Assembly (NCBI RefSeq): GCF_025464955.1
Contig: NZ_JAODNM010000124.1
Location: forward strand, 124,001-188,000
Direction of reading: 5' to 3'
DNA: 64,000 nucleotides
DNA from: Amycolatopsis sp.
GTDB taxonomy: Bacteria; Actinomycetota; Actinomycetes; Mycobacteriales; Pseudonocardiaceae
Positions within the stretch are counted from its first letter, which is position 1. Each line of letters starts with the position of its first letter. Shown here in pieces: positions 1-64,000 of the stretch. The translations under genes were made by a program, and so were the position numbers. Below the pieces are notes generated by a model. It did not search any database. It was given only the letters and a program-made list of their open reading frames with translations, and had not been told where the DNA came from.

Positions 1-2
1 CA

Positions 3-95
3 CTGGCGGAGTCCGGCGGGGTCGAGATGCGGCTGCGCTACGGCGCCACCGGCCGCCCCGAACACGAGTACTCCCTACCCTCCGACCCCCGCTAG
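3..95 (+). CDS. C-terminal end of a gene starting outside the window
   Basis: An open frame runs from the window edge to a TAG at 93-95 and encodes about 30 residues ending in SLPSDPR. Codon third positions are strongly GC, as in neighbouring real genes. The product cannot be identified from this tail. It converges on the leftward gene ending at 227, with the repeat cluster between them. Confidence 0.5.
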   Translation: MAESGGVEMRLRYGATGRPEHEYSLPSDPR

Positions 96-104
96 CCCCC
101 ACCT

Positions 105-210
105 GCAAGTCGACGGCGAGTTGCGGTCGTGGGACACACCAACTATCGCAAGTCGACGGCGAGTTGCTGTCCTTGCAGACGCTAAGTACGGCAAGTCGAC
201 GGCGAGTTGC
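105..210. repeat. Three 20-bp near-palindromic repeats at exact 43-bp period
   Basis: The 20-mer gcaagtcgacggcgagttgc occurs unchanged at 105-124, 148-167 and 191-210. Its reverse complement matches itself at 16 of 20 positions, so each copy can fold into a short hairpin. The two 23-nt spacers also share 13 of 23 aligned bases, so this is a tandem array with a constant and a drifting half. It lies between convergent gene ends, where it could act as a bidirectional terminator or be a REP-like element. Confidence 0.75.
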
Positions 211-226
211 GATCCCCGGCTGGCGG

Positions 227-865
227 TCAGGGGTAGGTGCGGGCGCTGGACTGCTGCTGCATGAAGGGAATGAACGGCTGGATGAGCGCCGCGACCTGCT
301 GGTTGAAGGCGTCCATCGGGTCCCGCGGCGACGTGCTCGTCGGCGCCGGAACATCGGCACGCGCGGCGGGTGCCTGGTTGGCGGCCTGCTTCGACGACTT
401 CGGCGCGGCGACGTGATGAGGCACGACATTCTTGGGGGCAACGGACGCGGGCTCCGGCGTGACCGCGACGACCGGCGGCGCGACCGGAGCGGGCGCCGGG
501 GCGACGGCCACCGGCCGCACCGCGGCGACGTTGTGCTGGATATCGGCCTGAGTGGATTGGTCGGCTTGGCGCACGCCGAACATCCCGCCGCCGACCCAGC
601 CGACCGCGAGCAGTGTCAGCGCGGCACCGGCCGCGAGCCAGCCACGGGACCGCCGACGGATGACGACCTCGCGGGGACGCAAGTCGGCGTCCTTCGGGCA
701 GACTTCGTGCACCTCCGGCACGGGCAGCGCCACCGGCTCAGGTTTCGGGCCGAGCTCGACGCGGCGCCGCTGAGGCAGACTCGCCGCGATGATCCCGGTC
801 CGGTCCAGCAGCTCGGCGGACGTGGCCGAGCCGGCCGTGGCGTCAGGCTGGACGGTGCGAGCCAT
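227..865 (-). CDS. Hypothetical single-pass membrane protein, proline/alanine rich
   Basis: The protein has 212 residues. A basic stretch (RRRSRGW, about residues 69-75) precedes one membrane segment near residues 76-96. The C-terminal part is rich in Ala, Pro and Val and likely lies outside the membrane, ending in a short region with several Gln and Phe. The ATG at 863-865 has a GGAGGT Shine-Dalgarno 8 nt upstream. No family was recognised. The layout (cytoplasmic N-terminus, one TM, low-complexity exterior) resembles anti-sigma or septal anchor proteins, but no zinc-binding HxxxCxxC motif is visible, so no function is proposed. Confidence 0.7.
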   Translation of the reverse strand: MARTVQPDATAGSATSAELLDRTGIIAASLPQRRRVELGPKPEPVALPVPEVHEVCPKDADLRPREVVIRRRSRGWLAAGAALTLLAVGWVGGGMFGVRQADQSTQADIQHNVAAVRPVAVAPAPAPVAPPVVAVTPEPASVAPKNVVPHHVAAPKSSKQAANQAPAARADVPAPTSTSPRDPMDAFNQQVAALIQPFIPFMQQQSSARTYP

Positions 866-976
866 CAGGGAGACCTCCGGAGAAAATTCACTTCGCCAAC
901 CAAGAGCTCGAACTCAGGCATCATCGTCCATTTTCGACCGAAGTGACAAAAGTCGACTCTATCGAGTGATACCGAT

Positions 977-2347
977 TTAGCCATTCCGCCAGGTCCATTC
1001 CTGCCGGCCGAGTTCAGTGAACGGAGTGTCATCATAGAGCCATTCCCTCGCGACCCGGTGCCAGTTCCCGTGCGCGTGCAACTGCGCGAGCAGACCGAAT
1101 GTGTACAGCTCGGCGCGGCGGGCGAACAAATGATCAGGTGGCAAATGCTGCCAGCGCAGTTTCCGGAAATGCCGCGACCGCGGGTCGACCGACGCGATGA
1201 ACGCCTGCGTGGCGAGTCCAGGGTCGGCCTCGACGACCTCGTCGACCAGGTACCAGCCGACGGCGTCGAGGAGGTACGCCAGCATCTCGTCCGGCGAGAT
1301 CAGCTCCGGCTGCGGGAACACACCGAGCCCGTCCAGCAGGCTGTGCAGGTCCTTGGCGCGGCCTTCGCTCGCGGCCCGCAGACACTCGATCTCGGTGCGC
1401 ACGGCCTCGGGCGTCATCCGCTTGTACAGCCCGAAATCGAGAAAGCCGACTCGCCCGTCAGGGCACAGCAGCAGGTTGCCGGGGTGGGGGTCCCCGGGGA
1501 ACTCGTTGTTGCGGAACAGCGAGCCGCAGTAGAAGCGGTAGGCGATCTCACCCACGCGGTCCCGGACCTCCTGCGGCAGCGTGGTGATCTCGTCGAACGC
1601 GGCCCCATCGACGAATTCGGTGACCAGCACCTGTTCACCGCAGTGCTCGGGGATGCTGTCCGGCACGAGGATGAACGGGTGACCGGCGAACTCGGCCGCC
1701 ACCTTCCGCTGGGTCCGCGCCTCGCGCCGGTAGTCGAGTTCCGCGGTGATTGTGTCGCGGATCTCCTCGCCGAGCGCCGCCATGTCCAGACCAGGCATGA
1801 GCTTGCGGGAAAACCGCAGGAACAGCGCGAGGTTCTTCAAGTCCGCGCGGACGGCCGTCGCGATCCCTGGGTACTGCACCTTGACCGCGACCGCGCGCCC
1901 GTCCAGCAGCACTGCCCGGTAGACCTGGCCGATCGACGCGGCCGCGATCGGGACTTCGTCGAACTCGGCGAACACCTCCGCCAGTGACGCACCGAGATCG
2001 GCTTCGAGCACCGCTCGCATCTGAGTGAACGACACCGCGGGCGCCTGAGCTCGGAGAACGGCCAGCTTCCGCTGGAAGTCGGCCCGCGCGTGCTCCGGCA
2101 CGATGCCGAGATCGATCACCGACAGCATCTGCCCCAGCTTCATCGCCGCGCCCTTCATCCCGCCGAGCACCGCGACGAGCTGGTCCGCGGTTTCGAGGGC
2201 GCGCGCCTCGAGCACGCGGTCGCGGCCGGCGTCGGAACGACCCCAGGAACTCGCCCTGGTACCGACCTGTCGAGCCGCCTGACCGGCGGCGAACCGGCCG
2301 AGCTTGCTCGACCGGGCCAGCCGGGAAGTGGGAATCTCACGCGACAT
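977..2347 (-). CDS. ABC1/UbiB (AarF-type) atypical kinase
   Basis: The 456-residue product has UbiB/ADCK hallmarks in order: the KxGQ motif (residues 70-73), the alanine-rich AAAS loop (136-139), the VAVK lysine (about 153-156), the GDPHPGNLL catalytic segment and the LDFG metal motif. Members are membrane-associated ATPases or kinases linked to isoprenoid-lipid metabolism. The frame stays open further upstream, but that extension runs antisense through a TetR gene, so the ATG at 2347 starting MSREIPTSR is preferred. It is divergent from the TetR pair starting at 2468, which may control it. Confidence 0.85.
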   Translation of the reverse strand: MSREIPTSRLARSSKLGRFAAGQAARQVGTRASSWGRSDAGRDRVLEARALETADQLVAVLGGMKGAAMKLGQMLSVIDLGIVPEHARADFQRKLAVLRAQAPAVSFTQMRAVLEADLGASLAEVFAEFDEVPIAAASIGQVYRAVLLDGRAVAVKVQYPGIATAVRADLKNLALFLRFSRKLMPGLDMAALGEEIRDTITAELDYRREARTQRKVAAEFAGHPFILVPDSIPEHCGEQVLVTEFVDGAAFDEITTLPQEVRDRVGEIAYRFYCGSLFRNNEFPGDPHPGNLLLCPDGRVGFLDFGLYKRMTPEAVRTEIECLRAASEGRAKDLHSLLDGLGVFPQPELISPDEMLAYLLDAVGWYLVDEVVEADPGLATQAFIASVDPRSRHFRKLRWQHLPPDHLFARRAELYTFGLLAQLHAHGNWHRVAREWLYDDTPFTELGRQEWTWRNG

Positions 2348-2467
2348 CAGGAGTCCTGTCAGGTCGGCCACAGATTTACGCCAGGGGCGGACATGGTAAC
2401 GAATTTTTCGGAGAGAACCAGAACTCCTATGCTCAATTGGAGCTTGATCGCGTATCGTGTTCCAGCG

Positions 2468-3145
2468 ATGGAATCCGCATCCACACCCACCACCGGCCCG
2501 GCGAAGCCTCGTGCCCGCCGCGGGCGTCCGCCTGAACTCGGTCTCGCGGAACGCCGCCGTCATCAACTCGTCGAATCGGCGTGCGCGGTCTTCGCCGAGC
2601 ACGGCTACGAAACGGCGAGCATGTCCGATGTTGCCAAGCACGCCGGAGTCGGGCAAGGCACGGTCTACCGATATTTCCCCAGCAAGCGGGAACTTCTCGA
2701 CCATGTGCTCGACCATGGCGTGGAACGCATGCTGGATGCCGTGACCGGCGGCGAAGCGACGCAGGCGGAGTCCCTCGAGGACTTGAGCGGACAAATCAGC
2801 GGTATCGCGGAACGCCTGTTCACCCTCATCGAAGCAGAGCCCAACCTGCTCAAACTGGTCCTCGTCGAAGCGAGTGCGATCGACGACGAACTCAAGGCCC
2901 GCCTGCTGGGCCTGGAGAACACGCTCAGCGCGATGATGGCCTCCTATCTGGACAAAGGCGTCCGCGCCGGGTGGCTGCGCGAGGACCTCGACACGGAAAT
3001 GGTCGCGCACGGCATGAACTCCATGGTGGTTCCCGGCTTCCTGCTCGCGTTGCGCGGTGACGCGACGGCGGAGCGGCGGGCCCGGTACGTAACCACGCTG
3101 ACCTCGTTCGTCATGTTCGGCCTTCGCGGCCCCGAGGCCGCCTGA
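2468..3145 (+). CDS. TetR-family transcriptional regulator
   Basis: The product has 225 residues. A basic N-terminus (KPRARRGRPP) leads into a TetR helix-turn-helix at about residues 28-75, with typical GVGQGTVYRYFPSKREL spacing. The remainder is the helical ligand-binding domain. The ATG at 2468 is chosen because upstream in-frame residues do not resemble the family. The stop overlaps the start of the next TetR gene (TGATG), so the two regulators are translationally coupled. It is divergent from the ABC1 kinase gene. The ligand is unknown. Confidence 0.85.
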   Translation: MESASTPTTGPAKPRARRGRPPELGLAERRRHQLVESACAVFAEHGYETASMSDVAKHAGVGQGTVYRYFPSKRELLDHVLDHGVERMLDAVTGGEATQAESLEDLSGQISGIAERLFTLIEAEPNLLKLVLVEASAIDDELKARLLGLENTLSAMMASYLDKGVRAGWLREDLDTEMVAHGMNSMVVPGFLLALRGDATAERRARYVTTLTSFVMFGLRGPEAA

Positions 3146-3750
3146 TGGCGGACAGAGCCGCGGCACGTCGCCGCGAACTGGTCATGTCCGCGTACAAAGT
3201 GTTCTCCACCAAGGGATACCGCACGTCCGGTGTGGCCGACATCGTCCGCGAGGCCGGCGTGAGCCATGGCACGTTCTACAACTATTTCGACAGCAAGCGG
3301 CACATCCTCGACGGAGTCCTCGACTACGCCGTCGAACTGCTGCTCACTGGCGTGATCGAAGAGGACCAGCCGCAGGAGGCCGCCACGCTCGCCGAGCTGG
3401 CCGACCAGTTCCGCGCGATGCTCGGCCGCCTGTTCGCGCTCGTCGAAGACCAGCCCGGATTGGTCCAGTTCACCATGCTGGACGCGGCGGCGATCGACGA
3501 CGAGCTGGTCGGACGGCTGCTGGAGCTGATCTCCAGCTTCGGTGTGCTGGCCACGGCGTACCTCGACAACGGCGCCGAGCGCGGGTTCCTGCCGTCCGAT
3601 CTGGACACGAAGATCGCCGGGGAAGGGCTGCTGTCGCTGATGATGTCGGCCGTCATCCCGTCGCTGCGCGGCCCGGTGACCGCGGACGATCGCGCCCGGC
3701 ACATCGACGCGCTCGTCGGCCTCGCCTTCGGTGGCATCGCGGCCCGGTAG
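3145..3750 (+). CDS. TetR-family transcriptional regulator
   Basis: This 201-residue TetR protein has its HTH at about residues 8-53 (GVSHGTFYNYFDSKRHI). It starts inside the stop of the preceding TetR gene. Both proteins carry the sequence AIDDEL at matching positions of the ligand domain, which suggests an ancient duplication or heterodimer partners. The gene converges on the lipid operon ending at 3763. TetR proteins in such loci usually sense acyl-CoA or hydrophobic substrates; that role is inference. Confidence 0.88.
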   Translation: MADRAAARRRELVMSAYKVFSTKGYRTSGVADIVREAGVSHGTFYNYFDSKRHILDGVLDYAVELLLTGVIEEDQPQEAATLAELADQFRAMLGRLFALVEDQPGLVQFTMLDAAAIDDELVGRLLELISSFGVLATAYLDNGAERGFLPSDLDTKIAGEGLLSLMMSAVIPSLRGPVTADDRARHIDALVGLAFGGIAAR

Positions 3751-3755
3751 CGGGG

Positions 3756-3769
3756 TGACACGTCAGTCC
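3756..3769. promoter_or_regulatory. Copy 1 of TGAYRYGTCAGTCC motif (candidate TetR operator)
   Basis: The sequence TGACACGTCAGTCC has a palindromic TGAC-NN-GTCA core. It overlaps the stop codon of the leftward gene. Related 14-mers occur at 4600-4613 and 9400-9413. This copy lies at the 3' end of the operon, so it may be a distal operator or chance. Confidence 0.35.
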
Positions 3770-4467
3770 AGTTTGGTCGCTTCGACGAGGCCCCTGGGGT
3801 TCCACGGGAGTGGGCCGGTCGGGAACTCGAAGCGCAGCATCCGGTGCGGTGCGGCGGCTTCGAAGTGCAGCGTGAACGGCGGGAGCAAGCCGCCGATGAC
3901 CTTGTCCAGCAGGCTGGAGATCTGAGAGAAGCTCGGCCGCACCCGGACCCGCCACGCGTCGAGGTGGCCGGCCGGGACACGCACGGTCTCCCGCCGCTCG
4001 ACCCGGACTTCGAGTTGCCAGAACACCGAAAATGCCAGCCAGAGGTCGACCGTCCGCTTGCTTCCGCGCGCGAAGTCGAGCCCCCGCAACGCGACCATGC
4101 CCCCAAGGAGCGGCATCACGTCGCCGGGGAAGGGTTTGACCTGGCCGCCGAACTGCAGATGCTTGGTGCCACGGAAGTAACCCTCCTCACGCGACACGAC
4201 CTTGCCTTCGTGCGTAGTCTCGGCGCAGTAGCTCTCGGCCGCGAGGAACCCCTTGGCGCGGACGAAGATCTGCTTGACCGCGAGTTCGAGTTCGGCGAGG
4301 TCGGCGTTGATGCTGTGCCGGTAGTGCGTTTCACCGAGCCGTTCGACACGGCTGACGACGTGATAGCGCTCGTCCTTGCCGACCGACGCCTGGTAGCCGG
4401 TTTCCTCGCCGTCGGGGATCTCCGGATCGCGGAACGGTTGCGCCACCGGGTCTACCGGCTCGCCCAA
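3763..4467 (-). CDS. Conserved-type hypothetical protein, last gene of lipid operon
   Basis: The frame encodes about 234 residues that read as one soluble domain rich in beta strands, for example HFEAAAPHRMLRFEFP near the C-terminus. No catalytic motif is recognised. The start is uncertain: no ATG exists in this frame near the N-terminus, and the options are TTG 4467 or GTG 4446. A good ribosome site (GGAAGG) precedes an ATG at 4571, but that frame stops at 4451 after 39 codons. A one-base frameshift near 4455-4480, or a separate short leader peptide, could explain this. The gene follows the acyl-CoA synthetase in the same direction. Confidence 0.6.
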   Translation of the reverse strand: MGEPVDPVAQPFRDPEIPDGEETGYQASVGKDERYHVVSRVERLGETHYRHSINADLAELELAVKQIFVRAKGFLAAESYCAETTHEGKVVSREEGYFRGTKHLQFGGQVKPFPGDVMPLLGGMVALRGLDFARGSKRTVDLWLAFSVFWQLEVRVERRETVRVPAGHLDAWRVRVRPSFSQISSLLDKVIGGLLPPFTLHFEAAAPHRMLRFEFPTGPLPWNPRGLVEATKLD

Positions 4468-4599
4468 GACTCGCGCCGACGCACGTAAACCACCGGGCCG
4501 GCCCCACCGACGGCCCGGGTGCGGTTGTCTGCCGGCGCGAGTCCCAGAGCGAGTTCCGTACGACCAGCCATGGCCTACCTTCCTCAAGCAACTCACGAA

Positions 4600-4613
4600 T
4601 GATACGTCAGTCC
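4600..4613. promoter_or_regulatory. Copy 2 of TGAYRYGTCAGTCC motif (candidate operator)
   Basis: TGATACGTCAGTCC is preceded by GAA. With that context it matches the operon-promoter copy at 9397-9413 over 17 bases apart from two changes. It sits between the acyl-CoA synthetase stop and the ATG at 4571, where it could control the last gene separately. Confidence 0.5.
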
Positions 4614-4629
4614 GGCAAATACACAAGGC

Positions 4630-6231
4630 TCAATCGGCGAGCAGGCGCTTGCGGACTTTCCCGGTGGCGTTGCGCGGAAGTTCGGCCCGGAAAACGATCT
4701 CCCTGGGCACCTTGTACCCGGCCAGGTTCTCCCGCACGTACACCTTCAACCCGTCCTCGTCGACGGAAGATTCGTTCAGCAGCACGACATACGCGCGCAA
4801 CCGCTCGCCGAACCGTTCGTCCGGGACGCCGACGGCCGCGGCCTCCACCACCGCCGGATGGCGTGCGAGCAGGTCCTCGACCTCTTGCGGGAACACGTTC
4901 TCCCCGCCGGAAACGATCATCTCATCATCACGCCCCTGGACGTACAGCCGTCCCTCGGCGTCAAAGCAGCCGACGTCGCCTGTCGACATCAGGCCGTCAA
5001 GCTGCTGCTTGGTATCGCCATTCGTGTAGCCCTCGAACAGCCCGCCGTTGGCGACGAAGATCCGACCGGTTTCGCCCTGCGGGACCGGACTTCCCCTGTC
5101 GTCGAGCAGTTTCACCACAGTTCCCCGCGCCGGTCGGCCGGCCGTGCCCGGTGCCACCCGCAGGTCCTCAGGAGTCGCGATCGACACCAGCGCGACCTCG
5201 GTCGACCCGTAGATGTTGTACAGCGTGTGCCCGAACCACGTCATCCACTCCACCGCGAGATCACCCGCCAACGCCGAACCCGCCGCGGCGACAACCTCCA
5301 ATGTGGACACGTTGTGCCGACGCAGTTCCTCGCGTGGAAGGTTTAACATACGTTGCAACATAACGGGCACGGGTATGAGAACCGCCGCGCGATGTTCGGC
5401 GAGGTCGGCCAGCACCTGCGCGGGATCAAAGCGACGGCGCACGATCTGCGTCGCGCCGAGCTGGAGACCCAGCAGCAGGAAGCTCAACCCCCAGGTGTGG
5501 AACATCGGGGCGGCGACGACGTGGGAACCCCGGCGAGGCAACGGAATCCGCTCGACGAGCCCGGCGAGGAGATCGAGCGAGTCCGGTGACGGTCTGGCCA
5601 CTCCCTTGGGCGAGCCTGTGGTGCCCGAGGTGAGGATCACCACCGAACCACCGCGTGAGGACGTCGCGAGATGGGCCGGGTACTCGCCGTCGATCAGCTC
5701 GTCGAGCGTCGGCGATTCGACGTCTTCGTCATGCCACGCGACAATTCGAGGCAACCCGGCCTGCGCCGCGACAGGCGTGAACTCTTCGTCGTGGATGACC
5801 GCGGTGACGTTCTCCCTGGCCAGCACGTCGACGAGCTGCGGCCCGGAGAACGCCGTGTTGAGCAGCAACGCGTCCGCGCCGAGCTTGTTCAGTGCCAGCA
5901 GCGCGTCGACGAACCCCCGGTGGTTGCGGCACATGATCGCGACCCGGCTGCCCTGGCCGAGGTCGTGTGCGGCCAACCCCGCCGCGAGCGCGCTCGACCT
6001 GTTATCAAGATCCACAAAGGATAGTGTGCCGCGTTCGTCGACCAGTGCGACACGGTCACCGTGCTGGATGGCCGCGGCCGCGGCGAGGGTCGCCGGGGTG
6101 AGCCCCCACCGCAACGCGGCCAGCCCGATCCGCGCGGCCTGGTCCGGCCGCATCGGCCGCGCGAGCCCGCGGCGGGTGAGGATCCCGAGGTTCACCAGCT
6201 CGTGTGCCGCCCGTCGCACCAACGAAATCAA
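4630..6231 (-). CDS. Acyl-CoA synthetase (AMP-dependent, FadD-like)
   Basis: The 533-residue enzyme would activate a carboxylic acid to its acyl-CoA through an acyl-adenylate. Visible ANL motifs are the phosphate loop TSGTTGSPKG (201-210), YGSTE, STGDVG, the hinge region RDDEMIVSGGENVFPQEVE and the C-terminal PRNATGKVRKR with the catalytic lysine. It starts at a TTG that overlaps the TGA of the upstream TetR gene (TTGA) with a GGGGGAG ribosome site. The partners point to activation of an acid released by monooxygenase and esterase action. Confidence 0.9.
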   Translation of the reverse strand: MISLVRRAAHELVNLGILTRRGLARPMRPDQAARIGLAALRWGLTPATLAAAAAIQHGDRVALVDERGTLSFVDLDNRSSALAAGLAAHDLGQGSRVAIMCRNHRGFVDALLALNKLGADALLLNTAFSGPQLVDVLARENVTAVIHDEEFTPVAAQAGLPRIVAWHDEDVESPTLDELIDGEYPAHLATSSRGGSVVILTSGTTGSPKGVARPSPDSLDLLAGLVERIPLPRRGSHVVAAPMFHTWGLSFLLLGLQLGATQIVRRRFDPAQVLADLAEHRAAVLIPVPVMLQRMLNLPREELRRHNVSTLEVVAAAGSALAGDLAVEWMTWFGHTLYNIYGSTEVALVSIATPEDLRVAPGTAGRPARGTVVKLLDDRGSPVPQGETGRIFVANGGLFEGYTNGDTKQQLDGLMSTGDVGCFDAEGRLYVQGRDDEMIVSGGENVFPQEVEDLLARHPAVVEAAAVGVPDERFGERLRAYVVLLNESSVDEDGLKVYVRENLAGYKVPREIVFRAELPRNATGKVRKRLLAD

Positions 6232-6845
6232 GGCCGCTCCCCCCGGATTCCGTCGAACATCACACCGATCCCCGCCCGGATCCAGCGGTCCCGTTCGGCG
6301 ATCGGGTCCTTTGCGGACAGCAACGACATTCCGGAGGCGATGATCATGCCGTTCAGCGCCTTCGCGGTGATCTCGGTGTCCAGATCCGCCCGCAGGAACC
6401 CCTTTTCGACGCCGTTGCGCAGATACTGCTCGGTTCCGACGGCCATCGCCTCGTAGATCCGCTGCAGCATCGCGGTCATCTCCGGGTCGGCTCCGATCGC
6501 CTCGACGAACAACAGCCGCGTCAACGCCCTGTCCTCGGCGAACAGGGTGAACAGCCGGGTGCAGATGTGCTCGGTCTGCTGCCGGTAATCGGTCAGCGTC
6601 GCGGTGCGATGCGGGTCGTCCTCGACCATGACGCTCATCAGCCGCTCGGCGGCCTCGGCGACTACGTGGACCAGAATGTCGCGCTTGTTCTCGAAATAGC
6701 GGTAGAACGTGCCGTGGCCGATGCCGAGTTCGGCGGCGATGTCGGCGATGCCGGCCGCGTGGTAACCGCGGCTGCTGAAGACCTTGAACGCGGCGTCGAC
6801 GATATCGCGCCGACGCTGTTCAGCCCGCTCGTCGGTCGTTGTCAT
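6228..6845 (-). CDS. TetR-family regulator inside the catabolic operon
   Basis: The 205-residue protein has an N-terminal TetR HTH (GIGHGTFYRYFENKRDIL, about residues 40-57) and a helical C-terminal domain. The ATG at 6845 (MTTTDERAEQ) follows GGGTGGG. It lies 31 nt after the monooxygenase stop and overlaps the acyl-CoA synthetase start, so it is co-transcribed. It is the obvious candidate to autoregulate the operon through the motif at 9400-9413. Confidence 0.88.
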   Translation of the reverse strand: MTTTDERAEQRRRDIVDAAFKVFSSRGYHAAGIADIAAELGIGHGTFYRYFENKRDILVHVVAEAAERLMSVMVEDDPHRTATLTDYRQQTEHICTRLFTLFAEDRALTRLLFVEAIGADPEMTAMLQRIYEAMAVGTEQYLRNGVEKGFLRADLDTEITAKALNGMIIASGMSLLSAKDPIAERDRWIRAGIGVMFDGIRGERP

Positions 6846-6876
6846 GGTGAACCCACCCGGAAACCATAGTCGGGAA

Positions 6877-8364
6877 TCATGGCCGGTACACGTAGTCGTC
6901 GAGGGAGAACCGGCGGCTGGACCACCGGGCCTGCATCGCTGTAGTCGGCCTGAGCAGCGAAAAGTCGCCGTGGTGGTCGAGATAGTAGGTGTTCGCGCCC
7001 TCGCAGTTGTTGCTGAACAGCAGCGACCCGCTCGCCCGGCCGTGCGCGAACTCGAAGAACCGGTCGTTGGCCTCCTGCTTGACTTCCACCGCCGTCGCAC
7101 CTCGGCGCTTGGTCTCCGCGATGACGCGCAACGCGTGGTACGACTGTGTCTCGACCATCACATGCCAAGAACTGCCCGTCCACGAGAACGGCCCGAAGAT
7201 GAAGAAACTGTTGGGCAGCTTGGGAATACTGACGCCCTCATAGGCCTGGACCTTCTCCGTGGCGAAGAAGTCCGCGAGGTCGAACCCGTCACGTCCCTTG
7301 ACCGGAACCTTGCGGTAGTTCTCCGGATCGTTGGACAGCCGGAACCCGGTGGCCAGGATCAGCGTGTCGATCTCGTGCTCCCGGCCGTCGTTCGAGCGGA
7401 CACCGCTCGCCGTAATCCGCTCGATGCCCTCGGTGACCAGTTCGACGTTTTCCCTGGTATACGTCCGGTAGTAGCTGTTGGACACACTCGGCCGCTTGCA
7501 GCCGAAGCCGTAGTCCGGCGTCAGCTTCCGCCGCAGTTCCGGGTCGCTCACCTGGGTCCGGAGGTACCGGCGGATCGCCGCCGCGGCCCCCTTCGCCACC
7601 ACCGAACCCGGCTTGCCCGACACGATGACCCCGACCAGCAGCGCCTCGACCACGGCCGCCGTCACCGCCCGCACGAGGGTCTGCGTCACGGGCAGCCGGG
7701 TGAACAGTTTGCGCACGCCCGGCGGGATCTTCAGGTCCGGCTTGGCGAACACCCAGATCGCACGCCGCTGGAACACCGTCAGCTTGCCCGCGATCTTCGC
7801 GACTTTCGGCACCATCTGAACCGACGTCGAACCGGTGCCGATCACCGCGACCCGTTCGCCGGTCAGGTCGTGTTCGTGGTCCCAGCGCGAAGTCTGGATG
7901 ACCTTGCCCTCGAATTCGTCGAGCCCGGGGATGTCCGGCTTGAGCGGGTCGACAAACGCGCCGAGTGCGGTCAGGACAAACCGGCAGGTCAACACCTCGT
8001 CGCCGATCCTGATACGCCACAGGTGGTTCTGCTCGTCCCATTCACGGCCGGTCATTTCGGTCTTCAGCCTGATATACGGCCGCAGCCCGTACTTGTCGGC
8101 ACAGTGGTCGATGTACGCCTTGACTTCGCCGCCCTTCGGAAACACCCGCGTCCAGTTCGGGTTCTTCTCGAACGAGAACTGGTAGGTGAACGACGGCAGA
8201 TCGACGGCGACATCCGGGTACGTATTGTCCCGCCAGGTCCCGCCGATGTCGTCGGCGCGTTCGATGATCAGGAAGTCGTCGATCCCCGCCTTGCGGACCG
8301 CGATGCCCGCGCCCAGCCCGCCGACCCCCGCGCCGACGATGATGATCTCGTAGTCCGGATTCAC
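6877..8364 (-). CDS. Flavin monooxygenase, Baeyer-Villiger type, with altered fingerprint
   Basis: The 495-residue protein has an FAD Rossmann motif GAGVGG (11-16), GGTWRDNTYP (41-50) and an NADPH Rossmann motif GTGSTS (176-181). Family members use FAD and NADPH to insert oxygen next to a ketone or hydroxylate lipophilic substrates. The Baeyer-Villiger fingerprint FxGxxxHxxxW aligns at 151-161, but the histidine position is Gln157. The GTG start overlaps the stop of the esterase (GTGA). Together the esterase and monooxygenase would convert a ketone to an ester and then to alcohol and acid. Confidence 0.88.
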   Translation of the reverse strand: MNPDYEIIIVGAGVGGLGAGIAVRKAGIDDFLIIERADDIGGTWRDNTYPDVAVDLPSFTYQFSFEKNPNWTRVFPKGGEVKAYIDHCADKYGLRPYIRLKTEMTGREWDEQNHLWRIRIGDEVLTCRFVLTALGAFVDPLKPDIPGLDEFEGKVIQTSRWDHEHDLTGERVAVIGTGSTSVQMVPKVAKIAGKLTVFQRRAIWVFAKPDLKIPPGVRKLFTRLPVTQTLVRAVTAAVVEALLVGVIVSGKPGSVVAKGAAAAIRRYLRTQVSDPELRRKLTPDYGFGCKRPSVSNSYYRTYTRENVELVTEGIERITASGVRSNDGREHEIDTLILATGFRLSNDPENYRKVPVKGRDGFDLADFFATEKVQAYEGVSIPKLPNSFFIFGPFSWTGSSWHVMVETQSYHALRVIAETKRRGATAVEVKQEANDRFFEFAHGRASGSLLFSNNCEGANTYYLDHHGDFSLLRPTTAMQARWSSRRFSLDDYVYRP

Positions 8365-9356
8365 GGCGTCACCTTTCGGACGAAGTCACCGATCTCGTGG
8401 ATGGCTCGGCGAGCCTCCGGCACGAAGTCGGCGCCGGCCTGGAACACGTGCACCTGGCGGTCCCAGACCTGGACTTCGCAGTCAGCGCCCGCCTCGGCGA
8501 GGCGTTCGGCCATCAGTTCCGCGTCAGGCAGGAGAAGCTCGGTGGACCCGACCTGGATCAACGACGGCGGCATGCCGGCCAGCTCACTGTCCACAGGCGA
8601 CAGACGAGGCCCGGTTTCCCCTTCGACGACAACGCGTGCGCTCGTCCGGCTTTCGAGGTCGGCGATGTACCGCAGTACCACCGGCGAGAACAACGGGTCG
8701 TGCCGGACGTTGGGATGCGCGAGTTTGACGCTCGGGTCGAGGTCGGTCAGCGGAGACAACGCGGCGACGCCCGCCGGACGCGGCAAGTCGAGGTCCGCGG
8801 TGGTCAGCGCGACCATGAACGCGAGATAGCCGCCGGCCGAGTCCCCGGCGACGACGATCTCGTGCGCGCCGAAACCTCGGGCGAGCAGCCACCGGTAACC
8901 GTCGATCCCGTCGGACACCGCGGTGGAGATCGGGTTCCCCGGCAGCATCCGATAGTCGACGCTGAGGACGGGCGCGTGTGCGGCGGCCGAAATGCGCGAC
9001 ACCAGACGTCGATGCGTCCGCAGCCCGCAGCAGACAAACCCGCCGCCGTGGAGATACAGGATCGCGCGGCTCAGATCGGTGCCCGGAGCACGCACCCACT
9101 CGGCGCGGCACCCGGCCAACCGGACCGGTTTGCGCTCGGTCCCGGGTATCGCGGGGAGGAAGAGTCCCGCGTAGTCGACCAGCCCGAACGGCCACCGCAC
9201 GCCGGGCAGTCTGGCGCCCGCCGCGAGCACCGGACGGACGAACAACCTCAGCAGAACGGCCAGCGCCCGGCCGCCCAGGCTGCCACCAGGGCGACGCGTT
9301 ATACGGGCTTGACCAGGCTCAACCGCGTCCGCGGACGGTCTCTCCAGTGAGCTCAC
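8361..9356 (-). CDS. Alpha/beta hydrolase, hormone-sensitive-lipase family esterase
   Basis: The 331-residue enzyme carries the HSL oxyanion motif HGGG (103-106) and nucleophile motif GDSAGG (171-176, Ser173). A C-terminal LLLPDAELM segment and a VHVFQ segment likely supply Asp and His. It would hydrolyse carboxylic esters, perhaps the Baeyer-Villiger product of the next gene. The GTG at 9356 has a strong AAGGAGG ribosome site. It is the first gene of the leftward operon, and the operator-like motif at 9400-9413 lies just upstream. Confidence 0.88.
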   Translation of the reverse strand: MSSLERPSADAVEPGQARITRRPGGSLGGRALAVLLRLFVRPVLAAGARLPGVRWPFGLVDYAGLFLPAIPGTERKPVRLAGCRAEWVRAPGTDLSRAILYLHGGGFVCCGLRTHRRLVSRISAAAHAPVLSVDYRMLPGNPISTAVSDGIDGYRWLLARGFGAHEIVVAGDSAGGYLAFMVALTTADLDLPRPAGVAALSPLTDLDPSVKLAHPNVRHDPLFSPVVLRYIADLESRTSARVVVEGETGPRLSPVDSELAGMPPSLIQVGSTELLLPDAELMAERLAEAGADCEVQVWDRQVHVFQAGADFVPEARRAIHEIGDFVRKVTP

Positions 9357-9399
9357 GTCCGCCTCCTTCCCGCCGTTCAGGTAGTCGGCCTGTACAGAA

Positions 9400-9413
9400 T
9401 GATGTGTCAGTCC
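9400..9413. promoter_or_regulatory. Copy 3 of TGAYRYGTCAGTCC motif at operon promoter
   Basis: TGATGTGTCAGTCC is preceded by GAA and lies 44 nt upstream of the esterase GTG, a natural repressor position. It is the best-placed of the three copies. It also lies 131 nt upstream of the divergent mce operon start, so one regulator could control both directions. Confidence 0.5.
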
Positions 9414-9543
9414 CTAAAGTGCCACTATGACCCCCGCCACACTTCGGTCGGCAGATCTGAATGGGTGAAGCCGCGTAACCAAGCTTGCCCACAGTCGTTG
9501 ACGGTGTGTAAACAGGGCGCGACACCCTCAGCGAGGAGGTGCC

Positions 9544-10362
9544 ATGAGTCAGGTCCCGGCCCGAATCGCCACCCTGTGGCGGGAGCGCGTCCTGCAGTCG
9601 TTCATCACCTTCGGACGGGTCCTCGTGCTCTCGCTCGACGCCGTGCGACACATTGTCACCGACATTCCGCGCGGCCGCTTCCCGTGGAAAGAATTCGTCC
9701 GCCAGGCGTGGTTCATCACCGGCGTCTCCGTGGTCCCGACGCTGCTCGTCGCGGTCCCGTTCGGCGTGATCGTGTCGGTGCAGGTCGGCAGCATCTCGCA
9801 GCAGGTCGGCGCGACCTCGTTCATGGGCGCGGCGAACGGGCTCGGCGTCATCCGGCAAGGCGCGCCGATCGTCGTCGCACTGCTGCTGGCCGGCGCGGTC
9901 GGCTCGGCGATCGCCGCGGACCTCGGCGCGCGCACGATCCGCGACGAGATCGACGCGCTGGAAACCATGGGCCTGTCCGCGGTCCAGCGTCTCGTCGCGC
10001 CCCGATTGCTCGCCACGCTCGTTGTCGCGGTGCTGTTGTGCGGGATGGTCGCGTTCACCGGCGTGGTCACCGGATACCTGTTCAACGTGCTGGTCCAGGG
10101 CGGGACACCGGGCAGTTACGTCGCCACGTTCGCGGCGTTCGCGCAGCCGTCCGACCTCGTACTGGCGGAGGTCAAATCGCTGATCTTCGGCGGGATCGTC
10201 GCTGTCGTCGCGTCCTACAAGGGTTTGACGGCGAGTGGCGGGCCGAAGGGCGTGGCGAACGCCGTCAACGCGTCCGTAGTGCTTTCGGTGGTGCTGCTGT
10301 TCGCGGTCAACGTCATCGTCACGCAGCTCTACGCCGTCTTCTTCCCGCAAAGGATCGCGTGA
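9544..10362 (+). CDS. yrbEA: YrbE/MlaE-type permease A of Mce transporter
   Basis: The 272-residue integral membrane protein has several hydrophobic segments and the MlaE-family core (DLGARTIRDEIDALETMG). YrbE permeases pair in the membrane and work with Mce substrate-binding chains and an MceG/MlaF ATPase to import lipids. The ATG has a GAGGAGG site. It heads a nine-gene rightward operon and overlaps yrbEB by one base (TGATG). No ATPase gene is present here; actinobacteria usually encode a shared MceG elsewhere. Confidence 0.93.
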   Translation: MSQVPARIATLWRERVLQSFITFGRVLVLSLDAVRHIVTDIPRGRFPWKEFVRQAWFITGVSVVPTLLVAVPFGVIVSVQVGSISQQVGATSFMGAANGLGVIRQGAPIVVALLLAGAVGSAIAADLGARTIRDEIDALETMGLSAVQRLVAPRLLATLVVAVLLCGMVAFTGVVTGYLFNVLVQGGTPGSYVATFAAFAQPSDLVLAEVKSLIFGGIVAVVASYKGLTASGGPKGVANAVNASVVLSVVLLFAVNVIVTQLYAVFFPQRIA

Positions 10363-11225
10363 TGGCCGTCGGTTCACGGCACAACGCCATCCCGGGTGCG
10401 CGGGTCGCCGGTGAGATCGCCGCGAAGCCGTACCACGGGCTGGTCGGCATGGGCCACCAGATCACCTTCTTCGCCAAGGCGCTCGGCGCGATCCCGTTGA
10501 CCCTGAAGAACTATCGCGCCGAGGTGTTCCGGCTGCTCGCCGACATCAGCTGGGGCAGCGGCGCGGTGATCGTCGGCGGCGGCACGGTCGGCGTGATGGC
10601 GCTGCTCGCGGTGTTCACCGGCGCGTCGGTCGGCATCGAGGGCTACAACGCGCTCGACATCCTGGGCATGGCGCCGCTGACCGGGTTCGTTTCGGCGTAT
10701 GGCAACACCCGCGAGATCGCGCCGCTGATCGCCGCCGTCGCGTTCGCCGTGCAGGCGGGGTGCCGATACACCGCGCAGCTCGGCTCGATGCGGATCTCCG
10801 AGGAGATCGACGCGCTCGAATCGATGTCGATCCGGCCGCTGCCGTATCTGGTGACCACGCGCTTGATCGCCGGGTTCATCGCGATCATTCCGCTGTACAT
10901 GGTCGGGCTCGCCGGGAACTACCTGTCGACGCAGCTGATCCTGAGCAAGTTCTACGGGCAGTCTTCCGGCACCTACCAGCACTATTTCCAGGCCTTCCTG
11001 GTCCCGTCGGACGTGCTGCTGTCGGTCGTCAAAGCGGTGACGTTCGTGGTCATCGCGACCCTGATCCATTGCTACTACGGCTTTTACGCGACCGGCGGCC
11101 CCCAGGGTGTCGGGCTCGCGTCGGGGCGGGCGATCCGCGCGAGCATCGTCGCGATCGTCATCGTCGACATGCTGATGACGCTGGCCTTCTGGGGTTTCGA
11201 CCCGGGGGTGCGAATCTCGGGATGA
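10362..11225 (+). CDS. yrbEB: YrbE/MlaE-type permease B of Mce transporter
   Basis: The 287-residue polytopic protein is the second permease of the pair. It has the conserved segment GSMRISEEIDALESM and about five to six hydrophobic helices. Its start ATG lies in the yrbEA stop and its stop overlaps the mceA start (ATGA). The frame is open far upstream, but that part is a shadow of yrbEA. Confidence 0.93.
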   Translation: MAVGSRHNAIPGARVAGEIAAKPYHGLVGMGHQITFFAKALGAIPLTLKNYRAEVFRLLADISWGSGAVIVGGGTVGVMALLAVFTGASVGIEGYNALDILGMAPLTGFVSAYGNTREIAPLIAAVAFAVQAGCRYTAQLGSMRISEEIDALESMSIRPLPYLVTTRLIAGFIAIIPLYMVGLAGNYLSTQLILSKFYGQSSGTYQHYFQAFLVPSDVLLSVVKAVTFVVIATLIHCYYGFYATGGPQGVGLASGRAIRASIVAIVIVDMLMTLAFWGFDPGVRISG

Positions 11226-12532
11226 GCATGTACTCCGATCCGTCCGGCCGCGGCCCTCGGCCGATCACCCTCGCGGTGCGCGGGATCTGTTACCTGGCCG
11301 TGCTCGCTGTCGCGGTGACGTTGCTGCTGATGCAGTCGCGTGGCGACTTCACGGACGTCTTCCAGGCCACCGCGGTGGTTTCCGACGTCGGCGACGGCCT
11401 GCCGACCGGGTCGGACGTGAAGATGCGCGGAGTGCTCGTCGGGTCCGTCGGCTCGGTGGACTCCCAGGCGGGCACCGCGCACCACGTCCTCGGGCTGAAC
11501 TTGAAACCCGAGTACGCCAACGAAATCCCGGCCTCGGTGAAGGCAAGGATCATCCCGACGAACATCTTCGGCTCGCCTTCGGTCGACCTTGTCCCGGCAC
11601 CGGGGGACGTCAGCTCGTTGGCGTCCGGCGCGGTCATCCCTGGCGACGATTCGACGGAAGCGCTGCAGTTGCAGACCGCGATGACCAAGCTCAAGGACAT
11701 TCTCACCGCGGTCGAACCGGCCAAACTCGACGCCGCTCTGTCGGGGATCGCGCAGGCACTGAGCGGCCGCGGCACGCAGCTCAACAGCATGATCGGCCGG
11801 CTGGACGACTACCTCGGGACGCTCAACCCCCACGCGGCGACGTTCTCTCACGACGTCAGCTCGCTGGCCTCGGCACTGGACACCATCCAGAGCACGGCGC
11901 CCGCGCTGCTGGACACTGTGGACAGTGCGCTGACCACAACAAAGACCATTGTGGACAAACAGCAGCAGCTCGCCGCGTCGCTGGCCGGTGGCGCGACCGC
12001 GGTCGACACGGTCAACGGGTTCCTGTCCGGCAACGTCAACCGGGTCATCTCGATCACGAAAGAACTCCGGCCCGTGGTGCACGTCGTCGCCGGGCAGAGC
12101 GCGCAGATTCCGTTGTCCTTCAAGGCGTTGGGCAGCGGTGCCGCCGCGCTCGCGGAGGCCTTCCCCGGACCGAGCCACAAACTGACCATCGACCTGGTTG
12201 TGTCGCTGTCGCCGTTCAGTCCGTACACCGCCGCGGACTGCCCGCGCTATCCCGGCTTGGCGGGCCCCAACTGCGGGAACCCGGTGCCGCACAACGACAC
12301 CGATCCTCCGCCGCTTCCCCCGCCCGCACCCGCTCCTACCCCCGAACAAGCTCCGGCGCCCGCCCCGGACGTCCCGGCGCCGGTGGTGCAGGGCGGCACA
12401 GTGGGCCCGGTCGGCAGCCAGTCGGAGATCGACCAGCTCAACGCCCTGATCGGCGGTAACAGCTCCGGATCCCTCGCGGACCTGCTGCTCGGCCCGATCC
12501 TGCGCGGGATGACCGTGGTGGTGCCGAAATGA
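11222..12532 (+). CDS. mceA: MCE-family protein MceA
   Basis: The 436-residue chain has one N-terminal membrane segment (about residues 17-36). An MlaD/MCE beta domain follows (about 40-125, with GLPTGSDVKMRGVLVGSV), then a helical region and a Pro/Ala-rich tail after residue 350. MceA-F form a hexameric lipid-conducting assembly in the cell envelope. It overlaps both neighbours by 4 nt. The Pro-rich tail may cross the cell wall layer. Confidence 0.92.
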   Translation: MSMYSDPSGRGPRPITLAVRGICYLAVLAVAVTLLLMQSRGDFTDVFQATAVVSDVGDGLPTGSDVKMRGVLVGSVGSVDSQAGTAHHVLGLNLKPEYANEIPASVKARIIPTNIFGSPSVDLVPAPGDVSSLASGAVIPGDDSTEALQLQTAMTKLKDILTAVEPAKLDAALSGIAQALSGRGTQLNSMIGRLDDYLGTLNPHAATFSHDVSSLASALDTIQSTAPALLDTVDSALTTTKTIVDKQQQLAASLAGGATAVDTVNGFLSGNVNRVISITKELRPVVHVVAGQSAQIPLSFKALGSGAAALAEAFPGPSHKLTIDLVVSLSPFSPYTAADCPRYPGLAGPNCGNPVPHNDTDPPPLPPPAPAPTPEQAPAPAPDVPAPVVQGGTVGPVGSQSEIDQLNALIGGNSSGSLADLLLGPILRGMTVVVPK

Positions 12533-13548
12533 CCAACAGCGTCAAGGGACCTGTCGTCAAGCTCGGCGTGTTCGCGGTCATCTCCATGCTGGCGACGACG
12601 TTGATCTGGACGACCCTGCAGAACACCGTCAGCGGTAGCACTGACACCTACAGCGCCGTGTTCACCGACGCGTCCGGGCTCAAGGAAGGCGACGACGTCC
12701 GCATCGCGGGGGTCAAGGTCGGCCGGATCGAAGGCATGGCACTGGTCGACAACCAGGCGCAGGTGAGTTTCTCCGTCCAGCAGGACCAGCCGATCTTCGA
12801 AAACACCCACGCGCTAATCCGTTACCAGAACCTCGTCGGCCAGCGGTATCTCGCGCTGACGCCCAGTGCCGGCACGGCGAAACCGCTGCCCGACGGCGCC
12901 CGGATCCCGCCCGACCGCACCGAGCCGTCGCTCGACCTCACGGCGTTGCTCAACGGGTTCCAGCCGCTGTTCTCGATGCTCGAACCGGCCGATATCAACA
13001 AGCTGTCCGACAACATCGTGCGTGTCCTGCAGGGCGAAGGCCCGGCGCTGGACAGCCTTCTGTCGCAAAGCGCCGAGCTGACGTCGAATCTGGCCGACCA
13101 CGACCAGGTCATCGGGCAGGTGATCACCAACCTGAGCGCGGTGCTGGAACACCTGTCCGGCAAAGGCGATCAGTTCCACGACCTGATCGGGCAGACGCGG
13201 AAGCTCGTCGACGGACTCGCCACCAACGCCGACCAGATGCTCGGCGCGGCCGACCGGATCGACCAGGTGAGCGGCTCGATCACCGGACTCATCGGCGACA
13301 TCCGCCCCGCGCTGAAGAACGACATCAGCAAGTTCAACCAGGTCGCGGCGCTGTTCCTGCGGGATGGACCGGACGTCGAAGCGACCCTGCAAGGACTCCC
13401 GGCGTTCCTCGGGGGGCTCGCGCGCATCAGCCAGTACGGCTCTTGGTGGAACCTCTACGCCTGCAGCGTCGACATCAACCTAGCGCCGCTGCCGGTCGGG
13501 CTGCTGCCGCAACTGACCGGCAACCAGCACAGCGAGGTGTGCCGATGA
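12529..13548 (+). CDS. mceB: MCE-family protein MceB
   Basis: The 339-residue protein has an N-terminal membrane anchor (about 8-28), an MCE domain with the signature GLKEGDDVRIAGVKVGRI (about residues 50-67) and a long helical region. Its ATG lies inside the mceA stop and its stop overlaps mceC. Role as for the other Mce chains in the lipid-import complex. Confidence 0.92.
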   Translation: MTNSVKGPVVKLGVFAVISMLATTLIWTTLQNTVSGSTDTYSAVFTDASGLKEGDDVRIAGVKVGRIEGMALVDNQAQVSFSVQQDQPIFENTHALIRYQNLVGQRYLALTPSAGTAKPLPDGARIPPDRTEPSLDLTALLNGFQPLFSMLEPADINKLSDNIVRVLQGEGPALDSLLSQSAELTSNLADHDQVIGQVITNLSAVLEHLSGKGDQFHDLIGQTRKLVDGLATNADQMLGAADRIDQVSGSITGLIGDIRPALKNDISKFNQVAALFLRDGPDVEATLQGLPAFLGGLARISQYGSWWNLYACSVDINLAPLPVGLLPQLTGNQHSEVCR

Positions 13549-14528
13549 AACGGCTCAAGGACCGCAATCCGCTGCTGGTCGGGCTCATCGGCGCAGGCGT
13601 GATCGCCGCGCTGGTCGCCGGGTCGGTCGCGTTCGGTTCGCTCGGGCTAGGCGACGCGAGCTACTCGGCGGAGTTCGCCCAGGCCGCCGGACTCCGCACG
13701 GGCGACGAGGTTCGCGTGGCGGGCATGGGCGTCGGCGAGGTCACCAGCACCCGGCTCGACGGCGACCGCGTGCTCGTCACGTTCCACACCACGACAGACG
13801 TCAAGCTCGGCGCGACGACCCACGCCGCGATCAAGCTCGCGACCCTGCTCGGCGGGCGCTACCTGGAGCTGCAGCCGGCGGGCAGCGGCACGTTGCCGGA
13901 CGACCGAATCCCGCTGGTGAACACGTCTGTGCCGTTCGACCTGCAGAACCTCGTCCAGACCGGAACGCCGGCCGTCGAGCAGCTCGACGGCGCGAAGCTG
14001 CGCGAATCGCTGAAGGTCCTGGCCGACGACTTCCGGGGCACGCCGGACACCGCACGCAAAGCACTCGACGGCTTGTCTCGCCTTTCCGACGTCGTCACGC
14101 AGCGACAAGACCAGATCAGCAAGCTGATCTCGAGCGCCGACTCCGTCACGAAGATGCTGGACGACAACAAGGCTCAGCTGTTCACGCTGATGGGACAGGC
14201 CGACGGACTCCTGAAGGAGCTGCTCGACCGGCGGCAGCTGATCACGAACATCCTGAGCGACTTCAAGTCCCTCACCCAGCAACTGCAGGGCCTGCTCAGC
14301 GACAACCGGCCGCAGCTGGAACCGCTGCTGAAGAACGTCGGCGGAATCACCGACCTGCTCCAGCGCAACAACCAGGCCGTCGGCCAGGCGCTGCAGCTGC
14401 TCGCGCCGGCCGGGCGGTACCTCGCGAACTCCGTCGGCGACGGCGGCTACCTCGGGATCTACCTGCCGTACGCGATCCTTCCGGACAACCTCCTGTGCGC
14501 GGCCGGCGCGGTCAAGGGGTGCAAGTGA
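13545..14528 (+). CDS. mceC: MCE-family protein MceC
   Basis: The 327-residue chain has a membrane anchor near residues 10-30, an MCE domain (GLRTGDEVRVAGMGVGEV) and long amphipathic helices likely to build the alpha-helical tube. The ATG at 13545 overlaps the mceB stop; upstream in-frame sequence is a shadow of mceB. It lacks the long Pro-rich tail of MceA. Confidence 0.92.
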   Translation: MKRLKDRNPLLVGLIGAGVIAALVAGSVAFGSLGLGDASYSAEFAQAAGLRTGDEVRVAGMGVGEVTSTRLDGDRVLVTFHTTTDVKLGATTHAAIKLATLLGGRYLELQPAGSGTLPDDRIPLVNTSVPFDLQNLVQTGTPAVEQLDGAKLRESLKVLADDFRGTPDTARKALDGLSRLSDVVTQRQDQISKLISSADSVTKMLDDNKAQLFTLMGQADGLLKELLDRRQLITNILSDFKSLTQQLQGLLSDNRPQLEPLLKNVGGITDLLQRNNQAVGQALQLLAPAGRYLANSVGDGGYLGIYLPYAILPDNLLCAAGAVKGCK

Positions 14529-15595
14529 AGACACCACCAGTCGTCATCCTCGCCTGCCTGGCCGTGGTTTTGAACGCGAGCGGCTGCTCGGCGTGGTCGT
14601 CACCGAAGATGACGATCACCGCGCAGTTCGCGGACTCGGTCGGGCTCTATGTCGGCAACGACGTCGACATGCTGGGCATCCCGGTCGGCTCGGTGACCAA
14701 GATCGAGCCGCACGGCACCGAAGTCACCGTGGAACTGCAGCTTGACGCGGGGACACAGATCCCGGCGAGCGCGTCCGCGGTGACGGTGTCGCCCTCGATC
14801 GTCACTGATCGGCACGTCGAGCTCACGCCGCCTTACCGCGGCGGGCCGTTGCTGCGCGACGGCGATCTCATCCCGCTCGACCGCACGCACACGCCCATCG
14901 AGATCGACCGCGTGATCAAGGCCGTGGACCAACTCGCCGGCGAACTGTCCAAAACGGACGATGGCTCCGCGGTACTGAAAGACGCCACCGGAGTCGCCGC
15001 GGACAACCTCGCGGGCAACGGCGACGAAATCAACAAGACCATCACCGCGTTGTCGGGCGCGGTCGGCTCACTGGCCGACAAACGCGACGCGCTCACCGAC
15101 CTGATCACCAAGGTCGACGCGCTCACCAAGGCCGCCGCCGACAACGACAGCACGATCAAGTCGTTCACCTCCGACCTCACCCAGGCAAGCGGGATCTTCG
15201 CCAACGACGCCCCGGCGCTGGGCGACGCGCTGACGTCGTTGAACAGCCTGCTCGACGAGACCGTCAAGCTGATCAACGACAACCGGACGAGCGCGCAGAA
15301 CACGTTGAAGGGACTGAAAAACACCGCCGGCACGATCACCGCGCACACCCGTGAGCTGGCGGAGTCGGCCGACGTCCTGCCGCTGCTGTTCCAGAACCTC
15401 GCGAACGCGGTCGACCCCGCGACCGGGCAACTTCGGGTGCACATCGACCCTGCCGAGACCCTGCTCGACGGGCAACTCGTCAACGGCCTGTGCCTGCGGA
15501 TCAAGCTCGCGCTACCGGGCTGCGCATCGGGCAAGATCGGCGACTTCGGCCCGGACCTCGGGATGACCGAGTTGTTGCTGGGGGCGGCGAAATGA
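14525..15595 (+). CDS. mceD: MCE-family protein MceD with candidate lipobox
   Basis: The 356-residue product starts at a GTG overlapping the mceC stop. Its signal segment ends with ASGC, so Cys21 is a candidate lipidation site, unusual for position D, where a plain anchor is more common. An MCE domain (GLYVGNDVDMLGIPVGSV) and helices follow. The next chain, MceE, has a clearer lipobox, so two chains of this complex may be lipid-anchored. Confidence 0.9.
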   Translation: MKTPPVVILACLAVVLNASGCSAWSSPKMTITAQFADSVGLYVGNDVDMLGIPVGSVTKIEPHGTEVTVELQLDAGTQIPASASAVTVSPSIVTDRHVELTPPYRGGPLLRDGDLIPLDRTHTPIEIDRVIKAVDQLAGELSKTDDGSAVLKDATGVAADNLAGNGDEINKTITALSGAVGSLADKRDALTDLITKVDALTKAAADNDSTIKSFTSDLTQASGIFANDAPALGDALTSLNSLLDETVKLINDNRTSAQNTLKGLKNTAGTITAHTRELAESADVLPLLFQNLANAVDPATGQLRVHIDPAETLLDGQLVNGLCLRIKLALPGCASGKIGDFGPDLGMTELLLGAAK

Positions 15596-16650
15596 GACGA
15601 CTTGCCGGAACACTCGCGGTCACCGGGATCCTGCTCGCCGGCTGCGGGGTCACCGCGTCGGATCTGCCGCTGCCCGGCAGCGACGTCAGCGGTGAGACGT
15701 ACGAAGTCAACGCGGTGTTCACCGACGCGCTCAACCTGCCGGAGAAGGCGCGCGTGAAGCTCGACGGCGTTGTCGTCGGAACCGTGGAATCCATCAGTGC
15801 CAAGGATTTCACCGCCCGAGTGCGGATGGTCGTGCAGAAGTCCACCCAGCTGCCGCAGGGCACCACCGCGGAGCTGCGGCAGGCCACACCGCTCGGTGAC
15901 GTCTTCGTCGCGCTGCACCGGCCGGCCGGTGGCGCGGGCCCGGCGCTCGCCGCGGGCGCGACGATCGACCTCGGCTCGACCAGCTCCGCGGCGACCGTCG
16001 AGGACACCTTGGCCGCACTGTCCACTTTGATCAACGGCGGTGGGCTGGGTCAGCTCAAAACCATCACCAACGAGGTCAACAAAGCCCTCGACGGTAAGAC
16101 CGACCAGGCCAGGGACCTGATCAACCAACTCGACACCACGGTGAAAACCCTCAACGCGCGGACCGGGGACATCAACCGCATCCTGGCGTCCGCGCGGTCG
16201 CTGACCGCGCTCGCCCAACAGCGTCAGGGCACGATCGACGCGGCGCTGTCGGACATCACGCCGGCGTTGAAGGTCCTGTCCGACCAGACCGGCAAGTTCA
16301 CGGAGGTGCTCAGCAAGGTCGCCGACGCGGGTGACACCGGCGCGCGGGTGCTCGGCGAGACGAGTTCTGACCTCAAGGCGATGCTGAACGACCTCGGCCC
16401 GGTGCTGGACGGGTTCAACGGCCTCAAGGACAACCTCGGCCCGACACTACGAACATTGGTAGTGCTCGGAAAACTGGTCGAAGGCGCGACCAAGGGCGAA
16501 TCCGGCGCCGGCAATGCGCGGTTCGCCGGGATCACGTCGTTGCCGGGCTTCGACGGCCGCATCCCCGGCATCGACGACCTCAACGGCGCGCTGGGCACCG
16601 TGTCGGGGAACATCACCGACCTGATCAAGAAGCTGGGCGGCACACGGTGA
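15592..16650 (+). CDS. mceE: MCE-family lipoprotein MceE
   Basis: The 352-residue protein has a classic lipoprotein signal, ILLAGC with Cys at about residue 18, followed by the MCE domain (NLPEKARVKLDGVVVGTV) and a helical region. In mycobacteria the E chain (LprK type) is the lipoprotein of the complex, which agrees with the position. The start ATG overlaps the mceD stop by 4 nt. Confidence 0.93.
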   Translation: MRRLAGTLAVTGILLAGCGVTASDLPLPGSDVSGETYEVNAVFTDALNLPEKARVKLDGVVVGTVESISAKDFTARVRMVVQKSTQLPQGTTAELRQATPLGDVFVALHRPAGGAGPALAAGATIDLGSTSSAATVEDTLAALSTLINGGGLGQLKTITNEVNKALDGKTDQARDLINQLDTTVKTLNARTGDINRILASARSLTALAQQRQGTIDAALSDITPALKVLSDQTGKFTEVLSKVADAGDTGARVLGETSSDLKAMLNDLGPVLDGFNGLKDNLGPTLRTLVVLGKLVEGATKGESGAGNARFAGITSLPGFDGRIPGIDDLNGALGTVSGNITDLIKKLGGTR

Positions 16651-17846
16651 AAGGCCGGATCGTACTGTCCACAATGGCCTTATTCGGCGTGCTCGTCGTC
16701 GGCGTCGCGTACCTGCTGGTCTACGTCGTCCAGCTCGATCCGACCGCGCGGACGATGACCGTGCACGTCGAGCTGGCGCAGTCCGGCGGACTGCTGGGAC
16801 GGTCGGATGTGACGTATCGCGGCTACCGGATCGGGAACGTCCAACAGATCCTGCTGCGGCCCGGCGGGGTCGGGGTCGACGTCGAGATCGCCGCGGGCAC
16901 GCAGATCCCGGTCGACACCGACGTCGTCGTCGCGAGTCTGTCGGCCGCGGGCGAGCAGTACCTGGACTTTCGCCCGCGCACGGACTCCGGCCCGTACCTC
17001 GCCGACGGCGCTGTGATCCCGGAGAAGCAAACCACGACGCCCGTTCCGTTCGCGCAGCTGCTCGCGCACGTCAGCACGCTGGCCGCGCAGGTCGACCCGA
17101 AGAAGCTCTCGGTGGTCGTCGACGAGCTGGCGAAGGCGTTCCACGGCACCGGGCCGGCGTTGGAGAAGATCCTCGACGGCGGTGACTTCCTGCTCGCCGG
17201 GCTGCAGGGCGTGCTGCCGCAGACGGTGAGCATCCTCAAGCACTCGTCGATCACGCTGGACACCGTCGTCTCACTCAAGGGCGATCTGACGCAGTTGGGC
17301 AGCTCGGGGACGTCGTTGGGTGAGCAGCTCAAGAAGTCCGACCCGGAAATCCGGGCACTGCTGGACAAGAGCCCAGGTGCGTTCGATCTGGTGGACAGCC
17401 TGATCAAGGAGAACCAGCCGACCATGGCCGCGCTGCTCGGCGATCTGAGCACGGTCAGCGAGCTGGTCAGCGTGCGCGTGCCCGCGATCAGCGCGTTCCT
17501 GCCCGCGCTCGCCGATGCCGGGAACGCGTTGACCATGGTCGTCCGCAACGGCGCGGCGCAGACGCTCGTCGACATCTACCCGCGGCCGTCGTGCGACTAC
17601 GACACCCCGCGGCGGCCGCCGACCATCGGTGGCAGCCCGCCGCCGCTGCTCAACGTGCACTGCACGGACGCCGACCCGACCGTGCAGCAACGCGGCGCCG
17701 GCAACGCGCCGCGTCCGCCCGGAGACGACACGGCGGGCCCGCCGCCCGGGTCGACGGGCCACGAACGCGCCGGTCTGCCCGCCGGGTCGACCGCGACGAG
17801 CCCGCCGGAGTGGCTCGCCCAGTACTTGAAGTCGATCGGCCAGTGA
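16647..17846 (+). CDS. mceF: MCE-family protein MceF
   Basis: The 399-residue chain starts at GTG 16647, overlapping mceE. It has an N-terminal membrane segment (about 7-27), an MCE domain (GGLLGRSDVTYRGYRIGNV), a helical part and a Pro/Gly-rich C-terminus with two Cys residues (CDYDTP and NVHCTD), a feature often seen in MceF. It completes the A-F set, so the transporter chains look intact. Confidence 0.92.
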   Translation: MKGRIVLSTMALFGVLVVGVAYLLVYVVQLDPTARTMTVHVELAQSGGLLGRSDVTYRGYRIGNVQQILLRPGGVGVDVEIAAGTQIPVDTDVVVASLSAAGEQYLDFRPRTDSGPYLADGAVIPEKQTTTPVPFAQLLAHVSTLAAQVDPKKLSVVVDELAKAFHGTGPALEKILDGGDFLLAGLQGVLPQTVSILKHSSITLDTVVSLKGDLTQLGSSGTSLGEQLKKSDPEIRALLDKSPGAFDLVDSLIKENQPTMAALLGDLSTVSELVSVRVPAISAFLPALADAGNALTMVVRNGAAQTLVDIYPRPSCDYDTPRRPPTIGGSPPPLLNVHCTDADPTVQQRGAGNAPRPPGDDTAGPPPGSTGHERAGLPAGSTATSPPEWLAQYLKSIGQ

Positions 17847-17856
17847 GGAGAGTTCC

Positions 17857-18426
17857 ATGAGCCAACACGACGTCATCGAGGACGTTTCGACGGAAGAGGA
17901 AGTTCCGGCGGAGCCTGAAGAATCGGTCGCGCCGCGGCAGCGCTCGGTGCGGCTGTCGCTGCCGGTGGCCATCGCGCTCGCCGTGCTGCTGGTCGCCGGG
18001 ATCGCCGCCGGGATCGTGTTCGGCCTGATGGTGAAGGGAAAGAACGACGTCCAGGCCGCGAACGACGCCGCGCTGAGCACCGCGCGCAGTTACGCCGTGA
18101 CCGTGACGAGTTACGACTACCAGAACCTCGACAAGAACTTTGCCGACGTGCTCGACGGTGCCACGGGCACGTTCAAGGACCAGTACACCGGCGCGAGCGG
18201 CTCACTGCGTCAGCTCATCCAGGAAGCGAAGGCGACCGCGAAGGGCAACGTCGTCGACGCCGGGGTCAAGTCCGCGACCACCGACCGCGTCGACGTCGTG
18301 CTGTTCGTCGACCAGTCCGTCACCAACGCGGCGACCGCGCAACCCCGCATCGACCGCAACCGCGTGCTGATGACCCTCGAACACCACGACACCCGCTGGC
18401 TGGTCAGCAACCTCCAACTCCTCTGA
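17857..18426 (+). CDS. Mce-associated membrane protein
   Basis: The 189-residue protein has an acidic N-terminus, one membrane segment (about residues 29-58) and a small extracytoplasmic domain ending TRWLVSNLQLL, a typical NTF2-like ending of Mce-associated proteins. These stabilise the Mce complex. It follows mceF by 10 nt with a GGAGAG site and is the last gene of the operon. About 70 nt downstream no strong terminator hairpin was seen. Confidence 0.85.
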   Translation: MSQHDVIEDVSTEEEVPAEPEESVAPRQRSVRLSLPVAIALAVLLVAGIAAGIVFGLMVKGKNDVQAANDAALSTARSYAVTVTSYDYQNLDKNFADVLDGATGTFKDQYTGASGSLRQLIQEAKATAKGNVVDAGVKSATTDRVDVVLFVDQSVTNAATAQPRIDRNRVLMTLEHHDTRWLVSNLQLL

Positions 18427-18496
18427 CCCCCACCCCAACCCCAAGCCCCATGCGGGCACGCTGATAGTTGCGCGCGCGGCATACCGGGGCGTCCCT

Positions 18497-19324
18497 CTAG
18501 GGGGCGAAGCGGAGGGCGGCTCGGGCCAGGAGGGCGGCGGGGCGCTGGTAGCGGGCGCCAAGGAGGCGCGGGATGGCGTCGAAGACGTACGCGTCCGCGC
18601 CGATCAGGATGCGCGGCTTCTCCCGCTCGACGCCGCGAGCGATCACCTTCGCCGCCTGCTCCGGCGTCGTCCGCGCGATCTTGTCGAACGCCGCGGACGC
18701 CTTGTCCGGGTCCACCGGGCTGTTGTTCCGCGAGTCGCGGGCGATGTTGGTCTTGATCCCGCCGGGATGCACACAGCTGACCTTGACCGGCCGCTTCGCC
18801 ATGATCGTCTCCTGCCGGAGCGACTCGGTGAACCCCCGCACGGCGAACTTCGCGGCGTTGTACGCACTCTGCGTCGGCACCCCGACAAACCCGAACACGC
18901 TCGACACGTTCACCACATGCCCGTCACCCGACGCGATCAGGTGCGGCAGGAACGCCTTCGTCCCATTGACCACGCCCCAGAAGTCGATGTCCAGCACCCA
19001 GTCGAGATCCTCCCAAGCCATGTCTTCGACCGTCGCCGCCAACGCCACCCCGGCGTTGTTGACCACCAGGTTCACCGAGCCGAAGTCCTCGACGACCTCC
19101 GCCGCGTGGTCGAGGACGGCCTGCCGGTTCGCGACGTTCACTTCGTACCCGCGCGCCTCGGCGCCCGCCTTGTCGCACATCGCCACGGTTTCGGCGATCC
19201 GAACGGGGTCCACATCGGACAGTGCGAGCCGGGAGCCGCGGCCGGCGAGCTCCAGCGCGAGCGCCCGGCCGATCCCCGAACCGGCCCCGGTGATCACGGC
19301 GACCTTGTCGGCGAAATGCTTCAT
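18497..19324 (-). CDS. Short-chain dehydrogenase/reductase
   Basis: The 275-residue classical SDR has cofactor motif TGAGSGIG (12-19), NNAG, catalytic Ser in NVSSVFG and YNAAK. It would oxidise a hydroxyl or reduce a ketone with NAD(P)(H). Its ATG overlaps the monooxygenase stop, so it is the last of four coupled genes. It probably interconverts the alcohol and the ketone that the monooxygenase uses; the substrate is inferred only. Confidence 0.9.
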   Translation of the reverse strand: MKHFADKVAVITGAGSGIGRALALELAGRGSRLALSDVDPVRIAETVAMCDKAGAEARGYEVNVANRQAVLDHAAEVVEDFGSVNLVVNNAGVALAATVEDMAWEDLDWVLDIDFWGVVNGTKAFLPHLIASGDGHVVNVSSVFGFVGVPTQSAYNAAKFAVRGFTESLRQETIMAKRPVKVSCVHPGGIKTNIARDSRNNSPVDPDKASAAFDKIARTTPEQAAKVIARGVEREKPRILIGADAYVFDAIPRLLGARYQRPAALLARAALRFAP

Positions 19325-20820
19325 CGCGGAACTCCTGTAAGACGTCGGGCCGGCTCACGTGAACCGGTCAGGCTGAACTCGGCCGGATCGATTTTGCGGG
19401 TACGCAACCAATACTGCCAGGTGAACCCGGGCCAGATGGTCCGGTTCACCCCCTTGGCGTCGAGGTACCAGCTCGTGCAGCCACCGGTGCTCCACACCCC
19501 GCGCGCCAGTTTCCGCTGGATTTCGTCGTTGAACGCGGCCTGCACCCGCGGCCGCACCTCGAACGCCTCCGCGCGACCACGTTCGACCATGCGCATGGCG
19601 TCAAGCGCATACCGGATCTGCGACTCGATCATGAACACCACCGAGTTGTGCCCCAGCCCGGTGTTCGGCCCGAGCAGGAAGAACGCGTTCGGGAAACCGG
19701 ACACCGTGATCCCGAGATGCGTCTGGATGCCCTCGGTGCGCCACAACTCCGCCAGGTCACGTCCCTGCCTGCCCCGGATGTCGAGATAGTCGAACGAGTC
19801 CGTGACGTGGAAGCCCGTCCCGTAGATGATCGTGTCGACTTCCCGCTCCACCCCATCCGAGTCCACAATGGATCGTGCACGGACCTCGGCGACCCCGGAC
19901 GTGATCACCTGCGCGTTGTCCGCCGCGAGCGCGCGGTAGTACCGGTTCGACCCGAGCACACGTTTGCAGCCCAGCGTGTAGTCCGGGGTGACCTTCTCCC
20001 GCAGCTCCGGGTCGGCGATCTGCTTGCGGATGTGTCGCTTGGCGAAGAACTCCCCGGCCCGCAGGATCACCGGATGGCCGTTCATCCCGACCGCGAGCGA
20101 TTCGGCACCCCAGTAGATTACGTTGCGAAATCCCTTGCGCGCCAAAGGAACACTTCGAAACAGGCGCTTCGCCGACGGGGGGATCTCGGCGTTCTTCTTG
20201 GGCAGGATCCAGGGCGGCGTCCGCTGGTAGACGTGCAGCTCGGCCACCTGCCGGGAGATCTCCGGCACGAACTGCACCGCGCTCGCCCCGGTCCCCACCA
20301 CGGCGACCTTCCGTCCGGTGAGGTCGTGGTCGTGCTCCCACTGGGCGGAGTGGAACGTGCGCCCGGTGAACTTCTCGATCCCCGGCAGCTCGGGAATGTT
20401 CGGAATATGCAACGCCCCGACCCCGGCGACCAGGTACCGGCTGGTGAACTCGCCCGACGGGGTTCCCACCAACCAGCGGTTCTCCTTTTCCTGCCACCGC
20501 GCAGAAGTCACCTCGGTGCCGAACCGGATGTGCCGGCGCAGGTCGTACTTCTCGGTCAGCGCCTTGAGGTAGCCCCAGATTTCGGCTTGCCCGGAGAACG
20601 TCCTCGACCAGTCGGCGTTCGGCTCGAACGAAAAGGAGTACATGTGCGAGGGAACGTCACAGGCGCAACCGGGATAGCTGTTGTCCCGCCACGTCCCGCC
20701 GACGTCGTCGGCCTTTTCGAGAATGACGAAGTCTTCGCGACCGTCGCGTTTGAGCTGGATTGCCATGCCCAGACCGGAAAACCCGGTGCCGATGATGACC
20801 ACGCCCGTCTGCTCAGCCAT
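19321..20820 (-). CDS. Baeyer-Villiger-type flavin monooxygenase with intact fingerprint
   Basis: The 499-residue enzyme has FAD motif GTGFSG (11-16), GGTWRDNSYPG (41-51), the Baeyer-Villiger fingerprint F151-x-G153-xxx-H157-xxx-W161 and NADPH motif GTGASA (about 177-182). It is a paralogue of the enzyme at 6877-8364, which lacks the fingerprint His. It sits between an alpha/beta hydrolase (8-nt overlap) and the SDR, the usual set for ketone to ester to acid plus alcohol conversion. Confidence 0.92.
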   Translation of the reverse strand: MAEQTGVVIIGTGFSGLGMAIQLKRDGREDFVILEKADDVGGTWRDNSYPGCACDVPSHMYSFSFEPNADWSRTFSGQAEIWGYLKALTEKYDLRRHIRFGTEVTSARWQEKENRWLVGTPSGEFTSRYLVAGVGALHIPNIPELPGIEKFTGRTFHSAQWEHDHDLTGRKVAVVGTGASAVQFVPEISRQVAELHVYQRTPPWILPKKNAEIPPSAKRLFRSVPLARKGFRNVIYWGAESLAVGMNGHPVILRAGEFFAKRHIRKQIADPELREKVTPDYTLGCKRVLGSNRYYRALAADNAQVITSGVAEVRARSIVDSDGVEREVDTIIYGTGFHVTDSFDYLDIRGRQGRDLAELWRTEGIQTHLGITVSGFPNAFFLLGPNTGLGHNSVVFMIESQIRYALDAMRMVERGRAEAFEVRPRVQAAFNDEIQRKLARGVWSTGGCTSWYLDAKGVNRTIWPGFTWQYWLRTRKIDPAEFSLTGSREPARRLTGVPR

Positions 20821-21733
20821 GCGAAACCTCTCCCACCAAGCCTGCGATCAGCTCCGCGAGTTCGTCGGCGCGTTCCACCGGAACCATGTGCCCGACCCCC
20901 GGGAACACGACGAACCCCGCGTCCGGCAGCGCGCGTGCCATCGCCCGCGCGTGCCCGACCGGAGTCAGCCGGTCCGCGTCGCCCACGACGACAGCCGAAG
21001 GCAGCTCGCGGAAGACGTCCAACGCGGCGAGCCGGCTGTGCCGCAGGATCTGCCCGCGGAAGCCCGCCATGCTCGCCGGATGCGCCATGGCCAGCTGCGT
21101 GATGACCTTGTCGACGTCCTCGCGGCGAGCGGACGTGCCGAACAATGTCCTCCTGAGCCCCGCGCGCAGCAGGACCGGCGGCAGCGGTCGGCGCCGAGGG
21201 TCACGACGCGCGGTGCGTAACCCGGCCCAGTTTTCGGCTGCCAGGAACAGTTTTGCCGTCCTCGGACGGAAGCCGACCAGCCGCCCGGTGCTCGTCGCCA
21301 CCAGCGCGAGCCCGCCGACCCTGGCCCGGACGAGCTCCGGATGACGCTCGGCGAGCGCCATGATTGTCATGCCGCCCAACGAATGTCCGGCGAGCACGAC
21401 GTTCCCGGTCGGCACCCGCTCGGTGATGAGCTCGGCGAGGTCGTCGGCGAGCCTGTCGATCGTCGCCGTGCCGGCCGGCGCGGCAGCCGAACGGCCGTGG
21501 CCGCGATGGTCGTACCGCTGCACGCGGACGCCTGGGCCGAGCGCGTCGACAACGCCGTCCCACACGGTGTGGTCGAGGGTCCAGCAATGCGCGAGTACCA
21601 CCGTCACCGGCGCCTGCGCCGGCCCCGACTCCACCACACGCAACCCGACGCCGTCACCCGTCACGAACCGCCGCGGCGACGCGCGGATCGCGGCGCGCTC
21701 CCGCGCCGTCGTCACAGTCGTCACAGTCGTCAC
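20813..21733 (-). CDS. Alpha/beta hydrolase
   Basis: The product of about 306 residues has the nucleophile elbow GHSLGG, an Asp in GDADRLTP and a His in GVGHMVPVE, the expected catalytic triad order. The start is at one of three tandem GTG codons in a repeated GTGACGACT unit; the first (21733) overlaps the upstream stop as GTGA. It likely hydrolyses an ester made by the downstream monooxygenase. Confidence 0.87.
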   Translation of the reverse strand: MTTVTTVTTARERAAIRASPRRFVTGDGVGLRVVESGPAQAPVTVVLAHCWTLDHTVWDGVVDALGPGVRVQRYDHRGHGRSAAAPAGTATIDRLADDLAELITERVPTGNVVLAGHSLGGMTIMALAERHPELVRARVGGLALVATSTGRLVGFRPRTAKLFLAAENWAGLRTARRDPRRRPLPPVLLRAGLRRTLFGTSARREDVDKVITQLAMAHPASMAGFRGQILRHSRLAALDVFRELPSAVVVGDADRLTPVGHARAMARALPDAGFVVFPGVGHMVPVERADELAELIAGLVGEVSHG

Positions 21734-22638
21734 CGAGCGTCCTTCGGCAGTAGCTTCGAACGATGCCAGAGCGCGCGGATCACCCGTCCTTTGAGCATCC
21801 CGGACTCCTCGAAGAACGCGATCAGCTTCTCGGCCATGAACGCCAACGTCTTCCGGTAGTGCTCGTTGTCCAGCGCCAGCTTCCGCCCGTCGCGCGGCCG
21901 AATCCCGACGGCTTTGTACACCCCGGGGTGGATCAGCATGACCGCGACCAGGTTCGCCGCGATGGCCAGCACGAACCGGTTGATCGTCAGTTCGAGCCGG
22001 TTCAGCCGCTCGGCGCTGGCCACCAGTTCGCTGCGCGCGAACGTGATGTGCCGTGCCTCTTCGAGCACGTGGATGCGGGTGAGCATGCGCATATGCGGCT
22101 GGACGTCTTCGTCGATCATCACCTCGCGCTGGCCGCGGTCCAGGATCTCCTCGATCAGCAGCGCGAGCCCGTAGCTCGCCGGACCGATCGGCAGCAGCGA
22201 GATGAACTTCATCGCGCGCGCCGCCAGGCGGGGCTGCCGGTACGCCCTGATCCCGGTCTTCTCGATGAACCGGGCGAACATCGTCGAGTGGCGGCATTCG
22301 TCGCCGATCTCGGTCAGCGTGTACCGCGTCCGCGGGGTGGCCGGATCGCCTTCGGTGACCAACCTCAGCAGGATGTGCATGAGCGCGGCTTCGGCGTAGA
22401 TGCCGTAGCTGACCATGCTGACGGCCTCGTGTTTGCCCAGCTCAAGCCGCTGTTCCGGGGTCAGGCGCGCCCACGTCTCGGTGCCGAAGAGCGTGACGCG
22501 GTGGTCCGGCAGGAACCGGAGACCGTCGACCCAGGGCGCGTCCCAGTCGATGTCGACCTCGGGGTCGTAGAACTTCTCCGCCGACGACGTGAGCAGTCTT
22601 CGCGCTGTCTTTTCCCGATCGGAAACGGTCCCGGCCAT
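21730..22638 (-). CDS. AurF-like diiron oxygenase
   Basis: The helical protein of about 302 residues carries two ExxH iron-ligand motifs, DECRHSTMF and EEARHITFA, plus further Glu in a four-helix pattern, as in the AurF/p-aminobenzoate N-oxygenase family. The ATG at 22638 follows GGAAGGTGG; a TTG 36 nt upstream is less likely. It heads the four-gene operon, so it may perform the first oxygenation. Its promoter overlaps the GTAC array shared with the divergent TetR gene. Confidence 0.85.
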   Translation of the reverse strand: MAGTVSDREKTARRLLTSSAEKFYDPEVDIDWDAPWVDGLRFLPDHRVTLFGTETWARLTPEQRLELGKHEAVSMVSYGIYAEAALMHILLRLVTEGDPATPRTRYTLTEIGDECRHSTMFARFIEKTGIRAYRQPRLAARAMKFISLLPIGPASYGLALLIEEILDRGQREVMIDEDVQPHMRMLTRIHVLEEARHITFARSELVASAERLNRLELTINRFVLAIAANLVAVMLIHPGVYKAVGIRPRDGRKLALDNEHYRKTLAFMAEKLIAFFEESGMLKGRVIRALWHRSKLLPKDAR

Positions 22639-22681
22639 CGTCGGCACGCCACCTTCCAGCTGTCTGCTACCCAAAGTAACC

Positions 22682-22711
22682 GGTACTAGCGGTACGAGGT
22701 ACTTCCGGTAC
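22682..22711. promoter_or_regulatory. Symmetric array of four GGTAC boxes (candidate TetR operator)
   Basis: GGTAC occurs at 22682, 22691, 22698 and 22707, with start spacings of 9, 7 and 9. The inner GTAC tetramers are themselves palindromic and are arranged symmetrically about 22697. The array fills the short gap between the AurF-like gene and the divergent TetR gene, as expected for an operator bound by two dimers. Confidence 0.6.
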
Positions 22712-22721
22712 TATCCCTCGC

Positions 22722-23387
22722 ATGCCCGGGAGTGTCAACCGTCACAAGAGCGACGCACGCACCGAGCGCTGGCGCGAGCACAAGCTCGCGCTGCGCAAGG
22801 AATTCGTCGACGCGACCTTCCGCGCGCTCGCGAAACACGGCCCGGACGCGAGCATGGCCGACATCGCCGCCGAGGCCGGCGTGGCGAAACCCAAGATCTA
22901 CCGGCACTTCGAGGACAAGGCCGACCTGTTCGGCGCGGTGTCCGACCGGCTGGCCGAGATCCTGTGGCAGCGCCTGCTGCCGAGCCTCAACCTGCGCGAC
23001 GACCCGCCGAAAGTCACCATCCAGCGCGGGCTCGAAGCGTATGTCAGCACGGTCGACGAGTACCCGAACGTGTTTCGCTTCCTGATGCGCAGCGCAGCCG
23101 TCGAACGGTCCTGGGAGTCCGACCCGCTGCTGGAAAGCGGCAAGGAGATCGCCGCGGTGATCGCGTCCGTGCTCAAGGAGTACCTGCGATCGCTCGACCT
23201 GGGCGTCGAGGTCGCCGAGCCGAGCGCGTACGCCGTCGTCGGCGCTGTCGCCGCGAGCACGGAATGGTGGATGCGGACCCGCACGATGAGCCGCGACACG
23301 TTCGTCGCCCACCTCACGACCATGACGTGGGGCGCGCTCGAGGCGACCCTCCGTGCCCAGGCGGAAGCGGCCGACAAGGTCATGTGA
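22722..23387 (+). CDS. TetR-family regulator divergent from diiron oxygenase operon
   Basis: The 221-residue protein has a TetR HTH at about residues 38-68 (GVAKPKIYRHFEDKADLF) after a basic leader. It starts 11 nt after the GGTAC array, so it probably represses both itself and the leftward operon. The ATG is adopted despite a weak ribosome site. Confidence 0.9.
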   Translation: MPGSVNRHKSDARTERWREHKLALRKEFVDATFRALAKHGPDASMADIAAEAGVAKPKIYRHFEDKADLFGAVSDRLAEILWQRLLPSLNLRDDPPKVTIQRGLEAYVSTVDEYPNVFRFLMRSAAVERSWESDPLLESGKEIAAVIASVLKEYLRSLDLGVEVAEPSAYAVVGAVAASTEWWMRTRTMSRDTFVAHLTTMTWGALEATLRAQAEAADKVM

Positions 23388-23516
23388 CCGCGGTCTCCCC
23401 CGTTCGGTGGCCGCCCGCTGTGAGGTTTCTGTGCATCCTGCCCGTGGCGATGCCGTGGGGACGATCTTGTGATGCTCTGGGTAGGGAACGGAAGCGCCTA
23501 CCTCGGAGGGGACGAC

Positions 23517-24362
23517 ATGAAACGCGCATCGCTCGCCCTCCTGCTCGCCGCCGCGCTGGTGGTGACCTTCACCGTCGACGCGTCGAGTGCCATCTCCGCC
23601 ACCGCCGCGCCCAGCCCGGCCACGGTCACCCCGTCCCCGTCCCCTGTGGCGCCCGTGACGCCTAACCCGAAGACGCCGGTCAGCGTGCCGGTGGTCCCCG
23701 AAAGCGACTCCGTGTCCACCCCGGACCCGTCGAGCAGCTCCGCCATCGGCGCGCTGTTCTCCGGCGACGGCCACTACTGCTCGGCGAGCGTCGTCCACAG
23801 CGCCGCCGGCGATCTCGTGCTCACCGCCGCGCACTGCGTCCACGACGGTGCCGGCGGCGGCTACCGCACGGACATCGTCTTCGAGCCCGGCTACCACGAC
23901 GGCGTCGCGCCCTTCGGCCAATGGACCGTCACTCAGGCGCTCGTCGCCCCTGGCTGGGCCGCGACGTCGGACCCGGACCTCGACTTCGCGTTCCTGACCG
24001 TCCACCAGGACGGCAACCCCGCCACGCTCGAAAGCCTCACCGGCGCCGACACGCTCGGCCTGTCCAGCGGCTTCGTCAACTTCGTGACGCTGACCGGCTA
24101 CCCGAACACCTCCAACGAGCCGGTCGTCTGCCAGAACAGCACCACCCAGCAGGACACCTACCAGACGCGGATCGCCTGCCCCGGCTTCCCCGACGGCACC
24201 AGCGGCGGCCCGTGGGTGATCAACCCGGACCCGACGACCAAACTCGGCACCGTCATCGGCGTCATCGGCGGCTACCAGCTCGGTGGCAACGACCCCGACG
24301 TCTCGTACAGCAGCTACTTCGACGACGACATCTCCGCCCTCTACGCGACTGCTACTTCTTAG
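23517..24362 (+). CDS. Secreted trypsin-like serine protease
   Basis: The 281-residue protein has a signal peptide (about residues 1-26) and a Pro/Ser/Thr-rich linker (about 27-75). The chymotrypsin-fold domain shows His in LTAAHC, Asp in DLDFAFL and Ser in GTSGGPW. The ATG at 23517 follows GGAGGGG; earlier in-frame starts lack a site. It is exported and may process cell-wall or external proteins. It stands alone and converges on iniC with only one base between the stops. Confidence 0.88.
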   Translation: MKRASLALLLAAALVVTFTVDASSAISATAAPSPATVTPSPSPVAPVTPNPKTPVSVPVVPESDSVSTPDPSSSSAIGALFSGDGHYCSASVVHSAAGDLVLTAAHCVHDGAGGGYRTDIVFEPGYHDGVAPFGQWTVTQALVAPGWAATSDPDLDFAFLTVHQDGNPATLESLTGADTLGLSSGFVNFVTLTGYPNTSNEPVVCQNSTTQQDTYQTRIACPGFPDGTSGGPWVINPDPTTKLGTVIGVIGGYQLGGNDPDVSYSSYFDDDISALYATATS

Positions 24363-24363
24363 C

Positions 24364-25629
24364 TCAGTCGAAGCGCGCCAGGATGCCCTCGCAGCTGCGG
24401 ACGACGACGCGGGCGGCGGCGCGTTCGGCGGGTGCGGTCTCCGGGGCTTCGGCGCGGTGACGCCAGCGGCCGAGGGCCGCGATGGCCGTGGAAAACGCCG
24501 CGCCTTCGTCGGGTTCGCCGTCGAGGCCGAGCCGGTCGGGCACGTCGGTGCCGTGGGCGCCCAGCAGGCACATCGCCTCGGTCGTGAGCTCCTCCGGCCA
24601 GTCGACGCGCCCGCCGTGCAGGGCCGCAATCAGGCGCAGCTCCCGGAAATCGTGGGCGCCCGCGGTTATCTGCTCCAGCCTGGCGGTAAGCAGTTCGCGT
24701 TGCCGGTGAGGTTCGGCGTCGAGCATCGTTTCCAGTGCCAGCAACGCCGTTCGCGCCTTGACGACGTCACCGCGCGCGACGAAGTACGTGTCGACAGCAT
24801 CGCGAAGTTCGGTGAAACCGCTGCGCTGCACCAACTGTGCCGACAGTTTCATCGCCGAATCACAGCCGGTGCGGATGAGCGTGGTCGTCAGCCGGACCCC
24901 GAACAGGCCGAACTTCGCGAGCAGCACCCGGCGGCTGGACTGGTCGAGCCGCACCGGAAACCTCTCGGACACGAACTCGTCGACCGAAAGCAGGAAGCGA
25001 TCCAGCTCGGCCCTCGGTACCGACGCCAGCAACGCGAGCGCGGCGAACTCGTTCTCCTGCAAGGTGATTCCGCCGAGCGCCAGCTGACCGGCCACCGCGA
25101 CGACGGTCTGGAACGGCGCGCAGGCGTCGTCCGTCCGGCTGCGTCGCGCGAGCTGCTTGGCCGCGATCAGCGCGTCGATCCGGCCGGCCCCGACCTCGTC
25201 GGCCCGCGACAGCGCGAGGATCGACGTCACGGCGGTCTGCCTGGCGAGCGCGGACCCTGACGCGGCCGGCAGTCGGGAAAGCTGGTCGGCCTCGGGATGC
25301 CGCGCGAGGAACACCACGGCGTCCGCCTCGGCAGCGAGCTGCCGCACCACGGGATCTTCCTCGCGTTCCCCCAGCGCCGCCAGCGCCGGCATGTCCAGGA
25401 AGACGACGTCACGGCCGGGCGAATGCCGGGACACCCGGGCGTCCAGCGCACTGACCAAAGTGGACTTCCCAGTCCCCGACCGGCCGGCGACGGCGACGCG
25501 CACCGGCTCGTCCAGCCGCGTCAGGTGCGCGCGAACCAGCGCGAGCGCCCGGGGTCGGTCGCGGTAGACGGCGGCCGCCTCGGCCAGCAGCGACCGGACC
25601 CGCTCAGCCAGTGAAGTCCCGGCGATCAC
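24364..25629 (-). CDS. iniC: IniC-like dynamin-family GTPase
   Basis: The 421-residue GTPase has P-loop AGRSGTGKST (about residues 42-51), a DxP switch (LDMPAL) and a G4 variant SRAD. It begins at a GTG overlapping the stop of the larger GTPase (GTGA). In mycobacteria iniB-iniA-iniC encode cell-wall-stress proteins, IniA and IniC being bacterial dynamin-like proteins that remodel the membrane. Order, sizes and coupling match. Confidence 0.85.
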   Translation of the reverse strand: MIAGTSLAERVRSLLAEAAAVYRDRPRALALVRAHLTRLDEPVRVAVAGRSGTGKSTLVSALDARVSRHSPGRDVVFLDMPALAALGEREEDPVVRQLAAEADAVVFLARHPEADQLSRLPAASGSALARQTAVTSILALSRADEVGAGRIDALIAAKQLARRSRTDDACAPFQTVVAVAGQLALGGITLQENEFAALALLASVPRAELDRFLLSVDEFVSERFPVRLDQSSRRVLLAKFGLFGVRLTTTLIRTGCDSAMKLSAQLVQRSGFTELRDAVDTYFVARGDVVKARTALLALETMLDAEPHRQRELLTARLEQITAGAHDFRELRLIAALHGGRVDWPEELTTEAMCLLGAHGTDVPDRLGLDGEPDEGAAFSTAIAALGRWRHRAEAPETAPAERAAARVVVRSCEGILARFD

Positions 25630-27431
25630 GCGGAAAGCTCGCGGGCCCGGCCGGCCTGCTCGATCGCCCGGACGCCGAGCGCACCGGCGCGGCCGTGCAG
25701 CTCCGCGAGTCGCTCGATCTCCCGCTTGAGCGCCAGGGTGCGCCGGTCCCGCTGGGCGGCGCCGGTCTGCATCGCCTCCCGCGCCCGCGAGATGTCGTCG
25801 ACCAGCTGGTCGGTGCGCGCGGCGAAATGGTCGCGCAGCTGACGCTGAACCGAACGTACGATATCGCGACATTCCTTGCTGAAGCGGAGAAAAACGTCGT
25901 CAACATACCGTTGCGCCGCGGATTTTGCAATCGCCTGCCGGCGCTTGAGCCGGGCGTCACCCTCGTCGCGAATCGTCTTCGTGGCGAACGCGGCGCCCGC
26001 ACCGACCGAAATGGGGTTGATCAGCTGGAGTCCGGCCAGGCTGGTGACCAGCCCGAACATCAGCAGCCCACCGTAGGACCCGCGCAGCCCGGTGAACATC
26101 TTCTGGCTGACCTTGAAGCGCTCGATCCGGGGCTCTTCGACGCTGTCGAGACCGTCGCCCGGATGCGCGTCGGCCAGGCCCAGATCCGGCTCGGGCACGT
26201 CCACGAAGGTGCCGGCGACGAGATGGGCGATCCACTCCGCCCGGTCGGTCAGCCAGCGGTAGTTGGTCTCGACGGCGTCGGACAGGCTGTCCTCGAGCCA
26301 CTCGCGGAACTCGGGCCAGGTCTTCACGGGATCGGCTTCGTCGAAGGTCCGGTCGGTGATCTGCACGATCTTCCTGGTGCGTTCGCGCAGGTCGTACTCG
26401 AGGTCCGAGACCAGGTTCGCGATCTCGTCGGCGAGCAGGTTCTGCCAGCGCGCGCTGTGCCGCCGCAGGTCGTCGGCGGCGCGCTGCGCCTGGTGCGCCA
26501 CGCTCACCTGGTCGACCCCGTCGACGGCGACGGTCGCGCGCAGCTGCAGTTTCAGCGTCCCGACCAGCTCCTCGGCGACCGAGCGCACGCAGACCGCGGC
26601 GAACCGGGCGCTGGACTCCTCGGTCGAGCGGGAGCTCTGGATACCGACCCAGTCGAGGAGCGCCGGGAACCCGGAGTTGGTGTTGAGTTCGCGGTCCTGG
26701 CGGCGCGCCGCTTCGAGCCGCAGCGTCGAGGACACCGGCAGCACCGGAACGTCCACCCCGGCGGTGGCGAGCAGCACGCGGTCGCGTTCGGCGACGGACC
26801 GCCATTCGGGGCAGGAGTCGGTCTTGGTCAGTACGACCGCCAGGCTCGGGCACCAGGTCGCGACGTGCCTGGCCAACCCGAGTTCGGCCGGGGAGAGTTC
26901 GCCGGTGGCGTCGGTGACGAGCACCGCGGCGTGCGCTCCGGCGAGGACTTCGAGTGCGGTGGCGGTCGCGGTGGACCCGGGGTTGCCCACCGCCGGGGTG
27001 TCGATCACGACGAGCCCGGAAGCCAGCAGTTCACGCGGGACGAAGACCTCCGCGCGCAGGAGGCCGCCTGGCGCGGACGGCCTCCTGGCTACTTCGGCAG
27101 CGACCTGTTCGACCGGCACCGTCGCCCGTTCTTCGGCTCCTGCTGCCGACGGGCTTCGACGGATGAGCACGGCCGAGGCGCTGCTCGCGTAGCGGATTTC
27201 GGTCGGGACGGCGGTCGAGGAGGCATCTCCCACCGTGCAGACCGGCGCGTTGATCATGGCGTTCACCAGGTAGCTCTTGCCCTGCTTCGCCAGTCCGAGA
27301 AACACCAGGCGCGTGCCGTCCGACGTGGGATCGCGGCGTACGCGGAGCCGCTGGGCGAGGTCGGGACGGCCGTGCAGCAGGCACGCGTCCAGCGCTTCGT
27401 CCAGCATTTCGAGCCAAGGTTTCGCGGTCAC
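25626..27431 (-). CDS. iniA: IniA-like dynamin-family GTPase
   Basis: The protein of about 601 residues has P-loop GLAKQGKS, switch motif IDTPAVGN and G4 motif TKTD. A long helical stalk follows, with a hydrophobic membrane-binding segment near the middle of the C-terminal half (SLAGLQLINPISVGAGAAF). Known IniA bends and fissions membranes in a GTP-dependent way. The GTG at 27431 (VTAKPW) is preferred over a TTG 60 nt upstream; its ribosome site is weak. It lies 94 nt after iniB. Confidence 0.86.
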   Translation of the reverse strand: MTAKPWLEMLDEALDACLLHGRPDLAQRLRVRRDPTSDGTRLVFLGLAKQGKSYLVNAMINAPVCTVGDASSTAVPTEIRYASSASAVLIRRSPSAAGAEERATVPVEQVAAEVARRPSAPGGLLRAEVFVPRELLASGLVVIDTPAVGNPGSTATATALEVLAGAHAAVLVTDATGELSPAELGLARHVATWCPSLAVVLTKTDSCPEWRSVAERDRVLLATAGVDVPVLPVSSTLRLEAARRQDRELNTNSGFPALLDWVGIQSSRSTEESSARFAAVCVRSVAEELVGTLKLQLRATVAVDGVDQVSVAHQAQRAADDLRRHSARWQNLLADEIANLVSDLEYDLRERTRKIVQITDRTFDEADPVKTWPEFREWLEDSLSDAVETNYRWLTDRAEWIAHLVAGTFVDVPEPDLGLADAHPGDGLDSVEEPRIERFKVSQKMFTGLRGSYGGLLMFGLVTSLAGLQLINPISVGAGAAFATKTIRDEGDARLKRRQAIAKSAAQRYVDDVFLRFSKECRDIVRSVQRQLRDHFAARTDQLVDDISRAREAMQTGAAQRDRRTLALKREIERLAELHGRAGALGVRAIEQAGRARELSA

Positions 27432-27525
27432 GACTGAGCAGTGTCCCCGGTTCGCGCTTCCATGACGACCCAGTGTGGCCGATAGCTCCAAGCCACCGGC
27501 CGCACCGGGCGTCTACTTCGTGGTG

Positions 27526-28434
27526 CTAGTGGAACGGCAGGTGGATGTCGTTACCCGACAGCACGTTGATGTCGGCGTGGTTGGCGATGTCGCCGACGTT
27601 GCCGATGTCGTTGCCGACCCCGCTCGCGACGTCGTGGACGGTGGTCACCGCACCCGAGTGGTCGGCGATGTCGCCGACGTGGGCGGTGACGTCGCCGACG
27701 CTGTGCTCGATGCCGCTGGTCATGCCGCTGACGTTGCCCGCGACGTCGCCCGCGAGGTGGTTGACGTCGACGCCGCCGACGTGGCTGACGTCGATCCCGC
27801 CGACATGCAGCGAGCTGGTCAGGTCGCCGACCGAAGAGCTGAGACCGTTGACGGCCGAGGTGAGGTCAGGGGCGTGGCCGAGGGTCGAGGTCAGGTTGCC
27901 CGCGACGTCGCCCGCGAGGTGCGTGGCGGAATCGGGGCTCAGGGCGCTGGGAGCGTCGGTGCCGTAGTGCTGGTCACCGAAGGCGCCGGTGAGGCTGCTC
28001 TCAAGGCCGGCGAGCGGGGTCGCGTCGAGGCTGTGGGTCAGGTCGCCCAACTGCGAGAAGTCGCCGGTGAGGCCGCCGGCGAGCGTGGTGACGCTGGCGA
28101 AGGTGTTCGTGACAGTGGTCTCGGCACCCGAGGCGCCGAAGCCCTGGGTGAGCGCCTTCAGGCTCTCGATGGCACCCGCCTGGCCGACGTCGGGGAGGCT
28201 GTTGGTCAGCTGGTCGGTGAGGCCGTTGGTCAGCTCGCCGCCGAGCGGCGCGAGGTGGTCGACCTGCGCGTAGTCGAGGACCAGCGGGACGACCTCGTGC
28301 ACGTCCGCGGCACTGATGTCACCGAGGCCGGCGGCGGCGAGCGCGCGCTCGGGGTCGAGCGCGAAGGCGGTGCGCGCCGCGGCGTCGTTGAGCAGGTTGA
28401 GAGCGAAGTCGTGCAACGTCTGGACGGGGTCCAT
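27526..28434 (-). CDS. iniB: IniB-like low-complexity protein
   Basis: The 302-residue protein has a compact N-terminal domain of about 60 residues (starting MDPVQTLHDFALNLL) found in IniB proteins, then a low-complexity region rich in Gly, Asp, His, Thr and Val with HVGGVD-type repeats. Its function is unknown, though it is always first in the isoniazid-inducible operon. AGGAG-type sequence precedes the ATG. The opposite strand is open because of the repeats and is not coding. Confidence 0.85.
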   Translation of the reverse strand: MDPVQTLHDFALNLLNDAAARTAFALDPERALAAAGLGDISAADVHEVVPLVLDYAQVDHLAPLGGELTNGLTDQLTNSLPDVGQAGAIESLKALTQGFGASGAETTVTNTFASVTTLAGGLTGDFSQLGDLTHSLDATPLAGLESSLTGAFGDQHYGTDAPSALSPDSATHLAGDVAGNLTSTLGHAPDLTSAVNGLSSSVGDLTSSLHVGGIDVSHVGGVDVNHLAGDVAGNVSGMTSGIEHSVGDVTAHVGDIADHSGAVTTVHDVASGVGNDIGNVGDIANHADINVLSGNDIHLPFH

Positions 28435-28745
28435 GGAGGTTCTCCTGCAACTGTGTTCTGGGGATCAAGGATGCGGGCACAGGGTGCCGTTGCTGGTGAA
28501 GACGTTAGGGAAAACTTCGCCCCCGGCACATCGGGGTTGACTCCGAGTCGCACTGCGGACCCTCGTTGGGGGAAGTATCTTGACCCCATAGGGGATTAGG
28601 GGCTCAAATATCCAACCGTGCGTTGTGTTAGAAACCAGTGCCTAGTTCGAATGGGTGAAGTTGGACAAGGGCAGCGCCAAGTCCCCTAGGAGTACCAGCA
28701 GTGCGCCCCACACCGGCATCGACGCCCTGAGGAGGAACCCGCCGC
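28435..28745. promoter_or_regulatory. Divergent promoter region between iniB and Hsp70-like gene
   Basis: This 311-bp gap has no gene. It contains the palindrome CCCCATAGGGG at 28584-28594, followed by a further AGGGG run, next to TTGACC. This is a candidate site for the LuxR/IniR-like regulator encoded downstream. No clear terminator is present. Confidence 0.45.
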
Positions 28746-29558
28746 ATGCCGTACGTGCTCGGTATCGACATCGGAACCTCCCATACCTCCGCCGCGATTC
28801 GCACCCTGGGTGCCGAGACCTGGTCCGAACCGGTCGCGATAAAGCTGGGTGCGCGTTCCATGATCGCCCCATCGGTGCTCTACCTGGACGAAGACGGCTA
28901 TTTGCTCACCGGTGAACGCGCCTGGGAAGCCGGCGCGCAATTACCGGAACGTCTTATCACCGGCTTTCACGAACGAATCGGCGACGACGTTCCGGTAGTG
29001 GTCGCCGGTGAACCTCTCACCCCGGAATCGCTGAGCGCCGTCGTCGCCGGGTGGATCGTCGAGCAGGTCGCGCGGACTCAGCGCGGGTCGGCGGCGGCCG
29101 TCATCCTGACCCACCCCGGCGACTGGGGCCCGTACCGCTGCGGTGTCCTCCTGAAGGCTTTACGTGACGCCGGAATCCAGAATGTCACAGCGACCCCGGG
29201 TCCGCTGACCGCGGCGGGCGCGGCGGCGTTGGCCTGCCGTCAGTGGGACGACGCCGAGGGCGACGCGGCCGAAACGACGTTGCTCCCGCGGATCACCACC
29301 GGTCCAGGGGCCGTCCCGCGGCCCGAACGACCGCCCGTCGACATCACACCCTTCCCCTTGCCGGAGAAGAAGACCGGGCTGAAGTTCTTCGGCGGTTACC
29401 GGGGTAAGTTCGCCCCGGCAGCGGTGGTCGCGGCCGCGATCGCCGGACTGTTGTTCAGCTTCGAAGGCCAGGTGACGAGCGCGTCCTCCCCGATGAAACC
29501 CCACGGTTCCGCGTCCCCGCAGACAGCGGCGACCTGTCCGGCCGGACGTGTGTGTTGA
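28746..29558 (+). CDS. Truncated membrane Hsp70-like protein
   Basis: The 270-residue protein starts with the Hsp70/actin-fold phosphate motif GIDIGTSHTSAA. It continues through the first ATPase lobe to about residue 165 (PGPLTAAGAAALAC). The second lobe (GGGTxD region) and the substrate-binding domain are missing. Instead there is a Pro-rich linker and one hydrophobic helix (about 222-240) with a short exterior tail. GAGGAGG precedes the ATG. It overlaps the LuxR gene by 7 nt, so the pair is coupled; a sensing role at the membrane is inferred. Confidence 0.8.
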   Translation: MPYVLGIDIGTSHTSAAIRTLGAETWSEPVAIKLGARSMIAPSVLYLDEDGYLLTGERAWEAGAQLPERLITGFHERIGDDVPVVVAGEPLTPESLSAVVAGWIVEQVARTQRGSAAAVILTHPGDWGPYRCGVLLKALRDAGIQNVTATPGPLTAAGAAALACRQWDDAEGDAAETTLLPRITTGPGAVPRPERPPVDITPFPLPEKKTGLKFFGGYRGKFAPAAVVAAAIAGLLFSFEGQVTSASSPMKPHGSASPQTAATCPAGRVC

Positions 29559-32017
29559 CCACGACGACGCCCGAGCAGCTCTTCCACCCCGCCGTTCGCC
29601 CCCTGCTGGAACAGATCACCGGCAGGCCGGGCGACGGCCTTCGAGTCGCCATCGCGGCTCCCGGCGGTTACGGGAAGAGCGCAGTCCTCGGCGCGCTGGA
29701 ACGCTGCTACCGCGACGCCGGCGTCGACGTCGTCGACGCCGCGACGCTGTTGAGCGGCGGAGCGAACCCGGACGCGGCTGTCCTTATCGACGACGCGCAC
29801 CAGCTCAGCGAAAGCGCGTTGCACCGCTTAGGGGACCTCGCGGCGGGAGGCCTGCCCAGGCTCGTTCTCACGCACCGCACCCGTCCGCGCTCCGCCACGC
29901 TGAAGACGTTGACCGAGAGTATGGAACCGGTCCTGCTCTCCCCGCTGGACGCGGCCCAGGTGCGGCGGTTCACGGCGGCGCTGACCGGCGAATCGCCGTC
30001 GACGGCAATCGCGGCCAAGCTGCACCTGCGGACGGGGGGCGTGCCCAGGTTCATCGAACGGCTGATCACCGGGACTGCGCGAGCCAGCCAGGAGTTCCGC
30101 GCGGACCTCGAGGCGCTCGACCCGGATGTCCTGAGGTTCCTGGTCGCGTCCGAAGCCGGCGCCGGCCGCAACCTCGACCTCCTGTGCTCGCTGCTCGACA
30201 CCGACCGAGCCGGAGTGTCCGCGATCATCGACGACGCGCGGGCCACCGGGATGCTCGGTACGGACGGCGAGCTGGTGCCGCTCGCGGAGGAGGCCGTGCG
30301 GACGCTCAGCGCCGTCGACAGGCGGCTCGACGTGCTGCAACAGCTCGTCGAACTCCAGCTGCGGCACGAACAGCCGGTCCTCGAACTCGCCACTTCGCTG
30401 CTGGGCACCGGTATCGCCGGGGTGATGGTCGCCGCGGGGTTCGAAACCGCGGCGTACGAAGCCTTGCCGCTCGACGCGACGTTGGCGTCGACGCTGTTCG
30501 AGGCCGCCGCGGAAGCCGGTCGCCCGGCGGGTGAGCTCGCGTCCGGCTGGGCTCGCGCGGCGGCGCTGTCCGGTGATCTCGACACCGCACTCCGACTCAG
30601 CGACGGCCTTCTGACCAGGGACGATCCAGCCGAGCGCGCGGTCGGCGCCACCGTCGCGGCCACCGTACTGGCCCACCGGGGCGAGCTGACCCGCTGCGCC
30701 GAGCTGTACCAGTGGTCGGCCGACGGGTCCTCCCTCGCGTTCGCCGCGATCGGACTGTTCGGCACCGGCAAGGCGGAATCCGCCCGCGCCCTGCTCGCCG
30801 CTCCGGCACCGCGGGCCGTCCCGACCTTGCTGGCGGGCGCGGCGACGCGGATGGCCGAGGGCGTCGGCGATTCGGTGTCCGGCAGCGCGACCGACGCCTT
30901 GTCGACTCTGCTGGGCGCGGCGGCGATGCTGGAACCGGCGGGCACGTCCGCGCTGCTGCCGGACGCGCCGGCGGCGCTGGCCGCGATCGTCGCCCTGCAT
31001 TCCGGCGAGCTGCGGCTGGCGGAGTCGGTGCTCACCCCGGCGTTGGCGGCGGGTACCGGCGGCAAGCTGCTGGCCGTGCGGCAACGACTGCTGCTCGGGT
31101 GGACCGCGATGACCGCCGGCGAGTTGGGCATCGCGGCGTCGCAGGCCCAAGTCGTCCGGGAGACTACTGCGAAACTGGAACCGCGCGACGAACTCTTCCT
31201 CACCGCGATGGAACTGGGGCTGGCGCGGCGCAACAGCGACATCCCAGGCATCCGGCGGGCGTGGGAGAACGCGTTCGACGCGGTCATGCGGCACCGGATG
31301 AACCTGTTCACCCTGCTGCCGCTGGGCGAACTCGTCATCGCGGCCGCCAGGTGCGGCGAACACCCGAGGCTTTCCAGGCACCTCGAACAGGCCAGAACGC
31401 TGCTGGCCGAGCTCGGCAACCCTCCACTGTGGACGGTTTCACTGCACTGGAGCGAGCTGCACGCGGCGATCACCATGGAGGACAACGCGGCCGCCGAACG
31501 GCATCTCGCGGCGCTGGCCGGCACGGCCGACTTCAGCCACTACAGCGCCATTCTGTTCGGCGCGGCGCGGAGCTGGCTCGCCGTCCTCGGCGGCACGGCC
31601 GATCCCCAGGAGGTCGTGGCCACCGCCGGCGAGCTGCACGACCTCGGCCTGCGGTGGGACGCGGCCAGGCTGGCCGGGCAGGCGGCGATCCGGACGTCGG
31701 ACCGCAAGGCGATGGTGATGCTGCTGGAAGCGGCGCGGCAGTTCCAGGGCCGCAGCAACTCGGGCAACACCGGCAACGCCGAGAGCGCGAACGCCGCCGC
31801 CGACGCCAGCATCCTCAGCGAGCGCGAACAGGAGGTCGCGCGGCTCGTGGTGGACGGGCTGACCTACAAGCAGGCCGGCGACAAGCTGTTCATCTCCGGC
31901 AAGACCGTCGAACACCACATGGCCCGCATCCGCGCCAAACTCGGCGCCGGCGACCGCCGCGAACTCCTCGCCACCCTGCGCGAACTCCTCGATGCCCCGA
32001 ATCGCGTCGAAGGGTGA
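29552..32017 (+). CDS. LuxR-family STAND regulator, IniR-like
   Basis: The 821-residue protein has an N-terminal AAA/STAND ATPase (Walker A APGGYGKSA, Walker B VLIDDAHQL), a long helical repeat middle and a C-terminal LuxR/GerE HTH (LSEREQEVARLVVDGLTYKQ). The size and position beside iniBAC match mycobacterial IniR, which activates iniBAC in response to free trehalose; equivalence is inferred. The start GTG lies inside the Hsp70-like gene. Confidence 0.87.
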   Translation: MLTTTTPEQLFHPAVRPLLEQITGRPGDGLRVAIAAPGGYGKSAVLGALERCYRDAGVDVVDAATLLSGGANPDAAVLIDDAHQLSESALHRLGDLAAGGLPRLVLTHRTRPRSATLKTLTESMEPVLLSPLDAAQVRRFTAALTGESPSTAIAAKLHLRTGGVPRFIERLITGTARASQEFRADLEALDPDVLRFLVASEAGAGRNLDLLCSLLDTDRAGVSAIIDDARATGMLGTDGELVPLAEEAVRTLSAVDRRLDVLQQLVELQLRHEQPVLELATSLLGTGIAGVMVAAGFETAAYEALPLDATLASTLFEAAAEAGRPAGELASGWARAAALSGDLDTALRLSDGLLTRDDPAERAVGATVAATVLAHRGELTRCAELYQWSADGSSLAFAAIGLFGTGKAESARALLAAPAPRAVPTLLAGAATRMAEGVGDSVSGSATDALSTLLGAAAMLEPAGTSALLPDAPAALAAIVALHSGELRLAESVLTPALAAGTGGKLLAVRQRLLLGWTAMTAGELGIAASQAQVVRETTAKLEPRDELFLTAMELGLARRNSDIPGIRRAWENAFDAVMRHRMNLFTLLPLGELVIAAARCGEHPRLSRHLEQARTLLAELGNPPLWTVSLHWSELHAAITMEDNAAAERHLAALAGTADFSHYSAILFGAARSWLAVLGGTADPQEVVATAGELHDLGLRWDAARLAGQAAIRTSDRKAMVMLLEAARQFQGRSNSGNTGNAESANAAADASILSEREQEVARLVVDGLTYKQAGDKLFISGKTVEHHMARIRAKLGAGDRRELLATLRELLDAPNRVEG

Positions 32018-32037
32018 GCAGCACGGATGATGTCCCC

Positions 32038-32262
32038 ATGCAGAGCGAACCCATCGACGTCCCGATCACCGGCGAGCCCATCCGCCTCGGCCAGTTCCTG
32101 AAGCTCGCCGGCCTCGCCGAGGACGGTTCGCACGTCAAGGACCTCCTCGACGCCGACCTGGTGACCGTGAACGACGAGCCGGAGATCCGCCGCGGACGCC
32201 AGCTCGTCAATGGCGACGTCGTCTCCGTCGGCCCCGAGCGCCGCCGCGTCATCCTGTCGTAG
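32038..32262 (+). CDS. Small S4-domain RNA-binding protein
   Basis: The 74-residue product is essentially one S4 domain: IRLGQFLKLAGLAEDGSHVKDLL, then VTVNDEPEIRRGRQLVNGDVV. Such YbcJ/YaaA-like proteins bind structured RNA, often ribosomal. The ATG at 32038 fits the family length; a GTG at 32014 overlapping the LuxR stop is an alternative. Confidence 0.85.
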   Translation: MQSEPIDVPITGEPIRLGQFLKLAGLAEDGSHVKDLLDADLVTVNDEPEIRRGRQLVNGDVVSVGPERRRVILS

Positions 32263-32410
32263 CGCCGCGGCTGGAATGACCGTCGTGGATCGAAATCCGC
32301 GCGGTTCGGAATCAGCCGGCTACTCCATTCAGGGCCGGCCGAACTGGCGACACCGATCCGATATGTAACCGCCGTAACAGAGCTCTCCAACGCCGCGACA
32401 TCGCATCATC

Positions 32411-32955
32411 ATGGTGGCCGTCCCCGCGTTGGCAACGCTTGGAATCGGGGTGTCTGTTGGTCATTCCATAACCCCAGCGGCCGCACCGCCCCCGGCAACG
32501 GTCACCGTCACCGCGCCCGCAGGCACGGCGATCCCAGCGGCGAACCCGCCGACATCCATTTCCGCAACAACCCCGAACCCGCTCGACGGAAACAACTCGG
32601 CTCCTACAACATCACCATTGTTCCCGGCTATTCCGTGCCTATCGGCGAGACCGCCCCGACACAGCCGCAGTTTGTCCATGGAAATGGATCCGGAGACCTC
32701 TACTTGGATCCGACCTTCGCGACTTTGGCGCGGTCGGAGCCACGAACAAGATCTTCAGGTTGGCCGGAAACGCCGCCCCCGACCTATCAGGCGTGCAAGT
32801 CGACCACGCTTTTCGCCACCTCGATGCCCAGTGTCACCGGATCCACGTTCTGCCTGTCCGAGCAGGGCCGCATGGCCGGCGTGACCATGGCCGCCACTTC
32901 GCACACCGCCGGCGAACCCGACACGCTCAGCGTCATCGTCTGGCAGGACTCGTAA
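32411..32955 (+). pseudogene. Frameshifted remnant of a secreted protein
   Basis: The first frame encodes a signal-like N-terminus (VAVPALATLGIGVSVGHS) and an Ala/Pro/Thr region up to LDGNNS. A second frame continues with SYNITIVPGYSVPIGETAP and ends in TYQACKS...TTFCLSEQGRMAGVT...LSVIVWQDS, a pattern of small actinobacterial secreted proteins with two paired Cys. Restoring one G near 32600 joins the first two parts. In the middle, a third frame (GATNKIFRLAGNA, about 32735-32775) fits better, implying two further shifts. The frames agree with decay rather than one sequencing error. Confidence 0.6.
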
Positions 32956-33004
32956 CCCGGACGTAGGCAGCACCGCCGTGCCCGCCTCCAGCTTCTACCG
33001 AAAG

Positions 33005-33040
33005 GGCCCTCTGAGCCGCGTCTCCGCAGCTCAGAGGGCC
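33005..33040. terminator. Strong hairpin terminator
   Basis: GGCCCTCTGAGC at 33005-33016 pairs perfectly with GCTCAGAGGGCC at 33029-33040 around a 12-nt loop. It lies 49 nt after the pseudogene stop and 160 nt before the accessory block, and could work in both directions. It marks the approximate left edge of the lower-GC region. Confidence 0.75.
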
Positions 33041-33201
33041 TTCGGCGGACCTTCGGGGAGGTCTTTCGAACCCAATACCCGAGGTTCAACGGTTGCTGAA
33101 TATGGTGACGAAGCAGACACCCGACGGTAAGTCCCCAAGAAGTACCGACAAGCGGCGTACACAGCAGGCGACCTCGGCTGGGACCGTCTGAAGTGGTAGC
33201 G

Positions 33202-33765
33202 CTAGCCAGCCAACAGTCGTCCGGCTCCCGTGACGTTGACCCGCCATCGAACCATCTCAACACTGCAACCGTAGTCAACTGCCGCCTGATCGAAGGACTT
33301 GCGACGCTTCGCCAGCCCCCAGGCGGCCTTAGCCGGGATCAGCAGGGCTCCAGCGAGGTAGTTAGCTTCGTCCTCAACGTCGGGGTTCCAGTTGCGACAC
33401 CCGCGATGGTCCAACATCGGAGCACTCGGATGGAGCAAAAGCCCATGCGAGAGTTCGTGGGTGACGTTGCTGACCTGGCGGCCCGGCGAGTGCGCGTCGT
33501 TGTGAACGATAGCCCGCTCGGAACCGAAGAAAACGGTCACTGCGGACATCGCCTGAGACTCGATTCCCTGAAGAACGTCGACAGCATCCCCAAGGCCAGG
33601 AACGACTCTCGCGGCAGCCAACTCCGACAAGGTCATGACCGGTATGGCCAGATGTTCCGCAAGGATTATCGGATCAAGCCGGGCATACACACCGACACCG
33701 ACTTCTTCGCGCACGTCCAACGCCAGCCGCTCGGCTTCGGCCTTGAACCCCCTCCGAAACGTCAC
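33202..33765 (-). CDS. ImmA/IrrE-family metallopeptidase
   Basis: The 187-residue protein has the zinc motif HELSH and a downstream EDEANYLAGALLIP glutamate helix, typical of ImmA/IrrE proteases. In mobile elements such enzymes cleave the partner XRE repressor and so induce the element or defence genes. It lies 7 nt after the XRE gene in the same direction. A substrate-binding or DNA-binding C-terminal segment is present (VEMVRWRVNV). Confidence 0.88.
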   Translation of the reverse strand: MTFRRGFKAEAERLALDVREEVGVGVYARLDPIILAEHLAIPVMTLSELAAARVVPGLGDAVDVLQGIESQAMSAVTVFFGSERAIVHNDAHSPGRQVSNVTHELSHGLLLHPSAPMLDHRGCRNWNPDVEDEANYLAGALLIPAKAAWGLAKRRKSFDQAAVDYGCSVEMVRWRVNVTGAGRLLAG

Positions 33766-33772
33766 TCGATCA

Positions 33773-34126
33773 TCACGCCTCTCGCAACGCCTGGTAGGTG
33801 GCCCTCACGACCTTCTCCATCGCGTCGGCTGCTTGTGGACTGAGGTTCCGATCGGCACGGAGGTAGGTGGAGATCATCGCGACCGAATCAGCGTTCGGCT
33901 TCCCGTGCACTCTGACCACGAAGTCGTCAGCGCGCAGCCCCGCCCAGTCGACGAGGGCGGCCAAGCTGTCGACATCAGGGCGTTTGCCCTGAGCAAGCCG
34001 GGTCAGGGTTGACTGGCTCACATTGGCCTGAGCAGCTACGTCCTTCCACAGCAAGTTTCGTCTCGCGCGCTCGGTGTCGAGGGCAGCGAAGAAGGCGCCA
34101 GCATCGAACCATCCCCGATCAGCCAT
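33773..34126 (-). CDS. XRE-family helix-turn-helix repressor
   Basis: The 117-residue protein has an HTH at about residues 27-56 (WKDVAAQANVSQSTLTRLAQGKRPD) and a short C-terminal helix pair. It is co-directional with the ImmA-type protease, forming an ImmR/ImmA-like switch. It is divergent from the 41-aa gene and CBASS; the dyads at 34150-34223 are its likely operators. Confidence 0.86.
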   Translation of the reverse strand: MADRGWFDAGAFFAALDTERARRNLLWKDVAAQANVSQSTLTRLAQGKRPDVDSLAALVDWAGLRADDFVVRVHGKPNADSVAMISTYLRADRNLSPQAADAMEKVVRATYQALREA

Positions 34127-34149
34127 ACGACCACCTTTCGATAAGTGAG

Positions 34150-34223
34150 CCCTGGTTGCACTCTTGAAACCAGGGTGCTAACGTCGTTTCGACAGTAGAC
34201 GACCGCTTGCATTCTAGCAAGCG
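34150..34223. promoter_or_regulatory. Two inverted repeats in the XRE divergent promoter
   Basis: CCCTGGTT (34150-34157) pairs with AACCAGGG (34168-34175), and CGCTTGC (34204-34210) pairs with GCAAGCG (34217-34223). Both lie between the XRE repressor gene and the rightward 41-aa gene, so they are good candidate operators. Each dyad has a different sequence, which may mean two regulators or one promoter and one operator. Confidence 0.5.
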
Positions 34224-34268
34224 CCGGTTCGGGTGCGATCACGCACCTCAACAGAGAGGACGCAGAGC

Positions 34269-34394
34269 ATGGCAGGGAAGACCTCCGGGGGTAAGCGAGG
34301 GCGCAGTGCCTCGACAGGGAAGTTCGTCAAGCAGTCAACAGTGCGACGACACCCCGGCACTACCGTCAACGAGAGCACCGGCAAGAAGAAATAG
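34269..34394 (+). CDS. Small basic protein (41 aa)
   Basis: The reading frame encodes 41 residues with many Lys, Arg, Ser, Gly and Thr, from MAGKTSGGKRGRSAST to VNESTGKKK. It has a ribosome site (GAGAGGA) 9-11 nt upstream and lies right after the operator region, so it is probably expressed. Such short basic proteins are common next to XRE/ImmA pairs in actinobacterial elements; function unknown. Confidence 0.65.
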   Translation: MAGKTSGGKRGRSASTGKFVKQSTVRRHPGTTVNESTGKKK

Positions 34395-34406
34395 CACGGG
34401 ATGACG

Positions 34407-34464
34407 ATCAGAGGTCGACTTGTTCGCGAGACCGATCTTTCTTGCGGGCAAGTCGACCTCTGAT
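34407..34464. terminator. 16-bp perfect inverted repeat before CBASS
   Basis: ATCAGAGGTCGACTTG (34407-34422) pairs perfectly with CAAGTCGACCTCTGAT (34449-34464), leaving a 26-nt loop. It begins 12 nt after the 41-aa gene stop and may end that transcript. It could also be an operator or recombination site for the CBASS genes. Confidence 0.5.
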
Positions 34465-34636
34465 TGCACTAGATCCACGCAGTGCCGATAGAATATTCGG
34501 TAGCTTAAATAGAAATGATGATCTACTTCACAAGTATGAGATAATAGGAACATCAGAAAGCCTGGTTGCGCAACGACACTCCAAAAGTGACTCGACCTGG
34601 ATGAACCCGCACAGCAGGCAAGGTGAACAACGCGAC

Positions 34637-35527
34637 ATGACAACACTTGAAGAAAAACTGGCCGGCTGGACGGGAATCTCAAGCCCGACCGAGCAGGATA
34701 AACAAGACCGTACCGAGCGTATGATTCGTGAAGCCATCGAGGCTCATGCAGCGTTCGAGGGCTACGACATAGAGGTCTACGTTAAGGGATCCTATGCCAA
34801 CAAGACCAACGTGCGTGCTGACAGTGACGTCGACGTCGCTGTCAAGTGCAATGAACTTATGTACTACGAAGAGCAGGAGCCGGGAGTGAAGCCCGCCGGA
34901 ACTCCGTACACCGGAATTTGGACCCCATCCTACCTGCGTTCGGAGTTGAAGAAAGCTCTCGTTGCCAAGTTCGACGACCAGGTAGATGACTCGGGATCAA
35001 CTGCGTTCAAGATTAATTCGAGCACTGCGCGGGTAGACGCTGATGTCGTCCCTTGTTTCAATTATCGCTACTACTTTGCTTCGGGAGGCCATCTCAGCGG
35101 CGCCAGAGTTTTCAAGAACGACGGTAGCAGTCTGGAAAACTACTCCCAGCAGCAGCTTGACAAGGGGAACGCGAAGGACGGCCGAACCAACAGCGACTAC
35201 AAGAAAGTAGTCCGTATCATGAAGCGCGTCGAGAACCTCATGGTGGAGAACGATGTCCATCGGGCAGTTCCGTCCTTCTTTATGGAGTGCCTTGTTTACA
35301 ACTGCCCAGATGAGATTTTCCGTCGCTCGACGTGGACGGATGCTGTGAAGGGTGTTATCTCCCACGTCTGGGACAACCTTGATGGCGATGAGCCAACAGA
35401 CAATTCTGAGCGATGGGTTGAAGCAAACGACGTTAAGTATCTCTTCCACAGCGCTCAGGACTGGGACCGCAAGGACGGCAGGGACTTTGCGCAAGCCGCC
35501 TGGAGCCATCTGGAGCTTGACAAGTGA
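34637..35527 (+). CDS. CBASS cyclic-oligonucleotide synthase (CD-NTase)
   Basis: The 296-residue protein shows the CD-NTase active site: GS at 51-52, ANKTNVRADSDVDVAV with catalytic Asp64 and Asp66, and a third Asp in ARVDADVV (about 134-136). On phage infection such enzymes make cyclic di- or trinucleotides that trigger an effector. It overlaps by 4 nt the Cap15-like effector, giving a minimal type I CBASS. The ATG at 34637 follows AAGGTGA; upstream in-frame starts exist but lengthen the protein without motifs. Confidence 0.88.
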   Translation: MTTLEEKLAGWTGISSPTEQDKQDRTERMIREAIEAHAAFEGYDIEVYVKGSYANKTNVRADSDVDVAVKCNELMYYEEQEPGVKPAGTPYTGIWTPSYLRSELKKALVAKFDDQVDDSGSTAFKINSSTARVDADVVPCFNYRYYFASGGHLSGARVFKNDGSSLENYSQQQLDKGNAKDGRTNSDYKKVVRIMKRVENLMVENDVHRAVPSFFMECLVYNCPDEIFRRSTWTDAVKGVISHVWDNLDGDEPTDNSERWVEANDVKYLFHSAQDWDRKDGRDFAQAAWSHLELDK

Positions 35528-36141
35528 AGCGGGGTGTCTTGGTTCGCGTCGTTGTCGGCGTGGTTGTTGTTCTCCTGGTCATCCAGAACTGGCTACAGGG
35601 TGGGCAGTTCAACTTCGGCCTGTCGAAGATCTTCTCGACGGCGGTCCTCGCAGCCACACTTGTCCTCGCTCTATGGGAATCGTGGCTATGGCGACTTCCG
35701 CTCGCGCAGCGAATGCCGGGCACTCCTCGTTGCATACGCGGAACGTGGCGGGGCGTTCTGACCACGTTCTGGGTCGATCCGAAGACCGGGAAGAGTCCCG
35801 ATCCGAAGACGGTGTATCTGGTCATCAGACAGTCTGCGAGTGAGTTGTCGGTGAAGCTGCTTACCAACGAGTCTCGCTCCGCCTCATCATTCGCGAGCGT
35901 CAGGCTAGACGATGGATCGTACGAATTACTGTACCTATATCTGAACAGGCCAGATTCACGCTACGAGTCGCGCAGCCGTATGCATCACGGTTCTACAGCC
36001 CTGGACTTGTCCGGAAGTCCTGTCAAACGACTGAAGGGAAGGTACTGGACCGACAGGGATACGCGGGGCGAACTCGACTTCACCGAGCGAAGCATGAAAA
36101 TTGTGGATGACTTTGAGGAAGCGTCGGCTCTGTTTAGATAA
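35524..36141 (+). CDS. cap15: Cap15-like CBASS membrane effector
   Basis: The 205-residue protein has two N-terminal membrane helices (about 5-21 and 36-52). A beta-barrel-like domain starts at GTWRGVL (about 73-79), with alternating strands to the C-terminus. This is the Cap15 layout, in which the barrel binds a cyclic dinucleotide and the helices damage the inner membrane. The GTG start overlaps the synthase stop (GTGA). No Cap2/Cap3 ancillary genes follow. Confidence 0.82.
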   Translation: MKRGVLVRVVVGVVVVLLVIQNWLQGGQFNFGLSKIFSTAVLAATLVLALWESWLWRLPLAQRMPGTPRCIRGTWRGVLTTFWVDPKTGKSPDPKTVYLVIRQSASELSVKLLTNESRSASSFASVRLDDGSYELLYLYLNRPDSRYESRSRMHHGSTALDLSGSPVKRLKGRYWTDRDTRGELDFTERSMKIVDDFEEASALFR

Positions 36142-36243
36142 ACCAGCCTGACTGCCTCGGATGACCTATTTACTGTCACCCATTCGATTAATGCAGTCTT
36201 CAGCGAAACGATCACCCGGCCGGCCGGAGATTACCGCGAAAAA

Positions 36244-37014
36244 CTATCCATGAAAGGGAATGCAAGCGGCGATCAACAGCGCCAAGATGGCGGGAGCGCA
36301 AACGCGGGCGCGCGGGTAGTTGGCTGCTATTGCGGATTGCGCCCTGCGTGCGATTGTCGGCGACTCTTTGACGTACGTGTCAACGTATGCCACGGATACG
36401 TACTCAGTCTCACTCCCCGGTATCACTATTCGCTGCCAATGCGAAGGCGCCAGGGCTGGCTTCTCCCCGTCCTTGCTAATCTGGATTGGCGGCTGCAAGA
36501 TGAGCTCGCGCTTAGCAGCTTCAAGATCGGTCGTGGCTCCATAGTAGTACCCAAAAATTTCTCGACCACTTTTGAGGTGAACGCACAGGTATGACTGTGC
36601 CGTATCCGGAAGCTCTATCTCAGCAACCCCCAGAAGGGCAGTGCCTCGATGGATTCTGACTGATCTATTCGACAAGCGTAGATCAGCGGCAGTTGCTGCT
36701 AACAGGATGGCAACCAAAAGCTGCAGTACGATCGTCTTCGTTACGAGGCCAAGGTTACCATCGACATAGACTGATCCGCGCGTCAGGAGCTGAAAAGGAT
36801 CAAGCAGGGCGCGAGGGGATATCCATTTTGTCAGAATGATTAGCAGGATAGAAATAGTCGTGAATAGCGTTCCTGAAAGTAGGATGCGACTAATTTGAAG
36901 GAAAGCACTTTCTTCCACAGGAAGAAGCGTTCGGTTGCGAAGGAGTTCGTAGCATGTCCCCGGTACGACAAAAAGAAGGAATACGGCCACGCTGGCTGCA
37001 CTTGAGGGAACCAT
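36244..37014 (-). CDS. DUF6338-like membrane protein
   Basis: The 256-residue protein has a first membrane segment at residues 5-22 with the proline-containing FVVPG. Further helices lie at about 42-65 and 90-112, a soluble middle domain carries GYYYGATTDLEAAKRELILQPPI, and a last hydrophobic stretch ends the chain. This matches actinobacterial DUF6338 proteins. It starts 2 nt after the 67-aa gene, so both are one unit. Function unknown; the location among immune genes hints at defence. Confidence 0.7.
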   Translation of the reverse strand: MVPSSAASVAVFLLFVVPGTCYELLRNRTLLPVEESAFLQISRILLSGTLFTTISILLIILTKWISPRALLDPFQLLTRGSVYVDGNLGLVTKTIVLQLLVAILLAATAADLRLSNRSVRIHRGTALLGVAEIELPDTAQSYLCVHLKSGREIFGYYYGATTDLEAAKRELILQPPIQISKDGEKPALAPSHWQRIVIPGSETEYVSVAYVDTYVKESPTIARRAQSAIAANYPRARVCAPAILALLIAACIPFHG

Positions 37015-37016
37015 AG

Positions 37017-37220
37017 TTACTCTTGGCCTGCTTCATTTTCTCCATCAGTCGCGGAAGGTGCGAGGGTATCGATGGGTGTCCAAAAATCCTCAGGAGGAGC
37101 GGCGATCGTTTGGATTTCATCAAGCGGGTTTGCCGTGTAGCCCCTGTTTTTGGTCAGGTCGACCTCAGAGCCTGTCTGGCGGTTAATAAATTCAGTTGGC
37201 TCGACGTGATCGTCAGTCAT
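37017..37220 (-). CDS. Small acidic protein coupled to DUF6338 gene
   Basis: The 67-residue protein is hydrophilic and acidic, starts MTDDHVEPTEFINRQTG, and has no hydrophobic segment. TAGGAGC lies 8 nt before the ATG. Its tight spacing to the membrane gene suggests that the two products act together. No family was recognised. Confidence 0.65.
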   Translation of the reverse strand: MTDDHVEPTEFINRQTGSEVDLTKNRGYTANPLDEIQTIAAPPEDFWTPIDTLAPSATDGENEAGQE

Positions 37221-37254
37221 TTAATGCTCCTACGTCTTGACACTACTTGTATCG

Positions 37255-37431
37255 ATGGACAGTGCAAAGTCGTCAGATTCGCAAACTACTCCGCGAGGCT
37301 CCACTCAGCCTCGGTTAGTACGACTGAATCTGTCGACGCGCTCGGCTCAGGTCCGTGTCGCTGGCTACCAACTACGTCGACGTCGGATAGAGCGCATCAT
37401 CCAACCCGCCGAGCAGGGTAGTGCGGTTTGA
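37255..37431 (+). CDS. Possible small basic protein
   Basis: A frame of 58 codons encodes a Ser/Arg-rich product ending RRRRIERIIQPAEQGSAV. It lacks a clear ribosome site and overlaps the 3' end of the convergent KTSC gene. A TTGACA lies just upstream of the ATG. It may be spurious. Confidence 0.25.
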   Translation: MDSAKSSDSQTTPRGSTQPRLVRLNLSTRSAQVRVAGYQLRRRRIERIIQPAEQGSAV

Positions 37432-37609
37432 TGTACGCCGCGAAATATCCTCCATGACTTGATGTCGCCATCAAACCATCGTAACGACCCTGCGGAACAT
37501 TAAGGTACTGATACACTGACCCGCTTTTGAAGCCTATCTCGAGTAGATTTATAGACGCATCATAGCCAACATCGCGAAGATTACTTGACCGAACCGGGTG
37601 TCGCTGCAT
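37397..37609 (-). CDS. KTSC-domain protein
   Basis: The 70-residue product is a complete KTSC domain: SSNLRDVGYDASINLLEI, then GSVYQYLNVPQGRYDGLM and HGGYFAAYIKPHYPARRV. The family is often found near mobile elements and in fusions with nucleic-acid enzymes; its molecular role is unclear. AGGAG precedes the ATG. It shares direction with the DUF6338 block, 176 nt upstream of it. Confidence 0.85.
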   Translation of the reverse strand: MQRHPVRSSNLRDVGYDASINLLEIGFKSGSVYQYLNVPQGRYDGLMATSSHGGYFAAYIKPHYPARRVG

Positions 37610-37690
37610 TATTTTCTCCTGCCAGCAGGGAACGTGTAGGCGATCGGTTGATACAGACTCTCTCAGCTATAGACAAAGAGCAGGCTCGAC

Positions 37691-38236
37691 TCAGTTGATC
37701 CGCCCGAGTTCCGGCATGTCCGCGAGCCGACAAGATCGTCGCCAGTGACGTTCGCGCCCGCCGCTCTCGACGCAATCGAGGTGAAGCGTGATACGAGCCG
37801 GCTGATTATGGGCGTCAAAGCCTACCACCACACCTCGCCGATCAGCTTCCTGAACATTTTCCCAAGAAACCGATGGCGCCGCAGGAGGAAGAGGGCTGCC
37901 CGGATGCGCGACGCCACTCGTTGCGCCGACTGCAGTAACTGTGACTGCCTTCATCGGTGTACCGCTGAGCATCGTCATAGTCACCTCAACCTCCGTCGAC
38001 TGATCGTTCATGGCGTCAAGTAGTCCCTCAAACCGAGGCCCTGCAGCTTCGTCCTCGCCTCGCTGCAGGGAAGCCAGCTGAGATTCGGCAACGTCGGCGG
38101 CACGCCGCGACGATCCGGCTTGCTCTTTTGACGCTGCCGCGGACTGACTGGCTGAGACGCCTTGCCAGATCGCGACACCCATAGCAATCAGGGCGATAGC
38201 AGCTGCGACCAGTGCCACTGCCGTTGAGGCGTCCAC
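37691..38236 (-). CDS. Membrane-anchored protein with coiled coil, unknown
   Basis: The 181-residue protein has an N-terminal membrane segment (about 5-27), then an Ala/Ser/Gln/Glu-rich helix that may form a coiled coil (about 30-62). A small beta-rich domain (EVEVTMTMLSG to RITLHLDCVESGG) with two Cys residues follows. AGGAGG lies before the GTG start. It leads the leftward series of small membrane genes. Confidence 0.65.
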   Translation of the reverse strand: MDASTAVALVAAAIALIAMGVAIWQGVSASQSAAASKEQAGSSRRAADVAESQLASLQRGEDEAAGPRFEGLLDAMNDQSTEVEVTMTMLSGTPMKAVTVTAVGATSGVAHPGSPLPPAAPSVSWENVQEADRRGVVVGFDAHNQPARITLHLDCVESGGRERHWRRSCRLADMPELGRIN

Positions 38237-38566
38237 AACTTCCTCCTGTGCTCTATCCTCAGACGCAGCTACCGAGGAGTTTCATGACTTACGCGTCAGT
38301 CGATCAATGAAGTCGTCATGATGTCGATGATTTACTCACTCGCCCCACGAGCCCGAAGTGTTACAGAAGTCCAGAACTTCGACTAGAACTACATTTGTTC
38401 GTGATCTTTCGGCGCATACGTTAGCCCATATGCAACATTTCACCCGTTCGAGTGGTCTAACTAGTGGGGCAGTCAGTTTCTAACCGATCAACTACCGCTG
38501 TTACGATCGTCGGTTGACGCGAGTACCCTGACACTCAACAGACGATGCCTCTCAAAGAGGAGTGCC
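38237..38566. promoter_or_regulatory. Divergent intergenic region before the TIR operon
   Basis: This 330-bp AT-richer gap separates the leftward membrane gene from the TIR/macro/HIT operon. TTGACG at about 38513 and the ribosome site GAGGAG at 38558-38563 are visible; no convincing -10 box or long hairpin was found. No credible gene fits. Confidence 0.4.
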
Positions 38567-39076
38567 TTGAGCTACCGAAATAAGACCTACGTCGCGTTCG
38601 CTAGCGAAGAAATCCACTACTACCGACTCATGACCGCCTGGAAGAAGAACGAAGGTATAGACTTTGACTTCTTCAACGCCCACGAATTTGTACAGGCGCG
38701 TGACACCAGTCAGCCCGACACGATTCGACGAAGTCTGCGACTGCGATTGGCCAACACGAAACAAGTTGTCTTCCTGGGTAGCCGCAAAGGCAAATCCAAG
38801 GCGGGAGACAGCAAGTCGTTTCTGTTCTATGAGATTGAGGTGATCTCTAAGCTGAACTTGCCTGTGGTGGTGGCAAACTTGGATGGCGACCGGGAGGTCG
38901 ACAGAGACTTCATTCCGCAGCGCTTTCTCGACGAAGATTACTACACTGAGTCGGTATCATTTCAACCGAAGATTATTAAGTACGCCCTAGAGCACTACGC
39001 TGCCGAGTACTCCGCTTCAGCAAAGACTGGTCCTCATAGCTACAAGGCTCAAGCCTACACAAAGCTCGACCTGTGA
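38567..39076 (+). CDS. Thoeris-type TIR-like protein (ThsB, MTH538/DUF1863 fold)
   Basis: The 169-residue protein matches the small ThsB pattern: VAFASEEIHYYRLMTAW, then FDFFNAHEF, ARDTS, SLRLRLANTKQVVFLGS and FLFYEIEVISKLNLPVVVA with Glu89 as candidate catalytic residue. Such TIR proteins sense phage and make a nucleotide signal from NAD. It starts at TTG with a good GAGGAG site 4 nt away. The stop overlaps the macro-domain gene (GTGA), so sensor and effector are coupled. Confidence 0.82.
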   Translation: MSYRNKTYVAFASEEIHYYRLMTAWKKNEGIDFDFFNAHEFVQARDTSQPDTIRRSLRLRLANTKQVVFLGSRKGKSKAGDSKSFLFYEIEVISKLNLPVVVANLDGDREVDRDFIPQRFLDEDYYTESVSFQPKIIKYALEHYAAEYSASAKTGPHSYKAQAYTKLDL

Positions 39077-39948
39077 CCAAGACTGGAATCGCAAGGGATT
39101 TCACCAAGAAGCGATTTTGGGCAAAGTTCTCCACGCAGACGCTGGCCTGCGTAGGTTTTTTCGCAGTCATCGCGGGATTAACGGACGTTCTTTTTCCAAA
39201 TGTGGTGCCGAAGATCGGCCTCCCTCTCGCGATCGTTACTATTGTCGTTTCGCTCGGATACGGCCTGTACCGATCGTGGCCAAGGCCCGTCATGCAAAGC
39301 TACAACTCGCCGAACACCGAGATTCATGTGATTGAAGGTGATCTCTTCGACCAGGAGGGCAACACCGTCATAGGGATGGCGGACACCTTTGACACGGAAA
39401 TACCCAACATTATCGACGAAAACGGAATACAGGCGCAGCTACTTACGCGCATCTACCACAACGATCTTCGCGCACTCGACGGCGCCTTAGCTTCAGCACT
39501 GAACACGCATACGATCGACCACAGATTCAAACCCGAGGACGGCAAGCCCGGCAAGCAAGATGCGTACCCGGTTGGTACCGTGGTCACAATTTCACCAGCC
39601 ATCCGACGCTTGTTCTTCTGCCTCGCATACACTGAAATGAATAAGCTCAACGAAGCACGCGGCACCGTCGACGGCGTCTGGCGAAGCCTCAACAACCTGT
39701 GGGACGAGGTGCGAACGAAGGGAAATGGCGGACCGATATCGATCGCTGTCATCGGCGGCGGCCAGGCTCGCATCTCCCAATACCTTCCAGCGCAAGATTC
39801 TATCCGCTTCATTGCGCTCTCGTACATGTTTGCATCCCGGAAAGAGAAGGTGGCGAGCCGACTCAACATCGTCGCAACAAGGAGCGTCGTTAAAAACCTA
39901 GACATGCTTGAGATTCAGGCGTTTCTGAAATCCCTGAGGCCGTCATGA
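39073..39948 (+). CDS. Two-TM macro-domain effector (type II ThsA-like, DUF6430-like)
   Basis: The 291-residue protein has two N-terminal membrane helices (about 22-40 and 48-66) followed by a macro-like domain (VIEGDLFDQEGNTVIGMADTFDTE, ENGIQAQLLTRIYHNDL). This layout equals the effector of type II Thoeris, where a macro domain binds His-ADP-ribose and the helices disrupt the membrane. It overlaps both neighbours by 4 nt. The assignment rests on layout and motif resemblance. Confidence 0.78.
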   Translation: MTKTGIARDFTKKRFWAKFSTQTLACVGFFAVIAGLTDVLFPNVVPKIGLPLAIVTIVVSLGYGLYRSWPRPVMQSYNSPNTEIHVIEGDLFDQEGNTVIGMADTFDTEIPNIIDENGIQAQLLTRIYHNDLRALDGALASALNTHTIDHRFKPEDGKPGKQDAYPVGTVVTISPAIRRLFFCLAYTEMNKLNEARGTVDGVWRSLNNLWDEVRTKGNGGPISIAVIGGGQARISQYLPAQDSIRFIALSYMFASRKEKVASRLNIVATRSVVKNLDMLEIQAFLKSLRPS

Positions 39949-40382
39949 ACACTTCGCTGGAAATTCCCGAAGTCGCGCGCTGCCCATTTTGCGACTACCT
40001 GACGGGAGCCCGACCGTTCACTATCCTGACAAGGGATTCCCTGACGGCAACTCTCGTAACGCGTGAGCAACGTGGCGCCGGCCACCTCCTGGTGATTCCA
40101 GTACAACACCGCCCTACACTGCTTGACCTCACCCGTGATGAGGCCTCCGCCGTCATGGCTTCCGTGACCTCTGCTGCAAGAGCTGTCACCCTTGCATACC
40201 AGTCCGAAGGCTTGGCCGTGTGGCAGAACAACGGAGTTCCTGCGCACCAGACGATTCCGCACGTACACTTCCATGTTGCCGGAACACTGCCCGAAGGCGG
40301 AACCGAATGGGATGAAGTAGACGAAGCGTCGATCGCCGAGACGGATGTCATCGCCGAAAAGCTTCGACCGTTTATTGCTTGA
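39945..40382 (+). CDS. HIT-family nucleotide hydrolase, third gene of TIR/macro operon
   Basis: The 145-residue protein has the catalytic triad HVHFH (His106, 108, 110) and an N-terminal CPFC pair (Cys13, Cys16) typical of zinc-binding HIT proteins. HIT enzymes cleave nucleotide phosphoramidates, dinucleoside polyphosphates or nucleotide adducts. Its ATG overlaps the macro-gene stop (ATGA), so it is made with the immune pair. A role in degrading or editing the TIR-derived signal is inference. Its end overlaps the convergent TIR gene by 11 nt. Confidence 0.85.
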   Translation: MNTSLEIPEVARCPFCDYLTGARPFTILTRDSLTATLVTREQRGAGHLLVIPVQHRPTLLDLTRDEASAVMASVTSAARAVTLAYQSEGLAVWQNNGVPAHQTIPHVHFHVAGTLPEGGTEWDEVDEASIAETDVIAEKLRPFIA

Positions 40383-41679
40383 TCGCATCCCACACGTGCT
40401 TATATTCTAGATTTGCCGGAACATTGTATTCCGACCGGAACCATTCATCGAACTCTGGAGTCACTTCTTTCATGAACACAGCAAGAGCCTTGGCTGCAGC
40501 ATACGCCTCGTTAACGTCCGGAAACTCTAAGTTGGCATCCAGATCTTCAAGGGTGTCGACCAAATGGCCTTGCTGCAGTGCCTTGGTCGCCTCGTCGTGG
40601 CGTCCCTCGTCCTTTGCGGCGTGCGGCCATTCTAGTAGTTGATTCTGCGTCTTGTTCCATATTGCATCATGCACAATGGGGGAGATTTTCCGGAACGCTT
40701 TAATCATAGCGCTTTGAAGGACATGGAACCGTTCAATCTCATCCTCAGGAAGCGCCGCTTCACGCACCTCCTCGGCGGTCTTCGCGGCGACAATGCGCTT
40801 GTTCTGTCGCTCAAGGTCACGAAGGTCATTCTCTGAACTGCGCAACGCTTCTTGGGTGTCCTTAAGTCGATCCTTGAGTTCCTGAAACTCGGTTGGATCT
40901 ATTATTTGAGGAACGCTCAAATCCTTCGCGAGGTCGTCAACGCTGGCAAGCCAGCGTGCGGCGCGCGGCCCCCATGCCGCGGCCTTCCCGTGGCGCCCGG
41001 CCGCCTTCATGACCTGGTCGTGCAGTTGATCAAGCGTCGCACGATCATCAATGTAACTAGTTAGCAAGCTGGCTAAAATGCCATCCAGGTCAGTGTGCTT
41101 CATCCCGGGTGTTAAGACAGGGAATAGTGCACCGTACTTAACCCATGCGGCACCAAGCTCAGCAAGGCAATACGTGCTATCCAGGTACATTGGCGATATA
41201 ATCGCAATGACTAGATCTGAATCTCGAACTTTCTCGCGAAGATAATGATTCAAATCTTCGCCGGGAAGAATTCCCGTGTCTGCGCCGGAACTATAGAAGA
41301 CTTCCTCAGGTGACAATCCAGATCCGAGTATCAGAATCTGCTCGACGAATTGTGTTACAAACTTTTCATCCTGGGAAGCGTGACTGACGAAAATACGCGG
41401 CGCGGCGACATCCTGTCTCTCGCGTTCGGCATCAGGGATCGTATTCTGACGGTACTTGGATGTCGCGAACCGAGCGACACCGTTACTGCATTCATGGTCA
41501 CAATCAGGTAGTGACAGGATTTTCTCTGGCTCGTGTCGCTGCGGTCGCTCCCACGACTTGTGCCGTAGAGCACGGCGGTGTTCACCAGCACGATGAATGA
41601 GAGCTGCAGCTAGCGCACAAAAACCAACGGCTGATCGGGCGTCGGTGTGCCATCGGTACCGACAACGACATACGGGCAT
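40372..41679 (-). CDS. TIR-domain protein with unknown C-terminal domain
   Basis: The protein of about 435 residues has a Cys/Arg-rich N-terminal extension of about 95 residues. A TIR domain follows (RIFVSHASQDEKFV, DLVIAIISPMYLDSTYCLAELGAAW, with the CLAE Glu as candidate NADase residue). A coiled-coil stretch (KDRLKDTQEALRSSENDL) leads to a helical C-terminal domain with no recognised family. The frame has no ATG, GTG or TTG between the N-terminal codons and the TIR domain, so ATG 41679 (or GTG 41688) is used. It stands between a terminator and the HIT gene. Confidence 0.78.
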   Translation of the reverse strand: MPVCRCRYRWHTDARSAVGFCALAAALIHRAGEHRRALRHKSWERPQRHEPEKILSLPDCDHECSNGVARFATSKYRQNTIPDAERERQDVAAPRIFVSHASQDEKFVTQFVEQILILGSGLSPEEVFYSSGADTGILPGEDLNHYLREKVRDSDLVIAIISPMYLDSTYCLAELGAAWVKYGALFPVLTPGMKHTDLDGILASLLTSYIDDRATLDQLHDQVMKAAGRHGKAAAWGPRAARWLASVDDLAKDLSVPQIIDPTEFQELKDRLKDTQEALRSSENDLRDLERQNKRIVAAKTAEEVREAALPEDEIERFHVLQSAMIKAFRKISPIVHDAIWNKTQNQLLEWPHAAKDEGRHDEATKALQQGHLVDTLEDLDANLEFPDVNEAYAAAKALAVFMKEVTPEFDEWFRSEYNVPANLEYKHVWDAIKQ

Positions 41680-41692
41680 CTGCCTCACAGAT

Positions 41693-41729
41693 CAGAAGGC
41701 CATCTTTTCCCGCGTAAGATGGCCTTCTG
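41693..41729. terminator. 14-bp hairpin terminator between DUF397 and TIR genes
   Basis: CAGAAGGCCATCTT (41693-41706) pairs perfectly with AAGATGGCCTTCTG (41716-41729) around a 9-nt loop. It ends the XRE/DUF397 transcript, so the TIR gene probably has its own promoter or depends on readthrough. Confidence 0.75.
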
Positions 41730-41743
41730 GCTGCCAATGGGCG

Positions 41744-41917
41744 TTACTTGCCAACAGTTTCAAGGAATGACCGCCAGCTCGCAGCCGGCACGTCCAGGAG
41801 TCCACCGTCACGGTCTTTAGTGTCACGGACGTAGACGTTTTCTCGGCTCTGGGCGACTTCGGTACAGTTTTCCGCACCACCGCTATACGACGATTTGAGC
41901 CAAGGTAGGTCATGCAT
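41744..41917 (-). CDS. DUF397 protein
   Basis: The 57-residue product has the full DUF397 pattern: DLPWLKSSYSGGAENCTEVA, VYVRDTKDRDGG and SWRSFLETV. DUF397 proteins are small partners of DUF5753-containing XRE regulators in actinobacteria. It follows that regulator by 3 nt with GAGGAG as ribosome site, confirming the pair. Confidence 0.92.
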   Translation of the reverse strand: MHDLPWLKSSYSGGAENCTEVAQSRENVYVRDTKDRDGGLLDVPAASWRSFLETVGK

Positions 41918-41920
41918 CAG

Positions 41921-42808
41921 CTACTCCTCTAGTTCATGAATCAAGTCATCCAAAAGGGTCCATGAATCCTCACGGTTGTGGGCGGCAGCCTGGAGGCGGC
42001 CAAACACCAAGCTGTAGATACGAACTTGGTTCGCCTTGGGAAGGTAATCCGAGCCGGTCAGGCTCTCCATGTAAACGATCGTGCGCTGCTGCTGCCCCAG
42101 TTCCAGGATGGTGAACGACATCCCGAGCGCCGGATGCGCTCCGGCAGACAGCGGCAGCACTTGCAACGTGACGTTCGGCAGTTCGGCAATTTTGCGCAGA
42201 TAGCGCAACTGCTCCAGCAACACCCCAGGTGTACCGACATTGCGCCGGAGTGCTTCCTCGCCCAGCACGATCCACACCAACGGACCTTTGCCACTGGCAA
42301 GTCGTTGCGCTCGTGCTTCGCGGTCTTCGGCCATCTGCTCGATGTCCGCGGCCGAGACGATCACCGAAGCGCCCAGCACCGCCCGGGCGTAGGCCTTGGT
42401 CTGGAGCGAACCCGGCACGAAGTCGCCGAACCACAGCTTTATGTCGGCCGCTGTCGCTTGCAGCGTGACGTACTTGGCCGCCCAGTCCGGCACCCGGGTC
42501 GCTGGCAAGCGTCGCCGTGCATCCTTGGCCAGCCGTCGCAGCTGGTTGGCGCGGTCTTCGCCGATGGCGTAGGTCTCGATCAGCTTCTCGACTTCGGGGT
42601 CGGTGAGCTTGGCCGAACCGGTCTCAACCTTGCTCACCTTGGCGCGATACCAACCGAGCGCAACGGCAGCATCATCTGAGCTCAGACCAGCGGCTTCACG
42701 CAGCTCACGGAGGTCTTCGCCCAGCATGATGCGCTGGAGCGCTGGTCCTGGATCGTCTTGCACACGATAAGTCTGCCTTACCCGACGCTTACGGATCTTG
42801 TCGCCCAT
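41921..42808 (-). CDS. XRE regulator with DUF5753 domain
   Basis: The 295-residue protein has an HTH at about residues 30-65 (LREAAGLSSDDAAVALGWYRAKVSKVE) and a C-terminal DUF5753 domain (WFGDFVPGSLQTKAYARAVL, LPLSAGAHPALGMSFTILEL). These proteins, with DUF397 partners, control development, secondary metabolism or mobile elements. It is divergent from the small-gene operon at 43034 and probably regulates it through the dyads at 42825-42865. Confidence 0.92.
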   Translation of the reverse strand: MGDKIRKRRVRQTYRVQDDPGPALQRIMLGEDLRELREAAGLSSDDAAVALGWYRAKVSKVETGSAKLTDPEVEKLIETYAIGEDRANQLRRLAKDARRRLPATRVPDWAAKYVTLQATAADIKLWFGDFVPGSLQTKAYARAVLGASVIVSAADIEQMAEDREARAQRLASGKGPLVWIVLGEEALRRNVGTPGVLLEQLRYLRKIAELPNVTLQVLPLSAGAHPALGMSFTILELGQQQRTIVYMESLTGSDYLPKANQVRIYSLVFGRLQAAAHNREDSWTLLDDLIHELEE

Positions 42809-42824
42809 ATCGCGTAACCCTACC

Positions 42825-42865
42825 GGGAATCCTAGCGTCGTTCCTTTCGTAACCAGGATTCCTAG
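42825..42865. promoter_or_regulatory. Two GGAWTCCTAG sites 30 bp apart (candidate operator)
   Basis: GGGAATCCTAG at 42825-42835 and AGGATTCCTAG at 42855-42865 differ by few bases and are each near-palindromic. They lie between the DUF5753 regulator and the divergent operon, 30 bp (three helical turns) apart, as expected for paired dimers. Confidence 0.5.
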
Positions 42866-43033
42866 TGTACGTTCCAGTGGGACGGGCGGTTGCGGCGCGG
42901 CACGGGGCGAAACCCCGCTGCCGGGACAGTGCGGAACGGCCCGTGACCACCCCGAAGCGGTCGGCCTGGTGGTGCTGCGGCATAGCCGCCACCAGGTCGA
43001 CCGTCACCACCGACTTGTGAGAGGGACTCCGCC

Positions 43034-43426
43034 ATGACCGCGCTCATCGACAGCCGCATGCGGGTAGGGGACGACACCGAGGACGACCTATCGCCGCTGC
43101 TGGCGCTCCGGCCGCTGGCCTACGGCTACATGCGCGTGCCCTGCGACATTCCCGACGCCAAAGTGCGTCGGATGGAGCTGGAAATGCAGCGCTTCAGTGA
43201 GCGCCAGGGCTGGTGCTTGGCGGCCATCTTCTACGAGTTCGTCTGCGGCGTGCACGATGCCTTTGAGGAGCTGGTCGAGGAACTGCAGCGTGCCGATGCG
43301 CACCACGTCGTCATCCCGACGTACCGGCACTTGGCTCGCAGCCCGCTGCTGCAAAACAGCCTGTTGCAGCGGCTGGAGTTCGACGCCCATGCCGAAGCCG
43401 TCGAGCTGGCAGAGACCGTCGCATGA
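43034..43426 (+). CDS. Resolvase-N-terminal-like protein lacking catalytic Ser
   Basis: The 130-residue protein resembles the N-terminal domain of serine recombinases: YGYMRVPCD, then VRRMELEMQRFSERQGW, FYEFVCG and DAHHVVIPTYRHLARS. In active enzymes the YxRVS motif supplies the nucleophilic serine; here it is proline. It has no DNA-binding tail; a separate HTH protein follows with a 4-nt overlap. It leads a five-gene coupled operon. Confidence 0.65.
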   Translation: MTALIDSRMRVGDDTEDDLSPLLALRPLAYGYMRVPCDIPDAKVRRMELEMQRFSERQGWCLAAIFYEFVCGVHDAFEELVEELQRADAHHVVIPTYRHLARSPLLQNSLLQRLEFDAHAEAVELAETVA

Positions 43427-43677
43427 GCGCGCCGGACACGACCCACAAGGTCGGGAACCCACAGGTCACGCGTCCACCGCTCGTTAACAGTGCGGCTCGC
43501 CGAGCGCTCGCTATCAAACTGAAAGCTGCCTACGAAGCCGGAGCGACGACGACCAGTCTGGCCGCCGAACACGGGCTGGCTATGCACACCATCTGGCGGC
43601 TACTCAAAGAAGTGGACACCGCCATGCGGCGTACCGGGCCCGCGCGTCGTGAAAGGGACTACGGCGATGACCTCTGA
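43423..43677 (+). CDS. Small HTH protein (Hin/resolvase-tail-like)
   Basis: The 84-residue product contains an HTH of the type that ends serine recombinases (AAYEAGATTTSLAAEHGLAMHTIWRLLKEV, about residues 34-63). It overlaps the resolvase-like gene and the next resolvase-like gene. Together the genes resemble a recombinase split into domains; DNA binding is likely, recombination is not. Confidence 0.7.
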   Translation: MSAPDTTHKVGNPQVTRPPLVNSAARRALAIKLKAAYEAGATTTSLAAEHGLAMHTIWRLLKEVDTAMRRTGPARRERDYGDDL

Positions 43678-44083
43678 CGCCTTCCCACAGCTTCAGGTTC
43701 TCGCGAGCAAGCTGCTCCAGCTGCCCTTGGTCGACCCCCCGACCAGCGCCGAGATGGTCTACGGCTACGTCCGCACCAACACGGTGCAACCGGCGTACGT
43801 GGATGCGTGCGCCGACCTCCTGACCTGGTGGAGCTCGGCCATCGGACTGCGCCTCGGCACGGTCTTCCGCGACCACGGCGTTGCCGGAACGGCGCTCATC
43901 CGTCCCGGCTTCACCGGGCTGCTGGATGTGCTGCGACTGCCGCAGAGCGCCGGCGCGTTAGTGGTCGAGGGCTCGCACCTCTCCGGCTCGGCCGCGGTGG
44001 CCAAGCAGCTGAGCTCAGAAATCCGCCGTACCGCCTCCACGTTGCGCATCCTGGCTGACGAGCTCGCCGAGGTGACCGCGTGA
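43667..44083 (+). CDS. Second resolvase-like protein lacking catalytic Ser
   Basis: The 138-residue product has YGYVRTN where an active enzyme has YxRVS, and DHGVAGTALIRPGFTGLLDVL where resolvases have their D-box and R motif. The C-terminal helix resembles no known tail. The ATG at 43667 follows AAAGGGA; a GTG at 43649 is an alternative. It overlaps the HTH gene by 11 nt. Confidence 0.6.
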   Translation: MTSDAFPQLQVLASKLLQLPLVDPPTSAEMVYGYVRTNTVQPAYVDACADLLTWWSSAIGLRLGTVFRDHGVAGTALIRPGFTGLLDVLRLPQSAGALVVEGSHLSGSAAVAKQLSSEIRRTASTLRILADELAEVTA

Positions 44084-44385
44084 AGCAGCAGACGGGCGAG
44101 CTGGTCAACGCATTGCATTCGGTCAACCTGCATGTGCCCACGGTGGCTACCAGCTTGCTGGCCGGAACCTTGCCTGTCGCCAAGCAGCGCGAATTCGCCG
44201 GGCTACTCATTGAGCTGGGCAACTTGCTACACAGGCACGCCGACGACAGCCCGTCCGAGCCCCGGCACGCCCTACGCGACGAGGGCGACGAACACATGCG
44301 CCTGACCGGCACCATTGACAGCTCGTCCGTTCCGGATTGGCTGGTGTTGGAGTCCAACGACGGTGACGACCCTCCGGACCGGTGA
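44080..44385 (+). CDS. Hypothetical protein (101 aa) of mobile-element operon
   Basis: The product has a helical N-terminal half (VNALHSVNLHVPTVATSLL, REFAGLLIELGNLLHRHA) and an acidic, flexible end. It starts at GTG overlapping the previous stop and overlaps the next gene by 4 nt. No domain was recognised. Confidence 0.65.
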   Translation: MKQQTGELVNALHSVNLHVPTVATSLLAGTLPVAKQREFAGLLIELGNLLHRHADDSPSEPRHALRDEGDEHMRLTGTIDSSSVPDWLVLESNDGDDPPDR

Positions 44386-44741
44386 ACGGCTGGGCGGTCT
44401 GCGCCGTAGTGGTTATCGGGGGGCCGCTGTTGCTCCTCGTTCACTGGGCCGTCTCCGACTGGCTCCGGCAACGACGGCAGCGCCGCCTCATTGTCCACCA
44501 ACAGCCGGACTGGTCAGTGTCGGCGATCGTGGCGCGGGTGGAGCAGGAACGCGCCGACGAAGCAACGGCCTGGCCAACAGGAGATCCCGAAGTGACCGAA
44601 GTCCTACCAATGCTGCCGGTTGACGAGCAGCCATACGTCGGCCGCAAACCCAGCCCGTACCCCCGGCAACGGATGCCATTGCAGCCACCGGACACCGAGG
44701 TTATCCGGCAGGTACTGGACGGGTTGAAGCGGCTCGACTGA
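44382..44741 (+). CDS. Small membrane protein with proline-rich tail
   Basis: The 119-residue protein has one N-terminal membrane segment (about 4-26), a basic patch (RQRRQRRL) and a hydrophilic tail rich in Pro and Glu. It is the last of five overlapping genes. Function unknown; a membrane-anchored partner in an element-encoded complex is possible. Confidence 0.65.
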   Translation: MNGWAVCAVVVIGGPLLLLVHWAVSDWLRQRRQRRLIVHQQPDWSVSAIVARVEQERADEATAWPTGDPEVTEVLPMLPVDEQPYVGRKPSPYPRQRMPLQPPDTEVIRQVLDGLKRLD

Positions 44742-44979
44742 TCGTTCCCTGAATGACGCCCCAATGGCCTATGTCATCACGTTCTCTAGTCTCACCATGC
44801 CGACCGTTTCTTCAGTGGGGCATGGCTTCATGAGCCAGGCTCAGTGGTGGTCTTTACTGTTGAATTGGAACTAGAAGACATCGAAACCGGCTTGCAGGAG
44901 TTCCACAGCGTGTGCCGAATTCACAACGACGGCAATTAACTCACCGAACAATTTGCCTTAAAGACCTACCGGGAGATTC
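44742..44979. other. AT-richer gap with a possible coding remnant
   Basis: This region holds no clear full gene. A 31-codon frame at 44847-44939 reads FTVELELEDIETGLQEFHSV and resembles the end of a protein rather than a complete one. No strong hairpin was found. The base composition drops here and stays low to about 48.3 kb. Confidence 0.35.
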
Positions 44980-45045
44980 ATGAACAACAGTTGCAGTGGT
45001 CAATTGGGCAATGTTTGCGATTTCAATTCATGTGAGGTAAAATAG
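44980..45045 (+). CDS. Possible 21-aa cysteine-containing peptide
   Basis: The frame encodes MNNSCSGQLGNVCDFNSCEVK with a GGGAG ribosome site 4 nt upstream, and stops 2 nt before the HAD gene start. It may be a leader or a short peptide. Three Cys residues in 21 are unusual. Evidence is limited to position and the ribosome site. Confidence 0.3.
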   Translation: MNNSCSGQLGNVCDFNSCEVK

Positions 45046-45047
45046 TC

Positions 45048-45728
45048 GTGACGATGACGAGGGAAAAGGTGATAATTCTAGATGTTGACCACACGCTAAC
45101 GGTCCATAATTCATGGACCGAGCTTACGCGTGCATTGGGCGCTTCGACTGAAGATCACTTAGAATTACATAAAAGTCTGATTGATCATAAAATTGAACTA
45201 GACGAAGCTAATCGGCGGCTCGTCAGATTATGGCAACATACGGGAAAGGCAAATCGCGATTTTGTCGATCGCACGTTCCGGGAAATGCCATTGAAAACGG
45301 AAGCGAGGTTGCTCGTAGAGTGGTTAGCGCTGAACGGGTACCGCACATGTCTCATCTCTGGTTCAATGGATCGATACGTTAGCGCCGTGGCCGCTCATCT
45401 GGGCATTCAGGACTGGTTCGCTAATGGCCGACTCCTATTCGATGAACAAGACCAGCTCGTGGGACTTAAATACCGTCCGGACCAAAGTGTAGTTAAACTT
45501 GAACAGCTCAGAGAATTATGTGCTCATGTCCAGGTCGATACGACCGATACTGTCGTTGTTGGCGACGGTGAAAACGACCTCAATATCTTCAAAGAGACAC
45601 GCCGAGGAATTCTCGTCTCCACAAATCCAATTCCTGACTTGCAGCGCGCGGCCTGGATGATCGTACCTAACCTCCGCGACATACCGGCAATACTTGAAGC
45701 CAATTCTACCTCTCCAAGTACTCACTAA
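45048..45728 (+). CDS. HAD-superfamily phosphatase (phosphoserine-phosphatase-like)
   Basis: The 226-residue protein has DVDHTLT (nucleophile Asp12, Asp14), ISGSMD and GDGENDL, a full HAD type-I set with a helical cap. It would remove phosphate from a small metabolite. The GTG (or ATG 6 nt later) starts right after the 21-aa frame. Its end overlaps that of the convergent MiaA-like gene by 23 nt. Confidence 0.85.
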   Translation: MTMTREKVIILDVDHTLTVHNSWTELTRALGASTEDHLELHKSLIDHKIELDEANRRLVRLWQHTGKANRDFVDRTFREMPLKTEARLLVEWLALNGYRTCLISGSMDRYVSAVAAHLGIQDWFANGRLLFDEQDQLVGLKYRPDQSVVKLEQLRELCAHVQVDTTDTVVVGDGENDLNIFKETRRGILVSTNPIPDLQRAAWMIVPNLRDIPAILEANSTSPSTH

Positions 45729-46605
45729 TCAGTGTGCTCGCCTCTGCCATGTAGTCGCCAGAAGAATCCAGCCAATGAATATTCGAATCGCGTCGGAACC
45801 AGATGAGTTGCTTTCGTGAAAATTGATAGATGTTGGTAGCCAAGTTTTTAACCAGCTCGTCCTCGCTCTTGTAAACACCTTGTATGTACCGCAGCAAGTG
45901 TCTGTACTCAAGCCCTAGCGAATCCAACGTGGCTGGGCTTACACCGGAATCAAGGAGGTCCACGGCCTCCTCAACCATGCCTTCCGTCATACGTCTGGTC
46001 AGTCGCGCGTAAATGCGTTCCCGTAGCACTTCGGGCGGCCACGTAAGACCCAATGCCAGTACAGTGTATCGCGGTTCAGGTGCGTATTGCTCGGAGTAGC
46101 GAACCCCGCCTGCGCTAAGCTCCAATGCTCTAACTATCCGCCTTGTGTTGCGTCGGTCTATAAGCTCAGTAGCCTTAGGGTCAACTGCTGAAAGTCGCTC
46201 CCAAAGGTCGCTTTCACTCATCCCCTCTAACTCAGCCCGCAGCGCAGGGTTCGGAGCTACGTCTAGCAGCCTGTATCCTTGCGTAACCGCAGTTACATAC
46301 AGGCCGGTGCCCCCTACAAGAAATGGGGTAGACCCTTCGGCTTGGACATCATCGATTGTTTGGTACGCCAACCTTTGATAGTCCGCCAAAGAGAAAGTCA
46401 CGTCTAGATCAACGACATCGATCAGATGATGTGGGATTCCGCGCATTTCAGCTTCTGTCAGCTTGCCGGACCCCAGATCTAAACGACGGTAAACCTGTCG
46501 CGAATCTGCCGATATCACCTGGCCATTGAAGCGCTCTGCCAGATCAACACCAAGACTACTCTTGCCGGACGCATTAGTTCCGACAACGGCAACAATTTTC
46601 ACCAT
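45706..46605 (-). CDS. MiaA-like dimethylallyltransferase, divergent copy
   Basis: The 299-residue protein has P-loop GTNASGKSS and the MiaA block ISADSRQVYRRLDLGSGKLT, with conserved Arg in YARLTRRM and the LGLEYRHLLRYIQG helix. MiaA adds a dimethylallyl group to adenosine 37 of tRNA. Here GSGK replaces the usual GTAK, and the gene sits in a low-GC accessory region rather than next to hflX or dapF. It could act on tRNA or on a nucleotide as in cytokinin synthesis. Confidence 0.8.
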   Translation of the reverse strand: MVKIVAVVGTNASGKSSLGVDLAERFNGQVISADSRQVYRRLDLGSGKLTEAEMRGIPHHLIDVVDLDVTFSLADYQRLAYQTIDDVQAEGSTPFLVGGTGLYVTAVTQGYRLLDVAPNPALRAELEGMSESDLWERLSAVDPKATELIDRRNTRRIVRALELSAGGVRYSEQYAPEPRYTVLALGLTWPPEVLRERIYARLTRRMTEGMVEEAVDLLDSGVSPATLDSLGLEYRHLLRYIQGVYKSEDELVKNLATNIYQFSRKQLIWFRRDSNIHWLDSSGDYMAEASTLISEYLER

Positions 46606-46647
46606 TCAAGTTCCATACTGTCAGTTGGATTTAGTACCACGAGAATC

Positions 46648-47943
46648 TTAATCTGCATTCCGCTTGGAAGTAATTCTCCAAAGATTGGCCAAGCCTGGGT
46701 TAAATCGCGCAGCTAGTATCATGTCTACCAACTTGTCTTTCTTTGGGTCCACAAATATTTGCTTTAAGACGGATGCGCCACCAATTCCTTCAAGAACCGA
46801 CGCGCCTGCAATGTGACCCAGCCACCCTCCCAGGGCCGGGCTACCAACCTTCAACATCACTTGGATCGAACTTTCAACTCTTCGAGCTTTCCTTACAAAC
46901 TGCGCGGACGACAACTCTTTCGCGGCGACAGAAATCTCTTTTTGAAGATCGGACGCGCGATCTAGCATTTCCCGATGACCAAGGTGGGACGCTTTAGATG
47001 CCTTGCTGACCTTGTTCGCTTTAGACTCAAAATAGCTCATAGCCCTGCGCAGTCTTACGCTATGGCCAGATTGATGGAAGTCAATGATGGCACTAGCATC
47101 CATGGTCCTAACCTTAAATCCAAGCCCATTCAAGAGGAGGGGCAAGGTGTCGGGTATAACGCGAACCATAGTCTTATCGCGAGCAAAGTCGAGTCCAGCG
47201 AAGATGCTCGCCTCGTTTGCAAAGAACTGTCGGTCGTAGTTTGCGGTTCCACCCAAGCCAAACAACGTCGGATACGTTCGAATCTCGTTAGCCAAAAACA
47301 GTCGTTGAGCTATGTCGCCAGCGCTGGCCAGTCCTGAAAATGAGTCGGCAATCTCGCCCTCGCCGAAGATCCACAGGTCCGCGTAGTTAATAAGAATTTC
47401 CCGTTTGATTCGATTGGTAAGATCATCACGTGACAGTTCGGGGTGGTATGCAGAATACTTCGTACGCAATGGTTGCCATGCCGCCATCTCTGCAACGGGA
47501 AGCGGGCAATGAGCCTCAATAAGCGTATCCCCGAGATTTAGTCGTTCGAGCAGTGCGGCGCCTCTTGGATACAAAGCTGGCGGCTGGGTCTCAAGAAGTG
47601 GTTCAAAATGCGGCCTACCATAGTCAATCGCTCGACCGATAATTGGCTGAACGATACCCGCACGAGCTAATTCGACAACCGTGTCGAGCGAAAGGCCCCA
47701 GCGCTGCTCTAGCGCTTTCTGCGGGGCGGATGGAACATAGACGACTGTCTTATCGTACAGAAAGATGAGAAATGCCAGAGGGATCGGGGTTCTGGCGTAC
47801 GCGGTCTGCTTTACTATTTGAATATCAGGATACAGATCTTCGGGTCCTGATATGTACCCGCGTTGAACAGTCTCATACCCCTCCGAGAGCACCAGAGACG
47901 CTTGCTCGTCGTCGTAGGCGGCCAGTTTTCTGTCCCTGCTCAC
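46648..47943 (-). CDS. Unknown protein (431 aa)
   Basis: The product has no recognised domain. Its N-terminal part is mixed alpha/beta, a middle helical stretch carries KANKVSKASKASHLGHREMLDRA, and a weakly hydrophobic Gly-rich segment (SPALGGWLGHIAGASVLEGIGG) lies near residue 385. It starts at GTG overlapping the 131-aa gene (GTGA) and is followed by the MiaA-like gene in the same direction, so the three may form one operon. Confidence 0.7.
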   Translation of the reverse strand: MSRDRKLAAYDDEQASLVLSEGYETVQRGYISGPEDLYPDIQIVKQTAYARTPIPLAFLIFLYDKTVVYVPSAPQKALEQRWGLSLDTVVELARAGIVQPIIGRAIDYGRPHFEPLLETQPPALYPRGAALLERLNLGDTLIEAHCPLPVAEMAAWQPLRTKYSAYHPELSRDDLTNRIKREILINYADLWIFGEGEIADSFSGLASAGDIAQRLFLANEIRTYPTLFGLGGTANYDRQFFANEASIFAGLDFARDKTMVRVIPDTLPLLLNGLGFKVRTMDASAIIDFHQSGHSVRLRRAMSYFESKANKVSKASKASHLGHREMLDRASDLQKEISVAAKELSSAQFVRKARRVESSIQVMLKVGSPALGGWLGHIAGASVLEGIGGASVLKQIFVDPKKDKLVDMILAARFNPGLANLWRITSKRNAD

Positions 47944-48335
47944 GATCGCATATCTTTCGACTCAAACTCGATATGTGAATCATCAGGATAGAAGGTTGCG
48001 GTCAAGTCAGGTTTAGAGGTACTGATCGTCACGGTCGGCGCCAGAGTTATACCAGGAACCCCTTGCATGTAGTAGGCGACAACATGGATAAGCGCTTCTA
48101 GTTCAACTTGATGCGCCTCATTATCACCAGGATATTCTTCCGAAACTTCCAATTCAAACTGACTGTTGGTGGATATGCGAGCTTCGCGGACGAGTCCGTC
48201 AGTTATGCTGAATCCGACTTCGCCACACGAGATCCATTGATCGTCATCAACGGCCGATGGCCACTCGATGATCGCGCGATTCTGCACCTCGCCGTCAGCT
48301 TGCGGTATTCTCAGAACCGCGAACTCAGCAAGCAT
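47940..48335 (-). CDS. Unknown protein (131 aa) coupled to 431-aa gene
   Basis: The 131-residue product is acidic and beta-rich (FAVLRIPQADGEVQNRAIIEW, EVGFSITDGLVREARIS, TATFYPDDSHIEFE). AGGGG lies before the ATG. It overlaps the following gene by 4 nt and may be its binding partner, antitoxin or chaperone. No family was recognised. Confidence 0.7.
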   Translation of the reverse strand: MLAEFAVLRIPQADGEVQNRAIIEWPSAVDDDQWISCGEVGFSITDGLVREARISTNSQFELEVSEEYPGDNEAHQVELEALIHVVAYYMQGVPGITLAPTVTISTSKPDLTATFYPDDSHIEFESKDMRS

Positions 48336-48674
48336 GTTTACCCCTAAGAAGGGTCGTCGGGAAGCTTCGGACAGCCGATGTTACGCGACGACAGAGCACC
48401 CTGCGCGCGCACGTTGACCAGTATGCTCAACGCACGTTGAATTACATGCGGCGCTGGGTGCAGCGGCGTAGCGTCCTTCGGTGTCTGTACTAGGTTGGTC
48501 GACCGCGGGCTCGTCGTCGCAATCCATCCCCCAACTGCTCCTGGGTGACGGGGCTTACAACCAGCGTGAACCGCTTCCGACGTCGCGGCTCGTGGCTACA
48601 CTAAGCGCACGGGATGACACGCAGACGAGACATAAGGAGCGCGAGCGCGGGGGCGCAGCGGTTAGGGGGAGATC
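48336..48674. promoter_or_regulatory. Divergent promoter region with inverted repeat
   Basis: This 339-bp gap separates the unknown operon from the SAV_915/WXG operon. It contains the dyad TCAACGCACGTTGA at 48427-48440 and a second GCACGTTGA at 48409-48417, a possible operator. TACACT near 48597 could be a -10 box for the rightward operon. No gene was supported. Confidence 0.45.
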
Positions 48675-49355
48675 GTGACCACCGGAGGGGACGCCGCTGG
48701 TGCTCGGCATGCACTGGTTCGGCTTGATGACGCACCCGACCGACTACCCGAGTTGCTGTTTGTGCTGGTGACGCCGCCGGAAGGTGGACAACCGGGCGGG
48801 GTCGAGGTGCGACGCACAGCCCGCCAGGACAAGGCCGTTATCGCGTACAGCAGGATCGATCTGCTGGTCGGTGCCTGCGGAGCCGGGCAGCCGTGGGTGC
48901 AGGTCACCAGGGACCAGCTGATCGCGTTTTGCGAGGAGTTGAAGGTCGGCACGATCACGCTGGACGCGGTGGTTGACGTGACGCCCCGTTATCCAGAGGT
49001 GGATAGCCGAGAGCTGCCGCCGCTCGAGCCGATGGAGCCGCTCGAAGAACACGACGACCTGCTGTACGTGCCGTCGCGGCCGGTGAAAGAAGGCCAGTAC
49101 GGAGTGGAGCTGGAGCTGCAACCCGATACCGGGGGACGGCCTCTGCTCATGGCGTACACCTCAGCTCAGCTGCTCGCCGCCGGGTGCGGCGAGTTCCAGC
49201 CGTGGGTCGCGATCCGCGTCGACGACATCGAGGAGATCGTCGACGAATCCGGCGCGCGCGGCGTACTGATCAACCCCGTGCTGGCTGAAGAGTCGCGGCA
49301 CGCCGGGCCTGTGCACGACTGGAACCGACGCTCACTAACTGGAGGGAACCAATGA
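48675..49355 (+). CDS. SAV_915/SseB-like protein
   Basis: The 226-residue protein contains two copies of an SseB-like fold: one ends VIAYSRIDLLVGACGAGQPWVQV, the second ends LLMAYTSAQLLAAGCGEFQPWVAI. Such proteins accompany ESX/WXG gene clusters in actinobacteria. It starts at GTG with GGGGGAG upstream and overlaps the next gene by 4 nt. Confidence 0.78.
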   Translation: MTTGGDAAGARHALVRLDDAPDRLPELLFVLVTPPEGGQPGGVEVRRTARQDKAVIAYSRIDLLVGACGAGQPWVQVTRDQLIAFCEELKVGTITLDAVVDVTPRYPEVDSRELPPLEPMEPLEEHDDLLYVPSRPVKEGQYGVELELQPDTGGRPLLMAYTSAQLLAAGCGEFQPWVAIRVDDIEEIVDESGARGVLINPVLAEESRHAGPVHDWNRRSLTGGNQ

Positions 49356-49696
49356 CCGGCCCATACGGCGAAGGCGGCGGCTACAGCTACACGGCCGGAG
49401 CACTCAATTCCCTTGCCGGGCAGCTCAACGACGGTGCGCAAGCACTCGACAACGTCGCTTCCCGCGCGGTGAACGCCGTCGACGCCGGGGCCTCGTCCGC
49501 CGCTGTCGGCACGGTCCTGTCCGACATCATCCAGATGGCCACTGCCGCAGCTGGAGCCATGGGCGGAACAGCGAGCCGAGTGCACTCCGCGAACGGGTCT
49601 TACGACGATATCGAGAACAGCAACGCCGGACAGATGAAGCTCAACGCGGACAACGACACCCCGGACAGCCGTCTTCAAGACGGCGTCCACGGATAA
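49352..49696 (+). CDS. WXG-like ESX-type helical protein
   Basis: The 114-residue protein is Ala/Gly rich and predicted helical (LNSLAGQLNDGAQALDNVASRAVNAV and a second helix), in the size range of ESX substrates. No obvious WXG triad is seen. It lies between the SAV_915-like gene and the large WXG protein. It may be a secretion partner or chaperone for the latter. Confidence 0.65.
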   Translation: MTGPYGEGGGYSYTAGALNSLAGQLNDGAQALDNVASRAVNAVDAGASSAAVGTVLSDIIQMATAAAGAMGGTASRVHSANGSYDDIENSNAGQMKLNADNDTPDSRLQDGVHG

Positions 49697-49705
49697 CGGG
49701 GCGAC

Positions 49706-50941
49706 ATGGGACAGGCACTCAACACCACCGTCAACGGCAGCTCCGGCACCTGCATCGCTGCCGCCGATTGGCTGCACACCGTGGCCGACGCCGGCCACCA
49801 CGCCGCAGGCTGTGTCCGCAGCGCCAACACCACAGCCGAAGCCGGATGGCAAGGACCAGCAAGTCAGGCCTTCGCGGACGCGATCAACCATGTCGATGTG
49901 GTGTCCGACGAGATGGCGACCTGGGCATCCAACACCGAACGCGGACTGCGCGACTTCGCGTCGTCGCTGGACGCGGTGGTCGCGCAGATGCAGGACGCCC
50001 TCACCAAGGCCGCCGCCGGAAAGCTCGCAGTTCAGGGCCCCTTTATCGTTGAGCCTGATCCCGTGGCGATGCCGCAGCCGGGTACCCCGGCCAAGGTCTG
50101 TATGGCGAACAACGTCGTCGGGATCGTCGGGACCTACCAGGGCGACATCAAGGTCTACAACGGCCTGGTGGCCGACTACAACGCCAAGATCGCCGTCTAC
50201 AACACCTGCAAAGCGATCGTCGACGCGGCCCGCACCACCGAAGGCAACGCCCACGACGCCCTCCAACAGGCGCTCCAGCCACCCCCTGAGGGGCCACAGA
50301 TCAACGCCTACAAGCTGGGCAACACCACCATCTCGCGTGTCAACGGGTACATCAAGAGCTTCGAGAACCCGCGCATGGAGAACCTGCTCAAGGCAGGCAG
50401 GGCTGAAACCAACGCCCAGTTCTTCGAGGGGTGGGCCAACGGCGCGCTGACCACCTTGAGCGCCGACGACAAGGGACTCCTGCAGTGGGCTGCGGACAAT
50501 TCGCGCGGCAACAAATTCGGCTACGAAGCTCGTGCGCAGGAGTACGGCAAGTACGTTGCCACCGTCCCGCAGGGCGTGCGGGACCTCATCTCGGCCTACC
50601 CTGGCAAAGGGAAGTATGCAATGCTCCCCGCCGACGCGGGCATTGAACTGCAAGCTGGGCAAAAACTCCTCAAGGGTCTGCCCTACGTCGGGAGCCTGCT
50701 CACGATAGGCACCGAGGCTTTCGGGGCCTACAAGGGTGAGCAGACCTGGGCGCATGCCGCGGCCAGTACCGGCGGTGTCATCGGTGGTGGGATACTCGGT
50801 GCGGCGGGTGCCAGCGCGGCCGCCGGAGCAATCTACGGTTCGCCACTCGGCCCGGTCGGCTCGTTCGTGGTCGGCACGGCCGGCGGGATCGCTGGAGCGA
50901 TCGGCGGCCAGGCGGTCGTGGACTGGCTGGTGCCCCATTAA
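49706..50941 (+). CDS. Large WXG100-type secreted protein with glycine-zipper end
   Basis: The 411-residue protein has an N-terminal helical hairpin with AGWQGPASQAFADAI, the WXG motif of ESX substrates (about residues 48-62), then a linker and a central domain (residues 190-300). The C-terminal hydrophobic segment (GGVIGGGILGAAGASAAAGAIYG, then VVGTAGGIAGAIGGQAVVDW) resembles a membrane-inserting glycine zipper. It may be a secreted pore-forming effector; no enzymatic motif was recognised. The next gene encodes a membrane protein that may be its immunity partner. Confidence 0.72.
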   Translation: MGQALNTTVNGSSGTCIAAADWLHTVADAGHHAAGCVRSANTTAEAGWQGPASQAFADAINHVDVVSDEMATWASNTERGLRDFASSLDAVVAQMQDALTKAAAGKLAVQGPFIVEPDPVAMPQPGTPAKVCMANNVVGIVGTYQGDIKVYNGLVADYNAKIAVYNTCKAIVDAARTTEGNAHDALQQALQPPPEGPQINAYKLGNTTISRVNGYIKSFENPRMENLLKAGRAETNAQFFEGWANGALTTLSADDKGLLQWAADNSRGNKFGYEARAQEYGKYVATVPQGVRDLISAYPGKGKYAMLPADAGIELQAGQKLLKGLPYVGSLLTIGTEAFGAYKGEQTWAHAAASTGGVIGGGILGAAGASAAAGAIYGSPLGPVGSFVVGTAGGIAGAIGGQAVVDWLVPH

Positions 50942-50959
50942 CAGCGAAAGGCCAACACG

Positions 50960-51682
50960 GTGACGGACCCGTCGCGAAACGCAGACAACCCGTACAGCGG
51001 TGACCAGCTACCACCCCGACCTGACCCCCACACCGGACAGCCGTTCCCGCCGCACGGGCTGAGCTACATGGGTGGGCCGGAGACCGACCGGTTCGACGAC
51101 CCGCGCCGTGAGACGAGACTGTCCCGCAAACCCGAGCCACCGCCCGGTCTAGGTCCGGTGCTGGCCTGGTACCAAGTAAGTCGTGGCGGCAAGGTGATGA
51201 ACGTGCTGATCGGGTTCCTTGGGATGCTCCTCATGGTCGCCGTGATCTCCCTGACCGCCGGTGCTGGCCTATCCGGGTTCACGGCCTGGCCGATGTGGAT
51301 TCTTATTGTGGTCGGCACTGTCCTGACGACCAGCCCGTTCAGCTACTTCACTTACTCGGCGGGGGCGGACTGGCTCCTGGTGGAGCGGGTCCGCTGGGGA
51401 GTGCGGAAGCGGGGTTGGGTAGATCTGTACGAGCTGAAGCGGATCGACGCGTCCTTCGGTGGCACCACCTTCCATCTTTGGCTGTTCGACAAGGATTTGG
51501 GCTTCAGTCGCAGTTTCCAAGAACTTCAGCAGGATCGACGCATCTGGGACCTCGTCTACAACGGCATCCTGCATTCGGTCGCAGGCGGTGCCGAGCCGAG
51601 CAAGCAGGCCATCGGCATCCTCAAGCTGAATGAGACTCCGGCGCTACGGTTGCGGGAATCTGCACGATCTTCCGAGGAGTAG
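50960..51682 (+). CDS. Two-TM membrane protein, possible immunity partner
   Basis: The 240-residue protein has a Pro/Arg-rich cytoplasmic N-terminus (about 1-78), two hydrophobic segments (about 82-104 and 112-131) and a C-terminal soluble domain with ADWLLVERVRWGVRKRGWVDLYELKR. It starts at GTG 18 nt after the WXG protein with GAAAGG. A PH-like or cytoplasmic regulatory domain is possible. Immunity is inference. Confidence 0.65.
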   Translation: MTDPSRNADNPYSGDQLPPRPDPHTGQPFPPHGLSYMGGPETDRFDDPRRETRLSRKPEPPPGLGPVLAWYQVSRGGKVMNVLIGFLGMLLMVAVISLTAGAGLSGFTAWPMWILIVVGTVLTTSPFSYFTYSAGADWLLVERVRWGVRKRGWVDLYELKRIDASFGGTTFHLWLFDKDLGFSRSFQELQQDRRIWDLVYNGILHSVAGGAEPSKQAIGILKLNETPALRLRESARSSEE

Positions 51683-51814
51683 CCCGAAACCCGCGACCAG
51701 CAATGAGATGTGCGCTGAGCTGGCGGGAAGGCGAGCAGGAGTTCGCATCGAAGTGAAGGTGACTGGAGCACGTTAGTTGACTGAAGGCCTGATGGAATGG
51801 TCGCACGCGCGCCG

Positions 51815-51832
51815 CGGCATCCCAGAATGCCG
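51815..51832. terminator. Short hairpin between convergent genes
   Basis: CGGCAT (51815-51820) pairs with ATGCCG (51827-51832) around a 6-nt loop, immediately before the leftward STAND gene end at 51838. Weak on its own, but its position suits a terminator. Confidence 0.35.
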
Positions 51833-51837
51833 ATCGA

Positions 51838-54800
51838 CTAATAGCCCATGAGCCATGTGCCGCCATTTGTTCGTCCAAAGCCGTACGTCTTCTGAATCCA
51901 ATCTGCTCGTCCAATTTGCGTCGCGGCACTCTCCAGCTCCCGCCTCAGCCCGTCAATCCAGTCCTGCGGGTGTTCTGCATCCTCTGCAATCAGGAAACAT
52001 GCGCACAACCCACGAGCGTACCAATAGAGATTCCTGTGAACATCTCCCATTTTTCTCGCCGCTTCATACATTCTTTGAGATGCAGTTCTTCGCTCATCCG
52101 GGGAGAGCGTCAAGTTTGCGTGAACATCGTCCCGCATTTCGCTCGGTGCTTGTTCGACCACCAAGTTCAGCAGGTCGTCATCAGCGTCTATCAGAAGGGC
52201 GATCGCGGGAGTGGACAATACTGAACACTGCAGCGAAAGCAGGTCTTTCTGATAAGCCCAACCTTTTTGCTCGAACCAGTCAGACAGATAATCAATTTCC
52301 TTCATGGATAAGCTGTCATTAGCCAGCGTAAGCAAGCGGATTTTATGCATACCCGATTCCGGAATCAGTCGAAATAGGTCTAAGCGGTATAGCAATCCTA
52401 AATCATTTGTTGCTTCGTCAAGACGTGACCGTCCGCCAGGAAGACCACCTTTTGTCGGATCGCGCTCAATAATAAAATTCTGAAGGAAATTGGGGTCTTC
52501 AACCTCGTCTCTTTCAAATTCCACTAACCTACCATTCAGTTCTATCTGTGTCTGCACCTGTGAAATTTGCGCCTTAAGCAGAATGTCCGCCAGCTGGTAT
52601 GGCGACCTATTCCCGCCGAAACTACTTTTCGATCGATCACGGTATGTCTCTCCAGCACGAAGAAGCCAGAAAGACGCATCGTTCAAATTTCCGGCGCGCA
52701 GATGCACGCACGCAAGTCGCCGTGCCGAATCAACTGCGCCACGGAAAGACTCCGCATCCGCACCAATCTTCAAATAACAGGAGTACGCATGCTCGAGGGC
52801 ACCAATAGCATCTTTCCAACGAGTCGCATCGTAGTGAATTACCGATGCCTGAACTGCTGACTGAGCCATCGATTTGGTAAGCTTACTCCTCGCTGGACGC
52901 GCAGTTGCGAGCGCAGCGTCCAACGCAACGACCGAGGAGTTATCGGCCTGACTTCGACTGACGCGTTGAGACGTATCGGCGAAGTGCTGAGTGAGTTCCC
53001 ACTCCGTAGAACACTCGATTCGAAATCTGTTTATATACGCAATTGCCATGTCGCGATTGAGGCCATGGATAATCGGTTCAATCAGCCCCTCATCAGTTGA
53101 ATTAAACCCCGTCTTTGCCACGATGTAGCGAAGGTACTCGCTATAAAATCCATTTAATCTTGCCAACAGTGCTTTCTTGTCAATTTTCTCATCATGAACA
53201 GATTCGAACACCCGGTCACGGACGACCACGAAAACGCGTAAAGCAGGCAAAATAAATTCCTGCATATAAAGTCCGAGCTGAAGCGCCGACCGAAGGACAA
53301 ACGCCACAACTACCGCAAGCTGATTAGTCTTGCTATTTGTCAGATCCGAGCGCCGAGCCACCAATTCAGGTTCGACTTTCGGAATAATCGAAATCAGATG
53401 AAATGCCCAAGGCAATCGGTGCGCCGGAATAGCGTCGCCAATCTGCCAGTCATCGACTTGCATCAGGACGTGAACCGCCGACAATACGCGCTCATAGGCA
53501 CGGGCACTTCCCTCGACGCGCAGTGAGCGAAGTATTGAACGAGTAAGCTGATGCATGGAAACCACCTCGCCATCAAAGCGAATAAGTCCGAACTGCTCAA
53601 GGCGCTGGACAGCTCCCGCAAAAGCAACCAGCTCAACAGGATCAAACACCGATAGCCGAATGGGACTGACCCATGCCACACCAGGACGATTCGATTCCTG
53701 TTCCAGAAGACGCAAACTGCCAATGGAACCAACCAGAGACGATTCGAAAGATTCGACCTCAAGAGTCTCCGGCACAAAGACCTCGTTAGCACTCAACATC
53801 GCGAGCATATCAATAGTAAGAGCGCCCGGCTCACTAAAGAGCACGCAATCTAACATTCGTAGGCTAATCGACGAATCGCCGAGCGCTTCAACAGTGAGAC
53901 GGTAGGCCCCTGTAAGCGTTCGTTCGTATCGGTTTTCCGCGAGCCCCAGTGTGTCCACCGGGCTACGTTCGACCGCTTGGCAGTAGTAGTCGATCGGCAT
54001 ACCGGTCTCACCTATATACGCGCAACTGTGTTCGAGTGCGAGCGGCCGGCCTCCGTGCGTCGTGATGAGCTGATTTATCTCGTATTCAGTGACAGCAGGA
54101 AGGCGCGAACGGAGCATTGCTTCCGCTTCTGATCGATCCATTTCGCTTACTTCTATCCGCTTGCCCGCGTAACGTGGAGGCGGCAGAATGACGCTGGTAA
54201 AAATCAACACAGTGTCTGTTTCAACGATTAGTCGATCGAGCAGCTCACTGTCTGGCATCATGTCAAAGACGATGGCTGACGGTAGACGATTGTCGCGGAG
54301 CGCGCTCAGGAAGATCGGCCACAGGTTGGCCGGGTTGATTACCTCAGGGGTGACGCAGCCGTACTGGACAAGCAGCTCTCCGACCTGATGCTCAAGCTGC
54401 CGATTATCACCCGCAAACAGGACGGGAACGGCTATCTCGTCGATGTTGTCATTGTTGACAGCGCGCGCCAGTCGGGTTTTTCCCGTCCCGGCGTCACCAT
54501 GGAGCCAAAATAGCCGTTCGCCAGAATCACGCAGCGCCCTGATGGTCTGTTCGTACGCCGGGCGGGGGATGAACTTGTCGACGAGCACGGATTGCGTGAC
54601 CACGATCTGACTCGCCACGCTCGTTGACTCGGCCGCCGTCGCATCGAAAGGGAAGTCGGGATCAACCAGGATGCTGGCCAGCTCTTGCCGCAGTTCTGCA
54701 ATGTAGCGCCGATATTTCCGCGGTGTCGGTTCATCGATTCTGACGACCTTCGTGAGGCGCTCCACAATCTCCGAGTACCAGTGTCCCGAATTACCGTAGA

Positions 54801-55101
54801 CGAGCGGCTTGATTTTTTTGTACAGCGGCGCCCCGTCAAGGTTGAAGAGCAACAAGGCGGCCTGTTGATCTGGGATTCTCTTACGGGATCCGTGCATTCG
54901 GCCGATGCCCCGGCGCAGCACGAGTTCAAGCGCCGCCGTCGGATCACGCTGCCACACCTCTTCGAAGTGGCGGGTGGCAAGGAAGCGCAGTTGCGGAATC
55001 TTCAGCGGATGCTGTTTTTCATACTTCCAGAAGGCACGGCTGGCGACGCGCCGGGCGACGTCGTCAAGCTCTCTTGTAACCGTGTGCTCGGCCAGCTCCA
55101 T
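51838..55101 (-). CDS. NB-ARC/STAND ATPase, NLR-like
   Basis: The 1087-residue protein has an N-terminal helical region (about 1-165), then an NB-ARC-type ATPase with Walker A HGDAGTGKT (201-209), a Walker-B-like strand (AIVFDMMPD), a sensor (LIFTSV) and the GxP motif GGRPLAL. A long helical C-terminal half (TPR or alpha-solenoid like) follows. Bacterial NLR-like STAND proteins (Avs, bNACHT) are antiviral; regulatory STANDs also exist. The C-terminal part is AT-rich, consistent with transfer. It follows the 179-aa gene. Confidence 0.8.
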   Translation of the reverse strand: MELAEHTVTRELDDVARRVASRAFWKYEKQHPLKIPQLRFLATRHFEEVWQRDPTAALELVLRRGIGRMHGSRKRIPDQQAALLLFNLDGAPLYKKIKPLVYGNSGHWYSEIVERLTKVVRIDEPTPRKYRRYIAELRQELASILVDPDFPFDATAAESTSVASQIVVTQSVLVDKFIPRPAYEQTIRALRDSGERLFWLHGDAGTGKTRLARAVNNDNIDEIAVPVLFAGDNRQLEHQVGELLVQYGCVTPEVINPANLWPIFLSALRDNRLPSAIVFDMMPDSELLDRLIVETDTVLIFTSVILPPPRYAGKRIEVSEMDRSEAEAMLRSRLPAVTEYEINQLITTHGGRPLALEHSCAYIGETGMPIDYYCQAVERSPVDTLGLAENRYERTLTGAYRLTVEALGDSSISLRMLDCVLFSEPGALTIDMLAMLSANEVFVPETLEVESFESSLVGSIGSLRLLEQESNRPGVAWVSPIRLSVFDPVELVAFAGAVQRLEQFGLIRFDGEVVSMHQLTRSILRSLRVEGSARAYERVLSAVHVLMQVDDWQIGDAIPAHRLPWAFHLISIIPKVEPELVARRSDLTNSKTNQLAVVVAFVLRSALQLGLYMQEFILPALRVFVVVRDRVFESVHDEKIDKKALLARLNGFYSEYLRYIVAKTGFNSTDEGLIEPIIHGLNRDMAIAYINRFRIECSTEWELTQHFADTSQRVSRSQADNSSVVALDAALATARPARSKLTKSMAQSAVQASVIHYDATRWKDAIGALEHAYSCYLKIGADAESFRGAVDSARRLACVHLRAGNLNDASFWLLRAGETYRDRSKSSFGGNRSPYQLADILLKAQISQVQTQIELNGRLVEFERDEVEDPNFLQNFIIERDPTKGGLPGGRSRLDEATNDLGLLYRLDLFRLIPESGMHKIRLLTLANDSLSMKEIDYLSDWFEQKGWAYQKDLLSLQCSVLSTPAIALLIDADDDLLNLVVEQAPSEMRDDVHANLTLSPDERRTASQRMYEAARKMGDVHRNLYWYARGLCACFLIAEDAEHPQDWIDGLRRELESAATQIGRADWIQKTYGFGRTNGGTWLMGY

Positions 55102-55165
55102 CGAGTAAGTATGCCCGCATTCGACCGTGCCGTCGAGACATGAGGTTAAAGCCTACGGATGGAGT

Positions 55166-55705
55166 TTAAGACTCTGACCACCCCTTCCATGCGTCAGCCT
55201 GCCAGTCCCCAGGTAGCTTGCTGTCAAGGTAGCTCGCTGTCGGCGCATCGATCCAGTCGGCACCCACGACCTCCTGCATGGCATCCCTGGCGGTGCCCTG
55301 GACTTCAAAATTGTCGTCGTCAAGTAGCTGCACCCACTGGTCGATGACCTCCTGGCGCTTCGGATCATCGATCGCGTAGTGCCGCATGAGCGGTTGTGGC
55401 CACGTGTTTATGACAAAAGTCTTGGTCCATTCGTCATCAACTCTGGCCAGCTGCAGAAATAGTTCCTGCGCCCTGTCCGGCTCCTGTTCGGCCAGCCGCG
55501 TCAGATCACTGCCCAGGATGTCGATCATGGCCTCTTCGGCGGTATCCATCGGCCGCCCGGTTGGTTTTCTTTGATCGGCATCGTATGCCGCCCCTAGGGC
55601 GCTAATCAGGACTGTTATCTGCTCAATGGTGAGCTTCCCCAGGTTGAACACGTCCATTGGACGCTCTTTGTTTATTTCCGGTGTTCGCATGCCTTCGTGT
55701 TCCAT
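55166..55705 (-). CDS. Unknown helical protein upstream of STAND gene
   Basis: The 179-residue product is acidic and helical (LTIEQITVLISALGAAYDAD, LFLQLARVDDEWTKTFVINTW, HEAT-like helices). No motif was recognised. It runs in the same direction as the STAND gene, 64 nt upstream, and may be a partner. The start could be the later Met at residue 6 or 17, which has GGACGTTC-like context. Confidence 0.6.
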   Translation of the reverse strand: MEHEGMRTPEINKERPMDVFNLGKLTIEQITVLISALGAAYDADQRKPTGRPMDTAEEAMIDILGSDLTRLAEQEPDRAQELFLQLARVDDEWTKTFVINTWPQPLMRHYAIDDPKRQEVIDQWVQLLDDDNFEVQGTARDAMQEVVGADWIDAPTASYLDSKLPGDWQADAWKGWSES

Positions 55706-56007
55706 AGTGGTTCCTTGTTTACAAGATCAACTATGCACGCTGAAGTCGATCTTGACAAGCCCTTCAGCAGGCACGCACGTATGCCTTGAGCTGCGTAAAC
55801 GTGTCAAGGGTTTGCCACTCGGGATTGGCAGTCAAGTACGGGTCTCACGATGAGTGGCAACCCCGACTAGGAACCCATGGCGTGCCTATAGGAGCCGTCC
55901 TAACGTTCAGCTTGTTAGTCCGCTGCTTCTGAACTACATAGTGAAAGTGCCGAAATCAGGACACAAGTCTCTCAAAAATACGTGTTGAACAATAGGAGGT
56001 ACTGAGA
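55706..56007. promoter_or_regulatory. Divergent intergenic region with 9-bp inverted repeat
   Basis: TTGCCACTC (55812-55820) pairs with GAGTGGCAA (55852-55860) around a 31-nt loop. It lies between the leftward unknown gene and the 56008 gene. An AGGAGG ribosome site precedes the ATG at 56008. No gene was supported. Confidence 0.4.
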
Positions 56008-56322
56008 ATGTCATTTACACCTGGACGCTACACACCAAGTAGCGACCTCGACCGCGCCAGCGCTCGCAACCTGCCAACCCGTCTTGAACGAGCCGTCCGC
56101 GGTGAGGTCGACCTCGTTCAGGGGCGAGCCGTCGTCCAGGCGGCACGTACCCAGAGTGTCGAGTATGTCGCTCACAGTGCACTTCGCGCTGTGGAAGGTC
56201 TCACCGACATGGAGGCGATGGCACTTCAGCGCAACCCGCTCGGGGACGCGCGGTACAAGGCCATCGTCGATACGGCTACCGCCAGCCTGGCGTACATCGT
56301 CGCCGAGACGGGGCGGTCCTGA
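56008..56322 (+). CDS. Unknown helical protein (104 aa) of mobile elements
   Basis: The protein is helical (VDLVQGRAVVQAARTQSVEYVAHSALRAV, then DARYKAIVDTATASLAYIV). AGGAGG lies before the ATG. Its stop overlaps the ATG of the next gene. No family was recognised. Confidence 0.65.
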   Translation: MSFTPGRYTPSSDLDRASARNLPTRLERAVRGEVDLVQGRAVVQAARTQSVEYVAHSALRAVEGLTDMEAMALQRNPLGDARYKAIVDTATASLAYIVAETGRS

Positions 56323-56552
56323 TGATCAACGTGATACTCGTACTGCTCGGGCTGGTGTTCCTGGCCGGCCTGGTTTGGTTCGGCTACATGATCGCAAGGG
56401 AAGAACTGTCCGACGAGATTGAGACCAAGCGCCAGATGCTCGACGCCGAGTGGACGGCGATGGAGAACACGCGGCGGGTGAATTCGGTCTTCTTCAGCGC
56501 CCGCGAGGCGATGCGGCGAGCCGAATACGACGGCGACCGCCGTCGGCGGTAG
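56322..56552 (+). CDS. Small membrane protein (76 aa)
   Basis: An N-terminal membrane helix (about 3-25) precedes a charged helix with many Glu, Arg and Asp. It starts at the last base of the preceding stop. It is probably a small partner anchored in the membrane. Function unknown. Confidence 0.65.
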   Translation: MINVILVLLGLVFLAGLVWFGYMIAREELSDEIETKRQMLDAEWTAMENTRRVNSVFFSAREAMRRAEYDGDRRRR

Positions 56553-56567
56553 TAGACGCCAAGTGTC

Positions 56568-56606
56568 GGGGTAGAACCGGCCGGGCAGCTTGGCCGGTTC
56601 TACCCC
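56568..56606. terminator. 15-bp hairpin, bidirectional terminator
   Basis: GGGGTAGAACCGGCC (56568-56582) pairs perfectly with GGCCGGTTCTACCCC (56592-56606) around a 9-nt loop. It lies between the convergent genes ending at 56552 and 56600; the right arm contains the stop codon of the leftward hydrolase. Confidence 0.8.
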
Positions 56607-57160
56607 AGGTACTCCCTCAGTACGGCGCTGTTGACAGTAAGTGCGGAAACGATAGTCGCACCGTGACCGTACGTAGGCAGTTCAACGGCGTGGATGCCGG
56701 GTCGCTTGCTGAGCTCACTCGGAACGCGGTTGTCGTAGCGGCCGTGGACGGAGACCAGCTTGCGTCTGGTCGGCTCATCGCTCCGATCCAGGAAGGCCGC
56801 CGCCTGCCTGAACGATCCGACAAGTAGCTCCTTGGTGGCGATGTCCTTCGGCAGCAGAGGACTCGCAACGGTGACGACGTGCTCGATCTCGGGGCGTTCC
56901 GCCAAGAGGTTCACCGCGGCCACACCGCCTGCACTGGCGCCGATCACGTAGAGCTTCTGACCGCGAAGCGCATCGACATGCTTGAGAAGTAGTTCCTGAC
57001 GCTCAGCCAATTTACCTAATTCGCCATTCCATCCGAATGCGTGAAGCGATACTTCATACCCAAAATTTTGCCATAACGGCACGACTGTCCGATACAGCCA
57101 CACCCGGTCGCCAAGGCCGGGAATGATGAGAAGGTGTGGTTTAACGTAGTGATTACCCAT
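56600..57160 (-). CDS. Alpha/beta hydrolase
   Basis: The 186-residue hydrolase has LLIIPGLGD near the N-terminus and the nucleophile elbow GASAGG; an Asp (SVHGRYDNRVP) and a His (LPTYGHGA) complete the triad. It may be a small esterase or lipase-like regulator. A perfect TATAAT on the minus strand at 57168-57173 lies 7 nt from this ATG, so the mRNA may be leaderless; a GTG one codon upstream is an alternative start. It is divergent from the acyltransferase-like gene. Confidence 0.75.
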   Translation of the reverse strand: MGNHYVKPHLLIIPGLGDRVWLYRTVVPLWQNFGYEVSLHAFGWNGELGKLAERQELLLKHVDALRGQKLYVIGASAGGVAAVNLLAERPEIEHVVTVASPLLPKDIATKELLVGSFRQAAAFLDRSDEPTRRKLVSVHGRYDNRVPSELSKRPGIHAVELPTYGHGATIVSALTVNSAVLREYLG

Positions 57161-57167
57161 CACAATA

Positions 57168-57173
57168 ATTATA
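57168..57173 (-). promoter_or_regulatory. TATAAT -10 box for the hydrolase gene
   Basis: The minus strand reads TATAAT, a perfect -10 consensus, then seven bases to ATG 57160, so transcription would start at about the initiation codon. No consensus -35 box at 17 nt was found. Confidence 0.45.
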
Positions 57174-57208
57174 CCTCAGCAAGGCGCGCTTTCCCTCAAC
57201 TAGCCGCA

Positions 57209-57997
57209 ATGCGACAGGCACGTCAACTCACCGTATCAACGGGGAGTTGTGCCGCTGCCGTACATGAAATTTTTCAGCGCGCCCATATTCGGATCATCGT
57301 CAAGGGCGACATGGCACCATGGCGCGCTCCCGGCCATGGCGTGCTGCTTGCAGGCGACCACCGCTTGGGCGCCGAAGTTGCGCCACTGTTTTCACTTTTC
57401 GGCCAATTGAGCCGACATGATTTCCATGTCGTCGCAAAGCCGTATTCACTGACCGCACGCCTCCTGTCGAGTGCATGTGGCGCGGACACGCCGATTCTGC
57501 CCGTCATTCCAAAAACTCTTACTCGAAGCTCGTCGCAAATCTGGAATCGAGATCTAGGTTGGCGCATTGCTCGCGCCAACCGACTGCCAACCGTACTGGA
57601 AGCGGACAAGCTCAATAACAGCACACTGCAAAAGGCCGCAGAACTACTTGCTGGCGGTCGCGCTGTGACCGTCTTTCCAGCAGGTGGGGTAGTAGACGGG
57701 TTTTACCGCCCGTGGCGATCAGGGGTTTCCAACGTCATGCTACGCATACCTAAATTTTGCAGAGATAGTGTTGCCGTGGCGCTGTTCCGATTTGACGACT
57801 TCTCGCCAGGGCAACTCTTACGCTCGCTCGTCCTCCAAAGCTACGGCATTAGCCCAACCCCGATGCAGATTACGTTGCGTGTAGCCGACGCCATCTCTGT
57901 CACCGACATGATGAACGGGGAAGAGGAAGCCGACGCCGCTCGCCTCACACATGCGCTCCAACGGCGATTTTGGCAGACGTTTGACACTACATCGTGA
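57209..57997 (+). CDS. Acyltransferase-like protein (PlsC-like motif)
   Basis: The protein of about 262 residues has VLLAGDHRLGAEV, an HxxxxD-like variant, and VTVFPAGGVVDGFYRPWRSGVSNVML, resembling the FPEG and substrate loops of lysophosphatidate acyltransferases. A role in transferring acyl chains to lipids is possible. The ATG at 57209 is uncertain: an in-frame GTG at 57134 would overlap the divergent gene. It overlaps the next small membrane gene by 4 nt. Confidence 0.62.
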   Translation: MRQARQLTVSTGSCAAAVHEIFQRAHIRIIVKGDMAPWRAPGHGVLLAGDHRLGAEVAPLFSLFGQLSRHDFHVVAKPYSLTARLLSSACGADTPILPVIPKTLTRSSSQIWNRDLGWRIARANRLPTVLEADKLNNSTLQKAAELLAGGRAVTVFPAGGVVDGFYRPWRSGVSNVMLRIPKFCRDSVAVALFRFDDFSPGQLLRSLVLQSYGISPTPMQITLRVADAISVTDMMNGEEEADAARLTHALQRRFWQTFDTTS

Positions 57998-58176
57998 ACA
58001 GCGGCAGCCCTCAAGGTTGGCGCCAGAAGGCCATCGGCGGCCTCTTGATGGTGTTCGGCGTGGCGGTGGCGGCGCGGGCGTCGTACGAACTGCTCGCGCC
58101 CCTCGTCCCGTGGCTCACCGCCGGAGTAGCGCTAGTCGTCATCTACGCCGTCAGCGTCGGCAGGTTCCGACGGTAG
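57994..58176 (+). CDS. Small membrane protein (60 aa)
   Basis: The product has two hydrophobic segments (about 14-32 and 36-55) and basic ends. It starts at a GTG overlapping the acyltransferase-like stop, so it is coupled to it. Function unknown. Confidence 0.65.
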   Translation: MNSGSPQGWRQKAIGGLLMVFGVAVAARASYELLAPLVPWLTAGVALVVIYAVSVGRFRR

Positions 58177-58232
58177 GCCGCTCGTCTTCTAACTACTCCA
58201 CGCCATATTTTAATTCCGCAGATAGGAGAAAT

Positions 58233-58421
58233 ATGTCCCGAAGAACCCGCAAGCAACTACTCCTCGTGGACGAAGAGTTAGACCGTACCGACCGCGAAGA
58301 AGAGTACCGGGAGCTCGAAATTCAGCTCCACAATGAGTGGCGCGAAAAACTTTCCGTTGGCGCCAAACCAGAGGTGAGAGCCTACCTATCGGTGTTGTAT
58401 AAAAGAGAAAGATACTTGTAG
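58233..58421 (+). CDS. Small charged protein (62 aa)
   Basis: The frame begins with ATG at 58233 after AGGAGAA and encodes a helical, Glu/Arg-rich product (VDEELDRTDREEEYRELEIQL). It may be a small regulator of the following transfer operon. No family was recognised. Confidence 0.5.
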   Translation: MSRRTRKQLLLVDEELDRTDREEEYRELEIQLHNEWREKLSVGAKPEVRAYLSVLYKRERYL

Positions 58422-58477
58422 ACCTCAAGCAGTTTCCCCATAATTAAAGAGCGGGTTACGCTGATGCGCCATGCACG

Positions 58478-58614
58478 GCAGGTTGTTCAGAACCTGCAAC
58501 TTGTGTGCACACGCATGAGGCGCTAGCTCGCTCAATACATCAACATCCTCGAATCGTTCGGGATGCATACCTCCATTACATGCTTACTGCACTTAAATGT
58601 CAAGTGTGGCATGT
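58478..58614. promoter_or_regulatory. Nested palindromes upstream of the transfer operon
   Basis: GCAGGTT (58478-58484) pairs with AACCTGC (58491-58497), within a larger near-symmetry of GCGCC-ATGC and GCAT-GAGGCGC arms. A second nested dyad pairs ACATGC (58578-58583) with GCATGT (58609-58614) and, inside it, CACTT (58590-58594) with AAGTG (58602-58606). They precede the ATPase operon and could be an operator or transfer/replication origin. Confidence 0.45.
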
Positions 58615-58668
58615 ATTTGTTGTGCCTGCATCTCCTCGTTTCGAGTCATATCGAAGGGAGGTTTTTTC

Positions 58669-58860
58669 ATGTCCGAGCCACCGGAACAAACCGTCAACGT
58701 TAACGCGCAGGAGAGGGCGCACCCTACCATTCGCCAGCTGGCTCGGGCATGCATTGCTCTTGCCCGGCAGCTGGCACCAAAGCCGTCTCCCGCTACGACC
58801 AACCCAGCACCAATCCTTGAGGCAACAGCCACGCCTGCGAAGGAGGAGCCTCATGCGTGA
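58669..58860 (+). CDS. Small hydrophilic protein (63 aa) before ATPase gene
   Basis: The ATG at 58669 follows GAAGGGAGG. The product is rich in Pro, Ala, Thr and Glu with one helix (LARACIALARQLA) and no membrane segment. Its stop overlaps the ATPase gene start by 8 nt, so it is coupled to that gene. Confidence 0.6.
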   Translation: MSEPPEQTVNVNAQERAHPTIRQLARACIALARQLAPKPSPATTNPAPILEATATPAKEEPHA

Positions 58861-61033
58861 ACTTCGTTGGTTTGAGGCTGCGATCCCCCGCGACACGTCG
58901 CTGCCGGAGGTGACCGCGCTAATACGCGTGCTGGCCAACCGGCCGCACTACGGGCTCCGCCGACTGCAACCGATCGTCGTGTTCGAGCTGTGGCTTCACC
59001 CCGACCGCGTCCGCTGGCTGGTCGGGATCGAAGTGTCAATCGCCCGCACGCTGCCCGACGAACTCATCGCACAGCTGCCAGGGCTGGTGCTCACGCCCGT
59101 CGACGAACCGGAACGGCCGCAACCGGTCACGGCCAGGGACATTCGCTTCACCAGCCTGACCTACCCCTTGCGGCTGGATACCGCCCAAGGGGTGACGGCC
59201 GGACTGTTGCATGCCCGCGACGGTCTGCGCAAAGGGGAGGCCGTCTGTGTGCAATTCGTGGCCGGTCCTAGCCACCGCTATCAGCGGCTACCCGTCCAGC
59301 AAACGCCGCTCGATCTGCTCGGTTTCACCACACCCCGCGAGCCGGACTCCGGCGAGCGAACCGCCTTCAAGCAGAAGCTCACCGAGCCGCTCATGGGCGT
59401 CCGCGGCCGCATCGGCGCAGTATCCGCCGATCCCCGCTGGGCTGGTGGCTTGCTCCGGCCGGTGCTCTCCAGCTTGTCGCTGGTGAACGGCGCACAGGCA
59501 CGGCTGACCGCCTCGCAGCAATCTTCCCGCACGGCCGTCCAGCTGATCCAGGTCATGGGACGTGCCCGGACATGGTCGGGGACGCTCAATGCCGCCGAGC
59601 TCGCCTCGCTAATCGGCTGGAACATCTCCGGCCTCGATGCGCCGGATCTGCCGAGCGGCTTCGAGCCACCGCCAGCCACGCTCCTGGCTGCCGCAACCTC
59701 GGCCGCGCCGGCCACCGCGGGACGCCTCGCAGGCATCAGCACCCATCCGGCCACGCGAGGAAAGCGGGTCGTTATGCCACTGTCCAGCTACGCCGCAAAT
59801 TCCCTGGTGATCGGACCTTCGGGCGTGGGCAAGTCGACGTTGCTCGCAACCTGGATCCTCGCCGAAGCAGCGAACGGGCGCAGCGTCGTTGCCATAGAGC
59901 CCAAAGGAGACCTGACCACGGATGTGCTCTCCAGGCTGGATTCCCAGCATCACGCCGACGTCGTCGTGATCGACCCCGGAGCCGACGCCACCTTGCCCGT
60001 GGTGGGGTTCAACCCGCTGGCGGGGTCGCGTGACGACGCCGAACGGCGGGCGGACTCGCTGCTCCACCTGTTCCGTGAGCTGTTCGGCACGGCCATCGGC
60101 CCCAGAAGCGCCGATGTGCTAATGCACAGTCTCATCATGGCCGCCAGGCTGCCGGACGGAACCTTGACTGACGTTCTCCCGATCCTGACCAACCCGACGT
60201 TCCGGCGCTGGGCGGTGGGCAAGGTGGGAGACCCGTTGGTGATCTCGCCGTGGGTGGCCTGGTTCGACGGACTCAGCGACGGTGAGCGCGCCCAAGTAGT
60301 GGCGCCGATCGCCAACAAGGTAAGGGTCTTCTCCAGCCGTCCGGCTGTCCGGCGTCTGTTGGGTCAGGCTGCCCCGCGCTTCACTATCGACCAGTTATTC
60401 GAGCGCCCGACCATCCTGCTGGTAAACCTCAACGCCGGTGCCATCGGCTTTGAGACAAGTAAAATTGTTGGAGCGCTGCTGCTGGGTCAGCTCTGGGAAG
60501 CCATTCAGCGACAGACGATGCGGCCGGAGCGGGAACGCCGCCCGGTGCCGGTCATCGTGGACGAGTGGCAGACGCTGGTAGCAGGCCTCGACTTTGCCGA
60601 CGTGCTGGCACGCACGCGGGGCGCTCGCGCACCGTTCACCTTGGCAAATCAGCACCTCGGCCAGCTCAGCACCGACTTGCGCGAGGCTGCCCTTTCAAAC
60701 GCGAGAACAAAAGTGGTGTTTCAACCGGCTGAGGGCGATGCCCGTGCTCTCGCCAAGGTGCTGGGCGGCGTCGTAACCGCCGAAAGCCTGGAACGACTCC
60801 CGGCCTTCCACGCCGTCGCCCGCGTGCTGATTAACGGCGCTCCGAGTAGCGCGTTCGAGGTTGCCACGCCGCCCCTCCGCCCGCCGACGACCGATCCCAA
60901 TCTCCTTCGGCACGCCAGCGCGATGCGGTTCGGCGTCGACCCGTCTGAGCTGGACGCGGCCATCCTGGCCCGCTGGCAAGGCGGTGACGTAGCCCCCGAA
61001 ACGCCCATCGGGGCGCGGAGGAAACGCTCATGA
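58853..61033 (+). CDS. FtsK/TraD-like DNA-transfer ATPase
   Basis: The 726-residue protein has Walker A GPSGVGKST (about residues 321-329), Walker B PVIVDEWQT (about 567), and the helicase-type loops ERARAPFTLANQ-like and EAALSNARTKVVFQ of VirD4/TraG-type pumps. N-terminal residues 1-230 are a separate domain without recognised motifs. It would pump DNA in conjugal transfer or drive coupling. AGGAGG precedes the ATG at 58853. It overlaps the next short gene by 4 nt. Confidence 0.85.
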   Translation: MRELRWFEAAIPRDTSLPEVTALIRVLANRPHYGLRRLQPIVVFELWLHPDRVRWLVGIEVSIARTLPDELIAQLPGLVLTPVDEPERPQPVTARDIRFTSLTYPLRLDTAQGVTAGLLHARDGLRKGEAVCVQFVAGPSHRYQRLPVQQTPLDLLGFTTPREPDSGERTAFKQKLTEPLMGVRGRIGAVSADPRWAGGLLRPVLSSLSLVNGAQARLTASQQSSRTAVQLIQVMGRARTWSGTLNAAELASLIGWNISGLDAPDLPSGFEPPPATLLAAATSAAPATAGRLAGISTHPATRGKRVVMPLSSYAANSLVIGPSGVGKSTLLATWILAEAANGRSVVAIEPKGDLTTDVLSRLDSQHHADVVVIDPGADATLPVVGFNPLAGSRDDAERRADSLLHLFRELFGTAIGPRSADVLMHSLIMAARLPDGTLTDVLPILTNPTFRRWAVGKVGDPLVISPWVAWFDGLSDGERAQVVAPIANKVRVFSSRPAVRRLLGQAAPRFTIDQLFERPTILLVNLNAGAIGFETSKIVGALLLGQLWEAIQRQTMRPERERRPVPVIVDEWQTLVAGLDFADVLARTRGARAPFTLANQHLGQLSTDLREAALSNARTKVVFQPAEGDARALAKVLGGVVTAESLERLPAFHAVARVLINGAPSSAFEVATPPLRPPTTDPNLLRHASAMRFGVDPSELDAAILARWQGGDVAPETPIGARRKRS

Positions 61034-61164
61034 TGCGGCTCATCAGGGACAACCAGCGACCTACCGGTCGCCCTGCCGGTCGGCTTACGCCAGCGCTGCC
61101 TCTACCAGCGGAAATACCCGATTGGCGCCAGCGACACTCTGCCACTCCTGGAGGTCTCCAATGA
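61030..61164 (+). CDS. Small ORF (44 aa) linking transfer and replication genes
   Basis: The frame starts in the ATPase stop (ATGA) and ends in the start of the replication-relaxation gene (ATGA). It encodes a Pro/Arg-rich peptide without motifs. Overlap at both ends supports translation, but it may serve only for coupling. Confidence 0.4.
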   Translation: MMRLIRDNQRPTGRPAGRLTPALPLPAEIPDWRQRHSATPGGLQ

Positions 61165-61979
61165 GCGGCCGAGCGCTCGCCCGCAGGCTGGCCCGGCAAC
61201 TGGGGCCGAGGGATATCGCCATCCTGCGCACGTTGCTCGAATTCAGGCTCATGCAAGGTGCCCAACTGCGGAGACTTCTATTCTCGGAGGGCCAGCGCGA
61301 CACCCAGACCCGCAAGGCGCGCGCCGCCTTGCAGCGCCTCACCCAGCAGAAACTCATCGTCCGCCTCGACCACCACCGCTCGATCGGCGGAGAGGACGCG
61401 GGCTCACAGAGCCACACCTACGGCCTTGGCGGGTGGGGACATGCCGTACTCGACCTCGACCACCAGACCCCGCAGCGCCACCGCCGGGTCTATGACACCA
61501 AACCGGCTTTCGCGGCACACGCTCTAACAGTCAGCGAGCTTGCGGTCGAACTCCGGGAACAGGAACGCGCCGGCCTCTGCGAGATCGAGGAACTGCGGGC
61601 TGAACCAGGTGCCTGGCGCCGGTTCGTCGGCCTCGGCGGTGAGCAACGCATCCTCAAGCCGGACATGTTCGTGCGGATGAACGTCGGCGAATACGAGCTC
61701 AGCCACTTCATCGAGGTAGACAAGGACACCGAGAGCCTGCCGACCATTTTCCGCAAGTGCCGGGTCTACCTCGACTACTTCCGCACGGGCCAGGAACAGC
61801 AGACGCACGGGGTCTTCCCGCTGGTGTGGTGGCTCGTTCCCGACCGCCACCGGCTGGAGGCGATCGCCCACACCATCCGCCGTCTGCCCGCCGACGCCCA
61901 TGCGCTGTTCACCGTCGCCCTCACCAGCGACGCCGTCAGCCGCCTTATCCACCAACCCACCGAAGGAGGTGCCCTATGA
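61161..61979 (+). CDS. Replication-relaxation family protein
   Basis: The 272-residue protein has an N-terminal winged-helix region (RDIAILRTLLEFRLMQGAQLRRLLF) and the family core (RYDTKPAFAAHALTVSEL-like, ELSHFIEVDKDTESLP, RCVYLDYFRTG-like). Members sit in actinobacterial plasmids and integrative elements and are implicated in replication or plasmid control. GGAGG lies upstream of the ATG. It overlaps the methyltransferase gene by 4 nt. Confidence 0.87.
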   Translation: MSGRALARRLARQLGPRDIAILRTLLEFRLMQGAQLRRLLFSEGQRDTQTRKARAALQRLTQQKLIVRLDHHRSIGGEDAGSQSHTYGLGGWGHAVLDLDHQTPQRHRRVYDTKPAFAAHALTVSELAVELREQERAGLCEIEELRAEPGAWRRFVGLGGEQRILKPDMFVRMNVGEYELSHFIEVDKDTESLPTIFRKCRVYLDYFRTGQEQQTHGVFPLVWWLVPDRHRLEAIAHTIRRLPADAHALFTVALTSDAVSRLIHQPTEGGAL

Positions 61980-63031
61980 ACCCCAACACACCGCTACCCC
62001 GTAACCAGATACTCGTCGGCGACGTCCGCCAGCGGCTCAAGGAGCTTCCGGACGCCTCGGTGGACTGCATCGTCACGTCGCCGCCGTACTTCGCGATGCG
62101 CGATTACGGCCACGCCGACCAGATAGGGGCGGAAGCCCACGTCGACGATTGGGCGGCCGACATCGCAGCGGTCTGCGCCGAACTCTGGCGCGTCCTCACC
62201 CCCGGCGGCAGCCTCTTCCTCAACCTTGGGGACGGGTACAGCCGCCACCCGCGAGAAGGAGCCGTCAAGAAGAGCCTGCTGCTTGGACCGCAGCGGGTGG
62301 CACTTCGGATGACCGAGGCCGGATGGCTGCTCCGTAACCAAGTCGTGTGGGCGAAGAAGAACCCGATGCCGTCGAGCGTCGGCGACCGGTTCACCACGAC
62401 GCATGAGTTCGTCTACTTCTTCACCAAGCAGGCGAACTACCACTTCGACCTTGACGCCATCCGCGAGATACCAAAGAACGGACGACCCACCAAAGGGCGA
62501 AGCCGCGTCGGCCACTACCTGCCACGCCAGGCGGTGCCCGCACTCGGTGGCGGCACGTCGCCGCGGATCGACCTCAACCACGGCCTGGCGACGCTCAAGA
62601 GCGAAGGACGTGACAGCCATCCGCTGGGTAAGAATCCGGGCGACGTCTGGTCGCTGGCAACGGGCAGCTACCGGGGCGCGCACTTCGCCACGTTCCCTGT
62701 GGAGCTTGTCCGCCGACCCATCTTGGCGACCTGTCCACAGCGGCTGTGCACAACTTGTGGACAGCCGTGGCAGCGCGCACCCCAGATGTTGGGCGATCGT
62801 CGCCTGGCTACCGGCGCGCTTCGTCCTGTCTGCGCCCACAGCGAGTGGCGGCGGGGCATCGTGCTCGATCCGTTTCTGGGCTCCGGCACGGTGGCCGTCG
62901 CCGCGGAGGAGCACGAGCGGGACTGGATCGGCATCGAGTTGAACCCGGAGTACGCCGCGCTCGCAGAAAAGCGGCTCGCGGACTGGCGAATCGGGCACAA
63001 GAACACCAAGAAAACCAAAGGAGGAATCTGA
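61976..63031 (+). CDS. Type II-like DNA methyltransferase (beta-class)
   Basis: The 351-residue enzyme has the TSPPY catalytic motif (about residues 35-39) before the SAM-binding DPFLGSGT motif (about 303-310), the order of beta-class N4-cytosine or N6-adenine methyltransferases. A CPQRLCTTCG cluster resembles a zinc site. GGAGG precedes the ATG. No restriction gene is adjacent, so it is likely an orphan that protects or regulates the element's DNA. Confidence 0.9.
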   Translation: MNPNTPLPRNQILVGDVRQRLKELPDASVDCIVTSPPYFAMRDYGHADQIGAEAHVDDWAADIAAVCAELWRVLTPGGSLFLNLGDGYSRHPREGAVKKSLLLGPQRVALRMTEAGWLLRNQVVWAKKNPMPSSVGDRFTTTHEFVYFFTKQANYHFDLDAIREIPKNGRPTKGRSRVGHYLPRQAVPALGGGTSPRIDLNHGLATLKSEGRDSHPLGKNPGDVWSLATGSYRGAHFATFPVELVRRPILATCPQRLCTTCGQPWQRAPQMLGDRRLATGALRPVCAHSEWRRGIVLDPFLGSGTVAVAAEEHERDWIGIELNPEYAALAEKRLADWRIGHKNTKKTKGGI

Positions 63032-63033
63032 TC

Positions 63034-63828
63034 ATGGAACGCACACCCCACAACCCCAACCACGGAGGTGACAACACCCCAGAAGTCCGCAGCGGCGTCA
63101 ACAGCTACGGCACCGACGACCCCGAGCAACAAGCACACATAGAAAACGCTCGGATCGAGGCATCCAGAGAACGACGACACAACCGCGCCCAGCTCGAACG
63201 GCTCGTCGACGCCGGTCTGAACCCTGACGATGCCGAAACCGTCGTCGAGTTCGATCAGGCTGAACGCGACCGGCGCCGCAGTGACGAACTGCTCCCCGGC
63301 CAAGCCCCGCGGATCTACGTAGCTTGCGAAGCCGCCGAGGAGGCCGGGCAGTTGCATGGTCGTTGGATCGACACCACCGACGACCTGACCGACATCCAGA
63401 CACAGGTGGTCGCCATGCTGGCGGCCTCACCGGTTGTCGGAGCCGACCGCTACGTCATCCGCGAACACCGCGGCTTCGAGGGCTACGGCGTCGAGGAGCA
63501 CGCGCCGATCGCCACCGTCGCGGTGATCGGGCGCAACATCCAGCGGTACGGCGCGCCGTACGCCGCCTACCTCAGCGTCATCGACACCCGTGACGCCGAA
63601 GCGCTCGACAGTTTTGATGACCTGCACGTTGGCAGCTTCGACTCGGCCGAGGCCTGGGCGCAGGCGGTCGGCGAAGATCTCGACTGGGATCTACAGCTCG
63701 ACCGTGCCGTTGATCCGCAGCTCCGGCCGTACGTGGGCATCGACTACGCCAAGTTCGCCGACGACGCCCGTGCCAAGTGGGACATCGTCGACGGCCTGGA
63801 CGGCAAAACCCATGTCTTCTTACGCTGA
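63034..63828 (+). CDS. ardA: ArdA-type antirestriction protein
   Basis: The 264-residue acidic protein has the ArdA core: PRIYVACEAAEEAGQLHGRW, LTDIQTQVVAMLAASP, REHRGFEGYGVEEH. An N-terminal extension of about 85 residues is charged. ArdA mimics DNA and blocks type I restriction enzymes when an element enters a new host. AAAGGAGG precedes the ATG. It follows the methyltransferase by 2 nt, so the element has both a DNA modifier and an antirestriction factor. Confidence 0.85.
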   Translation: MERTPHNPNHGGDNTPEVRSGVNSYGTDDPEQQAHIENARIEASRERRHNRAQLERLVDAGLNPDDAETVVEFDQAERDRRRSDELLPGQAPRIYVACEAAEEAGQLHGRWIDTTDDLTDIQTQVVAMLAASPVVGADRYVIREHRGFEGYGVEEHAPIATVAVIGRNIQRYGAPYAAYLSVIDTRDAEALDSFDDLHVGSFDSAEAWAQAVGEDLDWDLQLDRAVDPQLRPYVGIDYAKFADDARAKWDIVDGLDGKTHVFLR

Positions 63829-63837
63829 CCCGCTCAG

Positions 63838-63859
63838 CAGGCCACTCCTCGGTGGCCTG
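63838..63859. terminator. Hairpin after ardA
   Basis: CAGGCCAC (63838-63845) pairs with GTGGCCTG (63852-63859) around a 6-nt loop, 9 nt after the ardA stop. It may attenuate transcription before the next gene. Confidence 0.55.
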
Positions 63860-63928
63860 TGGCCGCTCACCACGCTCCGCAACTCGCGGACATGGGCGGT
63901 CACACCACACCGAGGAAGGAGATCAGTC

Positions 63929-64000
63929 GTGACTGATCCCACCGGAAAAAACGGCGTCAAGACGCTCGGAATCAAGCTGCCACCAGGGCTGCACGCCCAG
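63929..64000 (+). CDS. N-terminal fragment of next gene, truncated at window end
   Basis: A GTG start with the GGAAGGAG site upstream opens a frame of 24 codons (VTDPTGKNGVKTLGIKLPPG) that reaches the window edge. The LGIKLPPGLHAQ end resembles a small ribbon-helix-helix-type DNA-binding or relaxosome protein, but the fragment is too short to decide. Confidence 0.55.
   Translation, partial: MTDPTGKNGVKTLGIKLPPGLHAQ

Follow-up and report, generated by a model that had tools for sequence, protein, structure and literature searches.

MiaA sets a modification next to the anticodon, and Thr19 of MiaA activates DMAPP and stabilizes the transition state. In E. coli MiaA, DMAPP is bound by K23, T24, H67, and R217, and tRNA is bound by K56, R167, R170, and K280, based on an excerpt of PMC8234997; the same excerpt describes a mechanism common to MiaA and adenylate isopentenyltransferase. 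An excerpt of PMC9303304 reports that the T19A substitution lowers kcat of E. coli MiaA by ~600-fold, and tRNAs are described as targets of bacterial immune systems in an excerpt of PMC12409363. A literature search combining MiaA with anti-phage defense returned nothing related to that pairing; literature found under “miaA2” concerned regulation of i6A37.

We analyzed a stretch of 64,000 nucleotides from Amycolatopsis sp. (contig NZ_JAODNM010000124.1; hereafter, the window), which contains a MiaA homologue within a four-gene cassette. A gene predicted to encode a HAD-IB family phosphatase (226 aa; 45048..45728, plus strand) converges on the gene for the MiaA homologue (299 aa; 45706..46605, minus strand). 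Upstream of the latter on the same strand, at a distance of 42 nt, lies a gene for a 431-aa protein with no family assigned (46648..47943), and the minus-strand run begins with a gene for a 131-aa protein (47940..48335), likewise with no family assigned, that has 4 nt (47940-47943) in common with the 431-aa gene. A first-pass annotation made from the nucleotide sequence had described these four ORFs, including a HAD gene that ends 23 nt inside the convergent MiaA gene, and we recovered the same arrangement (overlap: 45706-45728). When the cassette stretch was simulated 1000 times with a first-order Markov model, 0.4% of the simulated sequences had a longest ORF of 226 aa or more, and none had one above 286 aa, so the lengths of the HAD, MiaA, and 431-aa ORFs are beyond chance. 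The length of the 131-aa ORF is within chance, as ORFs of 131 aa or longer arose in 41.6% of the simulations; we take it as real because of its 4-nt overlap with the 431-aa gene and its similar composition.

The GC content at positions 45040-48340 is 0.509 versus 0.635 for the whole window, a value equally low in 0.6% of 3.3-kb stretches, and the cassette ranges from 0.49 to 0.53 versus 0.65 to 0.66 in the blocks on either side of it. The composition of the cassette is foreign to its flanks. The drop in GC that the first-pass annotation had noticed is therefore real, but it is not unique to the four genes, since other parts of the island are also low (0.53-0.56 at 34-42 kb and 0.51-0.63 at 52-59 kb, in 1-kb steps). 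We found no convincing terminal repeats of the cassette, and promoter and terminator scans were barely above shuffled sequences (5 versus 2.9, sd 1.5, and 4 versus 3.5, sd 1.9, respectively).

The MiaA homologue scored 205.6 bits against TIGR00174 (cut-off 148.65; model positions 2-286 of 288) and 209.3 bits against PF01715 (cut-off 23.6; model positions 1-243 of 243, protein residues 37-273). It shares with canonical MiaA (E. coli 2zm5 and 3foz; best-scoring chain 2qgn) full-length homology, the P-loop, the Asp base, and the DMAPP and tRNA residues; it differs in having Asn for Thr19 and Tyr at position 260, in being a second copy, and in lying in a low-GC stretch. PF01745, the family of adenylate isopentenyltransferases of the Tzs/FasD kind, was also matched (27.7 bits, cut-off 20), with the P-loop end and the common chemistry as points of likeness; however, this match covers residues 3-61 only (model positions 2-60 of 233), and the window protein keeps tRNA-binding residues.

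An ordinary second MiaA is encoded on another contig of the same genome (G000:C31), where the adjacent ORFs read by eye as DapF and DUF349. Because of this ordinary MiaA, and as the first-pass annotation had anticipated, the window protein is an accessory copy and not the housekeeping MiaA, which would be expected to be the sole copy and to belong to the lineage of its phylum; the window protein groups with a different lineage. This genome alone among 386 family genomes had two strong MiaA matches. When 396 genomes of the phylum were searched, five others (G277, G354, G416, G477, and G547) had two matches at E ≤0.001, which may be split genes or true second copies.

We mapped residues of the accessory MiaA by alignment to 2zm5 and counted alignment columns against 71 other MiaA sequences. 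The equivalents of the DMAPP-binding residues K23, T24, H67, and R217 are K15, S16, H59, and R201, and those of the tRNA-binding residues K56, R167, R170, and K280 are K48, R156, R159, and R264, with the R167 and R170 equivalents placed by reading of the alignment. The general base D42 corresponds to D34, and Y47 corresponds to Y39. The P-loop K15, the general-base D34, and R201 are each present in all 71 other sequences too. Thr is likewise found in 71/71 at the position of E. coli Thr19, which is Asn11 (AAT codon) in the window protein. Judged from this alignment, the substrate residues named in the literature are kept or conservatively replaced, except for the change of Thr19 to Asn; of the features of a canonical tRNA-A37 dimethylallyltransferase, the protein thus has the tRNA-binding residues and lacks Thr19. 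Given that Thr19 is changed, and that T19A costs ~600-fold in kcat, the accessory MiaA may be inactive. The Asn at this site constitutes a one-residue hypothesis that is open to an in vitro test. At position 260, a basic site of the tRNA-binding helix, the window protein has Tyr whereas all 40 canonical MiaA sequences have R or K, and it differs at 27 of the 90 columns conserved across the 40-sequence reference set.

In the phylogeny, the accessory MiaA grouped with second-copy MiaA sequences from the class of the Desulfuromonadales genome G941 (support 100/100), a class which we take to be Desulfuromonadia. Two MiaA sequences were present in 52 of 58 genomes of this class, which indicates a second MiaA lineage in most of its sampled genomes. 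An AU test against placement of the window protein with same-phylum MiaA sequences gave p = 0.018, for a group chosen after the tree had been seen. The branch leading to the window protein is long (1.28), and its 26 diagnostic columns are mixed (12 match the second-copy set, 9 match the canonical set, and 5 match neither); its origin is therefore unsure. The second-copy sequences of the G941 class, its closest group in the tree, share with it the GLEYR motif, Ile259, Gly47, and Arg36 and have 39-45% aa identity to it (30 loci); however, Thr19 is retained in these 30 loci. In 17 of the 30, a relative of the ORF beside the copy at L034, which reads as PcnB by eye, lies within 1.5 kb. Relatives of the HAD, 431-aa, and 131-aa proteins were found in the flanks of 0/31 loci.

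The HAD-IB protein exceeded the cut-off of the TIGR01488 subfamily (80.2 bits versus 45), and its motifs are D12xD14xT, SG at residues 104-105, and GDGEND at residues 172-177. These correspond to the DxDxT, SG, and GDxxND motifs of SerB-type HAD-IB phosphatases (1f5s and 7qpl). The window protein is nevertheless not a SerB equivalog; the SerB models scored below their own cut-offs, with the equivalog for the phosphoserine phosphatase at 67.6 versus 144.15. Its nearest relatives in a search of 120 family genomes had 23-29% aa identity. The composition of the HAD gene is like that of the rest of the cassette, and nothing links the protein to the MiaA reaction.

The first-pass annotation recognized no domains in the 431-aa and 131-aa proteins, and our searches agree. 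Neither protein had a Pfam match, even at E 10; NCBIfam gave one match, far under its cut-off; PHROGs matches appeared only at E ≥0.01, and PDB sequence matches only at E ≥1.7. PADLOC 2.0.0 had no match for these two proteins or the HAD protein, and it matched MiaA only at E ≥0.015. Structure prediction, proposed in the first-pass annotation for both proteins, was informative for neither: the AF2 single-sequence model of the 431-aa protein was unusable (pLDDT 33.8), and that of the 131-aa protein (pLDDT 59.0) had no Foldseek match to the PDB at E ≤0.001 (0/511). Only chance matches to the 431-aa protein were found in 200 order and 390 family genomes (its own included in each), and no credible relatives were found in viral, plasmid, and phage sets or in genome contigs searched with exact peptide patterns. 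The 131-aa protein was absent from 119 other family genomes and had no credible relatives in viral, phage, and plasmid sets. We rejected two candidate relatives of the 431-aa protein, at L035 (E 0.005) and L036 (E 0.008), as chance matches in stretches that hold other ORFs; by eye, one of these ORFs is of ferredoxin type, and one is alpha/beta-hydrolase-like. A candidate relative of the 131-aa protein at L048 was also rejected, as it had 18 residues in common and nothing beyond, with an ORF that appears HNH-like by eye.

The cassette occupies a slot between two blocks of plus-strand genes. The left block (43034..44741) encodes two weak resolvase-N-terminal-like proteins (PF00239, below cut-off twice), an HTH protein (PF19575, over cut-off), and two small genes; the right block (48675..51682) encodes an SseB-like protein (PF07179, just over cut-off), two weak PPE/WXG-like proteins (PPE matches below cut-off), and a 240-aa protein. 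The right block is conserved in seven congeners (G713, G718, G696, G684, G663, G668, and G704), and in G713 the left block is collinear as well, with other genes between the two. Nearby on the plus strand are a CBASS cyclase with a Cap15-type 2TM effector (34442..36141; PADLOC 432 and 254 bits; PF18153) and a Thoeris pair of ThsB (TIR-like) and ThsA (macro domain) (38567..39948; PADLOC 269 and 381 bits). Genes for a TIR protein resembling SpbK and for an ATPase-like protein also lie in this neighborhood.

No second four-gene cassette emerged from nucleotide searches with the cassette and its flanks (75 genus genomes) or with the cassette itself (phage and plasmid sets), or from searches with MiaA (genome contigs, by exact peptide patterns, and viral, phage, and plasmid sets) or with the HAD and 131-aa proteins (120 family genomes each). 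The MiaA searches covered 396 phylum and 386 family genomes, and neighbors were examined for fetched loci. In the searched genomes, the neighborhood was not conserved, and the 431-aa and 131-aa proteins were absent from the others apart from chance matches; the idea of a conserved four-gene system is not supported. Of the two outcomes that the first-pass annotation had named as refuting its proposal, a non-conserved neighborhood was seen in these genomes, and a sole miaA was not. Because the cassette was seen only once, conservation does not speak for joint action of its genes; and as there are no relatives of the 431-aa and 131-aa proteins and no second gene set, it is the location that points to a possible defense role.

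We tentatively favor the reading that the cassette is horizontally acquired cargo in a defense hotspot and carries an altered tRNA-anticodon-loop prenyltransferase. The accessory MiaA would most likely bind the anticodon stem-loop of tRNAs and pass dimethylallyl from DMAPP to N6 of adenosine 37, although perhaps slowly, or on tRNAs other than those of the housekeeping MiaA, as the change of Thr19 to Asn and the loss of one basic position of the tRNA helix suggest. We infer MiaA activity, tRNA as the substrate, and a partnership of the 131-aa and 431-aa proteins with MiaA. The same change at Thr19 could also mean that the imported MiaA is catalytically dead or decaying and drifts as a passenger with no selected role. 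That N11 stands at an otherwise invariant Thr, that 27/90 conserved columns differ, and that the cassette occurs in one genome are consistent with such decay; we nonetheless consider it unlikely, given that the frame is open and stop-free across 299 codons and that the other residues named in the literature are kept or conservatively replaced. The first-pass annotation had also raised a prenylated, cytokinin-like free nucleotide, for which the MiaA homologue would act on AMP or ATP and the HAD protein would dephosphorylate or degrade the product. Although the mechanism common to MiaA and adenylate isopentenyltransferase, the adjoining phosphatase gene, and the PF01745 score (27.7 versus 20) fit this proposal, it is very unlikely and we do not retain it: PF01745 covers residues 3-61 only versus 37-273 at 209 bits for PF01715, the tRNA-contact residues are kept, and no LOG-like or cytokinin-oxidase-like family was present among those window proteins scanned.

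Doubtful, though somewhat more probable than these two readings, is an anti-phage or toxin-antitoxin-like module, in which the 131-aa and 431-aa proteins would be sensor and effector, the altered MiaA would mark, guard, or sense anticodon loops (for example, by shielding self tRNAs or detecting tRNA cleavage), and the HAD protein would dephosphorylate a product or signal. The CBASS, Thoeris, SpbK-like TIR, and ATPase-like genes around the cassette are consistent with this, as are the different genes that G713 carries at this slot, the 4-nt overlap, the composition common to the two family-less genes and miaA, and the retention of tRNA-contact residues alongside a changed catalytic residue; however, PADLOC matched neither the pair nor the HAD protein, the cassette occurs in a single genome, and position in an island does not prove defense. 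A more specific version is improbable: a novel defense module in which the mobile, Thr19-exchanged MiaA would grip or mark anticodon loops of UNN-reading tRNAs and gate the co-transcribed 431-aa and 131-aa effectors during phage infection, with the HAD protein as eraser of a phosphorylated product.

Even if it has no defense role, the cassette as we favor reading it would be an example of a tRNA-modifying enzyme carried as island cargo. The MiaA of Clavibacter plasmid pCI1 is likewise located on a mobile replicon; however, it has 31% aa identity to the window protein, falls in the same-phylum canonical group on a long branch, and keeps Thr19. The pCI1 gene also has different neighbors and overlaps a gene for a GMC oxidoreductase by 4 nt.

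The MiaA gene of the window (45706-46605, minus strand; 299 aa) is one of two in the source genome, as determined by bit score (210 bits, and 274 bits for the copy on contig C31). The C31 gene adjoins an ORF resembling DapF and an ORF resembling a DUF349 protein, both named by eye. The first-pass annotation had proposed that the window gene is an accessory copy; the presence of the second gene (39% aa identity) bore this out, with the ordinary MiaA encoded on C31, and it is confirmed that the window MiaA is accessory and not the housekeeping copy. A MiaA match at E ≤1e-30 was present in 376 of 386 family genomes, and only the source genome had two at this threshold; in a phylum survey of 396 genomes, five others had two matches at a laxer E of 0.001.

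All four genes of the cassette described in that annotation were found at the coordinates reported there. On the minus strand, the gene order is 131 aa (47940-48335), 431 aa (46648-47943) and MiaA; the first two genes share 4 nt, and 42 nt separate the 431-aa gene from MiaA. A HAD gene (45048-45728, plus strand) converges on MiaA from the opposite side, and the 23-nt overlap noted previously was recovered. The reported GC drop also held, as the four genes have GC contents of 0.488, 0.526, 0.516 and 0.503 vs 0.662 and 0.653 in the blocks on the two sides. GC and gene content suggest that the source organism is an actinomycete. When the stretch was simulated 1000 times, random ORFs of at least 226 aa arose in 0.4% of runs and the longest of all was 286 aa; the length of the 131-aa ORF was not significant in the same simulations.

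The 431-aa and 131-aa proteins had been described as having no recognized domains; family and relative searches returned no family match and no credible relative for either, and structure models built without relatives were of too low quality for use. The HAD protein scored above the TIGR01488 (HAD-IB) cut-off, with the usual motifs present; on each SerB-type model listed it fell short of the cut-off. Among 120 family genomes, HAD matches at E ≤1e-8 occurred in nine, source genome counted, and none was closer than 29% identity.

The cassette lies between a left block (43034-44741) of weak resolvase-like and HTH proteins and a right block (48675-51682) of SseB-like/PPE-like proteins. Within the left block, at 43034-44083, an HTH protein stands next to two distinct proteins weakly similar to a resolvase N-terminal domain; the three flank the slot, as if a serine recombinase had been split into parts. 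DNA matches to the region were found in 16 of 75 genus genomes, source genome counted; among the matches listed, congener G713 alone keeps the two blocks in this order on either side of the slot. There, the blocks are collinear at 70-80% DNA identity and enclose 2.5 kb of different genes (L059, 9617-12108), including 330-aa and 109-aa ORFs that had no PADLOC match and no above-cut-off Pfam match and are possible unknown cargo. In congener G718, the left-block genes sit on the opposite side of the right block. The blocks recur on contig C148 of the source genome in a shortened form that lacks the cassette and is followed by relatives of the window's CBASS pair; the cyclase match there is divided into two parts that lie in different frames, and the gene may be broken.

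Within 34-42 kb, the window encodes a CBASS cyclase with a Cap15-type effector (34442-36141) and a Thoeris pair, ThsB and ThsA with a macro domain, adjoined by an SpbK-like TIR protein (38567-41688); a HIT-domain gene stands between the Thoeris pair and the TIR protein. The source genome has two CBASS-like cyclase and Cap15-like pairs, at 34442-36141 and on C148 at 11759-13128 (L065). The protein encoded at 51.8-55.1 kb (1087 aa) includes an ATPase stretch and had a partial NF040586 match far below the cut-off and AAA and TPR rows, both under the cut-off. The MiaA confirmed above as accessory sits in a cargo slot of a defence island. A defence role for the cassette is suggested by location only, and that the four genes form one system is unproven.

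Residues were mapped by alignment to E. coli MiaA (2zm5), and columns were counted in 71 other MiaAs (L034, which duplicates L067, was omitted). Of the E. coli residues, the window protein keeps D42 (as D34), K23 (K15), R217 (R201), K56 (K48), Y47 (Y39) and H67 (H59), as well as R167 and R170 (R156 and R159, positions read from the alignment); section 6 of PMC8234997 describes the roles of these residues. E. coli T24 is Ser, as in 34 of the 71 others, and K280 is Arg, as in 22. Thr19, present in 71/71 others, is Asn11. PMC9303304, citing earlier work, gives for T19A an expected drop in kcat of about 600-fold, the Km values changing little; Asn11 does not demonstrate inactivity, because hydrogen-bond donation would still be possible from Asn. 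In the helix that contacts the tRNA backbone, as described in PMC4046958 and PMC10644310, position 260 is Tyr; it is R or K in 40/40 canonical MiaAs. M. tuberculosis R274, whose change to Gln abolished activity (as stated within PMC10644310), is kept as R264, matched by neighbouring residues.

We infer that the window MiaA is catalytically active. Its most likely substrate would be tRNA anticodon loops, because the window protein keeps the residues that the literature consulted links to tRNA contact, and catalysis would be altered by Asn replacing Thr19. The domain match and the kept tRNA residues speak against the alternative proposed initially, a prenylated nucleotide product. The window MiaA is a variant member of an enzyme family already known, and its two partners are orphans; that the 431-aa/131-aa pair works with it is unproven, the basis being gene order and composition only. 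A bench test is worthwhile because one otherwise unvarying residue has changed.

A search of genome_contigs by exact peptide patterns identified a single relative, a Desulfuromonadales MiaA (43%), in a genome whose two MiaAs gave 234.6 and 156 bits when compared with the window protein. Within that class, 52 of 58 genomes had two MiaA matches and six had one (E ≤1e-20). The 30 best-scoring loci of the class, taken as the second-copy set, all carry a GLEYR motif, and a 73-row tree, sampling the source phylum and one other class only, grouped them with the window protein at 100/100; as cautions, the end branch of the window protein is long (1.28), and the tool gave a long-branch warning. Placement with same-phylum MiaAs was rejected (p-AU 0.018, with the test group picked only once the tree was known). 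At 26 columns separating the two sets, the window protein matches the second-copy set at 12, the canonical set at nine and neither at five; position 260 is His in 20/30 and Gly in 5/30 of the second-copy set. The HAD, 431-aa and 131-aa proteins had no match in the flanks of any of the 31 MiaA loci searched.

The second-copy loci (L067, L069-L097) constitute a further lineage of MiaA within a single class, and a relative of the ORF beside the L034 copy (PcnB-like by eye) lies beside 17 of the 30 (1.5-kb flanks). On Clavibacter plasmid pCI1 (L038), the first 4 nt of the MiaA gene are also the last 4 nt of a GMC oxidoreductase gene, and the two are perhaps a metabolic pair.
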